This document shows positions 1 to 64,000 of a DNA stretch of 64,000 nucleotides, piece by piece. The stretch lies in assembly GCA_947565425.1 (NCBI GenBank), contig CANOFW010000009.1, positions 42,747 to 106,746 on the forward strand, given 5' to 3'. Under the pieces are notes generated by a model that was not told where the DNA came from, made no database searches, and was given only the letters and a program-made list of their open reading frames with translations. A program made the translations under genes and the position numbers. Numbering within the stretch: the first letter of the stretch is position 1; every line of letters starts with the position of its first letter. This stretch comes from an uncultured Lachnospiraceae bacterium. GTDB lineage: Bacteria > Bacillota > Clostridia > Lachnospirales > Lachnospiraceae.

Positions 1-271
1 GGACAGGCTTGCACTTATGATGCAGCAGCGCCTTACTGCCAGCAGGCATGAGCTGGAACTGTATGCAGGTAAACTTGAGGCAATGTCTCCGGCTAAGAAA
101 ATGAGCCAGGGATATGCGTTTGTATCGGATCAGGCAGGCAGGGGCATACAAGGTGTGGATAACTTACAGCAGGGAGATTTGCTTACGATTCATATGATGA
201 ATGGCAGGGTGAAAGCTCAGGTATGCGAGATAGCCAAAGAAGCTGCTTTTGAACAAGGGTGCGGCAATTAG
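1..271 (+). CDS. xseA: Exodeoxyribonuclease VII large subunit, C-terminal fragment
   Basis: This is the last ~90 codons of a gene that starts before the window; the frame is open from base 2. The family degrades single-stranded DNA in both directions to short oligonucleotides together with XseB. What is visible is the end of the coiled-coil region and the C-terminal beta segment, with the pattern GYAFVSDQAGRGIQGVDNLQ and then a 'GD...I.M..G...A' ending, typical of XseA tails. The gene directly follows this with xseB only 15 bases on, the usual order. Identification rests on the tail plus the neighbour; the catalytic part is not in the window. Confidence 0.85.
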   Translation, partial: DRLALMMQQRLTASRHELELYAGKLEAMSPAKKMSQGYAFVSDQAGRGIQGVDNLQQGDLLTIHMMNGRVKAQVCEIAKEAAFEQGCGN

Positions 272-286
272 AATGAGGTGAAAATT

Positions 287-511
287 ATGGGTAAAGGCGA
301 ACAACAGGAGGCGTCCCTGGAAGAAACGTTTCAGGAGCTTTCATCCATCATAGAAAAAATGCAGGAGCGGGATGTTACTTTGGAGGAGTCTTTTTCCCTG
401 TATGAACAGGGCATCCGTAAACTCAAGCTCTGCAATGACAAAATAGACAATGTTGAAAAGAAAATGCTCCTGCTCAATCAGCAGGGAGAACTGGAGGCAT
501 TTGATGAATAA
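287..511 (+). CDS. xseB: Exodeoxyribonuclease VII small subunit
   Basis: Small helical partner of XseA; several copies coat the large subunit's coiled coil. The 74-residue product has the family core 'ETFQELSSIIEKMQERDVTLEESFSLYEQG' in abbreviated form: a first helix, the DVTLEESF turn, then the G-(I/M)-(K/R)-L-x-x-C helix. I place the start at ATG 287, because GAGGTG at 275-280 gives normal spacing. An in-frame GTG at 278 would sit directly on that site. It overlaps ispA by 8 bases, so the two are translationally coupled. Confidence 0.93.
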   Translation: MGKGEQQEASLEETFQELSSIIEKMQERDVTLEESFSLYEQGIRKLKLCNDKIDNVEKKMLLLNQQGELEAFDE

Positions 512-1397
512 AGATTTCAGCGAAGAGGTAGCGCAACGCACCTGTCAGATAGAGAAAATTCTTGACAAATATTTGCCGAAAGAAGAGGGGTACCAGAAGA
601 CGGTGATTGAGGCGATGAATTATAGTGTCAGAGCAGGGGGCAAGCGACTGCGCCCTATGCTGATGTGGGAGACGTACCGCATGTTCGGCGGGAGGTCTGA
701 GGTGATTGAGCCGTTTATGGCAGCGATTGAGATGATACATACATACTCGCTGGTACATGATGATCTTCCGGCAATGGATAATGATGAATTTCGCCGGGGA
801 AAGAAGACTACCCATGCACAGTACGGCGAGGCGATGGGGATTCTTGCCGGGGACGGTTTGTTGAATTATGCGTTTGAGACAGCGGCAGGAGCTTTTGAGC
901 TGGAGCCGGCAAATATGCAGATCGGCAAAGCTATTTCCGTACTCGCGAACAAAGCAGGAATCTATGGTATGTTAGGCGGACAGTGTGTGGATGTGGAAGC
1001 GGAAGGAAAATCGGTAACGGAGGAGACATTAAGGTTCATTTACCGTTTGAAGACAGGGGCATTGTTGGAAACATCTATGATGATTGGCGCGATTCTTGCG
1101 GGAGCGACGAAGAGTGAACAGCAGAAAGTAGAACAGGCAGCCGGGGAGTTGGGGTTAGCATTTCAGATTCAGGATGATATTTTAGACGTTACGAGTACGA
1201 CGGAAGATTTGGGTAAGCCGGTGGGCAGTGATGAGAAGAACCACAAAACGACCTGGGTAACGTTATTTGGGATTGAACAGGCGAAGCAGGACGTAGAGGA
1301 ATTGTCCAGACACAGTGTGACGTTGATGGACACGTTGGTAGTGAAAAATGAATTTCTTACCACGCTTATGTTGGATCTGATTCACAGAAAGAAATGA
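504..1397 (+). CDS. ispA: Polyprenyl (farnesyl/geranylgeranyl) diphosphate synthase
   Basis: Condenses IPP with allylic diphosphates to make farnesyl-PP, the precursor of undecaprenyl-PP and quinone tails. The 297-residue product shows the GGKRLRP IPP-binding motif near residue 45. It has the first aspartate-rich motif DDLPAMD near residue 85, whose DDxxxxD spacing is the bacterial short-chain type. The second motif DDILD lies near residue 228, followed by GKPVGSDEKNHKTT. The start is ATG 504 with GGAGG at 493-497, overlapping the end of xseB. Longer readings to 450 only use the xseB frame overlap. Product chain length cannot be read with certainty; farnesyl is usual for this locus. Confidence 0.94.
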   Translation: MNKDFSEEVAQRTCQIEKILDKYLPKEEGYQKTVIEAMNYSVRAGGKRLRPMLMWETYRMFGGRSEVIEPFMAAIEMIHTYSLVHDDLPAMDNDEFRRGKKTTHAQYGEAMGILAGDGLLNYAFETAAGAFELEPANMQIGKAISVLANKAGIYGMLGGQCVDVEAEGKSVTEETLRFIYRLKTGALLETSMMIGAILAGATKSEQQKVEQAAGELGLAFQIQDDILDVTSTTEDLGKPVGSDEKNHKTTWVTLFGIEQAKQDVEELSRHSVTLMDTLVVKNEFLTTLMLDLIHRKK

Positions 1398-1415
1398 CAG
1401 GAGATGGTATTTCCT

Positions 1416-3287
1416 ATGGTTATGGACAAAATAAAAGAAGCCAACGATATCAAGAAACTGGATAAAGGGCAATTGCCGGTACTGGCACAGGAAATTCGTG
1501 AGTTTCTGATTGAGAAAATATCAGTAAGCGGCGGTCATTTGGCTTCTAATTTGGGGACGGTGGAGTTGACAATGGCGTTGCACCTGGCGTTTCAACTTCC
1601 GCAGGATAAGATAATCTGGGATGTAGGGCATCAGTCTTACACACACAAGATTCTTACCGGGAGGCAGGAAGGGTTTGAACAGCTTCGCAAATATGGCGGC
1701 ATGAGCGGTTTTCCCAAACGAAAGGAGAGTTCCTGCGACTGTTTCGACACAGGGCATAGTTCGACCTCTATTTCTGCGGGCTTAGGTTATGCGGAGGCGA
1801 GGGAAATTACTGGGGGTTCTTACAAAGTTATTTCCGTGATTGGAGATGGAGCAATGACTGGCGGGATGGCATATGAGGCTTTGAACAATGCTTCGCGCCT
1901 CAAGACAAATTTTATTATTGTACTCAACGATAATAATATGTCCATTTCTGAGAATGTGGGAGGGCTTTCCAGGCATTTGGGGAACCTGCGTACAGCGGAC
2001 GCATATCAGGGCTTGAAGGAGGGCGTTACGAATTCTCTGAATCGTATACCGGTTGTGGGAGAGCGTATTGTTACGCGCATTCGGCGTACGAAGAGCGGCA
2101 TCAAACAGCTTTTTATACCGGGAATGCTCTTTGAGAATATGGGGATTACTTATTTAGGTCCGGTGGACGGACATGATATTGGAGTTATGACAAGGACGCT
2201 GCGCGAGGCATCGAAAGTCAATGGCGCAGTGCTTGTGCATGTTTTGACGAAGAAGGGAAAAGGGTATGCGCCGGCGGAACGTCACCCGGCGAGATTCCAT
2301 GGGGCGGAGCCGTTTGCCATTGATACGGGACTTCCGCTAAAACGCAGAACATCAGCCAATTACACAGACATTTTTTCTACCGTGATGCGCAAGCTGGGAG
2401 AGCGCGACGAGAAGATTGTGGCGATTACGGCGGCAATGAAAGATGGTACGGGTTTAAAACGATTTCACAATATGTTCCCGGAACGATTTTTTGATGTGGG
2501 GATTGCCGAGGGCCATGCGGTTACGTTTGCAGCAGGTCTGGCAGCGGCAGGACTTAAACCTGTGGTGGCGGTGTATTCTTCCTTTTTGCAGCGTGCCTAC
2601 GACCAGATGTTGCATGATGTCTGCATTCAGGATTTGCCGGTAGTATTTGCCATTGACCGTGCAGGACTTGTGGGGAGCGATGGGGAGACGCATCAGGGAA
2701 TTTTTGATTTGTCTTATCTTGCTACTATTCCGAATATGAGTATTTTAGCGCCCAAGAATAAATGGGAGCTTTCAGATATGCTGAAATTTGCCGTGAACTT
2801 TGACCATCCCATAGCTATCCGCTATCCCAGAGGGAAGGCGTACGATGGACTCAAAGAATTTCGCGCGGACATTAGTTACGGCAAGAGCGAGATGATTTAT
2901 CAGGAACAAGAAATTGCGCTGCTTGCTGTGGGAAGTATGGTAGAGACGGCGGTACAGGTGTATAAGCTGCTCAAATCCATGGGATATTTCTGTTCGCTTA
3001 TTAATGTTCGTTTTGTAAAACCGTTAGATATAGAATTGTTGGACAGCATGGTAGAGCAACATGATTATTTGGTGACATTGGAAGAAAACGTAATCAGCGG
3101 CGGGTTTGGCGAGCATGTAATACAGTATTTTAATGAAAAGGATGCACAGCATATGCCTAGGATTCTAAACATTGCCTTGCCGAACGTTTATGTGGAGCAT
3201 GGGAATGTGGATATTTTAAAGAAGGAACTTGAGGTAGATGCGGAATCTATCGTGAAGCGTATTGTAGCGGATTATGTGCGTAAATAG
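1416..3287 (+). CDS. dxs: 1-deoxy-D-xylulose-5-phosphate synthase
   Basis: First enzyme of the methylerythritol phosphate route: pyruvate plus glyceraldehyde-3-phosphate gives DXP, using thiamine diphosphate. About 623 residues, the family's normal length. Visible parts are an N-terminal TPP-binding half with DVGHQSY, DCFDTGHSSTSIS, GDGAMTGGMAYEALNN and NDNNMSI; a central pyrimidine domain with IAEGHAV and DRAGLVGSDGETHQG; and a C-terminal transketolase domain. ATG 1404 touches the AGGAG at 1398-1403, so ATG 1416 or 1422 is the likelier start. It directly follows ispA, so precursor and chain-elongation steps are co-transcribed. Confidence 0.95.
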   Translation: MVMDKIKEANDIKKLDKGQLPVLAQEIREFLIEKISVSGGHLASNLGTVELTMALHLAFQLPQDKIIWDVGHQSYTHKILTGRQEGFEQLRKYGGMSGFPKRKESSCDCFDTGHSSTSISAGLGYAEAREITGGSYKVISVIGDGAMTGGMAYEALNNASRLKTNFIIVLNDNNMSISENVGGLSRHLGNLRTADAYQGLKEGVTNSLNRIPVVGERIVTRIRRTKSGIKQLFIPGMLFENMGITYLGPVDGHDIGVMTRTLREASKVNGAVLVHVLTKKGKGYAPAERHPARFHGAEPFAIDTGLPLKRRTSANYTDIFSTVMRKLGERDEKIVAITAAMKDGTGLKRFHNMFPERFFDVGIAEGHAVTFAAGLAAAGLKPVVAVYSSFLQRAYDQMLHDVCIQDLPVVFAIDRAGLVGSDGETHQGIFDLSYLATIPNMSILAPKNKWELSDMLKFAVNFDHPIAIRYPRGKAYDGLKEFRADISYGKSEMIYQEQEIALLAVGSMVETAVQVYKLLKSMGYFCSLINVRFVKPLDIELLDSMVEQHDYLVTLEENVISGGFGEHVIQYFNEKDAQHMPRILNIALPNVYVEHGNVDILKKELEVDAESIVKRIVADYVRK

Positions 3288-3336
3288 AAATGTTTTTCTG
3301 TAACAATGTATGTTTTTAATTTAGAAAGGTTATTGC

Positions 3337-4218
3337 ATGAAAGAACGTTTAGATGTGCTTCTAGTGCAGCGAGGGCTTGCACCCTCCCGGGAAAAAGCAA
3401 AGACGATGATTATGGAAGGAAATGTGTTTGTAGCAGGGCAACGGGAGGATAAAGCGGGCAGTGCTTTTGATGCGAATGCCAAGATTGAGGTTCGGGGAAA
3501 TACATTAAAATATGTGAGCCGCGGCGGTCTGAAACTGGAAAAGGCCATGCAGAACTTTGGCATTGATTTACAAGATAAGATTTGCATGGATATCGGGGCG
3601 TCCACCGGAGGCTTTACAGATTGTATGCTGCAAAACGGCGCTCGCAAAGTCTATGCTGTAGATGTCGGTTATGGGCAATTTGCCTGGACTTTGCGGCAGG
3701 ATTCGCGTGTGGTTTGTATGGAGAAGACAAATATTCGCTATGTAACGCCGGAGAATATTGAGGACGTGTTGGATTTTGCTTCGGCAGACGTATCGTTTAT
3801 CTCTCTTACCAAAGTATTGCCAGCGGCAAAAGAACTGTTGTCTTCGGCGGGAGAAATGGTTTGCCTGATTAAACCGCAGTTTGAAGCGGGACGTGAAAAG
3901 GTGGGAAAAAAGGGTGTAGTCCGCGATTCCAAAGTACATAAAGAAGTCATTGACAAGGTTCTTGCGTTTGCTCGGGAGCTGGGCTTTGACATTCTTAATC
4001 TGGACTTTTCTCCGATTAAGGGACCCGAAGGAAATATCGAGTACCTTGTGCATATAAAGAAAGGCGCAGAAATACAGGAAGAAATGGTGGAACGAAAGGA
4101 AGTTACGGCAGAGGCACAAGAGCAAATGGCAACTGTTTCTGAAATCGTGGCGCGGGCACATGAAGCTTTGAAATCGAAGACTCCGCAGCAGGCTGGCGAG
4201 GAAACAAGCCAGGATTAG
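3337..4218 (+). CDS. tlyA: TlyA family rRNA (cytidine-2'-O)-methyltransferase
   Basis: The family methylates ribosomal RNA riboses; early papers called it hemolysin A. It has an N-terminal S4 RNA-binding domain (RLDVLLVQRGLAPSREKAK), then KYVSRGGLKLEKA. An FtsJ-like methyltransferase fold follows, with the SAM motif CMDIGASTGGFTDCML near residue 85. The family's SFISLTKVLP and LIKPQFEAGREKVGKKGVVR segments are also present. The 293 residues are about 20 more than usual; the extra part is a charged Glu/Lys-rich C-terminal tail after residue ~250. It sits between dxs and nadK in the usual Clostridia order. Confidence 0.92.
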   Translation: MKERLDVLLVQRGLAPSREKAKTMIMEGNVFVAGQREDKAGSAFDANAKIEVRGNTLKYVSRGGLKLEKAMQNFGIDLQDKICMDIGASTGGFTDCMLQNGARKVYAVDVGYGQFAWTLRQDSRVVCMEKTNIRYVTPENIEDVLDFASADVSFISLTKVLPAAKELLSSAGEMVCLIKPQFEAGREKVGKKGVVRDSKVHKEVIDKVLAFARELGFDILNLDFSPIKGPEGNIEYLVHIKKGAEIQEEMVERKEVTAEAQEQMATVSEIVARAHEALKSKTPQQAGEETSQD

Positions 4219-4239
4219 GAGAAAGGGGCATTTTGTACA

Positions 4240-5103
4240 GTGAAGCATTTTTATATCATTGTAAATCCGAGGCGGGATCAGCAATTAAAGCTTACAAAAG
4301 AACTTCAGAATTTTATTGAGGATAACGGCGGAGTATGTGACTATCAGGTAAATCGAGAAGAAGAGGGAATGACGTTTGAGGAGAGCAGAATTCCGGCTGA
4401 TACGGAATGCATATTGGTTGTGGGGGGAGACGGTACGTTGCTGCGGGCGGCGCGTAATATGGCGGCGCGCAACATTCCGTTGATTGGCATTAATACCGGG
4501 CACGTCGGTTATCTTTGCGAGTTAGAGAGGGATTCGGCAATTCAGGGCATTCGGCGACTCTTGGATGGGGCGGAGTATGTGGTCGAGCAAAGGATGCTGC
4601 TGTCGGGGAGTTGTGTTCGTGAAGGCGGAGCAATTGCGGGCAGGCTGGCGCTCAATGATATTGTCATACATCGCTGCGGGGCGCTTCAGGCAATGGATTT
4701 TGTGCTTTCTGTAAATGGAGAGTACTTGAATACATATAATGCTGACGGCATTATCATAGCCACGCCTACCGGTTCTACAGCATATAGTATGTCGGCGGGA
4801 GGGCCGATCGTGGACCCACAGGCTAAGTTGCTTGTCGTAACGCCAATTTGTCCTCATACGCTCAATGCCAAAAGTATCGTGCTGGGGGCTGAGGATGAGA
4901 TTGCTATTGAAGTGCAGGCGCGCGGGGAAGGACAGCGAGAAAAAGCAGAGGTAAGTTTTGATGGAGCCCCGGTTGGCACGTTGACAGCAGGTGAGCAAAT
5001 TGTTGTGAAGAAGGCGCAGGCGTGTACCGGAATCCTCAAATTGAGCCGTCAAAGTTTTTTAGAAAGGCTTAGGAAGAAATTGCAGGGGTATGCCGGTGAA
5101 TAA
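4240..5103 (+). CDS. nadK: NAD kinase
   Basis: Phosphorylates NAD to NADP using ATP. The 287-residue product has the diagnostic GGDGTLLRAAR near residue 65, NTGHVGYL, and the nucleotide-binding stretch NADGIIIATPTGSTAYSMSA followed by GGPIV. The start is GTG 4240, preceded by GGAGAAAGGGG at 4218-4228; no ATG fits in this frame at a reasonable distance. It lies between tlyA and argR as in most Clostridia. Confidence 0.94.
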   Translation: MKHFYIIVNPRRDQQLKLTKELQNFIEDNGGVCDYQVNREEEGMTFEESRIPADTECILVVGGDGTLLRAARNMAARNIPLIGINTGHVGYLCELERDSAIQGIRRLLDGAEYVVEQRMLLSGSCVREGGAIAGRLALNDIVIHRCGALQAMDFVLSVNGEYLNTYNADGIIIATPTGSTAYSMSAGGPIVDPQAKLLVVTPICPHTLNAKSIVLGAEDEIAIEVQARGEGQREKAEVSFDGAPVGTLTAGEQIVVKKAQACTGILKLSRQSFLERLRKKLQGYAGE

Positions 5104-5183
5104 AAGGGAGAAAACATCAAAGGACGAAAAAGCAGGAGAAAATACGAATTTACAGCCCATGGATGGGAGGATAGGATAGAATC

Positions 5184-5645
5184 ATGAAATCGAGACGCCA
5201 CGCAAAAATATTAGAGATTATTGCCAAAAATAATATCGAGACGCAAGAAGAGTTGTCAGATTGTTTAGAACGTGAGGGCTTTCGTGTGACGCAGGCGACT
5301 ATTTCCAGAGATATCCGGGAATTGAAGTTGACAAAGGTTGCCGGGAAAGCGGGACGCCAGAAATATGTGTCTTTGGGGGAAAGCTATGCGGATATGAGGG
5401 AGAAATATGTCCGTATTTTTCAAGACGGATTTGTTTCTATGGATATGGCGCAAAATATTTTGGTGATTAAAACGGCATCCGGTATGGCGATGGCAGTTGC
5501 GGCTGCACTGGACGCGATGGACTGCCATGAAATTGTGGGCAGCATTGCGGGGGATGATACCATCATGTGCGCGGTGCGGACGGTGGAAGATACGGAACAA
5601 TTGATGAAACGCTTGCGAAGGCTTGTGGAAGGAGAGTACACATAA
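5184..5645 (+). CDS. argR: Arginine repressor
   Basis: Hexameric arginine-responsive DNA-binding protein controlling arginine synthesis and catabolism. The 153 residues are the normal length. The N-terminal winged helix contains the recognition segment VTQATISRDIRELKL. The C-terminal oligomerisation and arginine-binding domain carries GSIAGDDTIMCAVRT, with the paired Asp residues that contact arginine. It sits directly upstream of recN, as in Bacillus and Clostridia (ahrC-recN). An 80-base gap separates it from nadK. Confidence 0.95.
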   Translation: MKSRRHAKILEIIAKNNIETQEELSDCLEREGFRVTQATISRDIRELKLTKVAGKAGRQKYVSLGESYADMREKYVRIFQDGFVSMDMAQNILVIKTASGMAMAVAAALDAMDCHEIVGSIAGDDTIMCAVRTVEDTEQLMKRLRRLVEGEYT

Positions 5646-5680
5646 GATTTGCCGAATGAGAGAGTAGAAGGAGAATAGAT

Positions 5681-7372
5681 ATGTTAGTAAGTCTGCATGT
5701 AAAAAACCTGGCATTGCTGGAGGAGGCAGAAGTAGAGTTTGGAAATGGCTTGAATATCCTTTCCGGAGAGACAGGAGCGGGAAAGTCTATTATTATCGGT
5801 TCTATCAACCTTGCTCTGGGTGAAAAAGTAGCAAAAGAAATGCTCAGAGATCAGGCGGAGTATGCCTTGGTGGAATTGGTCTTTCGGGTGGAGGACGAAG
5901 CGCAGCTTAGACAGTTAGAGGAAATGGATATTTATCCCGAAGACGGCGAGGTTATTATGTCGCGCAGGATTACGGCGGCAAGAAGCGTGGGGAAAATTAA
6001 TTCAGAGACGGTTTCAGCTTCTTGTATGCGGAATGTAGCGTCTCTTCTCATTGACATTCACGGGCAGCATGAACATCAATCGCTGTTGCATAAAAAGAAA
6101 CATTTGGAAATCCTGGATGAATTTGCCGGAGCGAAACTGAATGGAAAAAAGGAAACCTTGAAAAAATATTACCAGGAATATCAAAAAGTGCTCGAGGAAC
6201 AGCGTCAGGCATTGCAGGATGGAGAAGGAAGAGAGCGGGAGCTTTCTTTTTTGGAATATGAGATACAGGAAATTAAGGAGGCAAACTTACTTCCTGGTGA
6301 GGATGAGGAATTAGAAGCGGCTTATCGTAAAATGGCAAATAATCGAAGTATCATGGAAGCTGCGGGAAATGCCTACGAGATGACCGGCGCGCAAGAGAGC
6401 GCGACAGAGCAGATTGGCAGGGCGTTGAGAGAATTGCAGTCAGCATCGGAATACGATTCGCAGTTAGAGGAACTGAGCGGACAGCTTGAGGAGATTGATA
6501 ACTTACTGAATGACTTTAACAGAGAGTTATCCGGCTATATGTCCGACAGTGAGTTTGATGAAGAAGCTTTTTATGAGACGGAGAAAAGATTAGATGTTGT
6601 AAATCACCTCAAAGACAAGTTTGGCGGCAGTATTGATGCTGTGCTGCGTGCGAAGGAAGAAAAGGAGCTTCGTTACCAGCATTTGCAGGATTATGAGGAA
6701 TATCTGGTGCAGCTTGAGAAGCGATTAGCTGAAACAGAGAAGGAGTTGGCGACGATTTCTGGAGAAGTATCTCAGATTCGCCAAAAATTTGCGAAAAAGC
6801 TGACGAAGCAAGTGAAAGAAGCATTAATTGATTTGAATTTCTTGGATGTCAATTTCGTCATGGAATTTAAGGATGCAGGAAAATATTCGTCAAATGGACG
6901 GGACGAGGCGGAATTTTTAATTTCCACCAATCCAGGAGAACCGTTAAAGCCTCTCGGTAAGGTGGCGTCCGGTGGAGAACTTAGCCGGATCATGCTGGCG
7001 ATTAAGACCATTCTTGCGGAAAGCGACCGTATTGAAACCTTAATATTTGATGAGATTGATACCGGTATCAGCGGCAGGACAGCACAGATGGTTGCTGAGA
7101 AAATGAACGTCATTGGTAGAAATCATCAGGTAATCTGCATTACGCATTTACCGCAGATAGCGGCTATGGCGGATAATCATTTCCTTATCAGCAAAAATAT
7201 AGTAAAGAATGGAACTTTTTCAGAGATTGTGCGTTTGCAGGAGGAAGAAAGTATTACGGAACTTGCAAGGATGCTGGGCGGCGTCAAGATTACCGATACC
7301 GTATTGGAGAGCGCAAGGGAAATGAAAGAACTTGCCTGCGCAGCAAAGGAGCCTGAGTCATCAAAATCTTAA
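5681..7372 (+). CDS. recN: DNA repair ATPase RecN
   Basis: SMC-like ATPase recruited early to DNA double-strand breaks. The 563-residue product has Walker A GETGAGKS near residue 30 and the IDIHGQHEHQSLL segment characteristic of RecN. A long central coiled coil (about residues 150-370) follows. The ABC signature VASGGELSRIMLA lies near 430, Walker B TLIFDEIDTGISG near 455, and the His switch CITHLPQIAA near 490. AGAAGGAG upstream of ATG 5681 gives a normal start. Confidence 0.96.
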   Translation: MLVSLHVKNLALLEEAEVEFGNGLNILSGETGAGKSIIIGSINLALGEKVAKEMLRDQAEYALVELVFRVEDEAQLRQLEEMDIYPEDGEVIMSRRITAARSVGKINSETVSASCMRNVASLLIDIHGQHEHQSLLHKKKHLEILDEFAGAKLNGKKETLKKYYQEYQKVLEEQRQALQDGEGRERELSFLEYEIQEIKEANLLPGEDEELEAAYRKMANNRSIMEAAGNAYEMTGAQESATEQIGRALRELQSASEYDSQLEELSGQLEEIDNLLNDFNRELSGYMSDSEFDEEAFYETEKRLDVVNHLKDKFGGSIDAVLRAKEEKELRYQHLQDYEEYLVQLEKRLAETEKELATISGEVSQIRQKFAKKLTKQVKEALIDLNFLDVNFVMEFKDAGKYSSNGRDEAEFLISTNPGEPLKPLGKVASGGELSRIMLAIKTILAESDRIETLIFDEIDTGISGRTAQMVAEKMNVIGRNHQVICITHLPQIAAMADNHFLISKNIVKNGTFSEIVRLQEEESITELARMLGGVKITDTVLESAREMKELACAAKEPESSKS

Positions 7373-7469
7373 TGATTGTATAAATCTCCCAGAGTGAAAA
7401 AATCAGAATTCCACATACTAAAAAAGATTTCAGGTCAGCTTGAAATTTTTTGAGAGGGTGTGTGAGAAG

Positions 7470-8756
7470 TTGAAAGAACAGAAAAGAAAAAAGATGCGGT
7501 ATCAGATATGGATTGCCCGCGCGAGTTTGCTTGCAGGCTTCTGCTGGGGCGTATTTTTTACTTATACTGTCTTTGCAGAAGCCATACCGGATACAATCCA
7601 TATCGAAAAAGGCGAGGCAGAGATTTTTAATTTTCATGTGCCTGTTACCGGAGAGTTACAGCAGGAGGGAGTGGAGGTTTTTGGCAATCAGTCCCCTACG
7701 GTAGAGAAAGACAAGATTACGCTGGATTTGAACCAAAGTTTTTCCCTAAAATCCCAGGAACAGGGAAGTTATCATATGTCCTGTAAGCTTCTGGGACTGT
7801 TTCATATCAAGGATGTCTCCGTGGAAGTGATGGACAAGGAACAGGTGGTACCTTGTGGCGTTCCAGTTGGAATTTATGTAAAGACGGATGGCGTAATGAT
7901 TGTTGGAACAGGGCCCATTGTAGGAAATGATGGCATGAGCCATGAACCCGCGGCAAATCTTGTTAAGAGCGGTGATTATGTCAAAACTGTTAATGATGAA
8001 ATTGTAGATAATAAGGAAGATTTGATTGCAAAAATCAACCAGTGTCAGGGGGAACCTGTGATACTGGGTGTTTTGCGGGAAGAAGAATACATTCACTTAA
8101 AGGTGGATCCGGTGGAAACAGAAGAAAACCAGTATAAGCTGGGAATATGGGTACGGGATGACCTTGCCGGCGTGGGTACGTTGACATTTTATGACTCTCA
8201 GGGACATTATGGAGCCCTTGGCCATCCAGTCAGCGATATGGACACCGGATTGAAGGTCAGTCTCAATGAGGGCACATTGTATGAGGCTGAAATAGCGGGG
8301 ATCACCAAGGGCGAAAAAGGAGATCCCGGAGAAATTTCTGGCGTCATTACCTATTTAGACCAGTACAAACTTGGAACAGTGGAAGAGAACAGCAATGTGG
8401 GCATCTATGGGAAACTCGAACGCACGCCCCAGGAAGACAGCGGCGGCAGCTATTTTCCAATTACCCTGAAACAAAACATTGAAAAAGGTGAAGCAACGAT
8501 TATTTCTTCCGTTTCCGGGGAACAGAAGGAATATGCCATCCGCATTCTCGAACTAGACTATAACAGTGAGAATAAAGGCATTCTCTTTCAAGTTACCGAT
8601 GTGGAGCTCTTAAACCTTACTGGCGGAGTGATTCAAGGTATGAGTGGCAGCCCCATCATCCAGAATGGCGCAGTAATCGGCGCTGTCACCCATGTCTTTG
8701 TACAAGACTCCTCCAAAGGATATGGAATATTTATTGAAAACATGCTTGAGCATTGA
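7470..8756 (+). CDS. spoIVB: SpoIVB stage IV sporulation serine peptidase
   Basis: Forespore-secreted S55 peptidase that triggers pro-sigma-K processing through the SpoIVFA/SpoIVFB complex. It has an N-terminal membrane anchor (IWIARASLLAGFCWGVFF), a PDZ domain (around GVPVGIYVKTDGVMIVGT to the INQCQGEPV segment), and an S55 domain. In the S55 domain the His motif GHPVSDMDTG and the Ser motif GMSGSPI are both intact, so the peptidase looks active. The start is uncertain: TTG 7470, ATG 7494, GTG 7458 and TTG 7440 are all in frame; GAGAGGG at 7452-7458 favours TTG 7470. Normally spo0A follows directly; here about 8 kb of other DNA intervenes. Confidence 0.92.
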   Translation: MKEQKRKKMRYQIWIARASLLAGFCWGVFFTYTVFAEAIPDTIHIEKGEAEIFNFHVPVTGELQQEGVEVFGNQSPTVEKDKITLDLNQSFSLKSQEQGSYHMSCKLLGLFHIKDVSVEVMDKEQVVPCGVPVGIYVKTDGVMIVGTGPIVGNDGMSHEPAANLVKSGDYVKTVNDEIVDNKEDLIAKINQCQGEPVILGVLREEEYIHLKVDPVETEENQYKLGIWVRDDLAGVGTLTFYDSQGHYGALGHPVSDMDTGLKVSLNEGTLYEAEIAGITKGEKGDPGEISGVITYLDQYKLGTVEENSNVGIYGKLERTPQEDSGGSYFPITLKQNIEKGEATIISSVSGEQKEYAIRILELDYNSENKGILFQVTDVELLNLTGGVIQGMSGSPIIQNGAVIGAVTHVFVQDSSKGYGIFIENMLEH

Positions 8757-8770
8757 GCCAGGTAAAGATG

Positions 8771-8820
8771 AAATCTCCATGCATTTCTGCTGCTAGCAGC
8801 GAGAAATCATGGAGATTTTA
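8771..8820 (+). terminator. Probable spoIVB terminator hairpin
   Basis: An 11-bp perfect stem (AAATCTCCATG with CATGGAGATTT) encloses an inner GCTGCTAGCAGC dyad. Only four T's follow, so termination strength is uncertain. It lies 14 bases after the spoIVB stop. Confidence 0.6.
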
Positions 8821-8827
8821 AATTTAT

Positions 8828-8905
8828 GTGGCGAAAGCCACACACCGCACGGATGCAAAGCATCTGTGCGGTGCCTGGCGCAATGGCAGAGTAGGGCGAA
8901 AGCCC
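8828..8905 (+). other. Cluster of three compact hairpins, two with GAAA loops
   Basis: Three separate hairpins are stacked in 78 bases. GTGGC-GAAA-GCCAC lies at 8828-8841. A 14-bp stem CACCGCACGGATGC/GCATCTGTGCGGTG with an AAA loop lies at 8843-8873, with one G-T wobble that keeps pairing. GGGC-GAAA-GCCC lies at 8894-8905. GAAA is a stable GNRA tetraloop. The region between spoIVB and the next gene is otherwise non-coding. No known RNA family is recognised. Confidence 0.45.
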
Positions 8906-9082
8906 CCATCCAGCAGACGTTTATTCCTTGACATATTATCTGGCAAATGTTCACAGATTAAAAAACTAATAATTTAAAATTGTCTATAATTGACTTTTTT
9001 TGTCAATATATGTAAAATAAAACTATCTTTAAATAGAATATTATCAATTCTTTTGATTCTTTGTCTGAGGGGAGGGGGAGCC

Positions 9083-9652
9083 ATGTCAGATAGCGAATAT
9101 TATTATTATCATTATCGTCAGAAATATTACGATTCATGTAGTCAAATCAACAATTGTGAACACCAAATTTATAATCTTAATAATGAGCGGCGGCAGGTTG
9201 TGAATAGAATTAATCAGCTTAACAAGGATATTAGAGATAACCAGGCGGCGATTGATGGTTTGAATGCTGTTCTCCAGAGGGAAGGCAATTTAAACAGTAG
9301 GCTTTCTGTTGTTGTTAATAAGACGAACCAGGCGGCGACAAATTTCAGTGGAATGGTTGTGGCAAGCAATATTAGAAGTAAAAGTATAACGGACGTTTTT
9401 AGCAGTGAAACAGCAAAAACCCAAAATAGCTTAAATAGGGTATGGAGTACGCTCAAATCAAAGAAAAACAGCCTCAATGCAAGGCTGTCTAATTTGCATA
9501 CCGATCTAAAGCGGGCAAACGCTAATTTGCAGAATATTGACAGGAGTATCAGACAGCTTAATTCAAATTTATCGTATTGGAGAAGGCAGAAAACAAACAA
9601 TTATTATAATATGGAATATTACAGAAAGAAAATGATGCAAGAGGCGAGTTGA
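9083..9652 (+). CDS. Coiled-coil protein resembling type VII secretion accessory (YwqH/DUF5082-like)
   Basis: The 189-residue product starts at ATG 9083 after a very strong GGGGAGGGGGAG. It begins with a tyrosine-rich segment (SEYYYYHYRQKYYDS). Two long heptad-like helices follow (about 20-75 and 130-175), rich in Asn, Gln, Arg and Lys, with NQLNKDIRDNQAAIDGLN and a second TDLKRANANLQNIDRSIRQL. No signal peptide is present. Small helical proteins like this (YwqH family) precede LXG toxin genes in Bacillus and Clostridia and are thought to chaperone toxin export. That role is inferred from shape and from the toxin and immunity remnants immediately downstream. Confidence 0.6.
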   Translation: MSDSEYYYYHYRQKYYDSCSQINNCEHQIYNLNNERRQVVNRINQLNKDIRDNQAAIDGLNAVLQREGNLNSRLSVVVNKTNQAATNFSGMVVASNIRSKSITDVFSSETAKTQNSLNRVWSTLKSKKNSLNARLSNLHTDLKRANANLQNIDRSIRQLNSNLSYWRRQKTNNYYNMEYYRKKMMQEAS

Positions 9653-9687
9653 AGTACATTTGCAAGTTAGAATTGTGGGGTGGGTAT

Positions 9688-9828
9688 ATGGCAACGATTA
9701 CTTTGTATGCAGGTAAGATTAATCAAATGCCAGCGCTTGTGAAAGACGTCCATAAATCCGTGACAGATTTCAAGTCTGAGCTTTCGGGAATGAGAAGGTC
9801 ACGCCGCTTGAAAACGGACCTTATATAA
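9688..9828 (+). pseudogene. N-terminal stub of a type VII-exported toxin
   Basis: Starts at ATG 9688 after GGGGTGGG and encodes ATITLYAGKINQMPALVKDV followed by a short SVTDFKSELSGM helix, then runs out of frame and stops at 9826. The sequence looks like the WXG100/LXG-type leading helix of polymorphic toxins found after DUF5082-type genes. The remainder of the expected 300-500 residue export domain is missing, and the toxin C-terminus begins within this ORF in another frame. This is best read as a deletion that fused the two ends of one toxin gene and lost frame. Confidence 0.6.
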
Positions 9829-10229
9829 AGAATGGACAGCCAAATGGAAGGCCTGACCCAACAGGGAAAGCCAAGTTAAAATTTGAACAGGAAGTTTATG
9901 ACGCGTGTGTTGATCGTGATGGGATTTTGAGAGATCCTAATACCGGGGAAATTCTTGATTGGAAACCTGGACAGCCCAGAAAAGGGAAGGTTGATTTTGG
10001 GCACAAGCCTGGCAAGAGTTATAAGAAAATGTTTGAAAAATATAAGAATGGAAAAATTTCTTTGGAACAGTTAAAGGCTTTTCAGTCAAATCCAAAGAAC
10101 TTCAGAATAGAGAGCTACTCCGCTAACAGAAGTCATCAATTTGAGAAATCATTATTAGAAATTTCAGAGGGATTTCCCTGGGGGAGCAGCGCCTCAAACT
10201 ACTGGAAGGAGTTGAATTATGCGAATTAA
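9780..10229 (+). pseudogene. GH-E family HNH/Endo VII toxin C-terminal domain, no start
   Basis: Open from 9780 without ATG or a placed ribosome site; the first in-frame start-like codon is TTG 9912-9929 territory (TTG 9927). The reading NEKVTPLENGPYIKNGQPNG leads into DPTGKAKLKFEQEVYDACVD, then GEILDWKPGQPRKGKVDFGH. The last of these contains the conserved Gly-His. RIESYSANRSHQFEK follows with the conserved Glu and the NRSHxxE ending. This is the GH-E fold of the HNH/Endonuclease VII superfamily, a common DNase tip of polymorphic toxins. The tip is intact but detached from its export domain, and an immunity gene overlaps its end. Confidence 0.72.
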
Positions 10230-10575
10230 TGACAATGCATATGGCGGATTCGTTGTCTCAAGAAATGTGTATAAGGGACGGCCGATTAGATATTCCTATA
10301 GGGAAGAGAGTTCGCTCCCGCAATTGAACGGATGGACGATTTATTCCTGTGATGACGACGACGAGTATGTGAGTAATGGCAAAAACTTTATTATTCTTGG
10401 AGCAACAACCATGTATAAAATAGCTCCAGTTATGTTAGAGATATTTGATGCTCCGTATGGCACGGATTTGTGCTGGATGTATGAGGGGAATACACATGTT
10501 GGCTTTTATGATTTGATTTCCAATAAAGATACAACGATAGATGAAATATTAAATAACACTGAATGTTTTAAGTGA
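10219..10575 (+). CDS. Imm33-like (DUF2185) immunity protein
   Basis: A 118-residue protein whose ATG overlaps the toxin stop by 11 bases, the tight arrangement seen for toxin-immunity pairs. It has the DUF2185/Imm33 pattern: GGFVVSRNVYKGRPIRYSYR, then NGWTIYS with an acidic run DDDDEY. An INxx-type 'GATTMYKIAPVMLEIFDAPYG' core follows in family position. The role, neutralising the adjacent GH-E nuclease, is inferred from family and position. It may still be useful against the same toxin from neighbours even though the local toxin is broken. Its end abuts a rearrangement junction, so the last residues (NNTECFK) could be foreign. Confidence 0.75.
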   Translation: MRINDNAYGGFVVSRNVYKGRPIRYSYREESSLPQLNGWTIYSCDDDDEYVSNGKNFIILGATTMYKIAPVMLEIFDAPYGTDLCWMYEGNTHVGFYDLISNKDTTIDEILNNTECFK

Positions 10576-10651
10576 AGGTCGCAGCGAAACAGACGGCAAG
10601 GCAAATGACACGGATAAGCTGATTGAATACAAAACATTCGAGAACAAATAC

Positions 10652-13600
10652 ATGTTTGACCAGCAAGGAGAATATCGGGAAGGTTTTACAAAAGGGAAAT
10701 ATGAGATTAAGATAGCAGTTACAGATCATGCGGGAAATGTGGCGGACTATGAGGCGGTATATTATATAGATAAAGTTCCTCCGTCTATTTCTGGGATTGA
10801 TTTTATTCCGCAAATACCTGACGGAGCGGAAGAAACGGCAGGCATGATGGAAGAATTTGCGATTGATGAGTTTACATATGGATATTATTTCAAGACGGAT
10901 TATCAGGTAATTGTAAATATTACGGATGCAAGTCCCTCTTGCGGGCTTGACAAAGTGAAATATCGCTTGTTGTCTTGGCAAGATGGGGAAGAACAGGAAG
11001 AAGTCAATGGTTTTCAGGAAATCATAGATGGAAAGGCAAAGTTGGAGGTGCCCAAAGGATTTCGCGGGCGGATTTTTGTGGAAGTTTTTGACTATGTTGG
11101 TAACTCGCTTGGTGAAAAACTGATAAAAGCAGAGGATGATAGCGCGCCTGTAATTGAAATAACGAATAAAGCAGAAACAAGTTATCGGGATGCCGAAGGA
11201 AACAAGCTTTATACGAAGGGTAATCGTTTTACTGTGAAAATCACGGATATTGTTTCGGGAATTAAGGAGATTGGCTATCAGCAGAGTGCGGAAAGAAATT
11301 CGTATGCCAGACGAACAATTGCTTTAGACAACAATAGATATAGCTTAGGAGAAGATTTAGGGGACGGCTGGTTGGTGACAGGAACGGAGGACAATCTTGT
11401 CACACAGCTTTCCAAAACATTTGATTTTACGGATGATGATAACAATGTCAACGTAACCTTTGATGCAATGGATCATTCAGAGAATCTGGTTCATAATGTG
11501 AAAAGTGAAACGTTCACAGTTGATCAGACGCCTCCAATCATCAAGGTACAATTTGAAGATGACAGAAATTCCTACTATAAGCAAAGTCGAGTTGCTAATA
11601 TTACAGTGACCGAGCGGAATTTTCAGGCTGATATGATAGAAATTGCGATGGTAAATACATCTGGGGAGGTGCCAACGTATACCTTTATTGATAAATCTTC
11701 CACGGAACATGTTGCCGTTATTGCATTTGGTGAAGGCGACTATACCTTTGAACTTAAGGGGACAGATTTGGGTAATCAGTCGGCGAAGGTTGTTTATGAA
11801 GGAGATCATGCGCACGCATTTTGCATTGACAAGACAATACCAGAAGTTAAGATCATGGATATTGACGGAAACTTTCAACGCGCCGTAAAAGCAAATGTTA
11901 AAATAGCAGATGCTCGTTCGGGGATTGCTAAAGTGGAATATTTGTGGGATGATGGATTTTTGTTAGAGGAAGGAGATTCGCAGTATCAGACAGATTATGT
12001 AGAGTTTAAGGAGTATATAGATGGTAAGTCAGAGTATCAGATGATTCTGCCCTGGAACTTAGCAAAATCTGTTCCCGGTAATCGACATACCTTGCATCTG
12101 AGAGTTACCGATAAAGCCGGAAATGTCTATGATGACGTAGAACCTGTTACAGATCTAATCGGCAGTGATATGCTTCCGCCGCAGATTGAAAGTATTGAAA
12201 TAAGAAAGCCTCAAAGCGATCAATCCGAAGGTATTTTGAAGTTTTTATCATTTGGTACATTTTATAAAAATACCGTTGAAGTTGCAGTAAAAGTAAACGA
12301 TAATGAGGCAAAGGAAGAATACTATGCTTCCGGGGTACAGAGCGTTAAGATAAATGGAAGAGAAACCATTCAAAGCAAGGAAACAAAGGAATATGTTTTA
12401 GTTGTGGAGCCGGATGAAATATTGACAGGGATGCGCATTAGCGTTGAGGATAAGGTGGGTTTAACCACAGAAGCATATGCAACAGATATTCCTGAGCGTG
12501 GAATGATTCGCAGCAATGATTTAATCATTGAAGATGATGCTCCCACTATCGATTTTGGCGATATTTTTCTTCATGGCCATGAAGACGATAAGGGGCGTGT
12601 ATGGTTTGGCAAAGGTGATGATAGTATTGAAATGATGATTACGGTCGCTGATTGTCAGGGTTCTTTACACAGCGGATTGTTTGCTCTTACCATCAAAGAT
12701 AATGGACAAGTGAAGTATTCAAATGCAGACTTTTCATTTAAGACAGAAGAGCATCTTGAAAGGTTCCGAATTGGCGATTTAAGTAATGGAGAGCATGTAT
12801 TTACCGTGGAAGTGGAAGATAATTGCGGTAACATGGTCAGTGATTCTATTACTTTTTATAAGGATGCCAATCCACCTGAAAAGGGAATCGTTACGGCGAT
12901 TTCTCCGGAAAGCGTAAATATCGGCACCAATCAGTGGTTTGACAAAGAGGAAGAAATTACATTTCGTGTGGACGCTGCGGATGATGCATCTGGAATCAAG
13001 AATATTTCGCTCCACATTAATGGCGAAAGCTTTCAGTATGCGCATGATCAGATACAATCCGATGAGGCGGGCTATTATGTTTTAGCCAAGACAACCGATA
13101 TCAAACCAGACAAGGAACATAAATATGTGGTAACGGGAACTGTGACTGATTTTGCACATAATGAACTTGCATTGGAGCAGTTGGTGGTTTATAAAGATTT
13201 TGAAAATCCGACCATTGAACGGTTTACCGTACAGAAGAAATCGAGTACATGGGATAAGATTCTCAAAGTGCTTACCTTTGGCATATACTCAAATGATACC
13301 TTGATTTTTAAAGCTTACACAAAAGATATTGATTTTGACAGTGGCATAGATTATGCAACAGTCCAGTATGCGGGCTTATCAGAACCAGTGCAAATGACGG
13401 ATGAAGGGAACGGTGTATTTTCGGTAAGTATTTCGGCGAAGGGAACGGCCTTTGAGAGTGATATTCTAGTGAACGTATATGATCGTTATGGAAAAGTCAG
13501 TCTTTCCTGTCCGAATATTTCCGATGCCAAGGGGGAGGCTGTCTCAAAGGGGAAGCTGGCAATGATAGAGACTGATTTGCCCATAGTAACTTTTAGTTTG

Positions 13601-16447
13601 CCGAGAAGCGACAGTATTCCCAGAAATGACGGCCAGATATGGTATCGTTCAAACAAAACAATTAAATTAACCGTGCAGGATATACATTCTGGTATAAACA
13701 ACATTGACTTATCTGTCAATGGCGCTGAGGTTTTGGAAGATAAAAAGGGCAATGCGTTATTAAAAACAAGCATAACGGAGGCAGCGGATGCGCGCAACAA
13801 AGATAAGCAAAAGTATACGTTTGATACAAATTATTTATCCTCCATTTGTGGGGATGCTTCCAATGGGAAATATAGGATTGCTGCCCAAACGACGGATAAT
13901 GCCGGTAATGTAGATAACCATAAAGCTGTCTATTACCTGGATGAAGTTTCTCCCACTATCGACAGGATTGACTTTATTCCAAAAACGTCTGACGGAATTA
14001 AGAATACGTCAGAATTTATTGAGGAGATGGTGTATGGCTATTACTTCAAGACCGATTTTAAGGTTACCATAAATGTTTCAGACGCCAAGCCATCTTCCGG
14101 TCTTCATGAAGTGAAATATCGGTTGGTGCCCTATGAGAATGGCAAGAAACAAAAAGAAATCAGGGGCCTGCAAAAGATTAAGAATGGTAAGGCGACTTTA
14201 GATGTACCCAAAGGATTTAAAGGGCGAATTTTTGTCGAGGCCTTTGATTATGTGCGTAATCGCTCAGGAGAGAAAACAGCCAAAGCTTACGTTGTGGATA
14301 GCGTTGCGCCAGATATTAAGATAACAAAGAATGCAGATACAAGTTACCATGACGCTGCTGGCAATCCTCTTTATGTCGAGACAAACAGCTTTACCGTTGT
14401 GATGACCGATACTGTTTCAGGAATCAGGCAGATTGGGTATGTGCAGAATGCGGAACAAAATCCGTATGACAGGAAGACCATAGATGTGAATCCTGCTGGA
14501 CATGGCTTACAGGATGATTTAGGAGATGGCTGGGAAGTGACAGGGGTGGACGCTAATCTTGTCACGCAGGTTACGAAAACGTTTACGTTTCCAGAAGATG
14601 ATAATGATGTCATCTTAACGTTTGATGCAACCGATAATGCACGGAACAGAGCCGGGGACGTCCAAAGTGAAAAATTTACCGTTGATAAGACGGCTCCTAT
14701 TATCAATGTTGCTTTTCGTGAAGATGATGATACAGACATGTATTATAATCAAAACCGTATTGCAGATATTACGGTAATCGAGAGGAACTTTGATGAAAGA
14801 CTGATAAAGGTAGAAATTGAAAATATGTTTGGGTCTGTGCCGGGTTACTCTTTTACAGAGAAATCGAATACAGAACATACGGCTGTTATTGACTTTGATG
14901 AGGGCGATTACATGTTTGATGTGACAGGCATGGATTTGGGCGATCATCCCGCAATTGTTAATTTCAGTGGCGGCAATGAGAAGATGTTCTATGTAGATAA
15001 GACAATGCCTGTCGTAGAAGAAAATTTTTCTGAATTCAGTAATTCTAAAGAAAACAGTTTTAATACGGATAAAACGGTAAGTATTACGGTCACAGAGCAC
15101 AACTTTGATCCGGAACTTCTGAATCTGAAAGTTATGAGAAAAGAGGCAGGGGAAGAGCACAGTGCAAAGGATATGGAAGACGCTACGGGTATGGTTCTGG
15201 GCGGTGCAAGGTGGGACAGCACGGGAGATGTCCACACGATCTCTTTTACCTTTGACTTTGATGGTGTCTATCGTATGGAGATGACGCCTGGCGATTTAGC
15301 GACCAATATTGACGACAGGCGCAGTACAGTTATCTTCGAGATTGACAAGACAGCTCCGGTTGTTAGTATGAAAAATGGTTCGTTTGTCGGTGAGGATGAC
15401 ACGGAATTCCTGGATGTTTATCCGTATCCAAGGAAGGACGAGGCTGCGCCAACCGTTGAATTTGAGGATCTGAATTTGTCGCATTTGCAATATAAACTGA
15501 CGGTTTACATTCCTGACTATTCTACTTCTGACGAAGTGGTTGTCAGGCCATCGGTTACAAATGGAACGATTGAAAAAAATAAATATACACTACCGGATTT
15601 CAAAAAAGACGGTGTATATGCGCTTGAATTAGTAGCAGTTGACGTTGCAGGCAATGAAAGCGCTATAAACTATAATACATATGCTCGTATGGTAGATCAA
15701 GATGTGTTAGCGTTTATTATGGAGAGCAACCTTGAGGAGCAAACGGGTGTGTATTCGTTTGAGTACGAAAACGGTGAGGCCATCAGCAAAAAACCGTCAG
15801 ATTTTCAGGACCTGAAGATTTTTGTGATGTCAAAAAAGGCGGCTACGACGGATATTGTCCTGCGTGACAACGAAGGCCGGAATATTTCCACCAATGCACA
15901 ATGTACGGTGGATGACAGCATTTATGGAATAGGTATTTATAATTACTTACTGCGGTCGGATTTCTTTCAAGAGAAGTTTCAGGATGATACGGATGTAGAA
16001 CTGCAATTGACAGTGAAAAATCAGGGGTACCGCATTGATCTTGGCAAAATACATATTGATAATATTGCCCCAACCTGTGTTTTGCCGGATAATTTGCGTT
16101 CATGGCATTGGTTTTATGGTGAATCTGACCGTACGTTCACGCTTTCAAATATTAGTGAACCGGTAGATGCAGATCATTGTGTGATATATGACAATGGGAA
16201 AAAGGTGCCATTTACCTATTCCAGTGATGATGGGGCAATAACCTTTTCTCTTGGAAAGGGGTGGCACAATGTTGGTATTATCCTTACTGATGTGGCAGGC
16301 AATGCAAATAACATACAGGAGAAAGTAAATTTATATATTGGCTATTTTTGGCTCAAGTTCCTTGTGGTGTTATCTGTATTGGCGATTTCAGCTATCATTT
16401 GTATTGTTATCTATTGTTGGATTAGAAGAAGACGGGAGCTTGATTGA
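10652..16447 (+). CDS. Giant Ig-like repeat membrane protein, 5'-truncated
   Basis: Encodes 1,931 residues with no signal peptide. The frame is open further upstream to 10553, and no ribosome site precedes ATG 10652, so the true 5' end seems lost. The body is an array of beta-rich Ig-like modules marked by repeats of 'V.D.AGN' and 'DKT.P.I..' (AVTDHAGNVADYEAVYYIDK, ATDNARNRAGDV, VDVAGNESAIN). About residues 20-420 and 1080-1490 are diverged copies of each other. A C-terminal TM helix (FLVVLSVLAISAIICIVIY) and an RRRRELD cytoplasmic tail anchor it outside-facing. It is probably a surface protein tied to the upstream secretion-type genes; function unknown. It ends at a strong terminator. Confidence 0.8.
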   Translation: MFDQQGEYREGFTKGKYEIKIAVTDHAGNVADYEAVYYIDKVPPSISGIDFIPQIPDGAEETAGMMEEFAIDEFTYGYYFKTDYQVIVNITDASPSCGLDKVKYRLLSWQDGEEQEEVNGFQEIIDGKAKLEVPKGFRGRIFVEVFDYVGNSLGEKLIKAEDDSAPVIEITNKAETSYRDAEGNKLYTKGNRFTVKITDIVSGIKEIGYQQSAERNSYARRTIALDNNRYSLGEDLGDGWLVTGTEDNLVTQLSKTFDFTDDDNNVNVTFDAMDHSENLVHNVKSETFTVDQTPPIIKVQFEDDRNSYYKQSRVANITVTERNFQADMIEIAMVNTSGEVPTYTFIDKSSTEHVAVIAFGEGDYTFELKGTDLGNQSAKVVYEGDHAHAFCIDKTIPEVKIMDIDGNFQRAVKANVKIADARSGIAKVEYLWDDGFLLEEGDSQYQTDYVEFKEYIDGKSEYQMILPWNLAKSVPGNRHTLHLRVTDKAGNVYDDVEPVTDLIGSDMLPPQIESIEIRKPQSDQSEGILKFLSFGTFYKNTVEVAVKVNDNEAKEEYYASGVQSVKINGRETIQSKETKEYVLVVEPDEILTGMRISVEDKVGLTTEAYATDIPERGMIRSNDLIIEDDAPTIDFGDIFLHGHEDDKGRVWFGKGDDSIEMMITVADCQGSLHSGLFALTIKDNGQVKYSNADFSFKTEEHLERFRIGDLSNGEHVFTVEVEDNCGNMVSDSITFYKDANPPEKGIVTAISPESVNIGTNQWFDKEEEITFRVDAADDASGIKNISLHINGESFQYAHDQIQSDEAGYYVLAKTTDIKPDKEHKYVVTGTVTDFAHNELALEQLVVYKDFENPTIERFTVQKKSSTWDKILKVLTFGIYSNDTLIFKAYTKDIDFDSGIDYATVQYAGLSEPVQMTDEGNGVFSVSISAKGTAFESDILVNVYDRYGKVSLSCPNISDAKGEAVSKGKLAMIETDLPIVTFSLPRSDSIPRNDGQIWYRSNKTIKLTVQDIHSGINNIDLSVNGAEVLEDKKGNALLKTSITEAADARNKDKQKYTFDTNYLSSICGDASNGKYRIAAQTTDNAGNVDNHKAVYYLDEVSPTIDRIDFIPKTSDGIKNTSEFIEEMVYGYYFKTDFKVTINVSDAKPSSGLHEVKYRLVPYENGKKQKEIRGLQKIKNGKATLDVPKGFKGRIFVEAFDYVRNRSGEKTAKAYVVDSVAPDIKITKNADTSYHDAAGNPLYVETNSFTVVMTDTVSGIRQIGYVQNAEQNPYDRKTIDVNPAGHGLQDDLGDGWEVTGVDANLVTQVTKTFTFPEDDNDVILTFDATDNARNRAGDVQSEKFTVDKTAPIINVAFREDDDTDMYYNQNRIADITVIERNFDERLIKVEIENMFGSVPGYSFTEKSNTEHTAVIDFDEGDYMFDVTGMDLGDHPAIVNFSGGNEKMFYVDKTMPVVEENFSEFSNSKENSFNTDKTVSITVTEHNFDPELLNLKVMRKEAGEEHSAKDMEDATGMVLGGARWDSTGDVHTISFTFDFDGVYRMEMTPGDLATNIDDRRSTVIFEIDKTAPVVSMKNGSFVGEDDTEFLDVYPYPRKDEAAPTVEFEDLNLSHLQYKLTVYIPDYSTSDEVVVRPSVTNGTIEKNKYTLPDFKKDGVYALELVAVDVAGNESAINYNTYARMVDQDVLAFIMESNLEEQTGVYSFEYENGEAISKKPSDFQDLKIFVMSKKAATTDIVLRDNEGRNISTNAQCTVDDSIYGIGIYNYLLRSDFFQEKFQDDTDVELQLTVKNQGYRIDLGKIHIDNIAPTCVLPDNLRSWHWFYGESDRTFTLSNISEPVDADHCVIYDNGKKVPFTYSSDDGAITFSLGKGWHNVGIILTDVAGNANNIQEKVNLYIGYFWLKFLVVLSVLAISAIICIVIYCWIRRRRELD

Positions 16448-16501
16448 TATATGGATGGAAGTGTTCGCTGAATTTGTGAACATTTGGCAACATAAACGAT
16501 A

Positions 16502-16558
16502 AAAATAATGCAACCTTCATGCCTAGCATTTGGCGGGCAATGGTTGCATTATTTTTTT
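16502..16558 (+). terminator. Rho-independent terminator after giant protein
   Basis: The stem AAATAATGCAACC pairs with GGTTGCATTATTT around a 26-base loop and runs into seven T's. It isolates spo0A from the upstream accessory block. Confidence 0.85.
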
Positions 16559-16577
16559 GCATTCCAAAACGACAAGT

Positions 16578-16584
16578 TTCGACA
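16578..16584 (-). promoter_or_regulatory. Spo0A box (TGTCGAA, minus strand)
   Basis: TTCGACA on the plus strand is an exact match to the 0A box TGNCGAA read on the minus strand, 215 bases before the spo0A start. It is probably part of spo0A autoregulation. Confidence 0.6.
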
Positions 16585-16682
16585 AAATATACTAGAATAC
16601 AATTATTATAATAGGTTTATGCTTGATGCAGGGTTTTGAATCCGACATCATTCGCGTTTATTGGGATGCTTTGTGGATGATA

Positions 16683-16689
16683 TGTCGAA
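16683..16689 (+). promoter_or_regulatory. Spo0A box (TGTCGAA)
   Basis: Exact TGTCGAA, 30 bases upstream of the candidate -35 of spo0A. Together with the inverted box at 16578 it suggests feedback control by phosphorylated Spo0A. Confidence 0.6.
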
Positions 16690-16718
16690 TTCCGGAGAAA
16701 TCCGCAGAAATCTTTTCC

Positions 16719-16746
16719 TTGAAGGAAGTTCGGGATATGTTATAAT
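16719..16746 (+). promoter_or_regulatory. Sigma-A-type promoter of spo0A
   Basis: TTGAAG (-35), 16-base spacer, TATAAT (-10), about 50 bases before the GTG start. Confidence 0.6.
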
Positions 16747-16798
16747 TTTTAACGAAGAAGTTCTTGAGGGAAAAAGTAAATTATTAGGAGGATATTAC

Positions 16799-17599
16799 GT
16801 GGAAAAATTAAATGTTGCGATTGCAGACGACAATGAAAGGATGCTGCAAGCATTGGGAGAGATTGTAAGGAGTGATGAGGAGCTTGAGGTTGTCGGAACG
16901 GCGAAGGATGGCGAAGAGGCGTATGAGTTGATAAGGAGAAAAGAGCCAGATGTTGTTCTACTAGATATTGTCATGCCGAAATTAGACGGATTAACAGTCA
17001 TGGACAAGATTAGAAATGACAAGAATATGAAAAAACATCCGGCATTTATCATGATTTCTGCGATCGGACAGGAGAAAGTGACGGAAGATGCGTTTTCTCT
17101 GGGAGCCGATTACTATATTATGAAGCCATTTGACAATGATGTAGTTTTGAATCGGATTAAACATGTGCGAAACATGGAAAGACGTAGAGTTAGCGAGGCG
17201 CGTAAGGTGAACGCCTATGAGAACGACCGGGAATTAGAGGGCAAGAATCTGGAAAGCGATGTGACAAATATCATCCATGAGATTGGCGTGCCGGCACATA
17301 TCAAAGGTTACCAATATTTAAGAGAGGCAATCATTATGTCGGTAACTGATATGGAAATGCTCAATTCGATTACGAAAATTCTTTATCCCGGGATTGCGAA
17401 GAAGTACCAGACGACGCCAAGTAGGGTAGAACGCGCGATTCGTCATGCCATAGAAGTGGCATGGAGCCGCGGCAAAATGGATACGATAGACGAATTATTT
17501 GGATATACAATTCACAATGGAAAAGGAAAGCCTACAAATTCTGAATTTATAGCTTTAATTGCGGACAAAATTCGGTTAGAATATAAATTGAGAGAATAA
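16799..17599 (+). CDS. spo0A: Sporulation master response regulator Spo0A
   Basis: Transcription factor that commits the cell to sporulation when phosphorylated. The 266-residue product starts at GTG 16799 behind AGGAGG (16786-16791); the open frame upstream to 16661 is promoter DNA. The receiver domain (1-125) has the acidic pair ADDNERML, the phospho-acceptor Asp in [14 protein letters not shown], the Ser in MISAIGQ and the Lys in IMKPFD. The C-terminal DNA-binding domain contains the very conserved [20 protein letters not shown] and [14 protein letters not shown]. It is normally next to spoIVB; here it is separated by the 8-kb accessory block and has its own promoter and 0A boxes. Confidence 0.97.
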
Positions 17600-17641
17600 A
17601 ATACCCGCATAGAATGCGGGGGAAAGTTTGGAGGTTTTCAT

Positions 17642-19075
17642 ATGAAAAAAGTTCTCTTTGCAGCGTCCGAGGGAAATCCTTTTATCAAGACGGGAGGGCT
17701 TGCAGATGTAGTGGGGGCTCTGCCGAAATATTTAGATAAGGGGAAATTTGATGTGAGAGTCATTTTGCCAAAATATTTGTGTATTTCCAAGGAAACCAGG
17801 CAGAAGATGTCGCATGTGACGGAATTTTACGCGGATATGCCGAGAGGGAAAGAGTACATAGGAATTGATAAGGCAAAAGTAGAAGGAATTACTTATTATT
17901 TTATCGACAATGAGCATTATTTTGCGGGAGACAACCCCTACCATGAGGTATTTGAGGATGTAAATAAGTTTGCCTTTTTCTCACGGGCAGTACTGGCAAG
18001 CCTTCCCAAAATAAGGTTTAAGGCGGATATTATCCACTGTCATGATTGGCAGGCGGCGTTGATTCCGGTGTTTTTGAAAGAATTTTATGGACAGGACCCA
18101 TATTTTCAGAAGACAAAGACGATACTGACGATTCATAATCAGAAATTCCAGGGGAGGTGGAAGATAGACGATATCGAAAACTGTCGCGATTTGCCGCCAG
18201 ACTGCCGCTATCGAGCGATGGAAGCATACCATGAGACAAATTTTCTCAAAGCAGGAATTCTGTATGCGGATCGTGTAACGACAGTCAGTGCGACTTATGC
18301 AAAAGAAATACAGTCCCAGGCGGGTGGAGAAGGATTAGACGGTGTGATGCGCAAAGTGTCCGATAAGCTGTCGGGAATTGTCAATGGGATTGACAATGAA
18401 GAGTATAATCCCATGACAGATCCGCTACTGCCAGCTTCCTTTGGAGAGAAACGCATTTCTGGCAAAAAGAAAGATAAAAAAGAGCTGCAACGTGAGCTGG
18501 GATTGAAGCAGGATGCCTCCGCCATGTTGATTGGTATTGTCTCACGGTTGACAGAGCAGAAAGGATTTGATCTTGTAAATCATATCATGGAGGAAATGTT
18601 AAATACCATGAATGTACAAGTGGCAATTTTGGGCACCGGGGAAGAGCGATATCAGGAGTCGTTCCGTTACTTTGGGCAGAAGTATGCGGATAGGGTCTCT
18701 GTGACTATTGGCTACAGCGAAGAGTGTGCACATAAGATTTATGGCGGAGCGGACGCATTCTTGATGCCTTCACAGTTTGAGCCCTGCGGTTTGAGCCAGC
18801 TTATTAGTATGCGCTATGGGACAGTTCCCATTGTCCGGGAGACGGGGGGATTGAAAGACACGGTAGAAGCCTATAATGAGATTTGGCAGACAGGAACGGG
18901 ATTCAGCTTTGCCAATTATGATGCCGGAGAAATGCTGATGATTATCCGTTATGCCTATGACGTATTCCAAAATCATCCGAAAGAGTGGCGGATGATGATG
19001 AAACGCTGTATGAAAGCAGATCACTCCTGGCAGAGTTCTGCCGGAAATTATGAAAAACTGTACCTGGATTTGTAG
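17642..19075 (+). CDS. glgA: Glycogen synthase (ADP-glucose type)
   Basis: Extends alpha-1,4-glucan using ADP-glucose. It is a 477-residue GT5 enzyme with the N-terminal substrate motif KTGGLADVVGALPK (residues ~17-30). The central HCHDWQAALIPV, SRLTEQKGFDL and the C-terminal PSQFEPCGLSQLISMRYGTV loop of the catalytic Glu are also present. The start follows TTTGGAGG by normal spacing. A small CCCGCATAGAATGCGGG hairpin lies between spo0A and glgA (17604-17620). No other glg gene is nearby, so it stands alone beside spo0A. Its end faces a convergent gene. Confidence 0.94.
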   Translation: MKKVLFAASEGNPFIKTGGLADVVGALPKYLDKGKFDVRVILPKYLCISKETRQKMSHVTEFYADMPRGKEYIGIDKAKVEGITYYFIDNEHYFAGDNPYHEVFEDVNKFAFFSRAVLASLPKIRFKADIIHCHDWQAALIPVFLKEFYGQDPYFQKTKTILTIHNQKFQGRWKIDDIENCRDLPPDCRYRAMEAYHETNFLKAGILYADRVTTVSATYAKEIQSQAGGEGLDGVMRKVSDKLSGIVNGIDNEEYNPMTDPLLPASFGEKRISGKKKDKKELQRELGLKQDASAMLIGIVSRLTEQKGFDLVNHIMEEMLNTMNVQVAILGTGEERYQESFRYFGQKYADRVSVTIGYSEECAHKIYGGADAFLMPSQFEPCGLSQLISMRYGTVPIVRETGGLKDTVEAYNEIWQTGTGFSFANYDAGEMLMIIRYAYDVFQNHPKEWRMMMKRCMKADHSWQSSAGNYEKLYLDL

Positions 19076-19135
19076 AAGATAGACAAGTCTTGTCATGGTA
19101 AATAGTTTGAGTGGAGAGAGTGTTTCTATTTTTCT

Positions 19136-20086
19136 CTATAGCAGAGTGACACGGTTTGTATTCCGCTCATAATAATAAACAGAATCAGATAAAATCTCAT
19201 CTTGTGCTACCTCTGTGAGATTGACTTCGTGGACAGTTTCACGTAGTTCAGACGGATTTTCGACGGCGGAGGCGGGGACAAGTATGACTTCATGGATGCT
19301 GCTCGGCAAAAGGAAGAGATTGTCTCCCAGAGTGTCGGAGATTTCTTGTAGCGCGTCAGGATAGAGGAGGCAGCAGGCGCCGAAATAACATCGCTCATTT
19401 GTGAGCACGTGCATGGGAACCTCTTTCGTTTCGCGGGATGGAAGCGTCTGATTCTGCATCTCCTTAGGGAGAGCGTCAAGCATCGGAAAAAGCAGAGCCG
19501 TCAGGGAATCGCAGCGCCAGGGAAGCAGTTGCGGTGTGTTTTGCTGTGCGAAAAGCAAAAGCGTGTCCTTTGAAATATTCCAATAGTCGAGATGGCTGCT
19601 GTATATGAGGATAGATGCGTTCTCATGAGTATCGCCGGCAATCAGGCAATAGAATACGATTGCCAGGTCTAGATATGTGAAATGCGGTATTTGCGCAAGG
19701 AGCTGCTTGTTTTTATCATAGTTTATCAGCTTGTAGACGATGCGCGGACGTACTTTGTCCAGGCAGGTAAAAAAGGATGTGTCAATATTCTGCGTATAGC
19801 GGTGTTCGTAGTAATGCGCTGTAATCTGGCGGCATATGTCTGAAAAGGCGGTGCCTTGTTCGTATTGAATGAAATAGGACTCAAGGTAGATGGTAGGGGA
19901 AATGTTGCTGCCGGATTCTAAAATTGTCAATCCATCCAGAGACAGATGGTTGTTGTGAGAAAAGACGTCAATGGAAATCCGGGTATCGGCAGGAAAGAAT
20001 TCCCTGAGAGTGGCGAGTAACTGTTGTTTAAAAGATTCGTATCTCGAATTGTCAGCGAATGGCTGATGTAATGAATGATTGTTCAT
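19136..20086 (-). CDS. DUF5688 family protein
   Basis: Unknown function. The start is ATG at 20086 on the minus strand with AGGAGGT just before it; a longer frame exists but has no ribosome site. The 316-residue product has no signal peptide or TM helix. It shows the family layout I associate with DUF5688: an N-terminal part with SPTIYLESYFIQYEQG, a middle LDKVRPRIVYKLINYDKN, and a C-terminal region CYFGACCLLYPDALQEISD ending in DSVYYYERNTNRV. The whole resembles a soluble protein often found in variable copy number in Lachnospiraceae. It is monocistronic, convergent with glgA. Confidence 0.75.
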   Translation of the reverse strand: MNNHSLHQPFADNSRYESFKQQLLATLREFFPADTRISIDVFSHNNHLSLDGLTILESGSNISPTIYLESYFIQYEQGTAFSDICRQITAHYYEHRYTQNIDTSFFTCLDKVRPRIVYKLINYDKNKQLLAQIPHFTYLDLAIVFYCLIAGDTHENASILIYSSHLDYWNISKDTLLLFAQQNTPQLLPWRCDSLTALLFPMLDALPKEMQNQTLPSRETKEVPMHVLTNERCYFGACCLLYPDALQEISDTLGDNLFLLPSSIHEVILVPASAVENPSELRETVHEVNLTEVAQDEILSDSVYYYERNTNRVTLL

Positions 20087-20119
20087 AATAACCTCCTGCG
20101 TTGTGCTGGCAGTAGCAGG

Positions 20120-20150
20120 AAAAGCCCACACAAAAAATGTGTGGGCTTTA
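20120..20150 (-). terminator. Terminator of the pot operon
   Basis: On the minus strand AAAGCCCACAC pairs with GTGTGGGCTTT around a T-rich loop, and TTTTCC follows. It is placed 70 bases after the potD stop. Confidence 0.75.
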
Positions 20151-20220
20151 GTGTAGCATGTTTGAAGGGGAAATGCAATGGTTGTCGAAAACTTTTTGCA
20201 GACATATGAAATACGTATTA

Positions 20221-21273
20221 TTAATCCGCAGATTTAATTTCCTTCCAGTACAGGTTATAGCGCATAGTCGCCTCATCATCCAAAGATTTAAAGACTTCGC
20301 AGTTGTCGAGAACTTCCGTGGGGGGGAAGATGGTAGTATTTTCCTGAAGTTCTGTATCTAAGGAATCTTTTACTTTGGTGTTGGGCGTGGCATAATACAC
20401 ATAATCAAAATTTAAGCGTGCAATGTCTTCCCGGCAGAGAAAATTAAGGAATTTTTCTGCATTTTCGATATGCTTTGCACTTTTTGGCATAAACCAAGAA
20501 TCAATCCACATGTTGGATCCTTCTTTCGGTACGGAAAATGCCAGCTTATCGTTGTATTCAAGCGCTAATCCGGCCTCTCCAGAGTAGACGACAGCCATGG
20601 CTGCATTTTCAGCGATCATTTCATCCTGAGCCTCATCTACCAGATAGGAATAGACGAGAGGTTTCTGTTCAATAAGTAGTTGCTGAGCTTCGCGCAGTTC
20701 TTCGTCATCTGTGACATTCAAAGAATATCCCAGACGTTTTTCGGCGACCATAAAAGAATCCCGGACAGAGTCAGCCATAATGATTTTGCCGGCGTATTCT
20801 TTATCCCAGAGGATATCCCAGGAATTGACTTTTGACTCGTCCACCATTTCTTTGTTATAGAGGATACCGACCGTTCCGAAAAAGTAGGGAAGCGTATACT
20901 TGTTTTGTGGATCAAAAGATTTGGAAAAATCAAAATATGCATGGTCCAGATTTTCCACAAGCGGAATATTGTTGTAATCAATTTCCAGAACTTCGCCTTC
21001 TTTTATCAATTTCTCAATCATGTAATCGGAAGTGCAGATTAAATCATAGTCTATGGCGCCTGCCTTGTATTTCGTATACATATTTTCCGGCGTGATGTAC
21101 TCCTCATACTCCACTTTGATTCCGGTTTCCTCCTCGAACATGTCTAACACATCCGATTCGATATACTTTCCATAATTTAAAACCGTTAAAGTGTTGGGGG
21201 AATCTTTCGCGCAGCCGGCAAAGATGCCGGAAACCGTCAGAACTCCCAGGATTAGCAATAATGTCTTTTTCAT
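20221..21273 (-). CDS. potD: Spermidine/putrescine-binding lipoprotein
   Basis: Extracytoplasmic substrate-binding subunit of the polyamine ABC importer. The 350-residue product starts with a lipoprotein signal (KKTLLLILGVLTVSG, lipobox FAGC near residue 20). TLTVLNYGKYIESDVLDMFE, a typical PotD/PotF opening, follows, and later YDLICTSDYMIEKL and LPYFFGTVGILYNKEMV. It is last of the minus-strand cluster regulator-potA-potB-potC-potD, 24 bases from potC. Confidence 0.93.
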   Translation of the reverse strand: MKKTLLLILGVLTVSGIFAGCAKDSPNTLTVLNYGKYIESDVLDMFEEETGIKVEYEEYITPENMYTKYKAGAIDYDLICTSDYMIEKLIKEGEVLEIDYNNIPLVENLDHAYFDFSKSFDPQNKYTLPYFFGTVGILYNKEMVDESKVNSWDILWDKEYAGKIIMADSVRDSFMVAEKRLGYSLNVTDDEELREAQQLLIEQKPLVYSYLVDEAQDEMIAENAAMAVVYSGEAGLALEYNDKLAFSVPKEGSNMWIDSWFMPKSAKHIENAEKFLNFLCREDIARLNFDYVYYATPNTKVKDSLDTELQENTTIFPPTEVLDNCEVFKSLDDEATMRYNLYWKEIKSAD

Positions 21274-21297
21274 GAGTGCCTCCTGTCCTTTTGTACG

Positions 21298-22074
21298 TTA
21301 GATTTGTTCTTTGCGCGCCGCAGGCCGGAAGTTTATAAATAGCAGCAGTACCAGTGCAATCAGAAATAAGATTGTGGACAGTGCGTACATTTCCGGACGG
21401 ATGCCTTTGCGCATTTCCGTATAAATCATCGTAGATAATGTATTGATTCCAGCGCCTTTTGTAAAGTAGGTGACGGAGAAATCATCCAGCGACATTGTCA
21501 TTGCCATCAGGAAGCCGGAGAGTACCCCAGGCAGGATTTGCGGCCAGGTAATTTTATAAAAAGCGTACAGAGGCGTCGCACCTAAATCTAGCGCTGCCTC
21601 ATAGGTGATACGGCTATTCTGCTTGAGCTTAGGCAGTACATTCAAGATCACATAGGGAATGTTGAAGGTGACATGCGCAATCAAAACCGTACCAAAGCCC
21701 AGGCGGGTAAAGCGTACAAATAAGAGCATCATGGAAATTCCAGTGACGATGTCGGCATTTAACAGCGGGATGTTTGTGGCGCCGAGCATGATAGCTTTGC
21801 CACGCTTTCGCATAGCGTCAATGCCAAGAGCGGCAAGCGTTCCCAAGGCAGTGGCAAGTACTGCGGAGGCCAGGGAGATGAAAATTGTGGTGTAAAAAGC
21901 CTCCATAATCGCGCTGTTAGAAAACAGTTCCCGATACCAGCGTAGGGTAAATCCGCCCCAGACGACTTTTGCTTTGGAGTCGTTAAAGGACAGTACAATC
22001 AGCACCATAATCGGCAGGTACAAAAATAAAAAAATCACAAAAAGATATATACGTTCCGCAGACTTTTTCATCAT
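21298..22074 (-). CDS. potC: Spermidine/putrescine ABC transporter permease PotC
   Basis: Inner-membrane permease of 258 residues with about six hydrophobic helices (IYLFVIFLFLYLPIMVLIVL first). The EAA loop that contacts the ATPase reads EAALDLGATPLYAFYKITWP with PQILPG after it. The start overlaps the potB stop by 4 bases, indicating coupled translation. Short-insert sequence matches PotC/PotI rather than PotB. Confidence 0.93.
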   Translation of the reverse strand: MMKKSAERIYLFVIFLFLYLPIMVLIVLSFNDSKAKVVWGGFTLRWYRELFSNSAIMEAFYTTIFISLASAVLATALGTLAALGIDAMRKRGKAIMLGATNIPLLNADIVTGISMMLLFVRFTRLGFGTVLIAHVTFNIPYVILNVLPKLKQNSRITYEAALDLGATPLYAFYKITWPQILPGVLSGFLMAMTMSLDDFSVTYFTKGAGINTLSTMIYTEMRKGIRPEMYALSTILFLIALVLLLFINFRPAARKEQI

Positions 22075-22892
22075 GTGAAAGTACCTCCTCCCTCATCTCC
22101 ATGTGCGTTCATCAAGGCCATGCTAGCAATTACAAATACCATTAGCACGACGGAAAGGCCAGAGCCTAAGTTCCAGTTATATTCCTGCATAAATGCCTGT
22201 TCAATGACATTGCCAATTAGAAGTACTTTGCCGCCGCCCAAAAGGTCTGAGATGGCAAAGGAAGTCAGCGCAGGTACAAAAACCATGATAATGCCGCTGA
22301 TGACGCCGGACATGGTTAAGGGAACAATGATTTTAAAGAAAATTGTGATATTTCCGGCGCCCAAATCTTTCGCTGCCTCAATGATGTCCTTCTGGATGCG
22401 TGCCATCGCGTTATAAATGGGCAGAATCATAAAGGGCAGAAAATCATACACCATGCAGAACACGACGGCTTTGGGCGTGTTGAGAATATCAAGCCCTGGC
22501 AGCCCAATTACGCCAAGCAAGGAATTGATGACGCCGTTATTGGACAAAAGCATTCGCCAGGCAAGGATACGCAGCATGAAATTCATCCACATCGGCAGGA
22601 TAAATATGAAGACAATAAATCCCTGGCTTTTCGATTTCATCTTACTCAAAATCATGGCAAGCGGATAGGACAAAACCAGGCAGATAAGCGTGCACGCCAG
22701 CGCAAGCTTCAATGACAGGAGCAATGATTTTAAGTGTACGGAAAAAGTGATGGAGCTCACATTTAGCAGGGAAAAGTCTCCGCTGGTAGTGGTAAATGCA
22801 TAGTAAAGGATCATCAATGTGGGCAGCAAAATAAATCCTATCATCCATAAAATATAAGGGCCCGCCAGCAATTGTCGTTTCAAATTACGCAT
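22071..22892 (-). CDS. potB: Spermidine/putrescine ABC transporter permease PotB
   Basis: Permease partner of PotC with about six TM helices, an '[20 protein letters not shown]' coupling loop and [22 protein letters not shown] prefer ATG 22892 ([11 protein letters not shown]...), because GGCGGTGG lies 8-10 bases before it and the overlap with potA is then 8 bases. ATG 22916 would overlap potA by 32 bases. About 273 residues. Confidence 0.92.
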
Positions 22893-23958
22893 CTGATTCC
22901 ACCGCCTTTTCATCATTGGATTCCGGTTTGTTCATAATCTGAATATTGAAAGGGTCCACGCAAATTCCCACATGAGAACCCAAAGGCTGCATCTGTGTGG
23001 CGTGTACCAGCCATTCATAGCCGTTTGCCAGTACTTCCATTTCCCAGTGAACGCCTTTGAAAATTAAAGAGGTTACCTCGCCTTGCAACATGCCCTTCTC
23101 GGGAGCGACTAATTCCACGTCCTCCGGGCGGATGACTACGTCCACCGGAGTTTGATTGCCGAAGCCCACATCCACGCAGGGGAAATCGACGTTCAAAATC
23201 CGCACCAGGCGGTCGTGAAGCATGGTGCCGTTTATGATGTTGCTCTCACCGATAAAATCGGCGACAAAAGCATTGGTAGGCTCATTGTAGATATCCTCTG
23301 GCGTGCCGATTTGCTGGACATAACCCTGATTCATAACTACAATTGTGTCGGACATGGTAAGCGCTTCTTCCTGGTCATGGGTTACATAGATAAAGGTAAT
23401 GCCGAGCTCATTTTTCAAACGGATTAATTCGTACTGCATGTCTTGGCGCAGTTTTAGATCAAGCGCGCCTAAAGGCTCATCCAAGAGCAATACTTTCGGC
23501 TCATTGACGATGGCACGGGCAATGGCAATCCGCTGCTGTTGGCCGCCGCTTAAAGAGTCGACGCTGCGTTTCTCAAATCCGTCCAAATTTACAAGTTTGA
23601 GTGCGTAGCGAATTTTATCATCAATATAAGCTTTGCTTTTTTTGCGGATTTTTAAACCAAAAGCGATATTTTCTGCGATGGACATATGGGGAAATAAGGC
23701 GTACTTTTGAAATACCGTGTTTAACTGCCGTTCGTTGGGGGCAAGACTGGTGATGTCCTTGCCGTCGAAGATGACGTTTCCCGTATCGGGTGATTCAAAG
23801 CCGCCAATAATTCGCAGCGTAGTAGTTTTTCCGCAGCCGGATGGACCAAGCAACGTCAGAAATTCATTTTCTCTTATATATAAATTCAAATCGTCCAGCA
23901 CCATCTGTCCGTCATAGGATTTGCTAATGTGCTGCAAGTCAATCAGTCGTTTGCTCAT
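22885..23958 (-). CDS. potA: Spermidine/putrescine ABC transporter ATPase PotA
   Basis: ATPase powering polyamine import. The 357-residue product has Walker [10 protein letters not shown] near residue 38, the Q-loop [14 protein letters not shown], the signature [14 protein letters not shown] near 140, and Walker [13 protein letters not shown]. The H-loop [16 protein letters not shown] is also visible. A C-terminal TOBE domain ([13 protein letters not shown]) follows. It is preceded by a cupin-type regulator 12 bases away and followed by potB with overlap. Confidence 0.95.
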
Positions 23959-23970
23959 GGCAGTGTCCTC

Positions 23971-24510
23971 CTAAAAAATGGGGGGAGTGGAAACCCAGAG
24001 TATGGATGCCTCCCTGTCGCTGCAATTCTCGATATAGTGTTTTTTGCCGGCAATGAAATAAAAAGATTCTCCCTGCCGGACTGTGAAGGAGCGCGAGCCG
24101 TAGACCAATTTCACGCTGCCTTTTAAGACGTAGCCGAATTCTTCCGCCTCATGGGGAAGCTGGGTCTTAGAAATACCCTGGGGCGCCAAAGTCATAAGTA
24201 CCGGCTCCATGGCATTTTTCTGCGCATTGGGAATCAGCCATTTGATTTGATGGTGAAGCTCCTCCATATCTTTTGTGAAATAGTCTTCCTGGCGGAATAC
24301 AATTTGTTCCGGTTCCTGGTCAGTGAAAAATTCTGCCGGGGTTGTGCCCAGACATTGGATGATGTCTAACAGCGTGCCCACCGAGGGAGAAGTGAGATTG
24401 CGCTCCAACTGGGAAATGAAGCCCTTGGAAAGCTCGCTGCGGTCGGCAAGTTCCTGCTGCGTCAGTCCATACTGAATGCGCAATTCTTTCATGCGTTTGC
24501 CAATGTCCAT
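23971..24510 (-). CDS. XRE-cupin transcriptional regulator (PuuR-like)
   Basis: The 179-residue regulator has an N-terminal Cro/CI helix-turn-helix (YGLTQQELADRSELSKGFIS, QLERNLTSPS) and a C-terminal cupin domain (PHEAEEFGYVLKGSVKLVYG, GESFYFIAGKKHYIEN). The family includes PuuR, which senses putrescine. Being first in the potABCD transcript, it most likely controls the operon, probably in response to polyamine. The start follows AAGGAGGAATCCC. Confidence 0.88.
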   Translation of the reverse strand: MDIGKRMKELRIQYGLTQQELADRSELSKGFISQLERNLTSPSVGTLLDIIQCLGTTPAEFFTDQEPEQIVFRQEDYFTKDMEELHHQIKWLIPNAQKNAMEPVLMTLAPQGISKTQLPHEAEEFGYVLKGSVKLVYGSRSFTVRQGESFYFIAGKKHYIENCSDREASILWVSTPPIF

Positions 24511-24581
24511 GGGATTCCTCCTTCACTGTATGAGATAAAAGTAATAATGATTTTTTTGTTTAATAATGATAAACAAGATAT

Positions 24582-24609
24582 ATTATATAGGGGAAATATG
24601 AAAAGTCAA
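24582..24609 (-). promoter_or_regulatory. Promoter of the regulator-potABCD operon
   Basis: Read on the minus strand: TTGACT, 16-base spacer, TATAAT, about 70 bases before the regulator ATG. AT-rich repeats TAATGATAAACA/TAATAATGATTTT downstream could hold an operator, but no clean dyad was found. Confidence 0.6.
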
Positions 24610-24734
24610 TAGGCAATCATAAAAAAGCGTAAATCTTATTGTGAAATGAAATAAGATTTTAACAGAATGCACAAAGGAAGACGTGCAGAATGCAGGAATA
24701 TTAAAAAAATCAACTAAGAAAAGAAGAAATTATA

Positions 24735-24762
24735 TTGATTTTTACTGGTAAAATGAGATAAT
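24735..24762 (+). promoter_or_regulatory. Candidate promoter of the secreted Ig-like/GH43 pair
   Basis: TTGATT, 16-base spacer, GATAAT, 43 bases before the ATG at 24805. The match is moderate. Confidence 0.4.
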
Positions 24763-24804
24763 GGTATTACTTCATAAAAAATACAAAGGAAGGGAGAACA
24801 AAAC

Positions 24805-25689
24805 ATGAAATTTAAGAAAATTGTAAGCCTAATGCTTGCATGTGTTGTGGTGGCGGCTTCGGCATTTACCGGAAGTACGGCTACGATGGAGGTAGCAGCG
24901 GCAGAAGAGGAATCCCCGGTGGAAGATCCAAGTTATCTGGATCCGTTTGCAGAGATTCCTGATGATTTTAACCCGACGGTAGGAGGAAATATGTCATTGT
25001 CACCAGGCGGGACAGCATCTGTGAAGAAGAACGAACTGCCGGAGAAGGTAAAGGATGCGATTAAAATTACTTATGAGTCACAGTCGCCGGATATTGCAAT
25101 GGTAGATGCAGACGGCAAGGTTACTGCTAAGGAGAAATTAGGATATGCACTGATTATTACCAGCCTGACCGCGTTGTCTGACGGCTATACACAGGAGTAT
25201 TATACGTTGGTTAAGGTGAATGTGGATTTGAGCGGCGTCAGAGCAAGCGCAAAAGCCACTTCCTTGGCAAAAGGCAAGACAACAACAATCAATCTCAGCG
25301 TACCAAGTAATATTAAGAATCCGGTAAAAACTTACCGTGCAACAGGCGCCGTTTCCGTTGATAATTCCGGTAAGATTACTGCAAAATCAGCAGGGACCGG
25401 CAAAGTAACGGTTAAGGTGAGCAAAAGCGGCAAGAGCATTGTCAGGAAAATTACCGTTAAGGTTGGTGAAATCACTGGAGCCAAAAAGGTGAAAAAGGGC
25501 CAATCCATTACCTTGAGTGTAAACGGACTTTCCGGCAAGGCAAAATGGTCACTGGACGCTAAGGGCAAGAAATTGGCAACGATTACGTCCGCAGGCAAAT
25601 TGACGGCCAAGAAAGTTGGAAAAGTAACGGTGACGGCTAAGGTTGGCAATGTTACCATGACCAAGACGGTTACGATTAGTAAGAAATAA
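24805..25689 (+). CDS. Secreted protein with bacterial Ig-like (BIG2) domains
   Basis: The 294-residue product has a clear signal peptide (KFKKIVSLMLACVVVAASAF, cleavage around AEEE). An acidic linker follows, then Ig-like group 2 modules: one near 60-140 (SQSPDIAMVDADGKVTAKEK), one near 150-220 (TYRATGAVSVDNSGKITAKS) and one to the end (KWSLDAKGKKLATITSAGKL). Lysine-rich strands ending in V-T-V-K are typical. No anchor or enzyme domain is seen. It is directly followed by a GH43-like enzyme carrying the same kind of domain, 29 bases away, so both are likely made together for surface carbohydrate work. Confidence 0.8.
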   Translation: MKFKKIVSLMLACVVVAASAFTGSTATMEVAAAEEESPVEDPSYLDPFAEIPDDFNPTVGGNMSLSPGGTASVKKNELPEKVKDAIKITYESQSPDIAMVDADGKVTAKEKLGYALIITSLTALSDGYTQEYYTLVKVNVDLSGVRASAKATSLAKGKTTTINLSVPSNIKNPVKTYRATGAVSVDNSGKITAKSAGTGKVTVKVSKSGKSIVRKITVKVGEITGAKKVKKGQSITLSVNGLSGKAKWSLDAKGKKLATITSAGKLTAKKVGKVTVTAKVGNVTMTKTVTISKK

Positions 25690-25718
25690 GAGACGACAGA
25701 CAGGAGGTAAGTTATCAT

Positions 25719-27977
25719 ATGAAACGCAGAATAATCAACGCATTGCTTGCTGTTTGTCTTGCAGCAGGCTTGACAGCAGGCACATTGCCGGCAGCAGGTA
25801 TGGAGGCAAAAGCGGCGGGGGCTGCCGCAGAGAAAGCTTCCACGGAGAATTATACGGGCATGACAGACGACGATTATGCAGGTTATGTATATGTCTGCTT
25901 TGCTGATACCAAAGGAGGGAAAGACGTACAGCAGGTACATTTCTTCCTCAGTGAAGACGGACTGAACTGGACGGCATTGAACGGATGCAAGCCAATTTTT
26001 GAGACAGGCCAGGACTATATGGAATATATTGAGAAATGCGGCGCAAACAGTGTCAACTATAAGCTGGCAGACTGGATGGATAAGTCAGAAATCGCCTATA
26101 CGACGGAGGGTGATGCTTCCGTGCTTTTCCCATTTGAAGGCAGCGATCAGGGAATCCGCGATCCCTATCTGCTCCGTGGTCTGAAGAAGGACGGCAGCGA
26201 TGCGAATAAGGTATGGATTCTTGCTACAGACCTGAACACCATGCAGCCGAAGTATGGCGGTAATTTGGCCAATAATTCAGTTGGTAACTGGGGACTCATG
26301 ACCACGAGCCCATATGGAAGTACAAATTTATTTATCTATGAGACGGAAGACTGGGTACACTGGACGAGACGTTATATTGATGTTGGAAAAGAAGTGAATG
26401 CATGTATGGCATGGGCGCCTGAGGCAATTTATAACCCAGAGAAGGACAATTATCTGGTATACTGGTCTGCCCGTACCAATGTGGACGGCAGGGCGAGAGA
26501 CCGCCTCTACTGTAATGAGACGGAGGACTTTGTGAATTTTGGGCCGACCAAACTGTATGAGCAGGAGCCGTTTTATCAAAACTATCTGCCAAACGGCGTG
26601 AGCTCGGCAGATGACGGCTATGGCAATATTGATACCTCACAGCTTTGGGTTGCGGAGAAGAATGCAGACGGAACGGTGAATCCTTACGGCACCTTATATC
26701 GTTTGGTGAAGGATGAGACGAATAATCATATTGAGCTGATGAGCGCTAAGACGGTGTTGGATCCTGAGAAAGATTACGATGCATCGAATCCGATCCAGAT
26801 CAAAGAGTACACCGATGCGGATGGCAATACTTTTTCAACATTGGCGGACATCAATAAGCTGAACGACCCCCGTCATATTAAGATTGCAGAAGTTGTTTAT
26901 AACTGGTTTATCGACGAATCCGTCGGCAACCATTTTACAAAGATTTCTCAGAAAGATATGGAGAAACAAATCGGCGCCTATGAGGGTGCGACAATGTTCA
27001 AGTTCATTGGGCGCGACGAGTGGTGCGTTATGATTGACTTCTATGGAAATAACACGGTGCGTTACGAGCCTTATACAACGACGGACTTGTCCCAGCCGGA
27101 TAGTATCAAGAAGGTGCCAAGCGGCAGTTATGGACGTACGGGCGGTGACATCGGATGTCACGGCGGTATGATTCCAATTACGGCAGAAGAGTATAATACA
27201 CTGATTGACGCTTACAATTCAGATAGCAGCATTGACAATTATCATCCGATTGATTATGTTGTAGATAGCAGCAAGTTTAAACATAAGAGAGCAGAGCTCA
27301 AAGCAGCCGCAGGCACGAATGAATATACAGCAAGCATGAAGGCACAGATGTTGAAGCTGGCAGAACTGGAGCTGACAGGGGAAGAGACACAGGCAGAGAT
27401 TGACAAGCTGGTAAAACGCGCAGACAGAATGATGGCAACCAAGCTTCCTAAGGTGCCGGAAATGCTGGCAGAGAACGTATACCTTGACGAAGACGCTGTG
27501 ACAATCTGTACCAAGGCGACGGAAGGCTTGAAGACAAAGGCAACGATCCATGCGGACGCCGACATTGACAGCCAGACGTCTAAGATTACCTTTAGAAGCA
27601 GCAATTCCAGTGTTGCCACGGTAGATGCTAAATCGGGCGTGATAACTGCTAAAAAGGCAGGAACCGCCAACATCACGGCAACTGCGCCAGGCGGAGCGAA
27701 GGCAGTCTGCAAGGTGACGGTCAAGGGCGTGCCGACGAAGCTTACATTGAAGAAGAAATCTGTGAGCCTCAAGCCTAAGAAGACGTATCAGATTAACGTA
27801 AGCATTCCCAAAGGAACGGTTTGCTCCAGCTTCAAGTATAAAGTGGATAAGCCGAAGATTGCATCTGTGTCCAAGACAGGATTGGTGAAAGCGAAGAAGA
27901 AAGGAACGGCAAAGGTTACGATCACAGCAGCTAATAATAGTAAGGCGAAAGTGGTTCTTACCGTGAAAGTGAAATAA
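25719..27977 (+). CDS. Secreted GH43-like glycosidase with Ig-like C-terminus
   Basis: The 752-residue product has a signal peptide (RRIINALLAVCLAAGLTAG). The N-terminal five-bladed propeller is of GH43/arabinanase-beta-fructosidase type (about 45-500). It has the early YVYVCFADTKGG, an acidic GIRDPYLLRG, the general-acid region ACMAWAPEAIYNPEKDNYLV and HWTRRYIDVG. A helical linker (500-590) and two BIG2 modules (KITFRSSNSSVATVDAKSG; SFKYKVDKPKIASVSKTGLV) end the protein. Substrate is probably an arabinose- or xylose-containing plant glycan, but subfamily and specificity cannot be read here. It ends with a strong terminator. Confidence 0.8.
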   Translation: MKRRIINALLAVCLAAGLTAGTLPAAGMEAKAAGAAAEKASTENYTGMTDDDYAGYVYVCFADTKGGKDVQQVHFFLSEDGLNWTALNGCKPIFETGQDYMEYIEKCGANSVNYKLADWMDKSEIAYTTEGDASVLFPFEGSDQGIRDPYLLRGLKKDGSDANKVWILATDLNTMQPKYGGNLANNSVGNWGLMTTSPYGSTNLFIYETEDWVHWTRRYIDVGKEVNACMAWAPEAIYNPEKDNYLVYWSARTNVDGRARDRLYCNETEDFVNFGPTKLYEQEPFYQNYLPNGVSSADDGYGNIDTSQLWVAEKNADGTVNPYGTLYRLVKDETNNHIELMSAKTVLDPEKDYDASNPIQIKEYTDADGNTFSTLADINKLNDPRHIKIAEVVYNWFIDESVGNHFTKISQKDMEKQIGAYEGATMFKFIGRDEWCVMIDFYGNNTVRYEPYTTTDLSQPDSIKKVPSGSYGRTGGDIGCHGGMIPITAEEYNTLIDAYNSDSSIDNYHPIDYVVDSSKFKHKRAELKAAAGTNEYTASMKAQMLKLAELELTGEETQAEIDKLVKRADRMMATKLPKVPEMLAENVYLDEDAVTICTKATEGLKTKATIHADADIDSQTSKITFRSSNSSVATVDAKSGVITAKKAGTANITATAPGGAKAVCKVTVKGVPTKLTLKKKSVSLKPKKTYQINVSIPKGTVCSSFKYKVDKPKIASVSKTGLVKAKKKGTAKVTITAANNSKAKVVLTVKVK

Positions 27978-27995
27978 CAAAGACTTAGAATAGTT

Positions 27996-28030
27996 CCCCG
28001 GCAGACAAACCATGTCTGCCGGGGGTTTTT
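27996..28030 (+). terminator. Terminator after the GH43 gene
   Basis: CCCCGGCAGAC pairs with GTCTGCCGGGG around AAACCAT, followed by TTTTT. Confidence 0.9.
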
Positions 28031-28112
28031 AGTGTACCGTTTCGGTAGTTGCGAGGATAGTGTGAAGATGCTATAATGATGAAATAATGAAAGCTGATTG
28101 GAGGGAAGAAAA

Positions 28113-28922
28113 ATGGGAAGTTCAGATGATAAAAAGATTGATTATGGAACTGTCCTGACAGTGGGCGTGATTGCGTTTGTATGTTCAAGTATCATTTGTA
28201 TATTTGCTCCGGCATTTATAAGTTTTAAGAGTGTGTATGTAGTAGGGTTTTTCGTGAGTTTGCCGATAATATCCCTGATTATTGTATTGATAGGAGGGAT
28301 AGGGACAGATATTGAAGCTAAAAAAGAAAAGGGAAAATTGCAGAAAAATATCTGTGATTTTCAAAGGGAATATGAGGAGTATAGAGAAAGATTGGGAATT
28401 ACTGCGTGCGATACGCAGGTAACGTTGCTGGAATTGGATGACAGTGGTTTTCATTCTTCCATACAACAGTATTTATGGATAGAAGATAATAATCTATGTA
28501 TGTTTCCGATGTCAAAATATTACATAGAAAGATGTACAAGTTCTACAGTCAAGCCATCCATATCGGATTTGCAGCTAATATCAATTCCGGTAAATAACAT
28601 AGAATACTTTGAAGAAATAGGAGAGCTTCGCAAATATACGACTGTCTCAGGTGGAGGCTCCTCTATAAAGGGAGCGGTATTAGGGAAAATCATTGCGGAT
28701 GATGTAGGGGCAATCATTGCCAGTAGAGTGCCGATAAAATCAGAGATTGTCAGCGAAGACGAGCGAAGGATAGAATTAATTTATAAAAATGAGAAGAATG
28801 AAATCTTAAATTTAGAGTTTGAACATGATGCATATGATGCGTTAAAATATTTAATTCCTGCAAAAGAATTAAGGAGAATTATGGGCCTTAACGCTAGTAA
28901 CCGTGCAGGAGAATCATGTTAG
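28113..28922 (+). CDS. Membrane protein of unknown function
   Basis: The 269-residue product starts at ATG 28113 behind TTGGAGGG; the open frame to 28098 lacks a site. Two N-terminal TM helices (VLTVGVIAFVCSSIICIFAP and VVGFFVSLPIISLIIVLIGG) are followed by a basic helix and a cytoplasmic-looking beta domain. That domain contains LQLISIPVNNIEYFEEIGEL, a glycine-rich TVSGGGSSIKGAVLG segment and RRIELIYKNEKNEI. This layout resembles proteins with a PH-like C-terminal domain, but I do not recognise the family. It appears monocistronic. Confidence 0.6.
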   Translation: MGSSDDKKIDYGTVLTVGVIAFVCSSIICIFAPAFISFKSVYVVGFFVSLPIISLIIVLIGGIGTDIEAKKEKGKLQKNICDFQREYEEYRERLGITACDTQVTLLELDDSGFHSSIQQYLWIEDNNLCMFPMSKYYIERCTSSTVKPSISDLQLISIPVNNIEYFEEIGELRKYTTVSGGGSSIKGAVLGKIIADDVGAIIASRVPIKSEIVSEDERRIELIYKNEKNEILNLEFEHDAYDALKYLIPAKELRRIMGLNASNRAGESC

Positions 28923-29005
28923 AAATAGGAGTCAGTTATTAAGAAATACTTAATAACTGCCGCTGACGGGAAAAAGTATACTTTTTGGAAAGGATTGTTT
29001 CCTTG

Positions 29006-29131
29006 TATCTTGATTATGCCGAAACTGAATTTGAAAAATATCGTATTATTCAAGATAGACTATTTATGTCTGATTACGATAAATTTATGTTAAAACTCGA
29101 GGAACAGACAAAGAGCTTATCGGAAGACTGA
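29006..29131 (+). pseudogene. RhuM-type virulence protein, 3' remnant
   Basis: A 41-codon piece without start reading YLDYAETEFEKYRIIQDRLF then MSDYDKFMLKLEEQT. This matches the C-terminal tail of RhuM-family (Fic/KilA-N associated) proteins, which end in 'A..EFEKYRIIQDRLF.SDFD'. The upstream 80 bases are a dyad (TTATTAAG/CTTAATAA around 28937) and contain no further RhuM sequence. This is the relic of a mobile-element or TA-type gene. Confidence 0.55.
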
Positions 29132-29186
29132 TGTGAGCTAGTCAGTTTGCTACAATATATGAATATGAACAAGGAGGAGAAATACA

Positions 29187-29606
29187 ATGTTAGAGACAGG
29201 ATTAAAAGGAAGACAGGAAATAACAGTCACAGCGCAGGACACTGCGAAGGTATATAAGAGCGGCACTTTAGAGGTGCTCGCCACGCCGCGGATGGCAGCT
29301 TTGATGGAGGAGACGGCATGGAAGAGTGTCGCAGAGCATTTGGATGCAGGAATGGGGACGGTGGGGATTCGTCTGGAATTAGACCATCTGGCGCCTACGC
29401 CGGTCGGCATGAATGTGTATTGCGAGTCGGTACTGGAGAACGTAGAAGGGCGAAAGTTGACGTTTTCCATTGTGGCGAGGGATGAAAAAGGCGACATTGG
29501 GAAGGCAGTTCACGAGCGGTTTATTGTGGAGGAAGAACAGTTCCAGCAAAAGGCAGAACAGAAACTTATGAGCAAAAAGAGCTGCGAAGCAACAAAGAGC
29601 ACGTAA
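29187..29606 (+). CDS. Hotdog-fold thioesterase (FlK-like)
   Basis: The 139-residue hotdog protein has the pattern of fluoroacetyl-CoA thioesterase-like enzymes: LEVLATPRMAALMEETAWKS in the N-terminal strand-helix, then GTVGIRLELDHLAPTPVGM and the closing strand DIGKAVHERFIVEEE. The conserved Thr/Glu/His trio of FlK appears as the T in ATP, the E in MEE and the H in ELDHLAPTP. It probably hydrolyses an acyl-CoA; the substrate is unknown. A strong AAGGAGGAG precedes the ATG. Confidence 0.8.
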   Translation: MLETGLKGRQEITVTAQDTAKVYKSGTLEVLATPRMAALMEETAWKSVAEHLDAGMGTVGIRLELDHLAPTPVGMNVYCESVLENVEGRKLTFSIVARDEKGDIGKAVHERFIVEEEQFQQKAEQKLMSKKSCEATKST

Positions 29607-29639
29607 GTGCGGTTTTGCGAATGGTGTGGGCCGAACTGT

Positions 29640-29796
29640 TAGTTACTGTTCACTCCGTGACCAGTAACTGGTGATTTTTGCATGAAAGTTCGCTTCGCGA
29701 AGCAAAAATCACTTACTGTATCATGTTCTTACGCAACCAGACAGCAAGTGTCTGGCTGCTGTGTGAACAGTAACAACTGTTACATAATTAGGAAAA
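29640..29796. other. Non-coding stretch with several hairpins
   Basis: The 270 bases between the thioesterase and the S1 gene hold no ORF but several dyads. GTGATTTTTGC...GCAAAAATCAC lies at about 29671-29712, with an inner TTCGCTTCGCGAA. CCAGACA/TGTCTGG lies at about 29739-29757. GTTACTGTTCAC at 29642 matches GTGAACAGTAAC at 29762, giving an outer 12-bp arm that closes the whole region. The nested arrangement suggests a folded RNA or a mobile palindrome. Confidence 0.5.
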
Positions 29797-29881
29797 TAAA
29801 ATCATAAAAAAACTGGCATTTTCCACGAATTTCTGTTAGAATATAAATAATTATGCAGATATATGAAAAGGAGCGTTGATT

Positions 29882-30784
29882 ATGGCAGAATCTATGGAAG
29901 ATTACAAGGATGAATTAGAAGCGTCCTTCCGTGAGATTAAGGAAGGTGATATTCTCTCAGGAGTAGTACTCGGAGTGACAGAGGAAGAAGTTACGCTGGA
30001 TTTGAAATATTATACACAGGGCGTCATTAAAGTGGAGGATTTAAGCAATGATCCGAACTTTCAGGCGATGGAAGAGATTCATCCCGGAGACGTTATTAAG
30101 GGTACGGTAGTGAGCCTTGACGATGGACAAGGCAACATTAAGCTGTCTAAGAAGGAAGCGAACGACGTACTTGCTTGGGATAAGCTCAATGAGTACTTGG
30201 AGGAGCAGACGGAGCTTTCCGTGAAGATTGCTGGCATCGTGCCCAGTGGTGTCGTTGCCTATGTAGAAGGAATTCGTGGATTTATCCCGGCGTCACAACT
30301 GGATTTGTCTTATGTGGAAGTGACGGATGAGTGGTTAGGGCGCGAAGTACAGGTAAGGGCGATTACGGTAGATGAATCGAAGAAGAAGCTTGTACTGTCT
30401 GCGAAGGTTATCTTGAGGGAGAAACAGCAGGAGGAGCATGACAGCAGGGTTAGAGCCTTGGTTCCCGGCACAGTAATGGAAGGCACGGTGGAATCATTGA
30501 TGCCCTATGGAGCGTTTGTGGATTTGGGAGATGGGGTTAGCGGACTGGTACATATTTCGCAGATTTCCCACAGGCGGATTGGCAAACCATCCGAGGTATT
30601 AAGTGTAGGCCAGAAGGTCAAGGTAAAGGTGCTCAACACCAATGACAATAAGGTGAGTCTCAGCATGAAAGCGCTGGAAGAAGAGATGGTAGATGTGGAT
30701 AGACCACAGAAGGTAGAAGAGTATATCTCCAATGAAAGAGCATCTACAAGTCTTGCAGATTTGTTGGCAGGAATTAAATTATAG
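29882..30784 (+). CDS. S1 RNA-binding domain protein (ribosomal protein S1-like)
   Basis: The 300-residue protein has three to four S1 domains of the YpfD/RpsA type: GDILSGVVLGVTEEEVTLDL (first), GDVIKGTVVSLDDGQGNIKL (second), and a degenerate third with GVVAYVEGIRGFIPASQL. The canonical last one is PGTVMEGTVESLMPYGAFVD, closing with GLVHISQIS. Bacterial S1 relatives bind mRNA and help translation. The start is ATG 29882 with AAGGAG at 29867-29872; TTG 29876 is in frame but too close to it. Confidence 0.88.
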   Translation: MAESMEDYKDELEASFREIKEGDILSGVVLGVTEEEVTLDLKYYTQGVIKVEDLSNDPNFQAMEEIHPGDVIKGTVVSLDDGQGNIKLSKKEANDVLAWDKLNEYLEEQTELSVKIAGIVPSGVVAYVEGIRGFIPASQLDLSYVEVTDEWLGREVQVRAITVDESKKKLVLSAKVILREKQQEEHDSRVRALVPGTVMEGTVESLMPYGAFVDLGDGVSGLVHISQISHRRIGKPSEVLSVGQKVKVKVLNTNDNKVSLSMKALEEEMVDVDRPQKVEEYISNERASTSLADLLAGIKL

Positions 30785-30801
30785 AAAGGGTGTTTAAGTC
30801 T

Positions 30802-31560
30802 ATGAGAGTAAAGGCTATACAGGCTATGGACAGTACCGGAACGCCGACTGCGGCTGCCGCGGTGGGACAGGGAGAGGATTTCTCTTCTTATCTGAAAACC
30901 TCAGCGTCTTTGGAAGAGATTTTTACAGAAGCGGCGGAGAAGTACAATGTGCCGAAGGACTTGATTAAGGCAATTGCCAAGGCAGAGTCGGATTTCAACC
31001 CCAATGCCACCTCGGGCGCAGGAGCGCAGGGGATTATGCAGTTGATGCCGGCAACCGCCAGGGAATTGGGCGTCACAGATTCCTATGACCCTTATCAGAA
31101 TATTATGGGCGGGACGAAATACATCAGCGAGATGCTTGCCAAATACGATGGAAATGTAAGCCTTGCGTTAGCAGCCTACAATGCAGGAAGCAATAATGTG
31201 GCAAAATACGGCGGTATTCCGCCTTTTAAAGAGACGCAGAATTATGTAGTCAAGGTAACTGGATTTATGAATAATGGCGTTGATGTTCCCGATGCGTCCT
31301 ATCGTGTAAATGCAGACGGCAGTCTGGCTGCGGCATCTGTGCAGGAGGTGGAGGACAGCTACTATCAGAGCATCTTAGAGCAGCTTTTCTCCTATGAAGA
31401 ATACCTCAAGTTTATTGATATGTACATGAAGCTCCAGGAAGCACAGCAGCAGGAGATCAAAGAGGAACAGGAGCAGGGTGAGAAACAGAAGGATGATTCT
31501 TATTATGCTTATCAGGAATTGCACTACACGCCGGCGGTGATGAATCTGCTGGGCCAGTGA
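30802..31560 (+). CDS. Lytic transglycosylase (SLT family)
   Basis: Soluble lytic transglycosylase-like protein of about 252 residues. The SLT domain spans about 45-160: the catalytic Glu is in IAKAESDFNPNATSGAGAQG, followed by IMQLMPATARELG, YDPYQNIMGGTKYI and LALAAYNAGSNNVAKYGG. It cleaves glycan strands of peptidoglycan. No signal peptide is present, as in many flagellar or phage-type lytic enzymes. A Gln/Glu-rich helix forms the tail. The start is ATG 30802, since GTG 30790 abuts AGAAAGGG. The last codons lie inside a 41-bp tandem repeat that continues beyond the stop. Confidence 0.85.
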   Translation: MRVKAIQAMDSTGTPTAAAAVGQGEDFSSYLKTSASLEEIFTEAAEKYNVPKDLIKAIAKAESDFNPNATSGAGAQGIMQLMPATARELGVTDSYDPYQNIMGGTKYISEMLAKYDGNVSLALAAYNAGSNNVAKYGGIPPFKETQNYVVKVTGFMNNGVDVPDASYRVNADGSLAAASVQEVEDSYYQSILEQLFSYEEYLKFIDMYMKLQEAQQQEIKEEQEQGEKQKDDSYYAYQELHYTPAVMNLLGQ

Positions 31561-31668
31561 TGATTTGCAAGAAGGCAGTGCGCAAGCTGCTGGGCCAGTA
31601 ATGATTTGCAAGAGTGCAGTACGCAAGCTGCTGGGCCAGTGATGATTCGCAAGAGTGCAGTACGCAAG
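31546..31668 (+). repeat. Three tandem 41-bp repeats across a gene end
   Basis: Units at 31546-31586, 31587-31627 and 31628-31668 each begin CTGCTGGGCCAGT and end in GCAAG, differing at only a few positions. The first unit contains the final codons and stop of the transglycosylase gene; the others fill the gap to dut. Copies two and three are the more similar pair. Confidence 0.95.
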
Positions 31669-31691
31669 CTGGCATTTATCAGGAGAAAGAG

Positions 31692-32126
31692 ATGGAGACA
31701 ATTAAGATCAAATACTTCACACAGGATATAGACAAACTTGCCTATATAGATGGTAAGTCGGATTGGATTGATCTGAGGGCAAGCGAGACGGTGGAGTTAA
31801 AGGCGGGGCAATTTAAGTTGATTCCCCTTGGCGTTGCCATGCAGCTTCCGGCGGGCTATGAGGCCCATGTGGTGCCAAGAAGCTCTACATTTAAGAATTA
31901 TGGCGTCTTGCAGGTAAATAGCTGCGGTGTGATAGATGGGAGTTATTGCGGTGACGGCGATATGTGGAAGATGCCGGTGTATGCTACCAGAGATACCGTT
32001 ATTCATAAGAATGATAGAATTTGCCAGTTTCGGATTATGGAGAATCAGCCGCATATTGTCTTTGAGGAGACGGCAACCCTCGAAGGGAAAGACCGCGGTG
32101 GATTTGGCACTACGGGAGTGAATTGA
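31692..32126 (+). CDS. dut: dUTP diphosphatase
   Basis: Hydrolyses dUTP to dUMP, keeping uracil out of DNA and feeding dTMP synthesis. The 144-residue trimeric type has motif 2 VPRSSTFKNYGVLQVNS, motif 3 GVIDGSYCGD (uracil and catalytic Asp), motif 4 DRICQFRI and a glycine-rich C-terminal motif RGGFGTTG. The start is ATG 31692 behind CAGGAGAAAG; earlier in-frame codons come from the tandem repeat and are not family-like. Confidence 0.93.
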   Translation: METIKIKYFTQDIDKLAYIDGKSDWIDLRASETVELKAGQFKLIPLGVAMQLPAGYEAHVVPRSSTFKNYGVLQVNSCGVIDGSYCGDGDMWKMPVYATRDTVIHKNDRICQFRIMENQPHIVFEETATLEGKDRGGFGTTGVN

Positions 32127-32142
32127 ATTCGTAATCTTTTAA

Positions 32143-32191
32143 ATAGGGACTGTTGCTTCACGATGGAGAAATCATGAAGCAACAGTCCCTA
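32143..32191 (+). terminator. Long hairpin after dut
   Basis: An 18-bp perfect stem, ATAGGGACTGTTGCTTCA with its complement. It is not followed by a T run on the plus strand, so it may also act as an RNA-stabilising 3' structure. Confidence 0.6.
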
Positions 32192-32202
32192 TGATTTATA
32201 GC

Positions 32203-32243
32203 AAAAAGGAGCTGGCGCACGAATTGCTTCGTGCGCCAGCTCC
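32203..32243 (-). terminator. Terminator of the phosphofructokinase gene
   Basis: On the minus strand a 16-bp stem GGAGCTGGCGCACGAA/TTCGTGCGCCAGCTCC, 4-base loop, then TTTTTGC. Confidence 0.9.
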
Positions 32244-32263
32244 AATATCTTCTTGAAGAACGC

Positions 32264-33505
32264 TTAGTCTCTGCGAAGTACTAAATGCTGTGGAAGTCCA
32301 TTTACCATGAACGGCTGGTAGTCTCCCTGAATTAACGGCTCAATATAGTTGATGAATTCATCCGTTACGTAGTTGCCTTCCTTGTTCATCCAGTTACGCG
32401 GAACAACTTTTTCATGGTTGGCAATCCGGTGTACATCGTAAATGCCGGCTGCACTCTGGTACGGATCGTCGGAAATACGGTCGATAACAACCATCTTGCC
32501 GGTATCTCCTTCGTCTGCTGCTTTTACGGCAGCGCCGCCTACCATGAATGCTTCGTCGATATCGACACGGGAAGCCATGTGGGAAGCGCTTCTTTGCAAT
32601 GTGGAGAATTCAACGCTGCGGGTCTTGCAGCCAATCTCAGCGCCGAGGAAGCTGGCAAGATAAGCAGCCGTTCCCTGAAGCTGTTTGTGTCCGAATGCGT
32701 CCACATACTCTCCGCCGCCGGACAGCTCGCAGACATACCTTCCGTCGGCAAGCTTGATACCTTCGGAAACTGCGATTACGATAGATTTCTTCTTCTCTAA
32801 TATATTCTTAACAGTCTGTAAGAACTTATCAATATCAAAGACGGATTCCGGCAGATAGATAGCGTCCGGTCCCTCGCATTCTTCTGTCTTGGCGAGTGCA
32901 GTCGCACCAGTCAGCCATCCGGCATTACGTCCCATAACTTCGATAATGGTAATCATTTCTTTGTTATAGGTGAGACCGAGCGCATCGCGGATAATCTCTT
33001 TCGTGGATGCTGCGATATACTTAGCCGCACTTCCGAAGCCGGGCGTATGGTCTGTCAACGCCAAATCGTTGTCGATGGTCTTGGGTACGCCGAGGAACTT
33101 CTGGGAATGTCCCTTGACAATTGCATAATCCGATAATTTTTTAATGGTGTCCATGGAGTCGTTACCGCCGATGTAGATAAAAGTTTCAATATCCAGCTTG
33201 TCCATGATTTCAAATAATTTCTCATAGATTTCCGGGTTCTCGTGAATTTCCGGCAATTTGTAACGGCAGGAGCCCAGGAAAGCGGAAGGTGTACGCTTTA
33301 ACAATTCAATGTCGATGTCTGAGTGAATCTGGGTGGATAAATCTACATACTGCTCGTCCAAAAGGCCCTGTACGCCGTGCAGCATGCCATATACCTTGTC
33401 AAAGCCCCTTTCCTTTGCAGTCTTGTATACACCTGCAAGACTGGAATTGATTACGGAAGTGGGGCCTCCTGATTGCCCTACAATAATGTTACGTTTTTTG
33501 CCCAT
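32264..33505 (-). CDS. pfp: Pyrophosphate-type 6-phosphofructokinase
   Basis: Converts fructose-6-phosphate to the 1,6-bisphosphate, probably with PPi as phosphoryl donor. The 413-residue product has GQSGGPTSVINSSLAG at the N-terminus. GGNDSMDTIKKL replaces the ATP-type GGDGS loop; an Asp at the second position after Asn blocks ATP in PPi enzymes. PKTIDNDLALTDHTPGFGSA carries the Lys typical of PPi use. MGRNAGWLTGATALA and PESVF follow. The start is ATG 33505 behind GAGGAGG; the reading to 33556 is promoter DNA. PPi preference is inferred from these residues. Confidence 0.85.
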   Translation of the reverse strand: MGKKRNIIVGQSGGPTSVINSSLAGVYKTAKERGFDKVYGMLHGVQGLLDEQYVDLSTQIHSDIDIELLKRTPSAFLGSCRYKLPEIHENPEIYEKLFEIMDKLDIETFIYIGGNDSMDTIKKLSDYAIVKGHSQKFLGVPKTIDNDLALTDHTPGFGSAAKYIAASTKEIIRDALGLTYNKEMITIIEVMGRNAGWLTGATALAKTEECEGPDAIYLPESVFDIDKFLQTVKNILEKKKSIVIAVSEGIKLADGRYVCELSGGGEYVDAFGHKQLQGTAAYLASFLGAEIGCKTRSVEFSTLQRSASHMASRVDIDEAFMVGGAAVKAADEGDTGKMVVIDRISDDPYQSAAGIYDVHRIANHEKVVPRNWMNKEGNYVTDEFINYIEPLIQGDYQPFMVNGLPQHLVLRRD

Positions 33506-33538
33506 GATAATAGGTCCTCCTCTAAAAGTTTTTTTCTT

Positions 33539-33567
33539 ATTATAACGAAAGTGCAAGAAATTTACAA
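33539..33567 (-). promoter_or_regulatory. Promoter of pfp
   Basis: Minus strand: TTGTAA, 17-base spacer, TATAAT, 34 bases before the start. It lies between the gene and the MITE-like element. Confidence 0.55.
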
Positions 33568-33596
33568 CCCGCTTCCTTTGTTTGGCAGTATAAAAT

Positions 33597-33764
33597 GTAG
33601 CAGTTCAGCCTTATTTTTTATATAAAAGCCTTATTTCATAGAACTTTTTATACTGTTGTGCAAAAATACTTATGGAAACAAATAGTTCCCATAAGTATTT
33701 TTACATTCTGTTATAAAAGTTCTATGGAATAGGGCTGTACAAAAAATAAAGGCTGAACCGTTAC
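33597..33764. mobile_element. MITE-like palindromic element, 168 bp
   Basis: Ends are imperfect inverted repeats (GTAGCAGTTCAGCC at left, the complement of GTAACGGTTCAGCC at right). Homology continues almost to the centre: CTTATGG...CCATAAG and AGAACTTTTTATA against its complement. An 8-bp direct repeat TATAAAAT flanks it at 33589-33596 and 33765-33772, as expected for a target-site duplication. There is no coding capacity, so it would depend on a transposase elsewhere. Confidence 0.75.
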
Positions 33765-33772
33765 TATAAAAT

Positions 33773-33949
33773 CATGCGTCTGACAAAAAACCACAAATAC
33801 TAGGCAGTTACCCATTGCTTAAACAGAGGATTCGTGCTAATATTCTCATTAGTTTCTATGTGGCGTTTTGGGCGACAGAAAGCCCTTGGAACGTGAAAAG
33901 AAAAACAGGTCCCAGGGGCTTTCCGTAGTATATAAAATATACTCCCTCA
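33773..33949. other. Non-coding stretch with a long dyad
   Basis: No gene is seen between the MITE-like element and the ECF-type promoters. The one clear structure is GAAAGCCCTTGG (33880-33891) against CCAGGGGCTTTC (33914-33925) with a purine-rich loop. The minus-strand promoter at 33950-33984 would transcribe across it. A 33-codon minus ORF starting near 33956 has no ribosome site. Confidence 0.4.
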
Positions 33950-33984
33950 TTAATGTAACAATTTAGGAGGGCCAAATATGACAC
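33950..33984 (-). promoter_or_regulatory. ECF-type promoter, divergent copy
   Basis: On the minus strand AAAAAAGTGTCAT, then 24 bases after the T of TGTCAT comes GTTACA. This has the same sequence and spacing as the two plus-strand copies at 34050 and 34961. It points toward the MITE-like element and pfp. Confidence 0.5.
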
Positions 33985-34049
33985 TTTTTTGAAAAAAAGT
34001 TAAAAAAATTTGAGAAATGCGTATTTTTTTAAAATTTTTGTTAAAAAAG

Positions 34050-34081
34050 TGTCATGTTTTTCATGTTTGGATTGTTACTAT
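34050..34081 (+). promoter_or_regulatory. ECF-type promoter, copy 1
   Basis: AAAAAAGTGTCATGTTTT, then GGATTGTTACTAT; TGTCAT to GTTACT is 24 bases start to start. The two blocks and spacing recur at 34961-34992. It forms a 13-bp inverted repeat with the divergent copy. Confidence 0.65.
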
Positions 34082-34137
34082 GTATAAGAGGAAAGATTAT
34101 GTGTAGGAAAATCTGTAAGCTGGAGGGGATGGATCAT

Positions 34138-34890
34138 ATGAGGAAAACGGAGAACATGGATGAAAAGGATGCGATGGACAAGTTGCTTGAGGCGGCGTTT
34201 ACGGAGATGGTGGAGCAGGAGTATGCGAATCGTCCCCGCAGAGTGCGCAGGCATCACTTTTCCCGGAGATTTAAAAAGAATATGAAGGCGATGTTGCGTA
34301 CCGTTTATACGCCCGAGGAGGCGGAGCGCAAGCCGGCGAAGGGCGGCTCTCTGGTGGAGCTTATGCGTCCGATTCGTTCCCGGCGTGCGGTGGTTGTTGT
34401 GGCGGTATTGGCGTTGCTGCTGTTTGGCACAACGGCTAACGGCACGAACCCGATTATTCTCTGGCTGCATGATAGTTGGATGGAACAACATGGAGATTAT
34501 GTAGAAATAGAGAATAGAGAAAATGGGGTGGCAGTATCGGAAGACGGATTCCGTAAGTATGAACTGGCAGAACTGCCGGAGGGATATGAAGTAATAGAGG
34601 AGCAGTGGGATGAAAGTGTTAGTATGTATATGGTGACGTATGCCGATGCGGATGGAAATATATTTATGTTTAGACAGGGCAGGAAGGATAACAAAAATCT
34701 TGGCAATTTTACTGCCGAAAGAAAAGAGTTAGAGGAAGTCAAGATAGGAGAGCTAGAGGGATATTATCTTAGAGATGAGAATTTATATAACCTGGTGCTT
34801 TCAGATGAAGAGTACATGTTGGTATTTTCTGGGGAGTTGTCTAAGGAGGAATTTGCAGTGATTGCCGATGGCTTACGCGCAGTGAAATAG
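34138..34890 (+). CDS. DUF4367-like membrane protein
   Basis: The 250-residue product has a basic cytoplasmic N-terminus (HHFSRRFKKNMKAMLRT), one TM helix (AVVVVAVLALLLFGTT), and an outer domain. The outer domain contains LAELPEGYEVIEEQWDES and VTYADADGNIFMFRQGR and ends in GELSKEEFAVIADGLRAV. This is the layout of DUF4367 proteins that usually accompany or act like anti-sigma factors. No sigma gene is beside it, but it has an ECF-type promoter. ATG 34138 is chosen because GGAGGGG (34122-34127) spaces well; ATG 34129 is too close. Confidence 0.75.
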   Translation: MRKTENMDEKDAMDKLLEAAFTEMVEQEYANRPRRVRRHHFSRRFKKNMKAMLRTVYTPEEAERKPAKGGSLVELMRPIRSRRAVVVVAVLALLLFGTTANGTNPIILWLHDSWMEQHGDYVEIENRENGVAVSEDGFRKYELAELPEGYEVIEEQWDESVSMYMVTYADADGNIFMFRQGRKDNKNLGNFTAERKELEEVKIGELEGYYLRDENLYNLVLSDEEYMLVFSGELSKEEFAVIADGLRAVK

Positions 34891-34960
34891 GGGATTTTTT
34901 GGCAGAAATAGAGGCAACATTGTGTTCTTTTGTAAAAAAATAAAAAATTTTCTAAAAAAG

Positions 34961-34992
34961 TGTCATGTTTTGCTGTCCTGGATGGTTACTAT
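34961..34992 (+). promoter_or_regulatory. ECF-type promoter, copy 2
   Basis: AAAAAAGTGTCATGTTTT, then GGATGGTTACTAT, with exactly the 24-base spacing of copy 1, 55 bases before the secreted-protein gene. Confidence 0.65.
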
Positions 34993-35046
34993 TTATAGAG
35001 GGGCGTGAAATTTGCCCACGGCAGCAGCCGGAAAGGAGAACAAAAG

Positions 35047-35469
35047 ATGAACTGGAAACGAAGAATATGGATGTCGCTGGTACTGGCGGTTGTGCTTGCA
35101 GTCCTGCCCATCAGCAGCAGCTATGCCGCAGGTCGCACAGTACAGTTGAAAGGTGAGGAGGGCATCGACCCGCAGTATGTAAATACGATAAACATTACCG
35201 CAGATCTTGTTATCAAGGGCAATAATGCGCATGCCTATGCCAGTGCAGTTGCTAAGAAGGTCTGCCGCGTGACGGTGACGATGCGCTTACAGCGCAAAGA
35301 GGACGGTGTCTGGAAGACGAAAGTATCCTGGGTTGGCTCCAGCACTTCTGGAAGTAAAACCATGGGAGAAGACTTTACATTGACCCAGAGGGGCACTTAC
35401 CGTACCTATGCCATCTTTGATGTCGCAGGAGAGAACCTCACCTATATAAGCTCATCACAGGTGTACTGA
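35047..35469 (+). CDS. Small secreted protein of unknown function
   Basis: The 140-residue product has a signal peptide (IWMSLVLAVVLAVLPISSS, cleavage near SYAAG). A beta-rich mature part follows: NTINITADLVIKGNNAHAYA, CRVTVTMRLQRKEDGVWKTK and GTYRTYAIFDVAGENLTYIS. The alternating pattern suggests a single Ig-like sandwich. The start is ATG 35047 after GGAAAGGAG. It shares its promoter type with the DUF4367-like gene, so both likely belong to one envelope-stress response. No family name can be given. Confidence 0.7.
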   Translation: MNWKRRIWMSLVLAVVLAVLPISSSYAAGRTVQLKGEEGIDPQYVNTINITADLVIKGNNAHAYASAVAKKVCRVTVTMRLQRKEDGVWKTKVSWVGSSTSGSKTMGEDFTLTQRGTYRTYAIFDVAGENLTYISSSQVY

Positions 35470-35471
35470 TT

Positions 35472-35561
35472 ATGAAAGACTTTTTGAGGGGCTGTGGTAT
35501 TATCATACTCTGTTTCATTGCAATTGTGGCGGCAAACCTGCTGCTTGAATATTTCTTCTAA
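35472..35561 (+). CDS. 29-residue hydrophobic peptide
   Basis: ATG 35472 lies two bases after the secreted-protein stop and encodes KDFLRGCGIIILCFIAIVAA then NLLLEYFF. A charged start and one TM span resemble a membrane microprotein. No ribosome site beyond coupling with the upstream stop is seen, and its last 47 bases overlap the end of the convergent aminotransferase gene. It is possible but unproven. Confidence 0.35.
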   Translation: MKDFLRGCGIIILCFIAIVAANLLLEYFF

Positions 35562-36642
35562 GCAGGCAGGAGATGAGCGCGTCATTCATTTCCGGCATCA
35601 TGAAACAGAAGCGAATGTATTTATTATCGAGAAAAGGAAATGTAGAGCAATCACGAATCATCATTTTTTGCCGGATCATTTGGTCGAATAGCATCCCTGA
35701 TGACAGGGTATCATCAAGAAGGCGCACTAGCATAAAGTTTGCATGGGGTGGATATACCTTGAATCTGCCATCGGCCAGGAGTTTCTCATAGATTCGGTTG
35801 CGTTCCCGCGAAATCAGGGCTCGGGTACGCGTGATGTAGGAAGAATCCCGGAACATAATCTCACCTGAAATTGCAGCCAGGGAGTTTATGGTCCAGGGAT
35901 TTTTTCTTGTATTGATTTCTTTGATGAGATCGCGGTTTCCGGTGACGGCATACCCTAAGCGCAGTCCGGGGCAGGCAAAGAATTTGGACGTTCCGCGCAG
36001 GATGACGATGTTGTTGTAATAAGCGGTCAGCGGAACCGAGGTAATCTCTTCGTAGTTGTCCGCAAATTCCACATAGGTCTCATCCACCATGACAAAGATG
36101 TCGTTCTGTTTGCACACATCGAGAATTTTACGCATCGTGCGGCGCGCAATGGCTCCCGAGGTGGGGTTGTTGGGGTTGCAGATGACAACCAGGTCAATGC
36201 TCTCATTGAGGTGTGCGGTGAAATCATCTTCGTTGAGAGCGAAGTCTTGTTCTTCTTTCAAAGGATAATACAGGCAGGTGCCGCCCCCTAAGGCGACTTC
36301 TCGTTCGTACTCCGAGTAGGTGGGACCGATAATCAGCGCCTTTTGCGGGCGTTCAATCTGAATAAACAGGGAAATCAATTCGGTGGAGCCGTTGCCCATA
36401 ATGATGTTTTCGTAGTCGGTGTCTGTGTAATCGGCAATGCATTTGCGCAGAGAGGTGTATTCCCTGTCTGGGTATGTGGTAATGGCGTCAAGATGACTTG
36501 CCAGGGTGTCACGCAGCATGGGAGAAATGCCAAGCGGGTTTACGTTGGCGCTGAAACTGATAATTTCCTCTTTTTTGATGCCGTAAATCTCTTCAATCTT
36601 TTCTAAATCACTGCCGTGAAAATGGTCTTTGTGCTGAATCAT
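35515..36642 (-). CDS. PLP aminotransferase, HisC/CobD-like
   Basis: Fold-type I pyridoxal-phosphate enzyme of 375 residues. It has HGSDLEKIEEIYGI and SFSANVNPLG at the N-terminus (CobD-like), GNGSTELISLFIQ, the Asn-Pro motif VVICNPNNPTSG, MVDETYVEF, and the PLP-Lys motif RGTSKFFACPGLRLGYAV. The arginine near IRFCFM completes the site. It is either histidinol-phosphate aminotransferase-like or L-threonine-O-3-phosphate decarboxylase-like; no his or cob genes lie nearby to decide. The start follows AAGGAGG. Confidence 0.8.
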   Translation of the reverse strand: MIQHKDHFHGSDLEKIEEIYGIKKEEIISFSANVNPLGISPMLRDTLASHLDAITTYPDREYTSLRKCIADYTDTDYENIIMGNGSTELISLFIQIERPQKALIIGPTYSEYEREVALGGGTCLYYPLKEEQDFALNEDDFTAHLNESIDLVVICNPNNPTSGAIARRTMRKILDVCKQNDIFVMVDETYVEFADNYEEITSVPLTAYYNNIVILRGTSKFFACPGLRLGYAVTGNRDLIKEINTRKNPWTINSLAAISGEIMFRDSSYITRTRALISRERNRIYEKLLADGRFKVYPPHANFMLVRLLDDTLSSGMLFDQMIRQKMMIRDCSTFPFLDNKYIRFCFMMPEMNDALISCLLRRNIQAAGLPPQLQ

Positions 36643-36673
36643 TAGAAATCCTCCTTCTTTACACCGCTGTGTA

Positions 36674-36711
36674 AATCGTTTATAATAAAATCAACTGTTT
36701 TTATTATAACG
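36674..36711. promoter_or_regulatory. Palindromic divergent promoter region
   Basis: TCGTTTATAATAAAA and TTTTATTATAACGA flank TCAACTGT, so TATAAT-type -10 elements face both the aminotransferase and the DUF5717 operon. Confidence 0.5.
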
Positions 36712-36742
36712 AATCACGATAAAAAAGCAAGCAGGTGACGAT

Positions 36743-39700
36743 TTGCAGAGAAAAATGGAAGAGTTGGCAGCAGGAATTTGTACCCGCCAGACCTCTATTT
36801 TACAGTTCCTTCCAGAGAAATTGGAATTTGAGGTCGTGGAGGGTAACGTTTACAGCGGGGAATTTACAATAATCAGCAGTGCAGGTGTGCCAGTGACAGG
36901 GATGGTCTGTTCCACCAGCGCGCGGATAAAGTGCCTGGATGCACAGTTTGCAGGGATAAAGATTACGCAGAAGTTTGAATTTCGCAGCGCGGGCCTGTCA
37001 GACGGGGAGAGGCAGGAAGGAAAGTTTCAGATTATTAGCGACCAGGGGGAGTATGAGCTTCCCTTTGTGGTGTCTGTCTGTAAGGATTATCCACAGAGTT
37101 CCCAGGGCAAGGTCAAAGGGATTGTTGATTTTGCGAATCTGGCGCGCGCGTCTTTCGACGAGGCGGTTAAGGTGTTTTCACAGCATAAGTTCGCGGCTGT
37201 TTTTGCGCCCGGTGAGGAGGAACAACAGCTAATCTATCGCGGGCTGTGCCATAAGCCGTGTACGCGCACGCAGGTGGAGGAATTTCTGATTGCCTCACGC
37301 AAGAAGAAACGGGTATTGTTCGAGGTGGAGGAGGCAAAGCATGATTTTTGCGGGGTGACTGAGAACCGTCAGGAATGTGTTGTGTTGCGCAAAGAGGAGT
37401 GGGGGCATCTTGCCATTGCGGTGTCGGCGGATGGAGCATGGTTAAAACCGCGCAAGTCGCGGATGACCGATGAGGATTTTGTGGGCAGCCGAGGGATGGT
37501 AGAGTACTTGATTGACGCAGGACAGCTCCATATTGGTAAGAATTACGGCAAACTGATTTTAAAGACGCCGTTTCAGAAAGAGGAGATTTCGATTTGCGTG
37601 ACCAGAGAGGAAGTGCTTGGGGAACATCCCATTTGGGAAATTCAAAAGAAACAGGCGCAATTAATGACAGATTATCTGAGATTCGGTATGCATCAGTTGG
37701 TAACGGGTGCGTGGGCGAAGCAGACAATCCGCAATTTGGAAGAATTGCTGGAATTTTTGCCGGACAATCAGTGGTATGTTTTAGCGAAAGCACAGGTGTA
37801 TTTTGTAAACCGGCAGCGGCAGGAGGCGGAATGGGTATTGACTGCATTTCCGCGCAATAAGGTAGATAAGGATGCGCCCTTATATGCCTATTATTTATAT
37901 CTCACGACCTTGAGGGACCCGGAGCCCGCATATGTCAATAAATGTACCGCTAAAATCCGTAAAATATATAATAAGCGTCCCGATGATTCTTTGCTTTTAT
38001 GGATGCTGTTGATTTTGGATGAAGAATTGAACTATAGCAAGGGCAAGAAGTTGGAGACGATTGCCAGGCATATCCGGCGGGGGAATGAGAGCGTACTTCT
38101 TTATTTGGAGGCGTTTCGGATTCTGGAAAAGGAGCCGTATCTGTTAAGCAGTCTATCTGGTTTCGAGAAGAAGACGTTGCATTTTACGGTGAAACACAAG
38201 GCGATGACGAAGGGAATCGCGGAGCGAGTAGTGAAATTGCTGCCAGAGATTCCGCTTTATGAACCCGTCTGGTATGAGATCCTGGTGTCTTGTTATGAAG
38301 CGTCGCCGGGCAGAGAATCCTTGCAGGCAATTTGCAGTTATTGTATCAAGGGGCAGCATTATGGCAAGGAATACTGGAAATGGTTCCAGCGGGGAATTAT
38401 ACAGGAACTACGGATTGCCGGTTTGTATGAGGCATGGGTGCGCTCCGCGGATGAGGAACAGATGGCAAAGATGCCCAGGCAGATTGTCCTGTATTTTCAG
38501 TCTTACAGCAATTTTGCGGGAGAAGCGGAGGCATTGCTGTATGCGGCGATGATTGAGAACAAATCGCAATGGAAAAGCGTATGGCCCCATTACAGCAAGA
38601 ATATCCAGGATTTTGCTTTGAAACAATTGTCAAGCGGTAAGATAGACCGTGCGTTTGCCACCGTCTATGGGGAGGCGTTGACACCGAAGCTTTTGACCCC
38701 GGAACGAGCCAAGGATATGGCGAAGGTATTGTTTGCCTGCGAGGTGTGTTGTGACAATTTAAACGCCCGTAGCCTGGTTGTCTGCCAGCATACGCTGAAG
38801 AAAGAACAGGTGGCGCCGATTGTCCATGGTAAGGCATATGTGACGATTTATGGCAGTTCTTATAAGTTTCTATTGGAGGACGCCCAGGGCAGGCGGTTTG
38901 TCCCCGATGAGGAGCTAGCGGTGAAACCGTTGCTGGCCAGCGAGAAGTTTTTACAGGCGGGTATGGCTTGCGCCCCGGAGAAATTACCGTATCTGCTGAA
39001 ATATTTTGACAAGAAGAAAATATGGCAGACGTTTGAAGAAGAAGATCTTGCATATTTACGGGTGCTGGTGGATGCGCCGGAAATCAGCGAGGCATACCGC
39101 AGAGAGCTTCGCTTGCAGATGATCGCCTATTTCTATGATAATTACACAGGAGATGCGTTGGATGAATTTCTGTTGTCACTGTCTTTGGAGGGAATCGGCA
39201 GCCGCGACAGGGAGAAGATTATGCGGCTTTTGGTGGCGAGACGCCATTACAGGCGCGCGTATGAGCTTTTACAGGCTTATGGCACAGAATGTATCTCTCC
39301 TTCCAAGCTGGTCTATGTAATTGGGCATCGTATGGATGAGATGGAGCAGGAGGGGCAGGAGGAAGCCGATGAATTCCTGCTGGCGCTGTGCAGGGAGGTG
39401 TTTTTGCGCGGGAAGTATAATGAGCGGATTTTGGTATATTTGTGCAAATACTTTGCGGGTAGCCTTAGTGAAATGTTAAAGCTTTGGGAGTCGGCGCGCA
39501 GTTTTGTAGTGGATGCTTATATGTTGGAGGAACGCTGTCTGCTGCGTTTTCTGAACACGGGAGATTTTTCCGTCCGTTTGGAAGAGGTATTTGAGGGGTA
39601 TGTACACAACCTTGGCAAAGACGATGTGATTTTGGCGTATCTAAGCCAGATGGCGCATCTGTATGTTGTGAGGGATGCTGTGGTGTCAGAATTTGTGTTT

Positions 39701-40288
39701 CACAAAATTGGCGAGCTGTGCCGCCGGGAACAGCAGTTAAATCACATATGCGAGCTGGCATTTTTGAAGTGGTGTACCTTGGAATCGTTGGCTTCGGCAG
39801 AGGAGTGGAAGCTTGCAGAGCCAGTATTGCAAAAATTGGTGCGAAAGGGACAATGCTTTGCCTTTTTTGAATCTCTGCCCGGGAAATTGCGGGAGAAATA
39901 TATGCTCCATGATCGGACTGTGGTGGAGTATCGCACAGAGCCCCAGGCGAAGGTATTTATCAATTATCTTCCTGTGGGATATACCAAGTATGTGGAATGT
40001 GAGATGACACAGATGTATGATGGAATTTTTGCCAAGGAGTTTCTTGTATTTTATGAGGAGCATATTCCATATTATATCAAAGAGGAAATGGATGGCGAAT
40101 ATAAGGTGACCCAGAGTGGTCAAATTGTAAGGCAATGTCTTGTGGATAGCGGTGAGGAGGGGCGGCTCGCGCTGATTGACGATATGATGGCGTCCTGGCA
40201 GATGAAGGATGAAGCCACCTTGTTAAAACGGTTAGAGACTTATGGACGGACAGATGAGATGGTGAGGCGTGAATTTACGCTGCTGTGA
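36743..40288 (+). CDS. DUF5717 family protein, first gene of an uncharacterised operon
   Basis: A very large soluble protein of 1,181 residues. The N-terminal 130 residues are beta-rich and MSP/Ig-like (FLPEKLEFEVVEGNVYSGEF, YELPFVVSV). A second beta domain (LAIAVSADGAWLKPRKSR...ISICVTREEV) follows. From about 300 the protein is a long alpha-solenoid of TPR-like helical pairs (LLEFLPDNQWYVLAKAQVYF, DDSLLLWMLLILDEELNYSK). The last 150 residues return to beta (VFINYLPVGYTKYVECEMTQ). No signal peptide or TM helix is present. TTG 36743 has AGGTG six bases before it; ATG 36755 is the alternative. I recall the DUF5717 name from Lachnospiraceae; no function is known. Confidence 0.8.
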   Translation: MQRKMEELAAGICTRQTSILQFLPEKLEFEVVEGNVYSGEFTIISSAGVPVTGMVCSTSARIKCLDAQFAGIKITQKFEFRSAGLSDGERQEGKFQIISDQGEYELPFVVSVCKDYPQSSQGKVKGIVDFANLARASFDEAVKVFSQHKFAAVFAPGEEEQQLIYRGLCHKPCTRTQVEEFLIASRKKKRVLFEVEEAKHDFCGVTENRQECVVLRKEEWGHLAIAVSADGAWLKPRKSRMTDEDFVGSRGMVEYLIDAGQLHIGKNYGKLILKTPFQKEEISICVTREEVLGEHPIWEIQKKQAQLMTDYLRFGMHQLVTGAWAKQTIRNLEELLEFLPDNQWYVLAKAQVYFVNRQRQEAEWVLTAFPRNKVDKDAPLYAYYLYLTTLRDPEPAYVNKCTAKIRKIYNKRPDDSLLLWMLLILDEELNYSKGKKLETIARHIRRGNESVLLYLEAFRILEKEPYLLSSLSGFEKKTLHFTVKHKAMTKGIAERVVKLLPEIPLYEPVWYEILVSCYEASPGRESLQAICSYCIKGQHYGKEYWKWFQRGIIQELRIAGLYEAWVRSADEEQMAKMPRQIVLYFQSYSNFAGEAEALLYAAMIENKSQWKSVWPHYSKNIQDFALKQLSSGKIDRAFATVYGEALTPKLLTPERAKDMAKVLFACEVCCDNLNARSLVVCQHTLKKEQVAPIVHGKAYVTIYGSSYKFLLEDAQGRRFVPDEELAVKPLLASEKFLQAGMACAPEKLPYLLKYFDKKKIWQTFEEEDLAYLRVLVDAPEISEAYRRELRLQMIAYFYDNYTGDALDEFLLSLSLEGIGSRDREKIMRLLVARRHYRRAYELLQAYGTECISPSKLVYVIGHRMDEMEQEGQEEADEFLLALCREVFLRGKYNERILVYLCKYFAGSLSEMLKLWESARSFVVDAYMLEERCLLRFLNTGDFSVRLEEVFEGYVHNLGKDDVILAYLSQMAHLYVVRDAVVSEFVFHKIGELCRREQQLNHICELAFLKWCTLESLASAEEWKLAEPVLQKLVRKGQCFAFFESLPGKLREKYMLHDRTVVEYRTEPQAKVFINYLPVGYTKYVECEMTQMYDGIFAKEFLVFYEEHIPYYIKEEMDGEYKVTQSGQIVRQCLVDSGEEGRLALIDDMMASWQMKDEATLLKRLETYGRTDEMVRREFTLL

Positions 40289-40306
40289 TGAATATGGAGA
40301 GAAACA

Positions 40307-41542
40307 ATGAAACCGACAAAAGAGGAATGGTATATTGGAATAGAGGCAGGCAGACAATGGACACAGATAAGCTGTTACCATGCGGGGCTTGCAGAACCTG
40401 AGACGAAGAGCACTCTGGCAGGGACAGAGGTGTATCAGATTCCTACGGCGATCTGTAAGCGCAAGCATGGCGGGCAGTGGTGTTTCGGCGAGGAGGGCAG
40501 GCGTCTTGCCGAATCCGGAGAAGGATATTATGCCGCCGACCTTTTAAAACGCGCGTTGCATAAAGAAATCGTTACGCTGGACCGCGACTATGCGGCGCAG
40601 GATTTGTTGGGCGTGTTTTTTCGCAAGCTGCTCAGGCTGGCGGTTCCGCCAAAGGGCGTCAGGGCGGTGACGAAATGCGTCTTTTCTCTGGAGGAGGTTA
40701 CGGAGGAAGCAGTACTATTTTTGCAGCAGTTTGTAAAGAAGCTGGGGTTTACAGAATCCCAGGTACAGATTCAGGATCATCGTGAGAGTTTTTATGCTTA
40801 TGTAGTTTCGCAGGATCCATCTTTGTGGAAACATCAGGTGTTGCTGTTTGAGGAGGAAGGCAAGGGCGTGTACTGCCGCCTGTTCTCCTGCAATCCGAAA
40901 ACAAGTCCGATGATTGCGCAAGTGGCGGAGGCATTTATGGGCAAGTTGCCAGAGGATGAGAGGAAGCGCGACATAGAGTTTTCCTTGATTGTGAAGAAGG
41001 CTTTGGCGGGCAGGATAGTCACTGCGGCATACTTGATAGGCTCCGGTTTCGAGGGCGGATGGATGGACGAATCTCTACAGCTTATCTGCCGCAACCGCAG
41101 AGCGTTTCAGGGGAAGAACCTCTACACCAAGGGCGCGTGTTATGCGGGAATGCTGCTTCATCATAAGGAGGAGGCGAAGACCGTATATTTCTGTGATTAC
41201 AAGGTCAGGGAAAATATTATGTTAAAGGCAGTTAAGGGGGATGCGGAATTTTTCTTTCCACTTATTGAGGCGGGCAGCAACCGTCATCAGGTGAAGAAAG
41301 ACTTACGCATTTTATTGGAGGGAGAGCCAGTTTTGGAACTTTGGATGCAGCAGCCGGGAAGCCGGGAGGCGAGAATTGAGAGTTTGGAGTTATCGGGACT
41401 TTCTCCTGACGGAAATGAGAGAAGCAGGCTGTCTTTCCATATTTCTGGTACAGAGGGCGGCAGTCTTCTTTTGAAAGTGCGCGAGTTGGGTTGGGGCAAG
41501 ATTCAGCCGGCTAAGGGATTGGAATGGCAATTTGAGATTTAA
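40307..41542 (+). CDS. DUF5716 protein with degenerate Hsp70/actin-like fold
   Basis: The 411-residue product begins WYIGIEAGRQWTQISCYH, aligned in place with the phosphate-1 loop of Hsp70/actin ATPases. The usual Asp is Glu and the GTT is changed. A second strand pair, VLLFEEEGKGVYCRLFSC, sits where phosphate-2 belongs. AAYLIGSGFEGGWMDESLQL then GKNLYTKGACYAGMLL matches the adenosine-binding end. A C-terminal beta domain (LELSGLSPDGNERSRLSFHI) resembles a substrate-binding part. Nucleotide binding may be altered. It follows DUF5717 by 18 bases and is probably its partner. Confidence 0.72.
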   Translation: MKPTKEEWYIGIEAGRQWTQISCYHAGLAEPETKSTLAGTEVYQIPTAICKRKHGGQWCFGEEGRRLAESGEGYYAADLLKRALHKEIVTLDRDYAAQDLLGVFFRKLLRLAVPPKGVRAVTKCVFSLEEVTEEAVLFLQQFVKKLGFTESQVQIQDHRESFYAYVVSQDPSLWKHQVLLFEEEGKGVYCRLFSCNPKTSPMIAQVAEAFMGKLPEDERKRDIEFSLIVKKALAGRIVTAAYLIGSGFEGGWMDESLQLICRNRRAFQGKNLYTKGACYAGMLLHHKEEAKTVYFCDYKVRENIMLKAVKGDAEFFFPLIEAGSNRHQVKKDLRILLEGEPVLELWMQQPGSREARIESLELSGLSPDGNERSRLSFHISGTEGGSLLLKVRELGWGKIQPAKGLEWQFEI

Positions 41543-41610
41543 GCGTTTGCAGCGAAGAAAGAATGGAGAATGTTTAAGTTTCCCCTTTTTTTTGTAATAA
41601 CCTATATTTC

Positions 41611-41741
41611 AGTACCAAAAGGTCTTGTTGCCTTTGGCAGCATAGACATCTTGCACAAAAAGTGCCTGGAAAGCTAGCTTTTCATAGCGCTTTTATGTGC
41701 AAAGTGTTTCCATCACAAAGTGATGGAAACCTTTTGGTACT
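41611..41741. repeat. 131-bp nested palindrome
   Basis: Perfect 13-bp ends (AGTACCAAAAGGT and complement) lead through partly conserved arms. Both arms have TTGCACA.AAAG.GC to a central GAAAGCTAGCTTTTC dyad at about 41669-41683. Each arm also folds alone (TTTCCATCAC..GTGATGGAAA on the right). It lies 38 bases before the next gene. No clear target duplication was found. Confidence 0.8.
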
Positions 41742-41779
41742 ATGCATATACAAAATGGGGAAACTCAAAGGAGAATAAT

Positions 41780-42571
41780 ATGAGCAGGATGTGGATATGT
41801 GAGGGACGCATAGCGCAAAAAGGGCTGGCAGTAAATAATAGAGTAAGCTTGTATTCTCTCGAAGAGTTGTGTTATTATCTATACCAGAATGCGGAGTCTG
41901 TGGAGGAAAGCTTATACAATGAGGCATTCTGCCAATGGCTGTCGGAGGAACTTGGTATGGAGGAACTGGCAAAAGAGCTTCGCCAAGGGGTTGAGCAGGG
42001 CAAAAGCGGCGGTTGGTGTATGCAGCAGATTTTGTTGTCGAGTGGTTTGTATAGCCATAGGGAGATTAGCCAGGCAGTTTCCATTGTGCAGAGTATGGAG
42101 AGTACGAGTCCTGCGCAGCGGGCGAAACTGAAAGGCGATCGTCTGTTGCGGTCGGGCAAATACCGGCAGGCATGGCTCGCCTATCAGCAAGCATTGGAGG
42201 AAGAGTCAGATTTGTTTTTCCAGGGAAAAGTTTGGCATAATCTGGGGACTTTGTATGCCAGGCAATTTCTATTTGAGGCGGCGGGGGAGTGTTATAAACG
42301 CGCTTATGAGATTGGGCAGCAGACGGTGAGCAGTGAAGCTTATCTCTTTGCGCTGACATGTAGGGATGGGCAGGCGAAAGAGTTAGAGCCGGGCGGCGCA
42401 CAGGCTTGGGGAAGCGCAGATGGGCAGATTACCACACAGAATTCAGGAAATATCGCGGGGGCGCTCAAAGCGCTGCATAAGTTGAAATCATCTGGAGACC
42501 GCACAGGCTATGAGGGAATGGTGGAAGATTTACTGTTCAAATTAAGATTAGAGTATAGGAAAAGTGAGTAA
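41780..42571 (+). CDS. TPR-like operon protein of unknown function
   Basis: The 263-residue product starts at ATG 41780 behind AAGGAG; the frame to 41720 runs into the palindrome. The N-terminal half is helical (YSLEELCYYLYQNAESVEES). A region with ALxxYxxAL-type TPR pairs follows: KGDRLLRSGKYRQAWLAYQQ and VWHNLGTLYARQFLFEAAGE, then CYKRAYEIG. No membrane segment. This protein likely scaffolds or regulates the DUF5716/DUF5717 pair; that role is inferred from position only. It overlaps the next gene by a few bases if GTG 42564 is used. Confidence 0.7.
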   Translation: MSRMWICEGRIAQKGLAVNNRVSLYSLEELCYYLYQNAESVEESLYNEAFCQWLSEELGMEELAKELRQGVEQGKSGGWCMQQILLSSGLYSHREISQAVSIVQSMESTSPAQRAKLKGDRLLRSGKYRQAWLAYQQALEEESDLFFQGKVWHNLGTLYARQFLFEAAGECYKRAYEIGQQTVSSEAYLFALTCRDGQAKELEPGGAQAWGSADGQITTQNSGNIAGALKALHKLKSSGDRTGYEGMVEDLLFKLRLEYRKSE

Positions 42572-42572
42572 A

Positions 42573-43754
42573 ATGGGATTATTCAGAAAAAAGAAAAGAC
42601 CTAGATATATTGATGAGTTATGGAATTCGGATGCGCAGCAAACACCCAAACAAAAAAAGGTTTCCGCGCCCGTGAAAGCAACAGAGCCCAAACAGAATAC
42701 GGCGATGGAGTATTGCGAGCAGATTCTAACAGCGGCTAAGGCGTTGGAGGAGACAAAGCGTGATTATAAAACGGCAACAGATTATCTAACAGATATTCAG
42801 AAAATCGAAGAATTGCCGGAAAAGGAATTTGCAGAAATACTGGACGTAGCGAAACATGTCTCAGATTTGAGTCAGTCACGGGATGCTTATTTGAATAAAT
42901 CGCGTAATATTTCAGATTCCCAGTTTGCCCAGATGGAGCAGTTGGAGGAGCAGATGCCGGGCATTATCAGGCGTTTGCAAGAAAATGAAGCATATCAGAC
43001 GACGGTTAAGCGGGATATGCAGTATCTTGAGGGCGAGCGGGAAGAGTGGCGTTATTATAAGGATGCGCTTGAGCAGGAGAGCCAATTGTTGCGTAAATTG
43101 CTGTATACCCTGGCAGGCGTGTTTGTGGCGGCGATTATTTTGATTATTGTGCTGAGTGTAGTTCTTCGTTTTGATATGATGCTGCCGCTCCTTTTAACGA
43201 TGCTCGTGGCGGCGGCTGTGGGCACAGGGATGGTTTGGCGTCTGCAAAATGACAATTTGGATATCAAACGTTCCCAAGCGAATATCAACCGTGCAATTAC
43301 GCTGTTAAATAAGATTTCTTTTAAATATGTGAATGTAACAAATGCCGTCGACTACGCTTGTGAAAAGTATCACGCTAAGAATTCTTATGAGTTGAATTAT
43401 ATCTGGGAGCAGTATTTAGAAGAGGTGCGTGAGCGGGAGAAATATGAGAAAACAAATGATGAACTGGAGTTTTTTCATGATAAGCTAATTATGCTGCTGC
43501 AAAAATATCGTCTTTATGACGCCAAAATTTGGATTCATCAGGCACATGCGCTTTTGGATAAGAAAGAGATGGTAGAGGTGAAGCATGAGTTGTTGGTGCG
43601 CCGCCAGAAATTGCGTGCAACGATGGATGGGCAGATCGCGAATATCCAGAAAGCAAAAGCAGACATCCTGAAAATTGTCAAAGAGCGTCCTGGTGATGAT
43701 GCGGAGATAAAAAATATTTTACAATCTGTGGATGAAATTTGCGGGCTGGCATAG
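42573..43754 (+). CDS. Coiled-coil protein with two TM helices
   Basis: About 393 residues. A basic start (GLFRKKKRPRYIDELW), a long coiled coil (50-170), two adjacent TM helices (LLYTLAGVFVAAIILIIVLS and MLPLLLTMLVAAAVGTGMVW), and a second coiled coil to the end. Both coiled coils face the cytoplasm if the loop is outside, forming a membrane-anchored hub. ATG 42573 is used; GTG 42564 is in frame and overlaps the upstream stop. It is fourth in the DUF5717-DUF5716-TPR operon and would tether that complex to the membrane. No family is recognised. Confidence 0.68.
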   Translation: MGLFRKKKRPRYIDELWNSDAQQTPKQKKVSAPVKATEPKQNTAMEYCEQILTAAKALEETKRDYKTATDYLTDIQKIEELPEKEFAEILDVAKHVSDLSQSRDAYLNKSRNISDSQFAQMEQLEEQMPGIIRRLQENEAYQTTVKRDMQYLEGEREEWRYYKDALEQESQLLRKLLYTLAGVFVAAIILIIVLSVVLRFDMMLPLLLTMLVAAAVGTGMVWRLQNDNLDIKRSQANINRAITLLNKISFKYVNVTNAVDYACEKYHAKNSYELNYIWEQYLEEVREREKYEKTNDELEFFHDKLIMLLQKYRLYDAKIWIHQAHALLDKKEMVEVKHELLVRRQKLRATMDGQIANIQKAKADILKIVKERPGDDAEIKNILQSVDEICGLA

Positions 43755-43858
43755 GATTATGGCTTGTGTTTCTGGGATTTGTGAAGTATAATCTTTTTGA
43801 ATAGGTAGATTCATACAATATGATTCATGTGATTATCTGATCATAAGGAGGAAATATC

Positions 43859-46800
43859 ATGTACCACTGTCATGTACATTTTTATCTGCTTGGCAAACAG
43901 AGCAGAATCTTTGAAATTATGAAGGAGATGCCCCCTCTTGAACACTTTGCTCATGAATATATGGAAAGCAGCGAGCCGAAGCAGGAATTGACGGCGAAGG
44001 CAGACGTAATTATTGCCAATCTGTATGCGCTGGAAGCGAAAGCCGTTGTAAAGGAGCTTATTCAGGCAAAGTCAGAAGAGGCGGAGCTTATTTTACTGGC
44101 AGAGAAAGAGCAAATCGACGTTCTTACAGACGAGTTTGCAGACGTAAAAGATATTTGGATTTGCCCCATGCAGGAAGAGGAAGTGCGTTTCCGTTTTCTC
44201 AGGTGGCAGCAAGATTATAAGAAGGGGAAGGATTTTTGGGAAGCCCGCCATTTTTGGGAGGCGACCATCAATAATATTCCTAACCTGATTTGGTATAAGG
44301 ATAAAAACGGCATTCATGAGAAGGTGAATGATAGCTTCTGCATGACGGTTAATAAGACGAAGGAGCAGGTGGAAGGACAAGGGCATGCTTATATCTGGGA
44401 TGTGGAACAGGATGACCCGGCATGTATTGAGTCGGAGCGGGAGGTTATGGAGAGCCGCAAGACCTGTGTTTCGGAAGAGATTATTCAGACAGGGGCGGGG
44501 GAGCGTACATTGACAACGTATAAATCCCCGCTTTATGATGTGGATGGCAGCGTCATGGGAACAGTAGGCGTAGCAATTGATGTGACGCAGGAACGTTTGT
44601 ATGAACAGGAAATTATACAGAAGAACCAGACGTTAGAGAAAATATTCACGTCCATAGACTGCGGTGTGATGCTTCACACGTTGGACGGGAAAGTTGTTGT
44701 CAATGCGAATCGTGCCGCACTGAAGATCCTTGGATATGAGTCGCTGGATGAATTAATGGCAGATGACTTTGATTTGGTGGCCAAGACCGTTATAGAGGAA
44801 GACAGGCAAAAGCTTAGAAGATGCATTATGGAGCTGGAGAAAGAAGGAGACACGGTCAGCACGGAATACCGTATACGCCATAAAGATGGAGAAATTCTGC
44901 ATATTATGGGCAGTGTGAAAATTATAGAAGAGAATGGGAATTTGTATTATCAACGGTTCCTTCTGGATTGTACGGCACAGAAGCTTCAGGAGAAGAGGAA
45001 CGAGAAACGCCAGGAAGAATTGATTCATGCACTGAGCATTGATTACAACATTGTCTGTTGTTTTGATCTTGACTTAGATTTGGGGATTGCGCTTCGTAAC
45101 AATGAGGAGGAGGGGCGTGCTTTTGCTCCCGATGAAAAAGGCAGGCTCTCTTTCGAGAGAAGTATGGAGAATTACATAGAACAATTTGTACATAGAGATG
45201 ACAGAGAGATGTTCCGGGAGAATATTGCTCCAGAATTTTTGCGGAAGGAATTATCGGAGAAGAAGCAGCATTATGTGAATTATCGAGCCGTCTTGCAGGA
45301 GGAAACAAAATACTTCCAGCTCAAGGTAGTGCGTACTGGAGGCTGGAGTGAGAAGCATGGGATTGTTGTAGGCATCCGTTGCGTAGACGAGGAGACCCGC
45401 AGTGAGATGGAGAAGAAGGCGCTGCTGGAAAATGCTTTGCGGCAGGCGAATCAGGCAAGTAAGGCAAAGAGTATCTTCTTGTCAAATATGTCCCATGATA
45501 TCCGTACGCCGATGAATGCTATTGTTGGTTTCACAGCGCTTGCCATCACACATATTGATGAGCGCGATCAGGTGGAAGAATATCTCAAGAAGATTATGAC
45601 GTCGGGCAATCATTTGTTGAGCTTAATTAATGACGTTTTGGATATGAGCCGTATTGAGAGCGGTAAGATGCATGTGGATGAGAAGCCGTGTAGTTTGCCG
45701 GATATCCTTCACAGTCTGCGTAATATCTTACAGGCGGATATCCGTGCCAAGCAGTTGGATTTGTATATTGACGCCGTGGATGTTGTAGATGAAGAAATTT
45801 ATTGTGATAAGCTGCGATTGAATCAGGTGCTTTTGAATCTTTTAAGTAATGCGGTTAAGTATACAGGCGCAGGCGGTATGATAAGCATGCGTATTATCCA
45901 GAAGGCTGGCGCGCCGAACGGTTATGCCAACTATGAATTTAATATCAGGGATAACGGTATCGGCATGAGCGAGGAGTTTGTAGCGCACATTTTTGAGCCG
46001 TTTGAGCGTGAAAAGAGTTCCACGAACAGCGGAATTCAGGGAACGGGTCTTGGTATGGCGATTACCAAGAATATTGTCGATATGATGAATGGTACAATTG
46101 AGGTGAAAAGCGAGCAGAATTCCGGTACAGAGGTTAAGGTTTGCTTTACGTTCCAGTTGAATGCCGATGTGAAGGAACCGGAAGATATACCGGAACTGAA
46201 GAATTGCCGGGCGTTGGTGGTGGATGATGATTTCAATACCTGCGATAGTGTAACCTATATGCTGACACAGGTTGGTATGCGTGCGGAATGGACGCTGTCG
46301 GGCAAGGAGGCTTTGCTGCGTACCCGTCAGGCGGTCAGCAGAGGAGATAATTATACGGTTTATGTAGTGGACTGGATGTTGCCTGACATGAATGGCCTTG
46401 AGGTTACCAGGCGAATCCGCAAGGAGATGGGGGAAGAAGTGCCCATTATCCTGCTGACAGCATATGATTGGCTGGACATTGAGGATGAAGCGAAGGAGGC
46501 AGGTGTAACAGCATTTTGCAGCAAGCCGCTGTTCTATTCAGAACTGCACCGTTGCTTACATTCTCTTGTGTATATAGAGGAAGAAGAGAAAGAGAATAAA
46601 GAGGATGAAAAGCAGAAAGAGAAGCGTCATACCGGACGCATTCTGCTGGCGGAGGACAATGAGCTGAACCAGGAAATTGCCACCGTCATTCTTGAGGATG
46701 CGGGCTTTAGCGCAGAAGTAGCAGAGAATGGGCAGATTGCGGTGGATATGCTGCAAAATTCAGAACCGGGATATTACCAGCTTGTGCTGATGGACGTGCA

Positions 46801-47008
46801 GATGCCGGTGATGAACGGTTATGAGGCGACAAGAAAAATCCGTGCATTGGAGGATCCGAAGTTGTCGAAGATTCCTATCTTTGCTATGACGGCAAATGCA
46901 TTTGAAGAGGATAAAAAAGAGGCGTTAGCTTGCGGGATGAATGGGCATTTGGCGAAGCCGATTGAGATTGAGGTGCTGTTTGAGACTTTGAACAGAGTAA
47001 TGCGGTAA
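43859..47008 (+). CDS. Hybrid sensor histidine kinase with PAS and two receiver domains
   Basis: The 1,049-residue product has an N-terminal receiver-like region (1-115, no clear Asp), PAS 1 near 140-255 (NIPNLIWYKDKNGIHEKVND), PAS 2 near 265-380 (SIDCGVMLHTLDGKVVVNAN), and a third degenerate PAS. HisKA follows with NMSHDIRTPMNAIVGFTALA, then HATPase with NQVLLNLLSNAVKYT, NGIGM and GTGLGMAITKNIV. Receiver 1 has Asp in VVDWMLPDMNG, receiver 2 in LVLMDVQMPVMNGYEATRKI. There is no Hpt or TM helix, so the sensor is cytosolic and must pass phosphate on through a separate Hpt. AAGGAGG precedes the ATG. Confidence 0.9.
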   Translation: MYHCHVHFYLLGKQSRIFEIMKEMPPLEHFAHEYMESSEPKQELTAKADVIIANLYALEAKAVVKELIQAKSEEAELILLAEKEQIDVLTDEFADVKDIWICPMQEEEVRFRFLRWQQDYKKGKDFWEARHFWEATINNIPNLIWYKDKNGIHEKVNDSFCMTVNKTKEQVEGQGHAYIWDVEQDDPACIESEREVMESRKTCVSEEIIQTGAGERTLTTYKSPLYDVDGSVMGTVGVAIDVTQERLYEQEIIQKNQTLEKIFTSIDCGVMLHTLDGKVVVNANRAALKILGYESLDELMADDFDLVAKTVIEEDRQKLRRCIMELEKEGDTVSTEYRIRHKDGEILHIMGSVKIIEENGNLYYQRFLLDCTAQKLQEKRNEKRQEELIHALSIDYNIVCCFDLDLDLGIALRNNEEEGRAFAPDEKGRLSFERSMENYIEQFVHRDDREMFRENIAPEFLRKELSEKKQHYVNYRAVLQEETKYFQLKVVRTGGWSEKHGIVVGIRCVDEETRSEMEKKALLENALRQANQASKAKSIFLSNMSHDIRTPMNAIVGFTALAITHIDERDQVEEYLKKIMTSGNHLLSLINDVLDMSRIESGKMHVDEKPCSLPDILHSLRNILQADIRAKQLDLYIDAVDVVDEEIYCDKLRLNQVLLNLLSNAVKYTGAGGMISMRIIQKAGAPNGYANYEFNIRDNGIGMSEEFVAHIFEPFEREKSSTNSGIQGTGLGMAITKNIVDMMNGTIEVKSEQNSGTEVKVCFTFQLNADVKEPEDIPELKNCRALVVDDDFNTCDSVTYMLTQVGMRAEWTLSGKEALLRTRQAVSRGDNYTVYVVDWMLPDMNGLEVTRRIRKEMGEEVPIILLTAYDWLDIEDEAKEAGVTAFCSKPLFYSELHRCLHSLVYIEEEEKENKEDEKQKEKRHTGRILLAEDNELNQEIATVILEDAGFSAEVAENGQIAVDMLQNSEPGYYQLVLMDVQMPVMNGYEATRKIRALEDPKLSKIPIFAMTANAFEEDKKEALACGMNGHLAKPIEIEVLFETLNRVMR

Positions 47009-47116
47009 GCGCATGGTAATGTTGTCTGAACAACCGGATTTCAAATATTCATACCGAAAGTGTTTATTTTTCTCATGGATGGGCATACTTCTTAAAAAAG
47101 AGAAGGAGCGCTCGAT

Positions 47117-47275
47117 ATGGACAGATATTTATGTGAGCCCTGCGGTTATGTATACGATCCCAAGGTTGGGGATCCCGACCATGATATACCGCCGGGAACA
47201 GCCTTTGAGGACTTGCCGGACGACTGGTTATGTCCCTGGTGTGGGCTGGGCAAAGAAGTATTTGTGAAGGAGTAA
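47117..47275 (+). CDS. Rubredoxin
   Basis: A 52-residue iron protein: [20 protein letters not shown], then [20 protein letters not shown] and [10 protein letters not shown]. The paired CxxC(G) motifs bind one Fe in a four-Cys site. It carries electrons in oxidative-stress defence of anaerobes. The start ATG 47117 follows AAGGAGCG. It is short and easily missed; it sits between the hybrid kinase and the DHH gene, with its own hairpin terminator. Confidence 0.95.
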
Positions 47276-47279
47276 TTTG

Positions 47280-47331
47280 AACGCCTCTGAAGCAGGAAGA
47301 ATTTACAATGCTTTAGGGGCGTTGCTTTTTT
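47280..47331 (+). terminator. Terminator after rubredoxin
   Basis: AACGCCTCTGAAGC pairs with GCTTTAGGGGCGTT around 16 bases, then GCTTTTTT. Confidence 0.75.
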
Positions 47332-47408
47332 GCGAAAAATTCATTGCGGTTATAGGTATTTATGATATAATTTATTTAAGTGAAAACAATGGCGAGGAGG
47401 AATTTAAA

Positions 47409-48332
47409 GTGAGATTAGTTACCCGTTCGGATTTTGATGGATTGGTCTGCGGTGCATTGTTGTTGGAAGCAGGAATCATTGATAGTTGGAAGTTTGCGCA
47501 TCCCAAGGATTTGCAGGATGGCTTAGTGGAAGTGAATGAGAATGACTGCCTGGCAAATGTACCTTATGTGGAAGGCTGTGGACTGTGGTTTGACCATCAT
47601 TCCAGTGAGCATGAGAGGTTGGCATTGGAGGGCAAATATAAGGGAGAGAGCCGGATTACGCCTTCCTGCGCAAGAATTATCTATGAGTATTACGGAGGGA
47701 AGGAGCGTTTCCCGCAGTTTGACGAGATGATGGAGGCAGTGGATAAAGTAGATTCCGGCAATTTGACAATCGACGAGGTTATGAATCCAAAGGGATGGAT
47801 TCTGGTAGGATTTTTGATGGATCCCAGGACGGGACTTGGAAGATGGAGGCAGTTTACAATTCCTAATTACCGTTTGATGGAGGTGTTGATGGAGGCATGC
47901 CGCACCATGTCCACAGAAGAGATTCTCAATCTTTCTGATGTACAGGAGAGAATTGAAGTATACTGGGAGCAGGCGGAGAAGTTTAAAGAGATGGTGAAGA
48001 AATACACCAGGGTGGAAGGCAATGTTATTATTTCTGACCTGAGGGGCGTAGATCCCATTTATACGGGAAATCGTTTCATGATTTATAGCATGTATCCAGA
48101 ACAGAATATTTCCGCATGGATTGTAAGCGGGCGCGGCGGTCAGGGATGTTCGGCGGCTGTCGGCTACAGCATTCTCAACAGGACTTGTGAGGTTAATGTG
48201 GGAAGCTTAATGTTAAAGTATAACGGTGGCGGACATAAGAAGGTCGGCACCTGTCAGTTTTCTAATGAAACGATGGATACGGAGTTGCCGAAGATGCTGG
48301 CGGAGCTTTGTGAAATGGCGAATAAATCATGA
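47409..48332 (+). CDS. DHH family phosphoesterase
   Basis: The 307-residue product starts at GTG 47409 with GCGAGGAGG at 47392-47400; longer frames lie in the rubredoxin terminator. DHH motifs: RLVTRSDFDGLVCGALL at the N-terminus, CGLWFDHHSSEHERL (the DHH), and DSGNLTIDEVMNPKGWILV. The DHHA1-like GGHKKVGTCQFSN follows near the C-terminus. Family members hydrolyse exopolyphosphate, nanoRNA or cyclic dinucleotides; the exact substrate is not determinable here. Confidence 0.8.
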   Translation: MRLVTRSDFDGLVCGALLLEAGIIDSWKFAHPKDLQDGLVEVNENDCLANVPYVEGCGLWFDHHSSEHERLALEGKYKGESRITPSCARIIYEYYGGKERFPQFDEMMEAVDKVDSGNLTIDEVMNPKGWILVGFLMDPRTGLGRWRQFTIPNYRLMEVLMEACRTMSTEEILNLSDVQERIEVYWEQAEKFKEMVKKYTRVEGNVIISDLRGVDPIYTGNRFMIYSMYPEQNISAWIVSGRGGQGCSAAVGYSILNRTCEVNVGSLMLKYNGGGHKKVGTCQFSNETMDTELPKMLAELCEMANKS

Positions 48333-48408
48333 GTTTGTTGGCTGTAATACAGCCAGTTGTTGTAACGGGAAACGTTTCATTTATAATTACATATGGTACT
48401 TTTGGGCT

Positions 48409-48441
48409 GGCATTTCCGGGTCGCGGAGATGCCTTTTTTTT
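48409..48441 (+). terminator. Terminator after the DHH gene
   Basis: GGCATTTCCG with CGGAGATGCC around GGTCG, then TTTTTTTT. Confidence 0.85.
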
Positions 48442-48544
48442 CTAAAATTCTCTTAGGAATAGGCTTCCAAAATTCATAAATTTATGGTATGATATGAAGG
48501 ATAATATTTTATCAATACTAATTCAAAAAGCGGAGGAATTTAAG

Positions 48545-50221
48545 ATGGGTAATGTTCAGAAATCGAGGGGGCGAAAGCGTAGAAATAATGGGGGGATTGG
48601 GCTTAAAGTAGGTCTTGTTGTAGCAATTATGCAGATTATTTCCGTCGTTTTGGTATTGTCTGTCTGTGTTTCTATATTCAATACGATGGTAAACAGAATG
48701 CTGCGTGAACGTTGTACAAATGGTACGAATGTATTGGCGCATGAATTGAGCAGGGCGTCAGAAGGCGATGATATGAACGCGATGCTTGATGGGCTGAAAA
48801 GCCGTATGGGATGTGAGTTTACGATTTTCGAGGGTGATATGCGTAAGTATAGCACGGTGATGCAGGATGGTGAGCGCGTGGTAGGCACGCCTCTGGCGCC
48901 TGAGTTGAGCGAAATTGTAATTGAGAAGGGCGAGGCTTATGTGGGCGAGGCGGAAATTGCCGGCAATCTTTATCGGTGTTCCTATGTTCCTACGAAAGAT
49001 GACAGTGGTCAGGTAATCGGTTTGATTTTTGCTGGTATATCGGAAGAGACGGCAAAAGAGGAGACTGCTACCGGCGTCATGTTATCCATGATTACAGCTG
49101 CAATCGCAATTTTTGTTTCTATCATTTTACTGGCAATTTACATAAGGCTGCGCGTGTCTGGTCCGTTGGGCAAGATTACTCGCATGGCAGAGGAATTGGA
49201 AACTGGTGATTTAGGATTAGATAGCGGTGTAGAAATAAAAGCAGGCGTCTATTCTAATGATGAGATTGGAGAACTCGGCAAGATTTTTGAAGATACGATT
49301 CGCCGTATGAGAGTCTATATCGGCGAGATTGGCGATGTATTAGGTTCCATCGCCGATGGTAATCTCACACATGATGCTGTTCAGGAATATGTGGGAGATT
49401 TCCAGTCTATTAAGAATTCGTTAGACAGTATTCAAGGTCAGATGAATAATACAATGGGTCAGATTACAGCAAGCGCTGGTCAGATTTCCGTTGGGTCTGA
49501 TCAAGTATCTAGCAGCGCACAGGTATTGGCGCAGGGCGCTACACAGCAGGCGAGCGCTGTTGAGGAGATTTCTGCAACGGTTGCCGATATCTCTGAGAAT
49601 TCAAAGAGGACGTCAGAAGCTGCTGCGGAGGTGGGCGAGTATGTCAACAAGGCAGGCGCTCAGCTTGGCGTTAGTATGGAATATGTGAAGGAATTGAATG
49701 ACGCGATGGAGAATATTTCTAATTCCTCACAGGAAATCAGTACGATTATTTCTACAATTGAAAACATTGCTTTCCAGATAAATATTCTTGCTTTGAATGC
49801 TTCGGTGGAAGCTGCTCGTGCAGGCACCGCAGGCAGAGGATTTGCAGTTGTGGCAGAGGAAGTGAGTAATCTTGCTTCCAAATCAGATGAAGCGGCAAAG
49901 GCGACGAAGGATTTAATCGAGGATTCGATTGTGGCGGTTACGAAGGGTAGTCAGGTGGTGAATAATGTCACAGATTCCTTAAATCAAACGAATCATCATG
50001 CTGGCAATGTGACGTCTCAGATGAGCGTGGTTGTGGAAGCAGTGGAGAAGCAGACAGTTGCTCTTTCTCAGCTTACGGAGGGTATGAACCAGATTTCTGC
50101 TGTAGTGCAGACCAACTCTGCGACCAGTGAAGAGTGTGCCGCTGCCAGTGAAGAGTTGTCATCTCAGGCAAGTTTGCTGAAGAACTTAATGAGTTCTTTC
50201 AAATTGAAGATTCGCCGGTAA
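48545..50221 (+). CDS. Methyl-accepting chemotaxis protein
   Basis: The 558-residue receptor has TM1 about 20-46 (LKVGLVVAIMQIISVVLVLS) and an outside cache-type sensor (ANGTNVLAHEL to TKDDSGQVIGLIFAGI). TM2 is about 185-205 (MITAAIAIFVSIILLAIYI), then HAMP (RLRVSGPLGKITRMAEELE). The long signalling coiled coil has the conserved tip AFQINILALNASVEAARAGT and GRGFAVVAEEVSNLASKS. The start is ATG 48545 with GCGGAGGA; the frame to 48494 lacks a site. The gene stands alone between terminators. Confidence 0.94.
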   Translation: MGNVQKSRGRKRRNNGGIGLKVGLVVAIMQIISVVLVLSVCVSIFNTMVNRMLRERCTNGTNVLAHELSRASEGDDMNAMLDGLKSRMGCEFTIFEGDMRKYSTVMQDGERVVGTPLAPELSEIVIEKGEAYVGEAEIAGNLYRCSYVPTKDDSGQVIGLIFAGISEETAKEETATGVMLSMITAAIAIFVSIILLAIYIRLRVSGPLGKITRMAEELETGDLGLDSGVEIKAGVYSNDEIGELGKIFEDTIRRMRVYIGEIGDVLGSIADGNLTHDAVQEYVGDFQSIKNSLDSIQGQMNNTMGQITASAGQISVGSDQVSSSAQVLAQGATQQASAVEEISATVADISENSKRTSEAAAEVGEYVNKAGAQLGVSMEYVKELNDAMENISNSSQEISTIISTIENIAFQINILALNASVEAARAGTAGRGFAVVAEEVSNLASKSDEAAKATKDLIEDSIVAVTKGSQVVNNVTDSLNQTNHHAGNVTSQMSVVVEAVEKQTVALSQLTEGMNQISAVVQTNSATSEECAAASEELSSQASLLKNLMSSFKLKIRR

Positions 50222-50288
50222 AAGGCAGTAAATGTGGGGTTGTTGCAAGAAAAAATTAAGAAAATAATTATATAAATTGAACAAACAG

Positions 50289-50334
50289 CACCCTTGTTTT
50301 GATACTATATTTGTGTCAAAACAAGGGTGTTTTT
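50289..50334 (+). terminator. Terminator after the chemotaxis receptor
   Basis: CACCCTTGTTTTGA pairs with TCAAAACAAGGGTG around 13 bases, then TTTTTAT. Confidence 0.9.
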
Positions 50335-50362
50335 ATGTTTTATGCAAGGAGGAAGGATTACT

Positions 50363-50485
50363 ATGAGCCACAAAAGCTCGTATGATGTGTGGCATTAAAG
50401 ATATGTAGGAAAAGAAGCTGCCAATGAAATTTACGAAAGAGAAATTTGCTTGGAGGAATATTTAGACGGGCAAAATTCACAATAG
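50363..50485 (+). pseudogene. Small ORF interrupted by an in-frame stop
   Basis: ATG 50363 follows a strong AAGGAGGAAGG and encodes SHKSSYDVWH, then TAA. The same frame continues RYVGKEAANEIYEREICLEE and YLDGQNSQ before the next stop. One nonsense change would convert a 40-residue protein into an 11-residue one. I do not recognise the protein. The rest of the 340-base gap to the LacI gene holds no ORF. Confidence 0.4.
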
Positions 50486-50671
50486 ACAAAACAAATTTTT
50501 AGAGAACTATGTTCTTTTTAGTAATATAAAAACTTTTTATAAAATTTTTGAATTTTTGTACGCTAATTATTTTAAGATATGATATAATAATGTGCGGAGT
50601 GCTGAAAAAGGTATGTTTCAGTCGATTGCTTTTCATTTGTCATATTGGTTAAATAGAGAGGACAAAAAGTT

Positions 50672-51685
50672 ATGAAGGTAAATATTCGTAGAATCAGTGA
50701 AGATACCGGGTTTTCCATGTCCACCGTATCGAATGCGCTGAATCACAAAAAAGGAGTGAATAAAGAGACTGCTGAGAAGATTCTCAAGACAGCGCAGAAG
50801 CTTGGTTATCGCATGGAAGAGGAAATCACCAAAATCCGTTTTGTGATATTTCGTAGAGATGGATTGATAATTGATGAAAGTTTTTTTCATCCGGCAGTCA
50901 TCGAGGGGGTGGAGCGTCAGGCAAAGCTTATGGGATATGAGATGGTATTCTGCTATGTGGATATCAATGATGCGGATTACCGGGAGCAGCTTGCCGATAT
51001 TTTGACAGATATGCAGAGTGCGGTAATTCTTTTGGGAACGGAGATGCTTGAAGAAGATTACGAACCCTATGCCGGCGCACAAAACCGCATTGTTTTGCTG
51101 GATGGCCGCAGCGAGAAATATGCATTCAACAGCGTACTGATTAACGATACAGAGGCTGCTGTAGAGGCTATGGAATATCTGGTTCAAAAAGGGCATACAA
51201 GAATCGGTTACTTGCGGGGGGAGTCCCGTATACAGGCATTTCGTTCTCGTGAAAAAGGCTACTATCAGGTGATGAATCAACATGGGTATCCGGTGCAGGC
51301 GCAATACATTGCAACGGTTGGAACGAGAATTGAGACTGCATATCAGAAGATGAAAGAATACCTTTGCCGGACGAAAGAGGTGCCAACGGCATTTTTCGCA
51401 GATAACGATGTGATAGCCATTGGCAGTATGCAGGCGATGAAGGAGTGCGGCTATCAGATTCCAGAAGATATTTCAGTAATTGGTTTCGATGATATTGCTT
51501 ATGGAATGGTGTCAGATCCACCGTTGTCTACTGTTCATGTGTATAAGCAGGAGTTAGGAGCGAGAGCGGTTCGAGAATTATTGTCTGCGGATGGCAAAAA
51601 CAGTGAGGCAAAGGTGAAAATTCAAGTCTGTGCGGAATTTATAGAGCGTGGAAGTGTAAAAGAAATAAAAGACGGATGTAACTGA
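50672..51685 (+). CDS. rbsR: LacI family regulator of the ribose operon
   Basis: The 337-residue product has an N-terminal LacI helix-turn-helix (NIRRISEDTGFSMSTVSNAL then NHKKGVNKETAEKILKTAQK) and a periplasmic-binding-like effector domain. That domain contains EGVERQAKLMGYEMVFCYVD, KGHTRIGYLRGESRIQAF, TAFFADNDVIAIGSMQAMKE and SVIGFDDIAYG. It precedes rbsKDACB in the same orientation with a 390-base gap, so it most likely represses that operon with ribose as inducer. The symbol rests on context. Confidence 0.85.
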   Translation: MKVNIRRISEDTGFSMSTVSNALNHKKGVNKETAEKILKTAQKLGYRMEEEITKIRFVIFRRDGLIIDESFFHPAVIEGVERQAKLMGYEMVFCYVDINDADYREQLADILTDMQSAVILLGTEMLEEDYEPYAGAQNRIVLLDGRSEKYAFNSVLINDTEAAVEAMEYLVQKGHTRIGYLRGESRIQAFRSREKGYYQVMNQHGYPVQAQYIATVGTRIETAYQKMKEYLCRTKEVPTAFFADNDVIAIGSMQAMKECGYQIPEDISVIGFDDIAYGMVSDPPLSTVHVYKQELGARAVRELLSADGKNSEAKVKIQVCAEFIERGSVKEIKDGCN

Positions 51686-52015
51686 TAATATTTTTGAAAA
51701 TATAGTTAGGATATAGGACTGATGTATGAGGAAGAATACAGAGGTTCTATTTTTTTATCTTACAGGAAATGTCTTGTCAATCTAAAGCGTGAAAGCGTAT
51801 TTTCGACAGGACAAAATCTTTCTGTGAGCAATACGAAATTTTTATTAAAAATATCGAAAAATTTATATAATATATTTTGCGCGTCTGAAACGAATAAACT
51901 TATAAAAGTATGAAAATTGAAAACATTATCTAGTAAAAATGGATAAAAAATGACATAAAAACCTGTACAATATAGACGAATTACAGATAAAAAGTAAATA
52001 AAATAAAAATAAGTA
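51686..52015 (+). promoter_or_regulatory. AT-rich control region before rbsK
   Basis: About 330 bases without a convincing gene. GTGAAAGCGTATTTTC at 51790-51805 resembles the TGAAAGCGTTTTCA-type cre/LacI-family operator and could bind CcpA or the local regulator. The 63-codon ORF at 51722 has no ribosome site. Confidence 0.35.
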
Positions 52016-52043
52016 TTGAAAATTTTATATAAATGTTTATAAT
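52016..52043 (+). promoter_or_regulatory. Promoter of the rbs operon
   Basis: TTGAAA, 16-base spacer, TATAAT, 37 bases before rbsK. Confidence 0.6.
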
Positions 52044-52078
52044 GTGAATTACAAGATTGGTAAAGGAGATGAAGAGTC

Positions 52079-52969
52079 ATGGGTAAGATTGGTGTAGTTG
52101 GAAGTATCAATATGGATATGACGGTAAAGGCAGAACGGATTCCGCTCAAGGGTGAAACGGTTAAGGGTGAAGACTTAAAGTACATTCCGGGAGGAAAGGG
52201 AGCGAATCAGGCTGTGGCAATGGCAAAGCTGGGTGCACAAGTTGAGATGTTCGGATGTGTGGGGGACGACGCAGCAGGAGCAAGCCTTGTTAAGAACATG
52301 CAGGAAACAGGCGTTGAGACAAAATGCATTAAAACGGTGGCGGGGACGCCGACTGGACTGGCAATGATTACAGTTGGAGACAATGATAACACGATTGTCG
52401 TTGTTGCAGGAACGAATGATGATGTAGACATCGCTTATGTCGACGAAGTGAAAGATTCCCTTCTGGAATGTGAGATTGTCCTGTTACAGCATGAAATACC
52501 GCAGGAGACCGTTGAGTATGTAATTGAATTGTGTGCCGGAAATGGTGTGAAGGTGGTCTTGAACCCAGGACCTGCACGCCCGGTAAAAAAGGAGATTTTG
52601 GAAAAAGTAACGTATCTGACGCCCAATGAACATGAAGCGGTTATCCTGTTTGGCGAGGATATTTCTTTTGAAGAAATAATGAAACAATATCCTGAAAAAT
52701 TAGTAATAACACAAGGTTCGCGGGGGGTCAGCACATGTCTTGAGAGTGGAGAAGTGATTCTGGTGCCTGCGAGAAAAGCAAATGTAGTAGATACCACTGG
52801 AGCTGGAGATACTTTAAATGGAGCTTTTACGGTAGCGATTACGGAGGGGATGGATATTGCAAAAGCCTTGGCATTTGCCAATACAGCGGCAGGGCTGTCT
52901 ACAGAAAAATTTGGCGCGCAGGGCGGAATGCCGTCTCGCGATGAAGTAAGAAAGGCGATGGAGGGGTAG
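52079..52969 (+). CDS. rbsK: Ribokinase
   Basis: Phosphorylates ribose to ribose-5-phosphate. The 296-residue PfkB-family product has the N-terminal VGSINMDMTVKAERIPLKGE, the sugar-binding GGKGANQAVAMAKLGA and the substrate lid. The C-terminal signature DTTGAGDTLNGAF carries the catalytic Asp and anion hole. AAAGGAGATG precedes ATG 52079. It is first in the rbsK-rbsD-rbsA-rbsC-rbsB order. Confidence 0.95.
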   Translation: MGKIGVVGSINMDMTVKAERIPLKGETVKGEDLKYIPGGKGANQAVAMAKLGAQVEMFGCVGDDAAGASLVKNMQETGVETKCIKTVAGTPTGLAMITVGDNDNTIVVVAGTNDDVDIAYVDEVKDSLLECEIVLLQHEIPQETVEYVIELCAGNGVKVVLNPGPARPVKKEILEKVTYLTPNEHEAVILFGEDISFEEIMKQYPEKLVITQGSRGVSTCLESGEVILVPARKANVVDTTGAGDTLNGAFTVAITEGMDIAKALAFANTAAGLSTEKFGAQGGMPSRDEVRKAMEG

Positions 52970-52972
52970 AAG

Positions 52973-53380
52973 ATGAAAAGAAACGGTATTCTAAACGCAG
53001 ATATTTCAAGGGTATTATCCTATATGGGACATACGGACACTTTGGCCGTGGGCGATTGCGGTCTTCCCATCCCCGAGGAGACGGAGCGCATTGACTTGGC
53101 GCTGAAATTAGGAGTTCCTTCTTTTTTGGAAGTGCTGACAGAAGTTGCAAACGAGATGAAGATAGAAAAGGTTGTCCTTGCCGAAGAAATTCGGGAGAAG
53201 AACCCGCGTATTTTGCAAGAAATACTGGCGCTCGTCAATAAAATGGATACGGAATGTGAAATTGAATATATATCCCATGCAGAGCTGAAGACACAGACAA
53301 AATTATGTAAGGCAGTAATTCGGACGGGTGAGACAACGCCATATGCAAATATTATCCTGCAATCCGCGTGCCTGTTCTAA
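52973..53380 (+). CDS. rbsD: D-ribose pyranase
   Basis: Interconverts pyranose and furanose forms of ribose so RbsK can use it. The 135-residue product has the family start KRNGILNADISRVLSYMGHT, then DTLAVGDCGLPIPEETERID with the conserved His/Asp. TGETTPYANIILQSACLF is at the C-terminus. It starts 3 bases after the rbsK stop. Confidence 0.95.
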   Translation: MKRNGILNADISRVLSYMGHTDTLAVGDCGLPIPEETERIDLALKLGVPSFLEVLTEVANEMKIEKVVLAEEIREKNPRILQEILALVNKMDTECEIEYISHAELKTQTKLCKAVIRTGETTPYANIILQSACLF

Positions 53381-53460
53381 ATGGAGCTGTCGAGCGAATC
53401 TGTGAATGTTAGTGTGACAGACCCTTTGGCAAATTATCAAATAAAAAAGGAGGAAGTAAG

Positions 53461-54945
53461 ATGCAGATTGAGATGAAGGGAATCGACAAATCCTTCGGAG
53501 CGAATCAAGTATTGAAGGATGCCGGCTTTGTTCTGGGGCATGGAGAAGTCCATGCGCTCATGGGAGAGAACGGGGCTGGGAAAAGTACCCTGATGAAGAT
53601 TTTAACGGGCGTCTACACCAAGGACAAGGGTACGGTCGTTGTCGACGGTCAGGAAGTGAATTACAAGAATCCCCAGGAAGCGGAAAAGGCAGGGATCGTG
53701 TTTATTCACCAGGAATTGAACGTATTGTTTGATTTGACCGTGGAAGAAAATTTGTTTATGGGCAAGGAGATTAAGAAACGATTTGGGTTCTGCGACCAGA
53801 AGGCAATGAGGAAAAAAGCCAAGGAAGCGTTGGAACGGCTGGGCGTCTGCATCAATCCGGGAGAGGTCATGTCGAACTTGTCTGTCGGACAGCAGCAGAT
53901 GATTGAAATCTGCAAGGCGTTGATGGTAGATGCAAAAGTCATTATCATGGATGAACCGACGGCGGCGCTGACGCAGAGTGAGACGGTAGTGCTCTTTGAG
54001 GTAATCCAGTCGCTCCGCAAATCCGGGGTTTCCATTGTGTATATTTCTCACCGAATGGAAGAGATTTTCGAGTTGTGTGACAGAATTAGTGTACTGCGTG
54101 ATGGTACATATGTAGGTACCAGAAATATCCCAGAGACGAATATGAATGAAATTGTCAAGCTGATGATTGGTCGTGAAATTGGAGAACGCTATCCGCAGCG
54201 AAATTGTAAGATTGGCGATACGGTTCTTAAAGTCAGCGGCATGACGAAAAAAGGCGTGTTTGAGGATGTGGCGTTTGAGGTCAAGGCAGGGGAAGTCTTG
54301 GGCGTATCAGGGCTGATGGGAGCAGGAAGAACAGAGATTATGCAAGCTATTTTTGGTAATCTGCCCTACGAATCTGGAAAAATTGAAATTAACGGCAAAG
54401 AGGTACAGATTAAGTCACCCATTCAGGCAATGAAAAACGGTATCGGTTTTATTACGGAGGACCGGAAGGTGGAAGGGTTGATGTTAGAAGAAAGCATTGA
54501 GAAAAATATTGCGCTTGCCAACTTGCCCATCATTTCTAAGAATTATGTATTAGACCGTAAAAAAGAAAGAGACCTGGTTACGAAGGGCATCAAGGAACTG
54601 CACATCCGCTGCTTCGGTCCATCCCACGAGTGCAATAATCTAAGCGGCGGCAACCAGCAGAAAGTGGTATTTGCAAAATGGGTATATACAGAACCTCAAG
54701 TCTTGATTCTGGATGAGCCGACCAGAGGTGTGGATATCGGCGCAAAAAAGGAAATCTACAGTATTATCAACGACCTGGCGGCAAAAGGAGTGGCAATTAT
54801 CATGGTCTCCTCCGAGTTGCCTGAGGTACTCGGGATGAGCGACCGGGTGATGGTTGTTCGGGAAGGCGTTGTCAGAGGAATTATTTATAAAGAAGAAGCA
54901 AACCAGGAAAATATCATGACATTAGCAACGGGAGGTATGATTTAA
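53461..54945 (+). CDS. rbsA: Ribose ABC transporter ATPase
   Basis: The 494-residue tandem ATPase has a first cassette with Walker [10 protein letters not shown], signature [11 protein letters not shown] and Walker [12 protein letters not shown]. The second cassette has [23 protein letters not shown] and [14 protein letters not shown]. Half two has the degenerate Walker A normal for sugar ATPases. Imports ribose with RbsC and RbsB. It follows rbsD by 80 bases and overlaps rbsC by one base. Confidence 0.95.
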
Positions 54946-55886
54946 TGGAAGCAAATAAGAAAAAAATTACCGATCATATACAAGATTTGGGCGCTCTTAT
55001 CGCGCTGTTACTGTTAGTTATCGGAATCAGTATCATAAGCCCTGAATTTAGGACGGGAAGTAACTTTTTATCTCTGCTGCGTCAGTCGTCAATCAACGGA
55101 CTGATTGCCTTTGGTATGACTTGCGTAATTCTGACGGACGCCATTGACTTGTCTGTCGGTTCGGTTCTTGCCTTAAGTACGGTACTTTGCGCAGGCATGA
55201 TTTCCGCCGGAGTTCCGGCAGGGGCGGCAATGCTGCTTGCTTTGCTCATCGGAACTGCGCTGGGAGCCATTAGCGGACTGCTGGTAACGAAAGGAAGGTT
55301 ACAGGCATTCATCGCAACGTTAATTACAATGACCGTTTACCGTGGTGCGACGATGATTTTTACAGGGGGAAAACCAATTTCTAACTTGGGAGACAGTTTT
55401 GTGCTCAAGCTGGTGGGAAGAGGCAACCTTTTTGGTATACCAATCCCGGTAATTTTGCTGGTTTTAATTTTTATCGGATTCTACTTCTTGTTGAATAAGA
55501 CGACTTTCGGGCGTGCAGTCTATGCAACTGGAAGCAATTGGAAATGCGCCAAACTTGCCGGTATTAATATCAATAAAACGAAGATTATCGTCTACGCGAT
55601 TTCTGGCTTTATGTCAGCCTTAGCAGGTTTGATTCTACTGTCTCGTCTTGGCTCTGCGCAGCCTACGTTGGGCGCAGGATATGAGCTTGACGCAATTGCA
55701 GCCGTAGCGTTAGGCGGAACAAGTATGAGCGGTGGACGGGGAAAGATTTATGGAACGTTAATTGGCGTGCTGATTATCGCCGTATTGAACAATGGCCTTA
55801 ACATCCTTGGTGTATCTTCTTATTATCAGGATGTAATCAAAGGATTTGTAATTCTGATTGCTGTATTATCAGACCGCAAGAGATAA
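54945..55886 (+). CDS. rbsC: Ribose ABC transporter permease
   Basis: The 313-residue permease has about eight to ten TM helices. Typical BPD_transp_2 motifs are ILTDAIDLSVGSVLALSTVL, the loop YATGSNWKCAKLAGININKT and AVALGGTSMSGGRGKIYGTL. The ATG overlaps the rbsA stop (TAATG). Confidence 0.95.
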   Translation: MEANKKKITDHIQDLGALIALLLLVIGISIISPEFRTGSNFLSLLRQSSINGLIAFGMTCVILTDAIDLSVGSVLALSTVLCAGMISAGVPAGAAMLLALLIGTALGAISGLLVTKGRLQAFIATLITMTVYRGATMIFTGGKPISNLGDSFVLKLVGRGNLFGIPIPVILLVLIFIGFYFLLNKTTFGRAVYATGSNWKCAKLAGININKTKIIVYAISGFMSALAGLILLSRLGSAQPTLGAGYELDAIAAVALGGTSMSGGRGKIYGTLIGVLIIAVLNNGLNILGVSSYYQDVIKGFVILIAVLSDRKR

Positions 55887-55928
55887 TCGAAGCGGTAATT
55901 AAGAACAGACAGGGAAAGGAGAAGATAG

Positions 55929-56846
55929 ATGATGAAAAAAATAACAGGTATTTTACTGATATTATGTATGGTATTCGGTATGACTGGGTGTAACGCGATT
56001 ACGATTGACGGCGAGGGGGAGGCTGCACAAAGCACGGGTAACGGTTCGATTGGGCTTTCCGTCTCCACACTGAACAATCCGTTTTTCGTGTCCCTTGCGG
56101 AAGGAGCCAAAGCCGCGGCCGAAGAAAATGGCGTAAGCCTGGCAGTTGCAGACGCCGGAGACGATAGCGCAAAACAGCAAAATGATATCGAAGACTTGAT
56201 TTCGAGAAATGTGAGCGTGTTGATTGTCAATCCGGTAGATTCCGATGCAGTGGCTCCCGCCGTGCAGAATGCGATTTCTCAAGGCATTAAAGTAATTTCG
56301 GTCGACCGTGTGGTAAATGGCGTTGATGTGGACTGTCAGATTGCGTCTGATAATGTGGCTGGCGCAAGAATGGCTACGGAATATCTGATAGAACTGATTG
56401 GCGAGGGCGCTAAGGTGGCAGAATTGCAAGGAGTTCCAGGTGCATCTGCGACCATCGACCGCGGCGCAGGCTTCCACGAAGCGGCAGATGAAGCTCTTAA
56501 TGTGGTGGCAAGCCAGAGTGCGAACTTCGACCGTGCAGAAGGCATGTCCGTTATGGAAAATGTGCTTCAGTCGGATGGTTCCATCCAGGGCGTATTTGCC
56601 CACAATGATGAGATGGCATTAGGAGCGCTGCAAGCAATCGCAGCGTCCGGGAAGGATATTAAAGTCGTTGGTTTCGACGCTACGGATGATGCAGTGAATG
56701 AAGTCAAAGCCGGAAGAATGGTCGCTACGGTTGCCCAGAAGCCGGAATTGATGGGCGAAACGGCGATACTCACGGCAATTCGCCTGATTGCCGGAGAAGA
56801 AGTAGAGAAATCCCTGCCGGTAGAAGTGGAATTGATTACGAAATAA
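55929..56846 (+). CDS. rbsB: Ribose-binding lipoprotein
   Basis: The 305-residue substrate-binding protein has a lipoprotein signal (KKITGILLILCMVFG, lipobox MTGC). The body includes IGLSVSTLNNPFFVSLAEGA, LIVNPVDSDAVAPAV, the sugar-site Asn/Asp in VFAHNDEMALGALQAI, and VVGFDATDDAVNEVKAG. It follows rbsC by 42 bases with GGAAAGGAG before the start. A strong terminator ends the operon. Confidence 0.95.
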   Translation: MMKKITGILLILCMVFGMTGCNAITIDGEGEAAQSTGNGSIGLSVSTLNNPFFVSLAEGAKAAAEENGVSLAVADAGDDSAKQQNDIEDLISRNVSVLIVNPVDSDAVAPAVQNAISQGIKVISVDRVVNGVDVDCQIASDNVAGARMATEYLIELIGEGAKVAELQGVPGASATIDRGAGFHEAADEALNVVASQSANFDRAEGMSVMENVLQSDGSIQGVFAHNDEMALGALQAIAASGKDIKVVGFDATDDAVNEVKAGRMVATVAQKPELMGETAILTAIRLIAGEEVEKSLPVEVELITK

Positions 56847-56873
56847 CTTGTACAGAAAGTGCAAAATGTATAA

Positions 56874-56927
56874 AATGGAGTTGTCGCACGAGTATATAGA
56901 TTCGTGCGGCAGTTCCATTTTTTTTTA
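56874..56927 (+). terminator. Terminator of the rbs operon
   Basis: An 18-bp stem with two mismatches, AATGGAGTTGTCGCACGA/TCGTGCGGCAGTTCCATT, then nine T's. Confidence 0.9.
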
Positions 56928-56934
56928 AGATTAT

Positions 56935-56964
56935 TGTCACAAAGGCGAAGAAACCGTGTCTAAT
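56935..56964 (+). promoter_or_regulatory. Candidate ECF autoregulatory promoter
   Basis: TGTCACAA followed by CCGTGTCTAAT, about 20 bases between the cores, placed directly before an ECF sigma gene. The form resembles TGTCACA-n16-CGTC promoters of ECF41-type sigma factors. Confidence 0.45.
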
Positions 56965-56984
56965 TATATAGGAGGTAAAAATCT

Positions 56985-57836
56985 ATGAATAAAAAAAAGA
57001 ATGAAGAATTACAGGCCCTCGTCGCTCAAGCTACCGCAGGAGATAAGAAAGCCCTTGAGATGCTTATTGCGGGTGTGCAGGACATTGTATTCAACTTATC
57101 CTTGCGGATGCTTGGAACATTTGCAGACGCGGAGGACGCCACGCAGGACATTTTATTGAAAATGATTACGCATTTGTCGTCTTTCAGAGGTGAGAGCTCA
57201 TTTACAACCTGGGTATTCAGCATTGCGGCAAACCATTTAAAGAATTACAAAAAGCATATGTTTGCCCGCTATCCGCTTAGTTTTGAATACTATGGAGACG
57301 ACATTGTAAACGGAAAGATACAAGATGTGCCGGATTTAACGCAGAATGTGGAAAAGGATATACTGGCGGAAGAACTGAAAATGTCTTGTACCAATGTGAT
57401 GCTGCAATGCCTTGATGTGGAAAGCAGATGTATTTTCATTCTGGGTACGATGTTTAAAATTGACAGCCGTATTGCGGGTGATATTTTGGACATGTCCCCG
57501 GAAGCGTATCGGCAACGGCTCTCGAGAGTACGCAAAAAAATGGCGGAATTTTTGGGAGCGTATTGCGGGGAATATGGTGATGGCAAATGCAAATGTAAAG
57601 AACGGGTGAATTATGCCATTCAAAGCCATAGGCTTCATCCGCTGCAACTGGATTACATAAATGCCACGGAAATTTCCCTTCAAACTATGTTGGATGTGAA
57701 AAATGCTATGGAAGATATTGACGATTTATCACAGGATTTTTCGTTCTGTAAACCGTATCAATCGCCCGAACGCACGAAACATATGATACAGGAATTTTTA
57801 GATTCCACGCAGCTTTCCATTATCCAGAAATCGTAA
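56985..57836 (+). CDS. ECF sigma factor with C-terminal extension
   Basis: RNA polymerase sigma factor of 283 residues. Region 2 is present (ADAEDATQDILLKMITHLSS, FRGESSFTTWVFSIAANH). A region 4 helix-turn-helix follows (DSRIAGDILDMSPEAYRQRL, SRVRKKMAEF). About 95 more residues follow region 4. They begin with a Cys cluster (YCGEYGDGKCKCKERV) that could bind zinc and end in helices. Standard ECF factors are about 170-200 residues. No anti-sigma gene is adjacent, so the tail may replace one. AGGAGGT precedes the ATG, and a DUF2461 gene follows 16 bases on. Confidence 0.85.
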   Translation: MNKKKNEELQALVAQATAGDKKALEMLIAGVQDIVFNLSLRMLGTFADAEDATQDILLKMITHLSSFRGESSFTTWVFSIAANHLKNYKKHMFARYPLSFEYYGDDIVNGKIQDVPDLTQNVEKDILAEELKMSCTNVMLQCLDVESRCIFILGTMFKIDSRIAGDILDMSPEAYRQRLSRVRKKMAEFLGAYCGEYGDGKCKCKERVNYAIQSHRLHPLQLDYINATEISLQTMLDVKNAMEDIDDLSQDFSFCKPYQSPERTKHMIQEFLDSTQLSIIQKS

Positions 57837-57851
57837 AGGAGATAACAGATT

Positions 57852-58535
57852 ATGAATACACAATTGATGATTGATTATTTAACGGCATTGAGCATGAATA
57901 ACAACCGTGAATGGTATCACGCAAACAAGGACGACTATAAAAAAGCAAATGCTGAATTTGAAAATTTAATACAGGCATTAATCTTGGAGATCGGAAAATT
58001 TGACAGCAGTATTTTGCATAACAATCCGAAGGATCTTACGTTTAAGCTTGTAAGAGATACGCGGTTCAGCCATGATAAATCGCCTTATAATCCGGCGTTT
58101 CGCGCTCATATTTCCTCGAAAGGCAAACTGCCTGTCCCTGTGGGATATTATCTTATGATAAAGCCCGGTAATCAATCTTTTTTGGGAGGCGGTTTGTTTG
58201 CGGACATGTTTAAGGAGGCTACGACGATGGTACGGGATGCGATTGCCCGTAATGGCGAGGCATGGGAAGCAATGATTCATGAACCGGAATTTGCAAAATA
58301 TTTCACTGTGCAGGGAACGGCATTAAAGAGAGTTCCTGCAGGATATGAAAAAGAACATCCGCAAGCGGAATATCTTAAATATAAGAGCTGGTATCTGGAA
58401 TATCCGCTAAAAGATGAAGAATTGAAGGATGAAAAAGCATTTCTTGCAAAAGCAGTAGAGATTTTCCGAATTATGAAGCCTTTCAACGACTATTTGAACA
58501 AAGCGCTTGAGGGTTTTGAGATGCCGACAAGATAA
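57852..58535 (+). CDS. DUF2461 family protein
   Basis: The 227-residue product has the family pattern: LMIDYLTALSMNNNREWYHA, RDTRFSHDKSPYNPAFRAHI, KPGNQSFLGGGLFADMFKEA and the ending LEYPLKDEELKDE. Members (TIGR02453) have no known biochemical role. Its transcript most likely includes the ECF gene just before it, so it may be part of that regulon. Confidence 0.85.
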   Translation: MNTQLMIDYLTALSMNNNREWYHANKDDYKKANAEFENLIQALILEIGKFDSSILHNNPKDLTFKLVRDTRFSHDKSPYNPAFRAHISSKGKLPVPVGYYLMIKPGNQSFLGGGLFADMFKEATTMVRDAIARNGEAWEAMIHEPEFAKYFTVQGTALKRVPAGYEKEHPQAEYLKYKSWYLEYPLKDEELKDEKAFLAKAVEIFRIMKPFNDYLNKALEGFEMPTR

Positions 58536-58603
58536 CGACATAGAGAAATGGTAAGGCTCACGAAAAGGGTGGTATCTTATTTATTTGTGCGGCTTTTGTA
58601 TAG

Positions 58604-58655
58604 AGGGCGTTGAAAGATTGAGGAGTAATCATTCATCTTTTAACGCCCCTTTCCA
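58604..58655 (+). terminator. Hairpin of a repeated type, copy 1
   Basis: GGGCGTTGAAAGAT...ATCTTTTAACGCCC around GAGGAGTAATC. It lies 69 bases after the DUF2461 stop and is related to the hairpin at 60130. Confidence 0.65.
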
Positions 58656-58705
58656 TTGCTATTTATGCCAGAAGAGTTGTTTTTGCAGTCAAGAAAATAT
58701 TGTAC

Positions 58706-59959
58706 CTATGAAGGGCGAATGATAGAAGAGAAATTATCGCTGTTTTTTCTTTTTTCTAAATACATATTTTTGTCCGAATCGGTAATGCACATATGGAAAC
58801 TATCTGCTCTGGTATCCATGACAGATACGCCAAATGAGACACTTAGCTGCTGGTTTTGTATGTGGAACTGCTTCTGTTTATCTTTTAACTGCTCTACGAG
58901 CAGCAGGGCTTTTTCCTCCGAAGTGGATGGTAATAAAATGAGAAATTCGTCCCCGCCCATGCGGAACAATATGCGCTCCTTGGGTAGAACCATTTGAAAA
59001 AGGTTTACAGTAGCTTTTATGTATTCGTCTCCCGCATTATGCCCATAGGTGTCGTTTATTTCTTTCAGTCCGTCACAATCAGCAGAGATAATGGCAAGCG
59101 GATAGCAAGCATCGTTGTGCGTTTTGATAAATTCATCCAAATACGCGCGGTTATAAAGACCTGTCAGCGCATCCGTTTTTGCTTGTTCTTGAAGCTTCTT
59201 TTTCAGTAACTCATGCTCTGTTACATTGTTAATAAGGCCAATGATGCCGGTAACGAACCCTTCTTCATTGAAAAGGGGCTGTTTGATAACCTGGAGAAAT
59301 TCTTGAATCCCGTCCTCATTGATTTCAATTGTGTATGTCATTCCCTTGCCGGTCTCAATGATCTCCATATCCCTCTTATGCGCTTCTATAGCATTTTCTT
59401 TGTCTTTGCGTATCTCAGGATCAATTTTTCCTCTGATCGACCAATTAGCATCATCTGACTTCTCCAGGTGATGCCAATACTTTGTCGCAAAAACATATCG
59501 GCACTCATTATCTTTGAGAAATATGTTGGAAGGAAGCTGTTTGAGCATTTTTTCGATTCCGTAAAAGGTCAGGGAATCCGTAAATGCAATAGCATTTGAA
59601 AGTCTGTTTTTTATAATTTTACGGATAAATGGTTTCGTAATACAATCAATAACACCGGATCCAAGACACGCAAACCCGTCCGCGGAGTCCTCTTTGTCGG
59701 TATAGATAAGAATTGGTATGGAAATAAGCTTCTCGCTGTCTTTCACAAATGTAACAGCTTGGCGAATGTCTTCTTGCAAATCCGCATGAATCATAAGTGC
59801 CTGGATATCTGACTTACTGTCTGTAAGGATATCCTTTGCTGCCTTCATATTTCTAACAATTTTTATGTTGTACTCGTCATCAAGAATTTGGAAAAGTTCT
59901 TCATATGTCTGCCCATTATCAATAAAAAGCAGATTTTTTGTCATTTTTGTATGATACAT
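58706..59959 (-). CDS. Diguanylate cyclase with receiver-like and PAS domains
   Basis: The 417-residue product has an N-terminal receiver-like region (4-125: LLFIDNGQTYEELFQ, IPILIYTDK; the phospho-Asp position is not clear). A PAS domain follows (ERYNIFLKDNECRYVFATKY region to VTEHELLKK). The GGDEF domain is intact (TDALTGLYNRAYLDEF, FRMGGDEFLILLP), so c-di-GMP synthesis is expected. The product-inhibition RxxD site before GGDEF is absent (LPKE there). GAAAGGA precedes the ATG. It stands alone and faces the DUF2461 gene. Confidence 0.88.
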   Translation of the reverse strand: MYHTKMTKNLLFIDNGQTYEELFQILDDEYNIKIVRNMKAAKDILTDSKSDIQALMIHADLQEDIRQAVTFVKDSEKLISIPILIYTDKEDSADGFACLGSGVIDCITKPFIRKIIKNRLSNAIAFTDSLTFYGIEKMLKQLPSNIFLKDNECRYVFATKYWHHLEKSDDANWSIRGKIDPEIRKDKENAIEAHKRDMEIIETGKGMTYTIEINEDGIQEFLQVIKQPLFNEEGFVTGIIGLINNVTEHELLKKKLQEQAKTDALTGLYNRAYLDEFIKTHNDACYPLAIISADCDGLKEINDTYGHNAGDEYIKATVNLFQMVLPKERILFRMGGDEFLILLPSTSEEKALLLVEQLKDKQKQFHIQNQQLSVSFGVSVMDTRADSFHMCITDSDKNMYLEKRKNSDNFSSIIRPS

Positions 59960-60098
59960 TCTGCACTTCCTTTCAGATGGGTTTAATTGCCATGAATTTC
60001 TAATGAATATGCATTTAATTATACAATAGCATAGAAAAAATGTATACTATTTATATTTAAAAAGTTTTTTATTTACACGTAGCGAGGAGGTGCAGCTT

Positions 60099-60131
60099 AT
60101 GAAAACGTTGATGTTTGAAGTACAGATTTAG
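60099..60131 (+). pseudogene. Truncated gene start (10 codons)
   Basis: GCGAGGAGG (60082-60090) eight bases before ATG gives MKTLMFEVQI and then a stop that sits on the base of the repeated hairpin. An ideal ribosome site in front of a 10-residue ORF suggests the head of a deleted gene rather than a peptide gene. Confidence 0.35.
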
Positions 60132-60180
60132 AGGGCGTTGAAAAACAGAAGAGTAATCCTCTATTTTTCAGCGCCCCCTT
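60130..60180 (+). terminator. Hairpin of a repeated type, copy 2
   Basis: GAGGGCGTTGAAAAACAGA...CTATTTTTCAGCGCCCCC around AGAGTAATC. It shares TAGAGGGCGTTGAAA and GAGTAATC with copy 1 at 58604, in the same orientation. Confidence 0.6.
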
Positions 60181-60211
60181 TATTTAAATGTTGACTTTTT
60201 ATGTCGATTTC

Positions 60212-60685
60212 TTATTTTCGACAGTCAAACGCCGGGTTTGCAGCATAGAAGTTCTTGGAATCCAGGTGGTCCTGGACGATGCGCAGTCCTTCACCGAAAC
60301 GCTGGAAGTGTACGACTTCACGTTCACGCAGGTAGCGTATAGGATCGCAGACTTCTGGGTCTTTTACCAGACGCAGTATATTCTCATAGGTGCTTCGGGC
60401 TTTCTGTTCGGCTGCCATGTCTTCTGTTAAGTCTGTGATAGGATCGCCCTTAGACTGGAATTCACAGGCATTAAAGGGAATTCCTCCAGCAGCCTGCGGC
60501 CAGAGTGCAAGCGTATGGTCTACATAGTATTTGTCAAAGCCGGATGCTTTAATTTCTTCCGGTGATAAGTCTTTTGTAAGCTGATAAATGATGGTGCAAA
60601 CAATTTCCATGTGCGCAAGTTCTTCTGTACCCAGAGAAGCAGCGGTAATGTTCCACTTACTGTATTTTGGGACGGCATGATACGG
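60212..60685 (-). pseudogene. Manganese catalase/CotJC, 5'-truncated
   Basis: On the minus strand the frame reads YHAVPKYSKWNITAASLGTE then ELAHMEIVCTIIYQLTKDL, ALWPQAAGGIPF, DLTEDMAAEQKARSTYENIL and LREREVVHFQRFGEGLRIVQ. These are the Mn-catalase/CotJC core with the metal-binding Glu and His residues. About 40-60 residues that should precede YHAVP, including the first metal ligands, are missing; the frame upstream is unrelated. It is therefore probably inactive. CotJC is a spore-coat protein. Confidence 0.8.
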
Positions 60686-60705
60686 TGGGATTTCCGATAC
60701 ATAGC

Positions 60706-60846
60706 TTTTCGACGTTTGAGAGGATAAAGAAGTATGATGAAAATGAAGATGCGGGGAATGTCGGGAAGCCTTATTCTATCGAAGTTTGCGACACTCCGAG
60801 ATGGATAAATCTCTATGCGGCAGCTAATGATGATGTTTATTTATGA
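60706..60846 (+). pseudogene. Orphan coding remnant
   Basis: A plus-strand frame without start reads FSTFERIKKYDENEDAGNVG then KPYSIEVCDTPRWINLYAAA and NDDVYL before the stop. Composition and lack of stops look protein-like, but I do not recognise the parent. It abuts the broken end of the catalase gene, marking a rearrangement joint. Confidence 0.4.
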
Positions 60847-60856
60847 TACGGAATGT

Positions 60857-60904
60857 AATAAACTCAGTTTGTATATATATTCTTGGACAAGCTGAGTTTA
60901 TTAT
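60857..60904 (+). terminator. Hairpin between debris and abiE
   Basis: AATAAACTCAGTTT against AAGCTGAGTTTATT, AT-rich loop, ending TTATATTA. Confidence 0.5.
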
Positions 60905-60950
60905 ATTAAACCACACAATTAAATGATTTATTTATGGTGTTTTACTATCA

Positions 60951-60979
60951 TTGACTTTTCATACAAAAGAGGATATACT
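60951..60979 (+). promoter_or_regulatory. Promoter of the abiE operon
   Basis: TTGACT, 17-base spacer, TATACT, 57 bases before the AbiEi start. CACATAATTGTT/CACACAATTAAA dyads in between (60914 and 61003) may be sites where AbiEi represses its own operon. Confidence 0.65.
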
Positions 60980-61036
60980 ATAACAAATCACATAATTGTT
61001 GAGATATTTTTGTGTGGATTAATAGAGGTGTAATCA

Positions 61037-61645
61037 ATGCTTGATGAAAAAGTGATAGATATTGTCAGAAGAATTTTTTTTGACCATGATTGTATCATGA
61101 CGACCGCTGAACTTAATTCTTATAAACTATATTATGCTGATATTCAGAAATTATTAGATGAAGGACTGATTGAAAAGGTAAAATGGGGATATTACCATTG
61201 GGTGGATTCTTTTGATGGACAGGAGGTTAAGATAATCAATCGGCTTTTTCCAGATGCAGTCCTTTGTATGGAAACAGCTCTTTTTTATTATCATTATAGC
61301 GACCGTAATCCTGCCGAATGGAATATTACGGTTGATAAAAATGTTTCAAGGAATCGTACAAAGATAGATTATCCGTTTGTAAAGGCTTATAGAGTTGAGC
61401 CTTATTTAGTACCACTGGGGGAAATAAAAGGAAGTATTGATTTTGTAGATGTCCGCATTTACGACCGTGACCGTACGATTTGTGATGTCTTGCGGAATAT
61501 GAGCAAGATGGATAAAGAAATTTTTAATAAGGCAGTTCAAGGTTATGTGAGGGACACGCAGAAGAATATCCCAAACCTTATGAAATATGCAAAGGAACTC
61601 AGGGTGCAGAAGAAAGTAAAAGAATTGATTGGAGTGTGGTTGTAG
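61037..61645 (+). CDS. abiEi: Type IV antitoxin, AbiEi family
   Basis: The 202-residue antitoxin has an N-terminal winged helix (IMTTAELNSYKLYYADIQKL, LDEGLIEKVKWGYYHW). A C-terminal antitoxin domain follows (FPDAVLCMETALFYYHYSDR, VRIYDRDRTICDVLRNMSKM, DKEIFNKAVQGYV). AbiEi represses its own operon and counters AbiEii. It has its own promoter and is followed directly by the toxin gene. The pair gives abortive phage defence in lactococci and is common in Firmicutes. Confidence 0.9.
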   Translation: MLDEKVIDIVRRIFFDHDCIMTTAELNSYKLYYADIQKLLDEGLIEKVKWGYYHWVDSFDGQEVKIINRLFPDAVLCMETALFYYHYSDRNPAEWNITVDKNVSRNRTKIDYPFVKAYRVEPYLVPLGEIKGSIDFVDVRIYDRDRTICDVLRNMSKMDKEIFNKAVQGYVRDTQKNIPNLMKYAKELRVQKKVKELIGVWL

Positions 61646-62550
61646 TGGCTGATATTGCGGCATCTGTTTTGGCAAGGCTAAGGAATAAGGCAAAGGCGGC
61701 TGGCATTAGTTATCAGCAATGCTTACAGCTTTTTATGCAGGAGGAATTTTTGCGGAAACTTTCAAAATCGGGGTATGAGGATGCTCTTATTCTCAAAGGC
61801 GGTTTGTTTATTTATGCGCTTACAAACTTTGAAAGTCGGGCGACCGTTGATGTGGATTTCCTATTGCGCAGTGTTTCTAACTCGTTAGAAGAAGTACAAG
61901 CTCTTATTGTAAAAATTCTTGCCATACCTACGGGCAATGATTATATTGAGATGACAGCCAAAGGCTTTGAGAAAATTTCCCCACAAAGGAAATATCACGG
62001 CATTAGTACGCAGATTATCGGAAAAATCAAAAATGTCCGTGTGCCGTTCAATGTAGATATAGGAGTCGGGGATGTGATTGTGCCATGTGCCGAGGAACGG
62101 ACGATTCATACGCAGCTTCCTGATTTTGAATCTCCTGTTATTATGACGTATTCTCTTGAAAGTACGATTGCTGAAAAATTTGACGCTATTTTACAGCGGT
62201 TTGAACTGACAGGCAGAATGAAGGACTTTTACGATATTTACTATCTGGCAAAGACTTTTGATTTTGATGGAGTGAAATTGCAGACAGCAATATCCAGAAC
62301 ATTGGAGCGGCGAGGGACACCCTACGAAAAGGACAGTTTCAAGCGTATTCTCACACTTGCTGAGGATGTGGATATGCAGAAGCGGTGGAAATTCTTCTTG
62401 AAGACTATAAAAGATGATACACTTGAGTTTTCGGCAGTCATTGAGGAAATACAGAAATTCCTTGAGCCAGTGTTTGAAGCTATTGTGAATGAAGATAAAT
62501 GGGAAAAAAAGTGGCATTATTTGGGATGTGGTTGGAAAGAGGTTAGATAA
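61645..62550 (+). CDS. abiEii: Type IV toxin, AbiEii nucleotidyltransferase
   Basis: The 301-residue nucleotidyltransferase-like toxin has the GG-(x)-D-x-D core (ILKGGLFIYALTNFESRATV then DVDFLLR) near residues 45-75. Other conserved parts are FNVDIGVGDVIVP, YSLESTIAEKFDAILQRFEL and GRMKDFYDIYYLAKTFDFDG. All catalytic residues look intact. The start is most likely GTG 61645, overlapping the AbiEi TAG by a base, with GGAG at 61631-61634; GTG 61636 is too close. Translation is coupled to the antitoxin. Confidence 0.9.
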   Translation: MADIAASVLARLRNKAKAAGISYQQCLQLFMQEEFLRKLSKSGYEDALILKGGLFIYALTNFESRATVDVDFLLRSVSNSLEEVQALIVKILAIPTGNDYIEMTAKGFEKISPQRKYHGISTQIIGKIKNVRVPFNVDIGVGDVIVPCAEERTIHTQLPDFESPVIMTYSLESTIAEKFDAILQRFELTGRMKDFYDIYYLAKTFDFDGVKLQTAISRTLERRGTPYEKDSFKRILTLAEDVDMQKRWKFFLKTIKDDTLEFSAVIEEIQKFLEPVFEAIVNEDKWEKKWHYLGCGWKEVR

Positions 62551-62551
62551 G

Positions 62552-63502
62552 ATGAGTGATTTATTATACAGCACAGATTTAGGAAAATATTACATAGGAA
62601 AATGTGAAGAAACAATTAAAGGGTTGAATTTGAAAGAGAAAGTACAACTTATACTTACATCTCCGCCATTTCCATTAAATAATAAAAAAAAATACGGTAA
62701 TCTGAACGGAGATGAATATTTAGAATGGTTTACTGGCTTAGCTGAATTATTTTCCGGCGTACTAACTCCGAATGGTTCAATAGTAATAGAAATGGGAAAT
62801 GCATGGGAAAAAAATCGTCCTGTTCAATCATTATTGCATTTAAATAGTCTTTTGAGTTTTGTGAATAATGAGAAGGCTGGTCTTAGATTATGTCAAGAAT
62901 TTATATGTTATAATCCCGCACGATTGCCGTCCCCTGCTCAATGGGTAACGATTAATAGGATACGAGCAATCGACAGCTTTACGCATGTGTGGTGGATAGC
63001 CAACTCAGATTATCCTAAAGCTGATAATCGCAGAGTGCTACGACCATATAGCAAGAGTATGAAGAAATTGCTCAAATCAGGAAAATTTAATTCGGGTAAA
63101 CGTCCATCGGAGCATGTGATTAGTGAAAAGGGATTTCTGACGGATAATCATGGTAGTATTTCACATAATGTTTTAGAGTTGGAGCAAATTGATGAGGATA
63201 AGGAACTGCGGTTGCCTTATTCAATGTTTAGTATATCGAATACAAAGTCGAATGACTTTTTTACAAAAACTTGTAAAGAAAGAGGAATGATTCCTCATCC
63301 TGCACGAATGCCTCTTGAACTGGCTAGTTTCTTTATTGAGTTTTTAACAGATGAAGGAGATTTAGTGCTAGATCCATTTGGGGGGAGTAATACTACGGGG
63401 TTTTGTGCCGAAAAAGTTGGTAGAAAGTGGATTAGTATTGATGCAGATGTAAATTACGGAGAACAATCGAAAATTAGATTTGAGGAATTGATAAAGGATT
63501 AA
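62552..63502 (+). CDS. Site-specific DNA methyltransferase (beta class)
   Basis: The 316-residue SAM-dependent DNA methylase has motif IV TSPPFPLNNKKKYGN near residue 35; TSPP(F/Y) is typical of N4-cytosine or some N6-adenine enzymes. The SAM motif comes late: DLVLDPFGGSNTTGFCAE near 275. The catalytic motif before the SAM motif defines the beta class, with the target-recognition part between. ATG 62552 has GGTTAGATAAG before it, only one base after AbiEii. No restriction enzyme is evident; the gene downstream is uncharacterised. Confidence 0.85.
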   Translation: MSDLLYSTDLGKYYIGKCEETIKGLNLKEKVQLILTSPPFPLNNKKKYGNLNGDEYLEWFTGLAELFSGVLTPNGSIVIEMGNAWEKNRPVQSLLHLNSLLSFVNNEKAGLRLCQEFICYNPARLPSPAQWVTINRIRAIDSFTHVWWIANSDYPKADNRRVLRPYSKSMKKLLKSGKFNSGKRPSEHVISEKGFLTDNHGSISHNVLELEQIDEDKELRLPYSMFSISNTKSNDFFTKTCKERGMIPHPARMPLELASFFIEFLTDEGDLVLDPFGGSNTTGFCAEKVGRKWISIDADVNYGEQSKIRFEELIKD

Positions 63503-63514
63503 TGAGGTGCTGTT

Positions 63515-63967
63515 ATGAAATATAAAAAATTACCTTCATATGATACGTTGATGTTTACACTACGAAAAACGATTAGTACAGCATGGCATATAAATACTAT
63601 TCATGAAGTAGGTATTAACAAGTGGCTTAATAATTTTGAGGGGGATGCATTATGTACAAAGGATTTTGAACGTGAAGAAGCAAGAGATTTAGAAAAAAGG
63701 ATTGCGTTGTTTTTGCTTTGTAATTTTATTTATTATAACGAAGAAGAAGTAAAACATCTAATGAAAGTTATGATTGAAAAATTTATTCATGAATATTTTT
63801 TGAGTCATAATTTAATCGAAGTAAATAATGATGAAATAGATTCATTAATAGGGAAAACAACATTTTCACCGCTTGGAAATCAAAGTGAAAGTTCGTCATA
63901 TATGCTCTATCTTTTTAGGCAAATTAATGATTTATCTAAATATGACACTACTTTACAACTATTATAA
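63515..63967 (+). CDS. Unrecognised protein downstream of the methyltransferase
   Basis: The 150-residue product starts at ATG 63515 with AATGAGGTG before it. It is largely helical: TLMFTLRKTISTAWHINTIH, NKWLNNFEGDALCTKDFERE, RDLEKRIALFLLCNFIYYNE. The ending GNQSESSSYMLYLFRQINDL resembles the front of longer restriction-associated phosphoribosyltransferase-like proteins, which would make this a truncated or split piece. That likeness is weak. The window ends 33 bases after its stop. Confidence 0.45.
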   Translation: MKYKKLPSYDTLMFTLRKTISTAWHINTIHEVGINKWLNNFEGDALCTKDFEREEARDLEKRIALFLLCNFIYYNEEEVKHLMKVMIEKFIHEYFLSHNLIEVNNDEIDSLIGKTTFSPLGNQSESSSYMLYLFRQINDLSKYDTTLQLL

Positions 63968-64000
63968 ATAGTGCTCGTTTTGTCGGACAAGATATTTCAA

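Follow-up and report, generated by a model that had tools for sequence, protein, structure and literature searches.

Results

The window, a 64,000-nucleotide stretch of DNA from an uncultured Lachnospiraceae bacterium, holds four co-directional open reading frames (ORFs) on the + strand, at 36743-40288, 40307-41542, 41720-42571, and 42564-43754, with a repeat element between the second and the third. The features, each with the evidence behind it, are as follows:

36743..40288, + strand: giant DUF5717 protein, candidate scaffold (PF18984/PF18983; AlphaFold2 model; PDB matches, weak for the solenoid)
40307..41542, + strand: DUF5716, predicted lidless Hsp70 without catalytic residues (PF18980; model; Hsp70 matches; motif losses; tree)
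41573..41769, no strand: MITE-like repeat in the gap between the DUF5716 and TPR genes (inverted repeats; copies in own genome)
41780..42571, + strand: TPR-like protein, putative adaptor (TPR matches below cut-off; ribosome-binding site; linkage in the family)
42564..43754, + strand: two-TM coiled-coil protein, putative and optional membrane anchor (ORF; hydrophobic scan; present in 39/90 family loci)

The original prediction had described four co-directional genes with short spacing, and this was borne out, with one start moved. Specifically, the first gene (1181 aa) starts at a TTG at 36743 or an ATG at 36755, and the second encodes 411 aa. The third is open from a GTG at 41720 and probably starts at the ATG at 41780, which is preceded by AAGGAG, giving a protein of 263 aa and thereby a gap of 237 bp after the second gene. 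The fourth starts either at a GTG at 42564, with an 8-bp overlap with the third, or at an ATG at 42573, with a 1-bp gap. The 237-bp gap is filled by the MITE-like element, and a query with 41565-41775 returned 44 matching stretches in the same genome, a count that includes the element's own place and takes some stretches on both strands. The repeat lies outside the machine; a reading of the gap as the border of a separate unit was rejected, since the element within it recurs elsewhere in the genome.

The first two proteins are members of their Pfam families above the curated cut-offs, with matches to DUF5717_N (924.6 bits) and DUF5717 (304.2 bits) in the first and to DUF5716_C (267.7 bits) in the second, and the Pfam descriptions of PF18984, PF18983, and PF18980 mention neither a function nor a fold nor any relation to Hsp70. 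The third protein has TPR matches that all fall below the cut-offs (best E 1.8e-5), Pfam offers nothing credible for the fourth, and no NCBIfam family scored above cut-off in any window protein. The Pfam scan of the four genes gave no GrpE or DnaJ match and recognized no J domain, the genome's own DnaJ matches lying on contigs other than that of the operon. A scan for hydrophobic segments found none in genes 1-3 and a single long one in gene 4, at about residues 172-224, that is compatible with a two-TM hairpin.

Across 150 genomes of the Lachnospiraceae (one per genus), DUF5716 was found in 145, DUF5717 in 147, and both in 144; of the 145, 143 gave just one DUF5716 match each, and some of the 6 genomes without one or both core genes are fragmentary. 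Linkage was read from 90 family loci, again one per genus, that were picked from genomes with a DUF5716 match, so that the presence of DUF5717 in 90/90 is conditional on DUF5716; the TPR gene is linked in 89/90 and the two-TM coiled-coil gene in 39/90. The TPR gene directly follows DUF5716 at 83 of these loci, follows a called 95-aa ORF at 1, is fused to DUF5716 in a single ORF at 5 (which requires a minimum of two changes on the tree), and was not found at 1, the TPR profile giving no match at locus L187. Among the named loci, the top 80 from a set of at least 589 relatives, biased toward the window's sequence, the exact four-gene order holds in 72; their titles mostly give Lachnospiraceae or a genus belonging to it, with a few given as Eubacterium, Eubacteriaceae, or Clostridiales bacterium. 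In the 8 off-order cases, the loci L064, L101, L123, and L141 end at a contig end, L126 begins at one and has an additional ORF, ORFs are split at L110 and L122, and at L117 the TPR profile gave no match in the gap. The four-gene operon is real, well beyond chance. The expectation that its genes travel together holds for the DUF5717-DUF5716-TPR core and fails for the coiled-coil gene, and with only 67/150 family genomes carrying that gene (two of them weakly), the proposed membrane tethering of the assembly does not extend to most genera sampled.

The commonest neighbor of the operon is a divergent PLP aminotransferase gene (34/90 family loci); a valS-like gene lies downstream in 22/90, and other neighbors seen repeatedly are purine genes and amino-acid transporters, with all neighbor names other than that of the window's aminotransferase being judgments of the sequence by eye. 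As a pathway for the operon, none of the aminotransferase, valS-like, purine, or transporter genes qualifies, and across the 90 family loci, no flanking gene class was consistent enough to name clients.

The original prediction had placed the two DUF families only in Lachnospiraceae, which proved too narrow: divergent relatives exist in other families of the order, within a fuller cluster that runs DUF5717, HspA, a GrpE-domain protein, HspB, HspC, HspD (with VWA), and TPR, in some cases followed by a coiled-coil gene. Of 30 sister loci, which represent 10 families, 18 show all seven genes arranged in this way. The parts were present in these loci at GrpE 30, HspB 30, HspC 27, HspA 25, HspD 23, DUF5717 22, TPR 19, and coiled coil 6. 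Of the 30 loci, 10 were picked by a DUF5716/HspB match and 20 by a GrpE match, which partly accounts for the two 30/30 counts, and the first ten also supplied the typing profiles. HspA, HspC, and HspD retain the ATPase motifs, and in the 10 HspB rows compared, the P1 pair of Thr residues and the P2 Thr are missing. Further, HspD is an Hsp70-VWA fusion with its metal site intact, the GrpE domain terminates its protein, and the lengths and Pfam coverage of HspA, HspB, and HspC suggest that these proteins stop after the beta domain. Pfam showed no J domain in the seven proteins of the cluster at locus L043, and NCBIfam no family above cut-off in eight sister proteins.

The GrpE-type protein occurs in 69 of 196 genomes of the order, under 14 family codes, and in none of the Lachnospiraceae genomes among those 196; in four Lachnospiraceae genomes, DnaK is the sole HSP70 match above 54 bits. 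Outside the order, the machine was not found in 291 genomes of the class searched with PF18980 or in 348 of the phylum searched with the GrpE-type profile. A strong match in G312, a genome of family f8 with ~5% contamination, would suggest possible spread of the Lachnospiraceae form and was set aside, contamination being equally likely. With a dead Hsp70 after the GrpE-domain protein, an Hsp70-VWA fusion, and a giant scaffold, the sister clusters appear to be an Hsp70 system of an undescribed type; in the accessible portion of the open-access literature, the system is not described, DUF5717 goes unmentioned, and DUF5716 appears once, in a paper whose subject is unrelated.

The model of DUF5716 (pLDDT 93.1, pTM 0.90) has its best PDB matches in DnaK and Ssz1, spanning the nucleotide-binding domain (NBD) and the beta substrate-binding domain (SBD-beta), and the 50 structural matches shown are, going by their titles, Hsp70-type chains. 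It follows the Hsp70 domain order, with an actin-like nucleotide-binding domain and then a beta-sandwich substrate-binding domain, and its last element is a beta strand (406-410), with C-terminal helices and an alpha-helical lid absent. In sequence, HspB scores 70 bits against DUF5716_C and 41.9 bits against HSP70 and bridges PF18980 and PF00012. Against PDB sequences, a profile of 28 DUF5716/HspB rows found DnaK best (E 2.9e-13 over NBD and SBD-beta), and one of 73 Lachnospiraceae DUF5716 rows alone found no Hsp70; hence, the sequence link depends on the HspB bridge, and the fold match is separate from it. For DUF5716, hhalign gave 1.3e-35 against HspB, 6.3e-20 against HspC, and 1.4e-8 against a four-row DnaK/HspA/HspD set. 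In a tree of 10 HspA, 10 HspB, 10 HspC, 7 HspD, 11 DUF5716, and one DnaK row, which has long branches (L056_B, L050, L047, and others), DUF5716 (11 rows, 100/99) falls inside HspB (21 rows together, 100/100), nearest to the HspB of family f4 (100/97) and then to that of f22 (100/99).

The degenerate Hsp70 first suspected in DUF5716 is supported by the tree, hhalign, the model, and the PDB matches. Both its ancestry and its fold make DUF5716 a degenerate Hsp70, the tree places its source in a bacterial HspC/HspB lineage, and the ancestry of the operon in a multi-Hsp70 machine is well supported. A reading of DUF5716 as merely some actin-like protein was set aside in view of the HspB bridge and the beta substrate-binding domain, both of which favor Hsp70; relative to PilM, FtsA, and MreB, it is the matched beta domain that does so.

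The question of whether the nucleotide pocket is conserved was answered in the negative, as the catalytic residues are lost, although a few pocket residues remain. Equivalents of T11, T12, E171, D194, and T199 are kept in 27/27 HspA/C/D rows; the T11-T12 pair (P1) and T199 (the P2 Thr) occur in 0/21 HspB/DUF5716 rows (10 HspB, 11 DUF5716), with a single T11 in 3 HspB rows and T12 in 2 DUF5716 rows. Glu stands in the E171 column, the alignment of which is uncertain by two residues, in 0/11 DUF5716 rows and in 2 HspB rows, and a pattern search of the pocket alignment did not place a K70 equivalent. What persists is the P1 Asp (8/11 DUF5716 and 10/10 HspB rows), the P2 Asp (6/11 and 9/10), and the adenosine-loop Gly (21/21). 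DUF5716 lacks the P1/P2 loops with catalytic Thr/Glu that mark an ATP-cycling Hsp70 and seems unable to hydrolyze ATP, and the residual pocket residues may still allow nucleotide binding without hydrolysis.

DUF5717 was modeled much as foreseen, as a giant alpha-solenoid with Ig-like beta domains at its N-terminal end and a further beta domain close to its C-terminal end (AlphaFold2; pLDDT 87.2, pTM 0.60), and at this pTM, the local folds are more trustworthy than the overall shape. PapD/MSP-like (Ig-like) domains at about residues 18-114 and 190-290, seen in the model and its PDB matches, are followed in the model by an alpha-solenoid (~296-663), a beta insert (~665-729), a second solenoid (~733-1052), and a C-terminal beta domain (~1058-1129). 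The PDB matches of the solenoids are weak, and a DUF5717 profile against PDB sequences gave a lone chance-level match (E 0.74).

Discussion

The best reading of the operon is the lineage-restricted chaperone-type machine that the original prediction had listed among its possibilities, and it is the sister clusters, with their intact Hsp70s, GrpE, and VWA, that identify the system in the window. On the descent, the loss of catalytic motifs, the linkage, and the predicted lidless fold, we read the operon as the reduced heir of a multi-Hsp70 machine, and we infer that DUF5716 works as an Ssz1-like, non-cycling docking module, an explanation to which we give a probability of about 0.62. The fuller form in the sister families comprises three Hsp70s with intact ATPase motifs (one with VWA), HspB, a GrpE-domain protein, TPR, DUF5717, and sometimes a two-TM coiled-coil protein; the Lachnospiraceae lack the intact Hsp70s and the GrpE part and keep DUF5717, DUF5716, and TPR, with the anchor in some genera. 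The lidless DUF5716 would bind a segment of a partner or client through its beta domain, while DUF5717 (Ig-like and solenoid) and the TPR protein could make up a presenting frame, fixed to the membrane wherever the coiled-coil anchor exists. Release or hand-over, perhaps to the housekeeping DnaK, would take place without ATP hydrolysis of its own. We would extend this only tentatively, at somewhat less than even odds, to nearly all Lachnospiraceae genera running a chaperone-like machine that lacks its own ATP hydrolysis, with a dead Hsp70 on a giant Ig-solenoid scaffold, alongside sister families in which the full multi-Hsp70/GrpE/VWA machine is still at work. Two large protein families without an assigned function, DUF5716 and DUF5717, found across this family of gut bacteria, gain an ancestry and a testable biochemical hypothesis, along with an evolutionary oddity: a machine whose catalytic members were lost and whose pseudo-chaperone was retained almost everywhere.

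Alternative explanations can be weighed against this docking model. First, DUF5716 might bind no clients at all, its Hsp70 fold acting only as the hub around which a cell-envelope or cytoskeletal structure is assembled, much as PilM or GspL use an actin-like fold as a cytoplasmic platform. The lost catalytic motifs fit such a pure scaffold, as do the PapD/MSP-like N-terminal domains of DUF5717 and the optional coiled-coil partner, whose apparent two-TM hairpin would place both ends on one side. Conservation within DUF5716 points the same way, with a mean top-residue frequency of 0.43 in the SBD-beta-like part (321-411) and of 0.59 and 0.62 in the adenosine-loop region and next segment (239-282), so that the binding of clients may not be what chiefly constrains the protein. 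We nevertheless hold a pure scaffold to be unlikely, if credible, since the beta substrate-binding domain is retained and confidently modeled and the sister cluster resembles a chaperone set (GrpE domain, intact Hsp70s). Second, DUF5716 could be an Hsp110-type or Ssz1-type exchange factor or co-chaperone, making the operon an accessory of DnaK; this appears improbable, given that Sse1 matches DUF5716 no better than DnaK does, that the operon and dnaK lie on separate contigs of the draft genome, and that Hsp110 requires ATP binding.

Third, the small core might be ancestral, with active Hsp70s and GrpE added in the other families. Since the machine did not turn up beyond the order in the class and phylum genomes searched, no outgroup directly roots its gene content, but DUF5716 nests within the HspB of full clusters (in a tree with long branches) and what remains of the gene order equals the full order minus HspA, GrpE, HspC, and HspD, and we consider gain quite improbable. 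Finally, a conflict (immunity) system akin to the GTPase-centered GAP1-N2 systems is very improbable: the operon is near-universal in the family, unlike the patchy distribution of defense genes, and PADLOC gave no match to the window proteins at E <= 0.01 and weak matches for 4 of 6 sister proteins. A horizontal defense island was likewise rejected on the near-universal presence and the single match per genome noted above.

What recommends a kinship with GAP1-N2 systems is a similar part list. In the accessible portion of Kaur et al. 2020 (PMC7159879), these systems hold HSP70, GrpE, a shortened HSP70 lacking the peptide-binding domain, and an FNIII (beta-domain) protein fused to TPR or DnaJ, with VWA in a related theme, and they are built around a GTPase and GAP1. 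The clusters scanned here differ in that Pfam shows no GTPase among the four genes of the window or the seven of the L043 cluster, the other sister loci having been typed with our own profiles only. To DnaK-GrpE, the likeness lies in the fold and domain order of DUF5716 and in the intact Hsp70s and GrpE domain of the sister clusters, which differ by holding up to four Hsp70s together with a scaffold, TPR, and VWA; the Lachnospiraceae operon differs in lacking any Hsp70 with intact motifs. Fungal Ssz1, of the ribosome-associated complex (RAC), is described in the accessible text of PMC7083937 as lacking a lid, unable to hydrolyze ATP, though still binding it, and binding chains through its SBD, with the J-protein Zuo1 as partner. 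DUF5716, as modeled, is similarly lidless with an SBD-beta; it differs from Ssz1 in the absence of the P1 and P2 threonines and of a recognized J domain in its operon. The likeness would be one of analogy, not kinship, DUF5716 having arisen separately, from bacterial HspC/HspB.

Operon and conservation in Lachnospiraceae

The window carries four genes at 36743-43754, all in the same direction, listed here with neighbouring features:

36743-43754, first gene: DUF5717, a putative giant scaffold protein, 1181 aa
36743-43754, second gene: DUF5716, a degenerate Hsp70, 411 aa
36743-43754, third gene: TPR-like protein, start probably ATG 41780, preceded by AAGGAG
36743-43754, fourth gene: two-TM coiled-coil protein
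41565-41775, in the DUF5716-TPR gap: nested inverted repeats forming a MITE-like element
35515-36642 (-), directly upstream and divergently transcribed: PLP aminotransferase
10652-16447: protein of 1931 aa that carries Ig-like repeats of the bacterial (Big) type

In its own genome the MITE-like element has 44 matching stretches, complete or partial, counting its own place. Among 150 Lachnospiraceae genomes, one per genus, DUF5716 was present in 145, DUF5717 in 147 and, by list comparison, both in 144; one genome had DUF5716 without DUF5717 (G020), three the reverse (G098, G128, G146), and neither was found in two (G029, G091). The linkage sample comprised 90 loci from 90 genera, taken from genomes with a DUF5716 match, and in these loci, selected for DUF5716, DUF5717 was linked in 90/90. 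The TPR gene occurred in 89, adjoining DUF5716 in 83, behind a called 95-aa ORF in one and as a single ORF with DUF5716 in five. The coiled-coil gene was present in 39 of the 90, and its profile matched 67/150 genomes, two weakly. When mapped onto a DUF5717 tree that joined an outgroup to 87 of these 90 loci, the DUF5716-TPR fusion required at least two changes and the coiled-coil gene at least 11. Among named loci in a public genome collection, 72 of the 80 best matches showed the exact order DUF5717, DUF5716, TPR, coiled coil; most of these loci are titled as Lachnospiraceae or as genera of that family. The PLP aminotransferase type also lies upstream of DUF5717 in 34/90 family loci.

A fuller cluster in sister families

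Across the order Lachnospirales, PF18980 matched 89/196 genomes (82 above cut-off), 22 from Lachnospiraceae and 67 from other families, where matches were mostly weaker and often fell in two adjoining ORFs of about 500-570 aa. The sister-family cluster runs DUF5717, HspA, a GrpE-domain protein, HspB, HspC, HspD, TPR (with a strong TPR match) and sometimes the coiled coil. At one such locus, L043, the HSP70 model scored 228 bits in HspA, 206 in HspC and 308 in HspD, which also has a VWA domain; the GrpE domain (43.9 bits) lies at the end of a protein that spans about 280-650 aa across sister families. The VWA metal site (DTTGS, GGDIPES, TDAPPH) is intact in the seven HspD rows compared.

We sampled 30 sister loci from 10 families, 10 chosen by DUF5716/HspB match and 20 by GrpE match, so that the counts for GrpE (30) and HspB (30) partly reflect selection. 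HspC was found in 27, HspA in 25, HspD in 23, DUF5717 in 22, TPR in 19 and the coiled coil in six, counts affected by loci that end at contig ends; 18/30 held all seven genes in cluster order. HspB stood behind the GrpE gene in 30/30, with no called gene between them in 29. In three family f5 loci (L236, L238, L244), the cluster is reduced to GrpE-HspB, with HspA kept in two, a sign that the pairing of dead Hsp70 with GrpE-domain protein is the tightest one; all three loci were chosen by GrpE match.

Several loci vary individually. At L045, in the family that stands nearest to the reduced form (f4), an upstream ORF of its own encodes the N-terminal part of DUF5717 (E 4.6e-62); at 4205-7384 of the same locus (genome G152), HspD and the TPR gene each occupy two ORFs, through decay or assembly error. 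In family f22 (L245, L247), HspB is just 412 aa, about DUF5716 length, with other Hsp70s alongside, possibly an independent shortening. In one genus, an ORF directly upstream of DUF5717 (L053, 12346-14415, -) appears HtpG-like (Hsp90), judged by eye from N-terminal sequence only.

Descent and loss

By sequence comparison, DUF5716 is HspB. HspB of L043 matches both DUF5716_C (70 bits) and HSP70 (41.9 bits), and in pairwise profile comparison DUF5716 scored 1.3e-35 against HspB, 6.3e-20 against HspC and 1.4e-8 against a four-row DnaK/HspA/HspD set; DUF5717 and its sister-family counterpart scored 2.1e-43. Searched against PDB sequences, a Lachnospiraceae-only DUF5716 profile (73 rows) found no Hsp70, and a joint DUF5716/HspB profile (28 rows) matched DnaK across both domains (E 2.9e-13); the 60 of its 109 matches listed are Hsp70s by name, save one putative uncharacterized protein. 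In a 49-row tree with several long branches, DUF5716 forms a single clade (100/99) nested in HspB plus DUF5716 (100/100); its nearest neighbour is HspB of f4 (100/97), followed by that of f22 (100/99), and HspC is sister to the whole group.

On this tree, the degenerate Hsp70 predates the split of Lachnospiraceae, with the intact Hsp70s lost there afterwards. The GrpE-type protein occurs in 69/196 order genomes (14 family codes), none of them Lachnospiraceae, and DnaK is the sole HSP70 match above 54 bits in four Lachnospiraceae genomes; weaker matches there lie mostly in ORFs of MreB length, the one in the window's own genome being read as MreB by eye. The cluster was not found outside the order among 291 class genomes searched with PF18980 (10 matches, all Lachnospiraceae) and 348 phylum genomes searched with the GrpE-type profile. 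The latter's seven matches look like ordinary GrpE, as they are confined to the last ~90 profile positions in ORFs of 184-240 aa.

Nucleotide pocket and proposed mechanism

The pocket comparison covered equivalents of T11, T12, E171, D194 and T199, with K70 unplaced. All five are kept in HspA (10/10 rows), HspC (10/10) and HspD (7/7); the T11-T12 pair and T199 are kept in 0/10 HspB and 0/11 DUF5716 rows. A single T11 persists in three HspB rows and T12 in two DUF5716 rows, and two HspB rows have Glu at the E171 column, whose alignment is uncertain by two residues. The Asp of phosphate loop P1 remains in 10/10 HspB and 8/11 DUF5716 rows, that of P2 in 9/10 and 6/11, and the adenosine-loop Gly in 21/21 rows of both. 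Given this loss of catalytic residues, ATP hydrolysis is unlikely.

DUF5716 may instead dock a segment of a client or partner with no ATPase cycle involved, carried by a frame of DUF5717 and the TPR protein; the assembly would sit at the membrane wherever the coiled-coil anchor is encoded. The full machine of the order would be an ATP-driven version of this reduced assembly. The L043 cluster showed no J domain, and three genomes (G187, G194, G252) have one J-domain match each genome-wide. A strong rival is that DUF5716 is a pure scaffold, because its beta domain is less conserved than the adenosine-loop region and the segment that follows.

Comparison with known systems

In the open-access literature searched, we found no paper on DUF5717, no description of this cluster and a single mention of DUF5716, in a paper on an unrelated subject. 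For docking by DUF5716, the nearest analogue is Ssz1 of the fungal RAC, which, according to PMC7083937, has no lid, cannot hydrolyze ATP, and binds chains via its substrate-binding domain ahead of a canonical Hsp70, which then takes over. In the literature searched, the system closest to the cluster itself is the HSP70/GrpE theme of the GAP1-N2 GTPase systems; whereas the L043 cluster has no Pfam match to a GTPase, those systems, as described in PMC7159879, are built on one.
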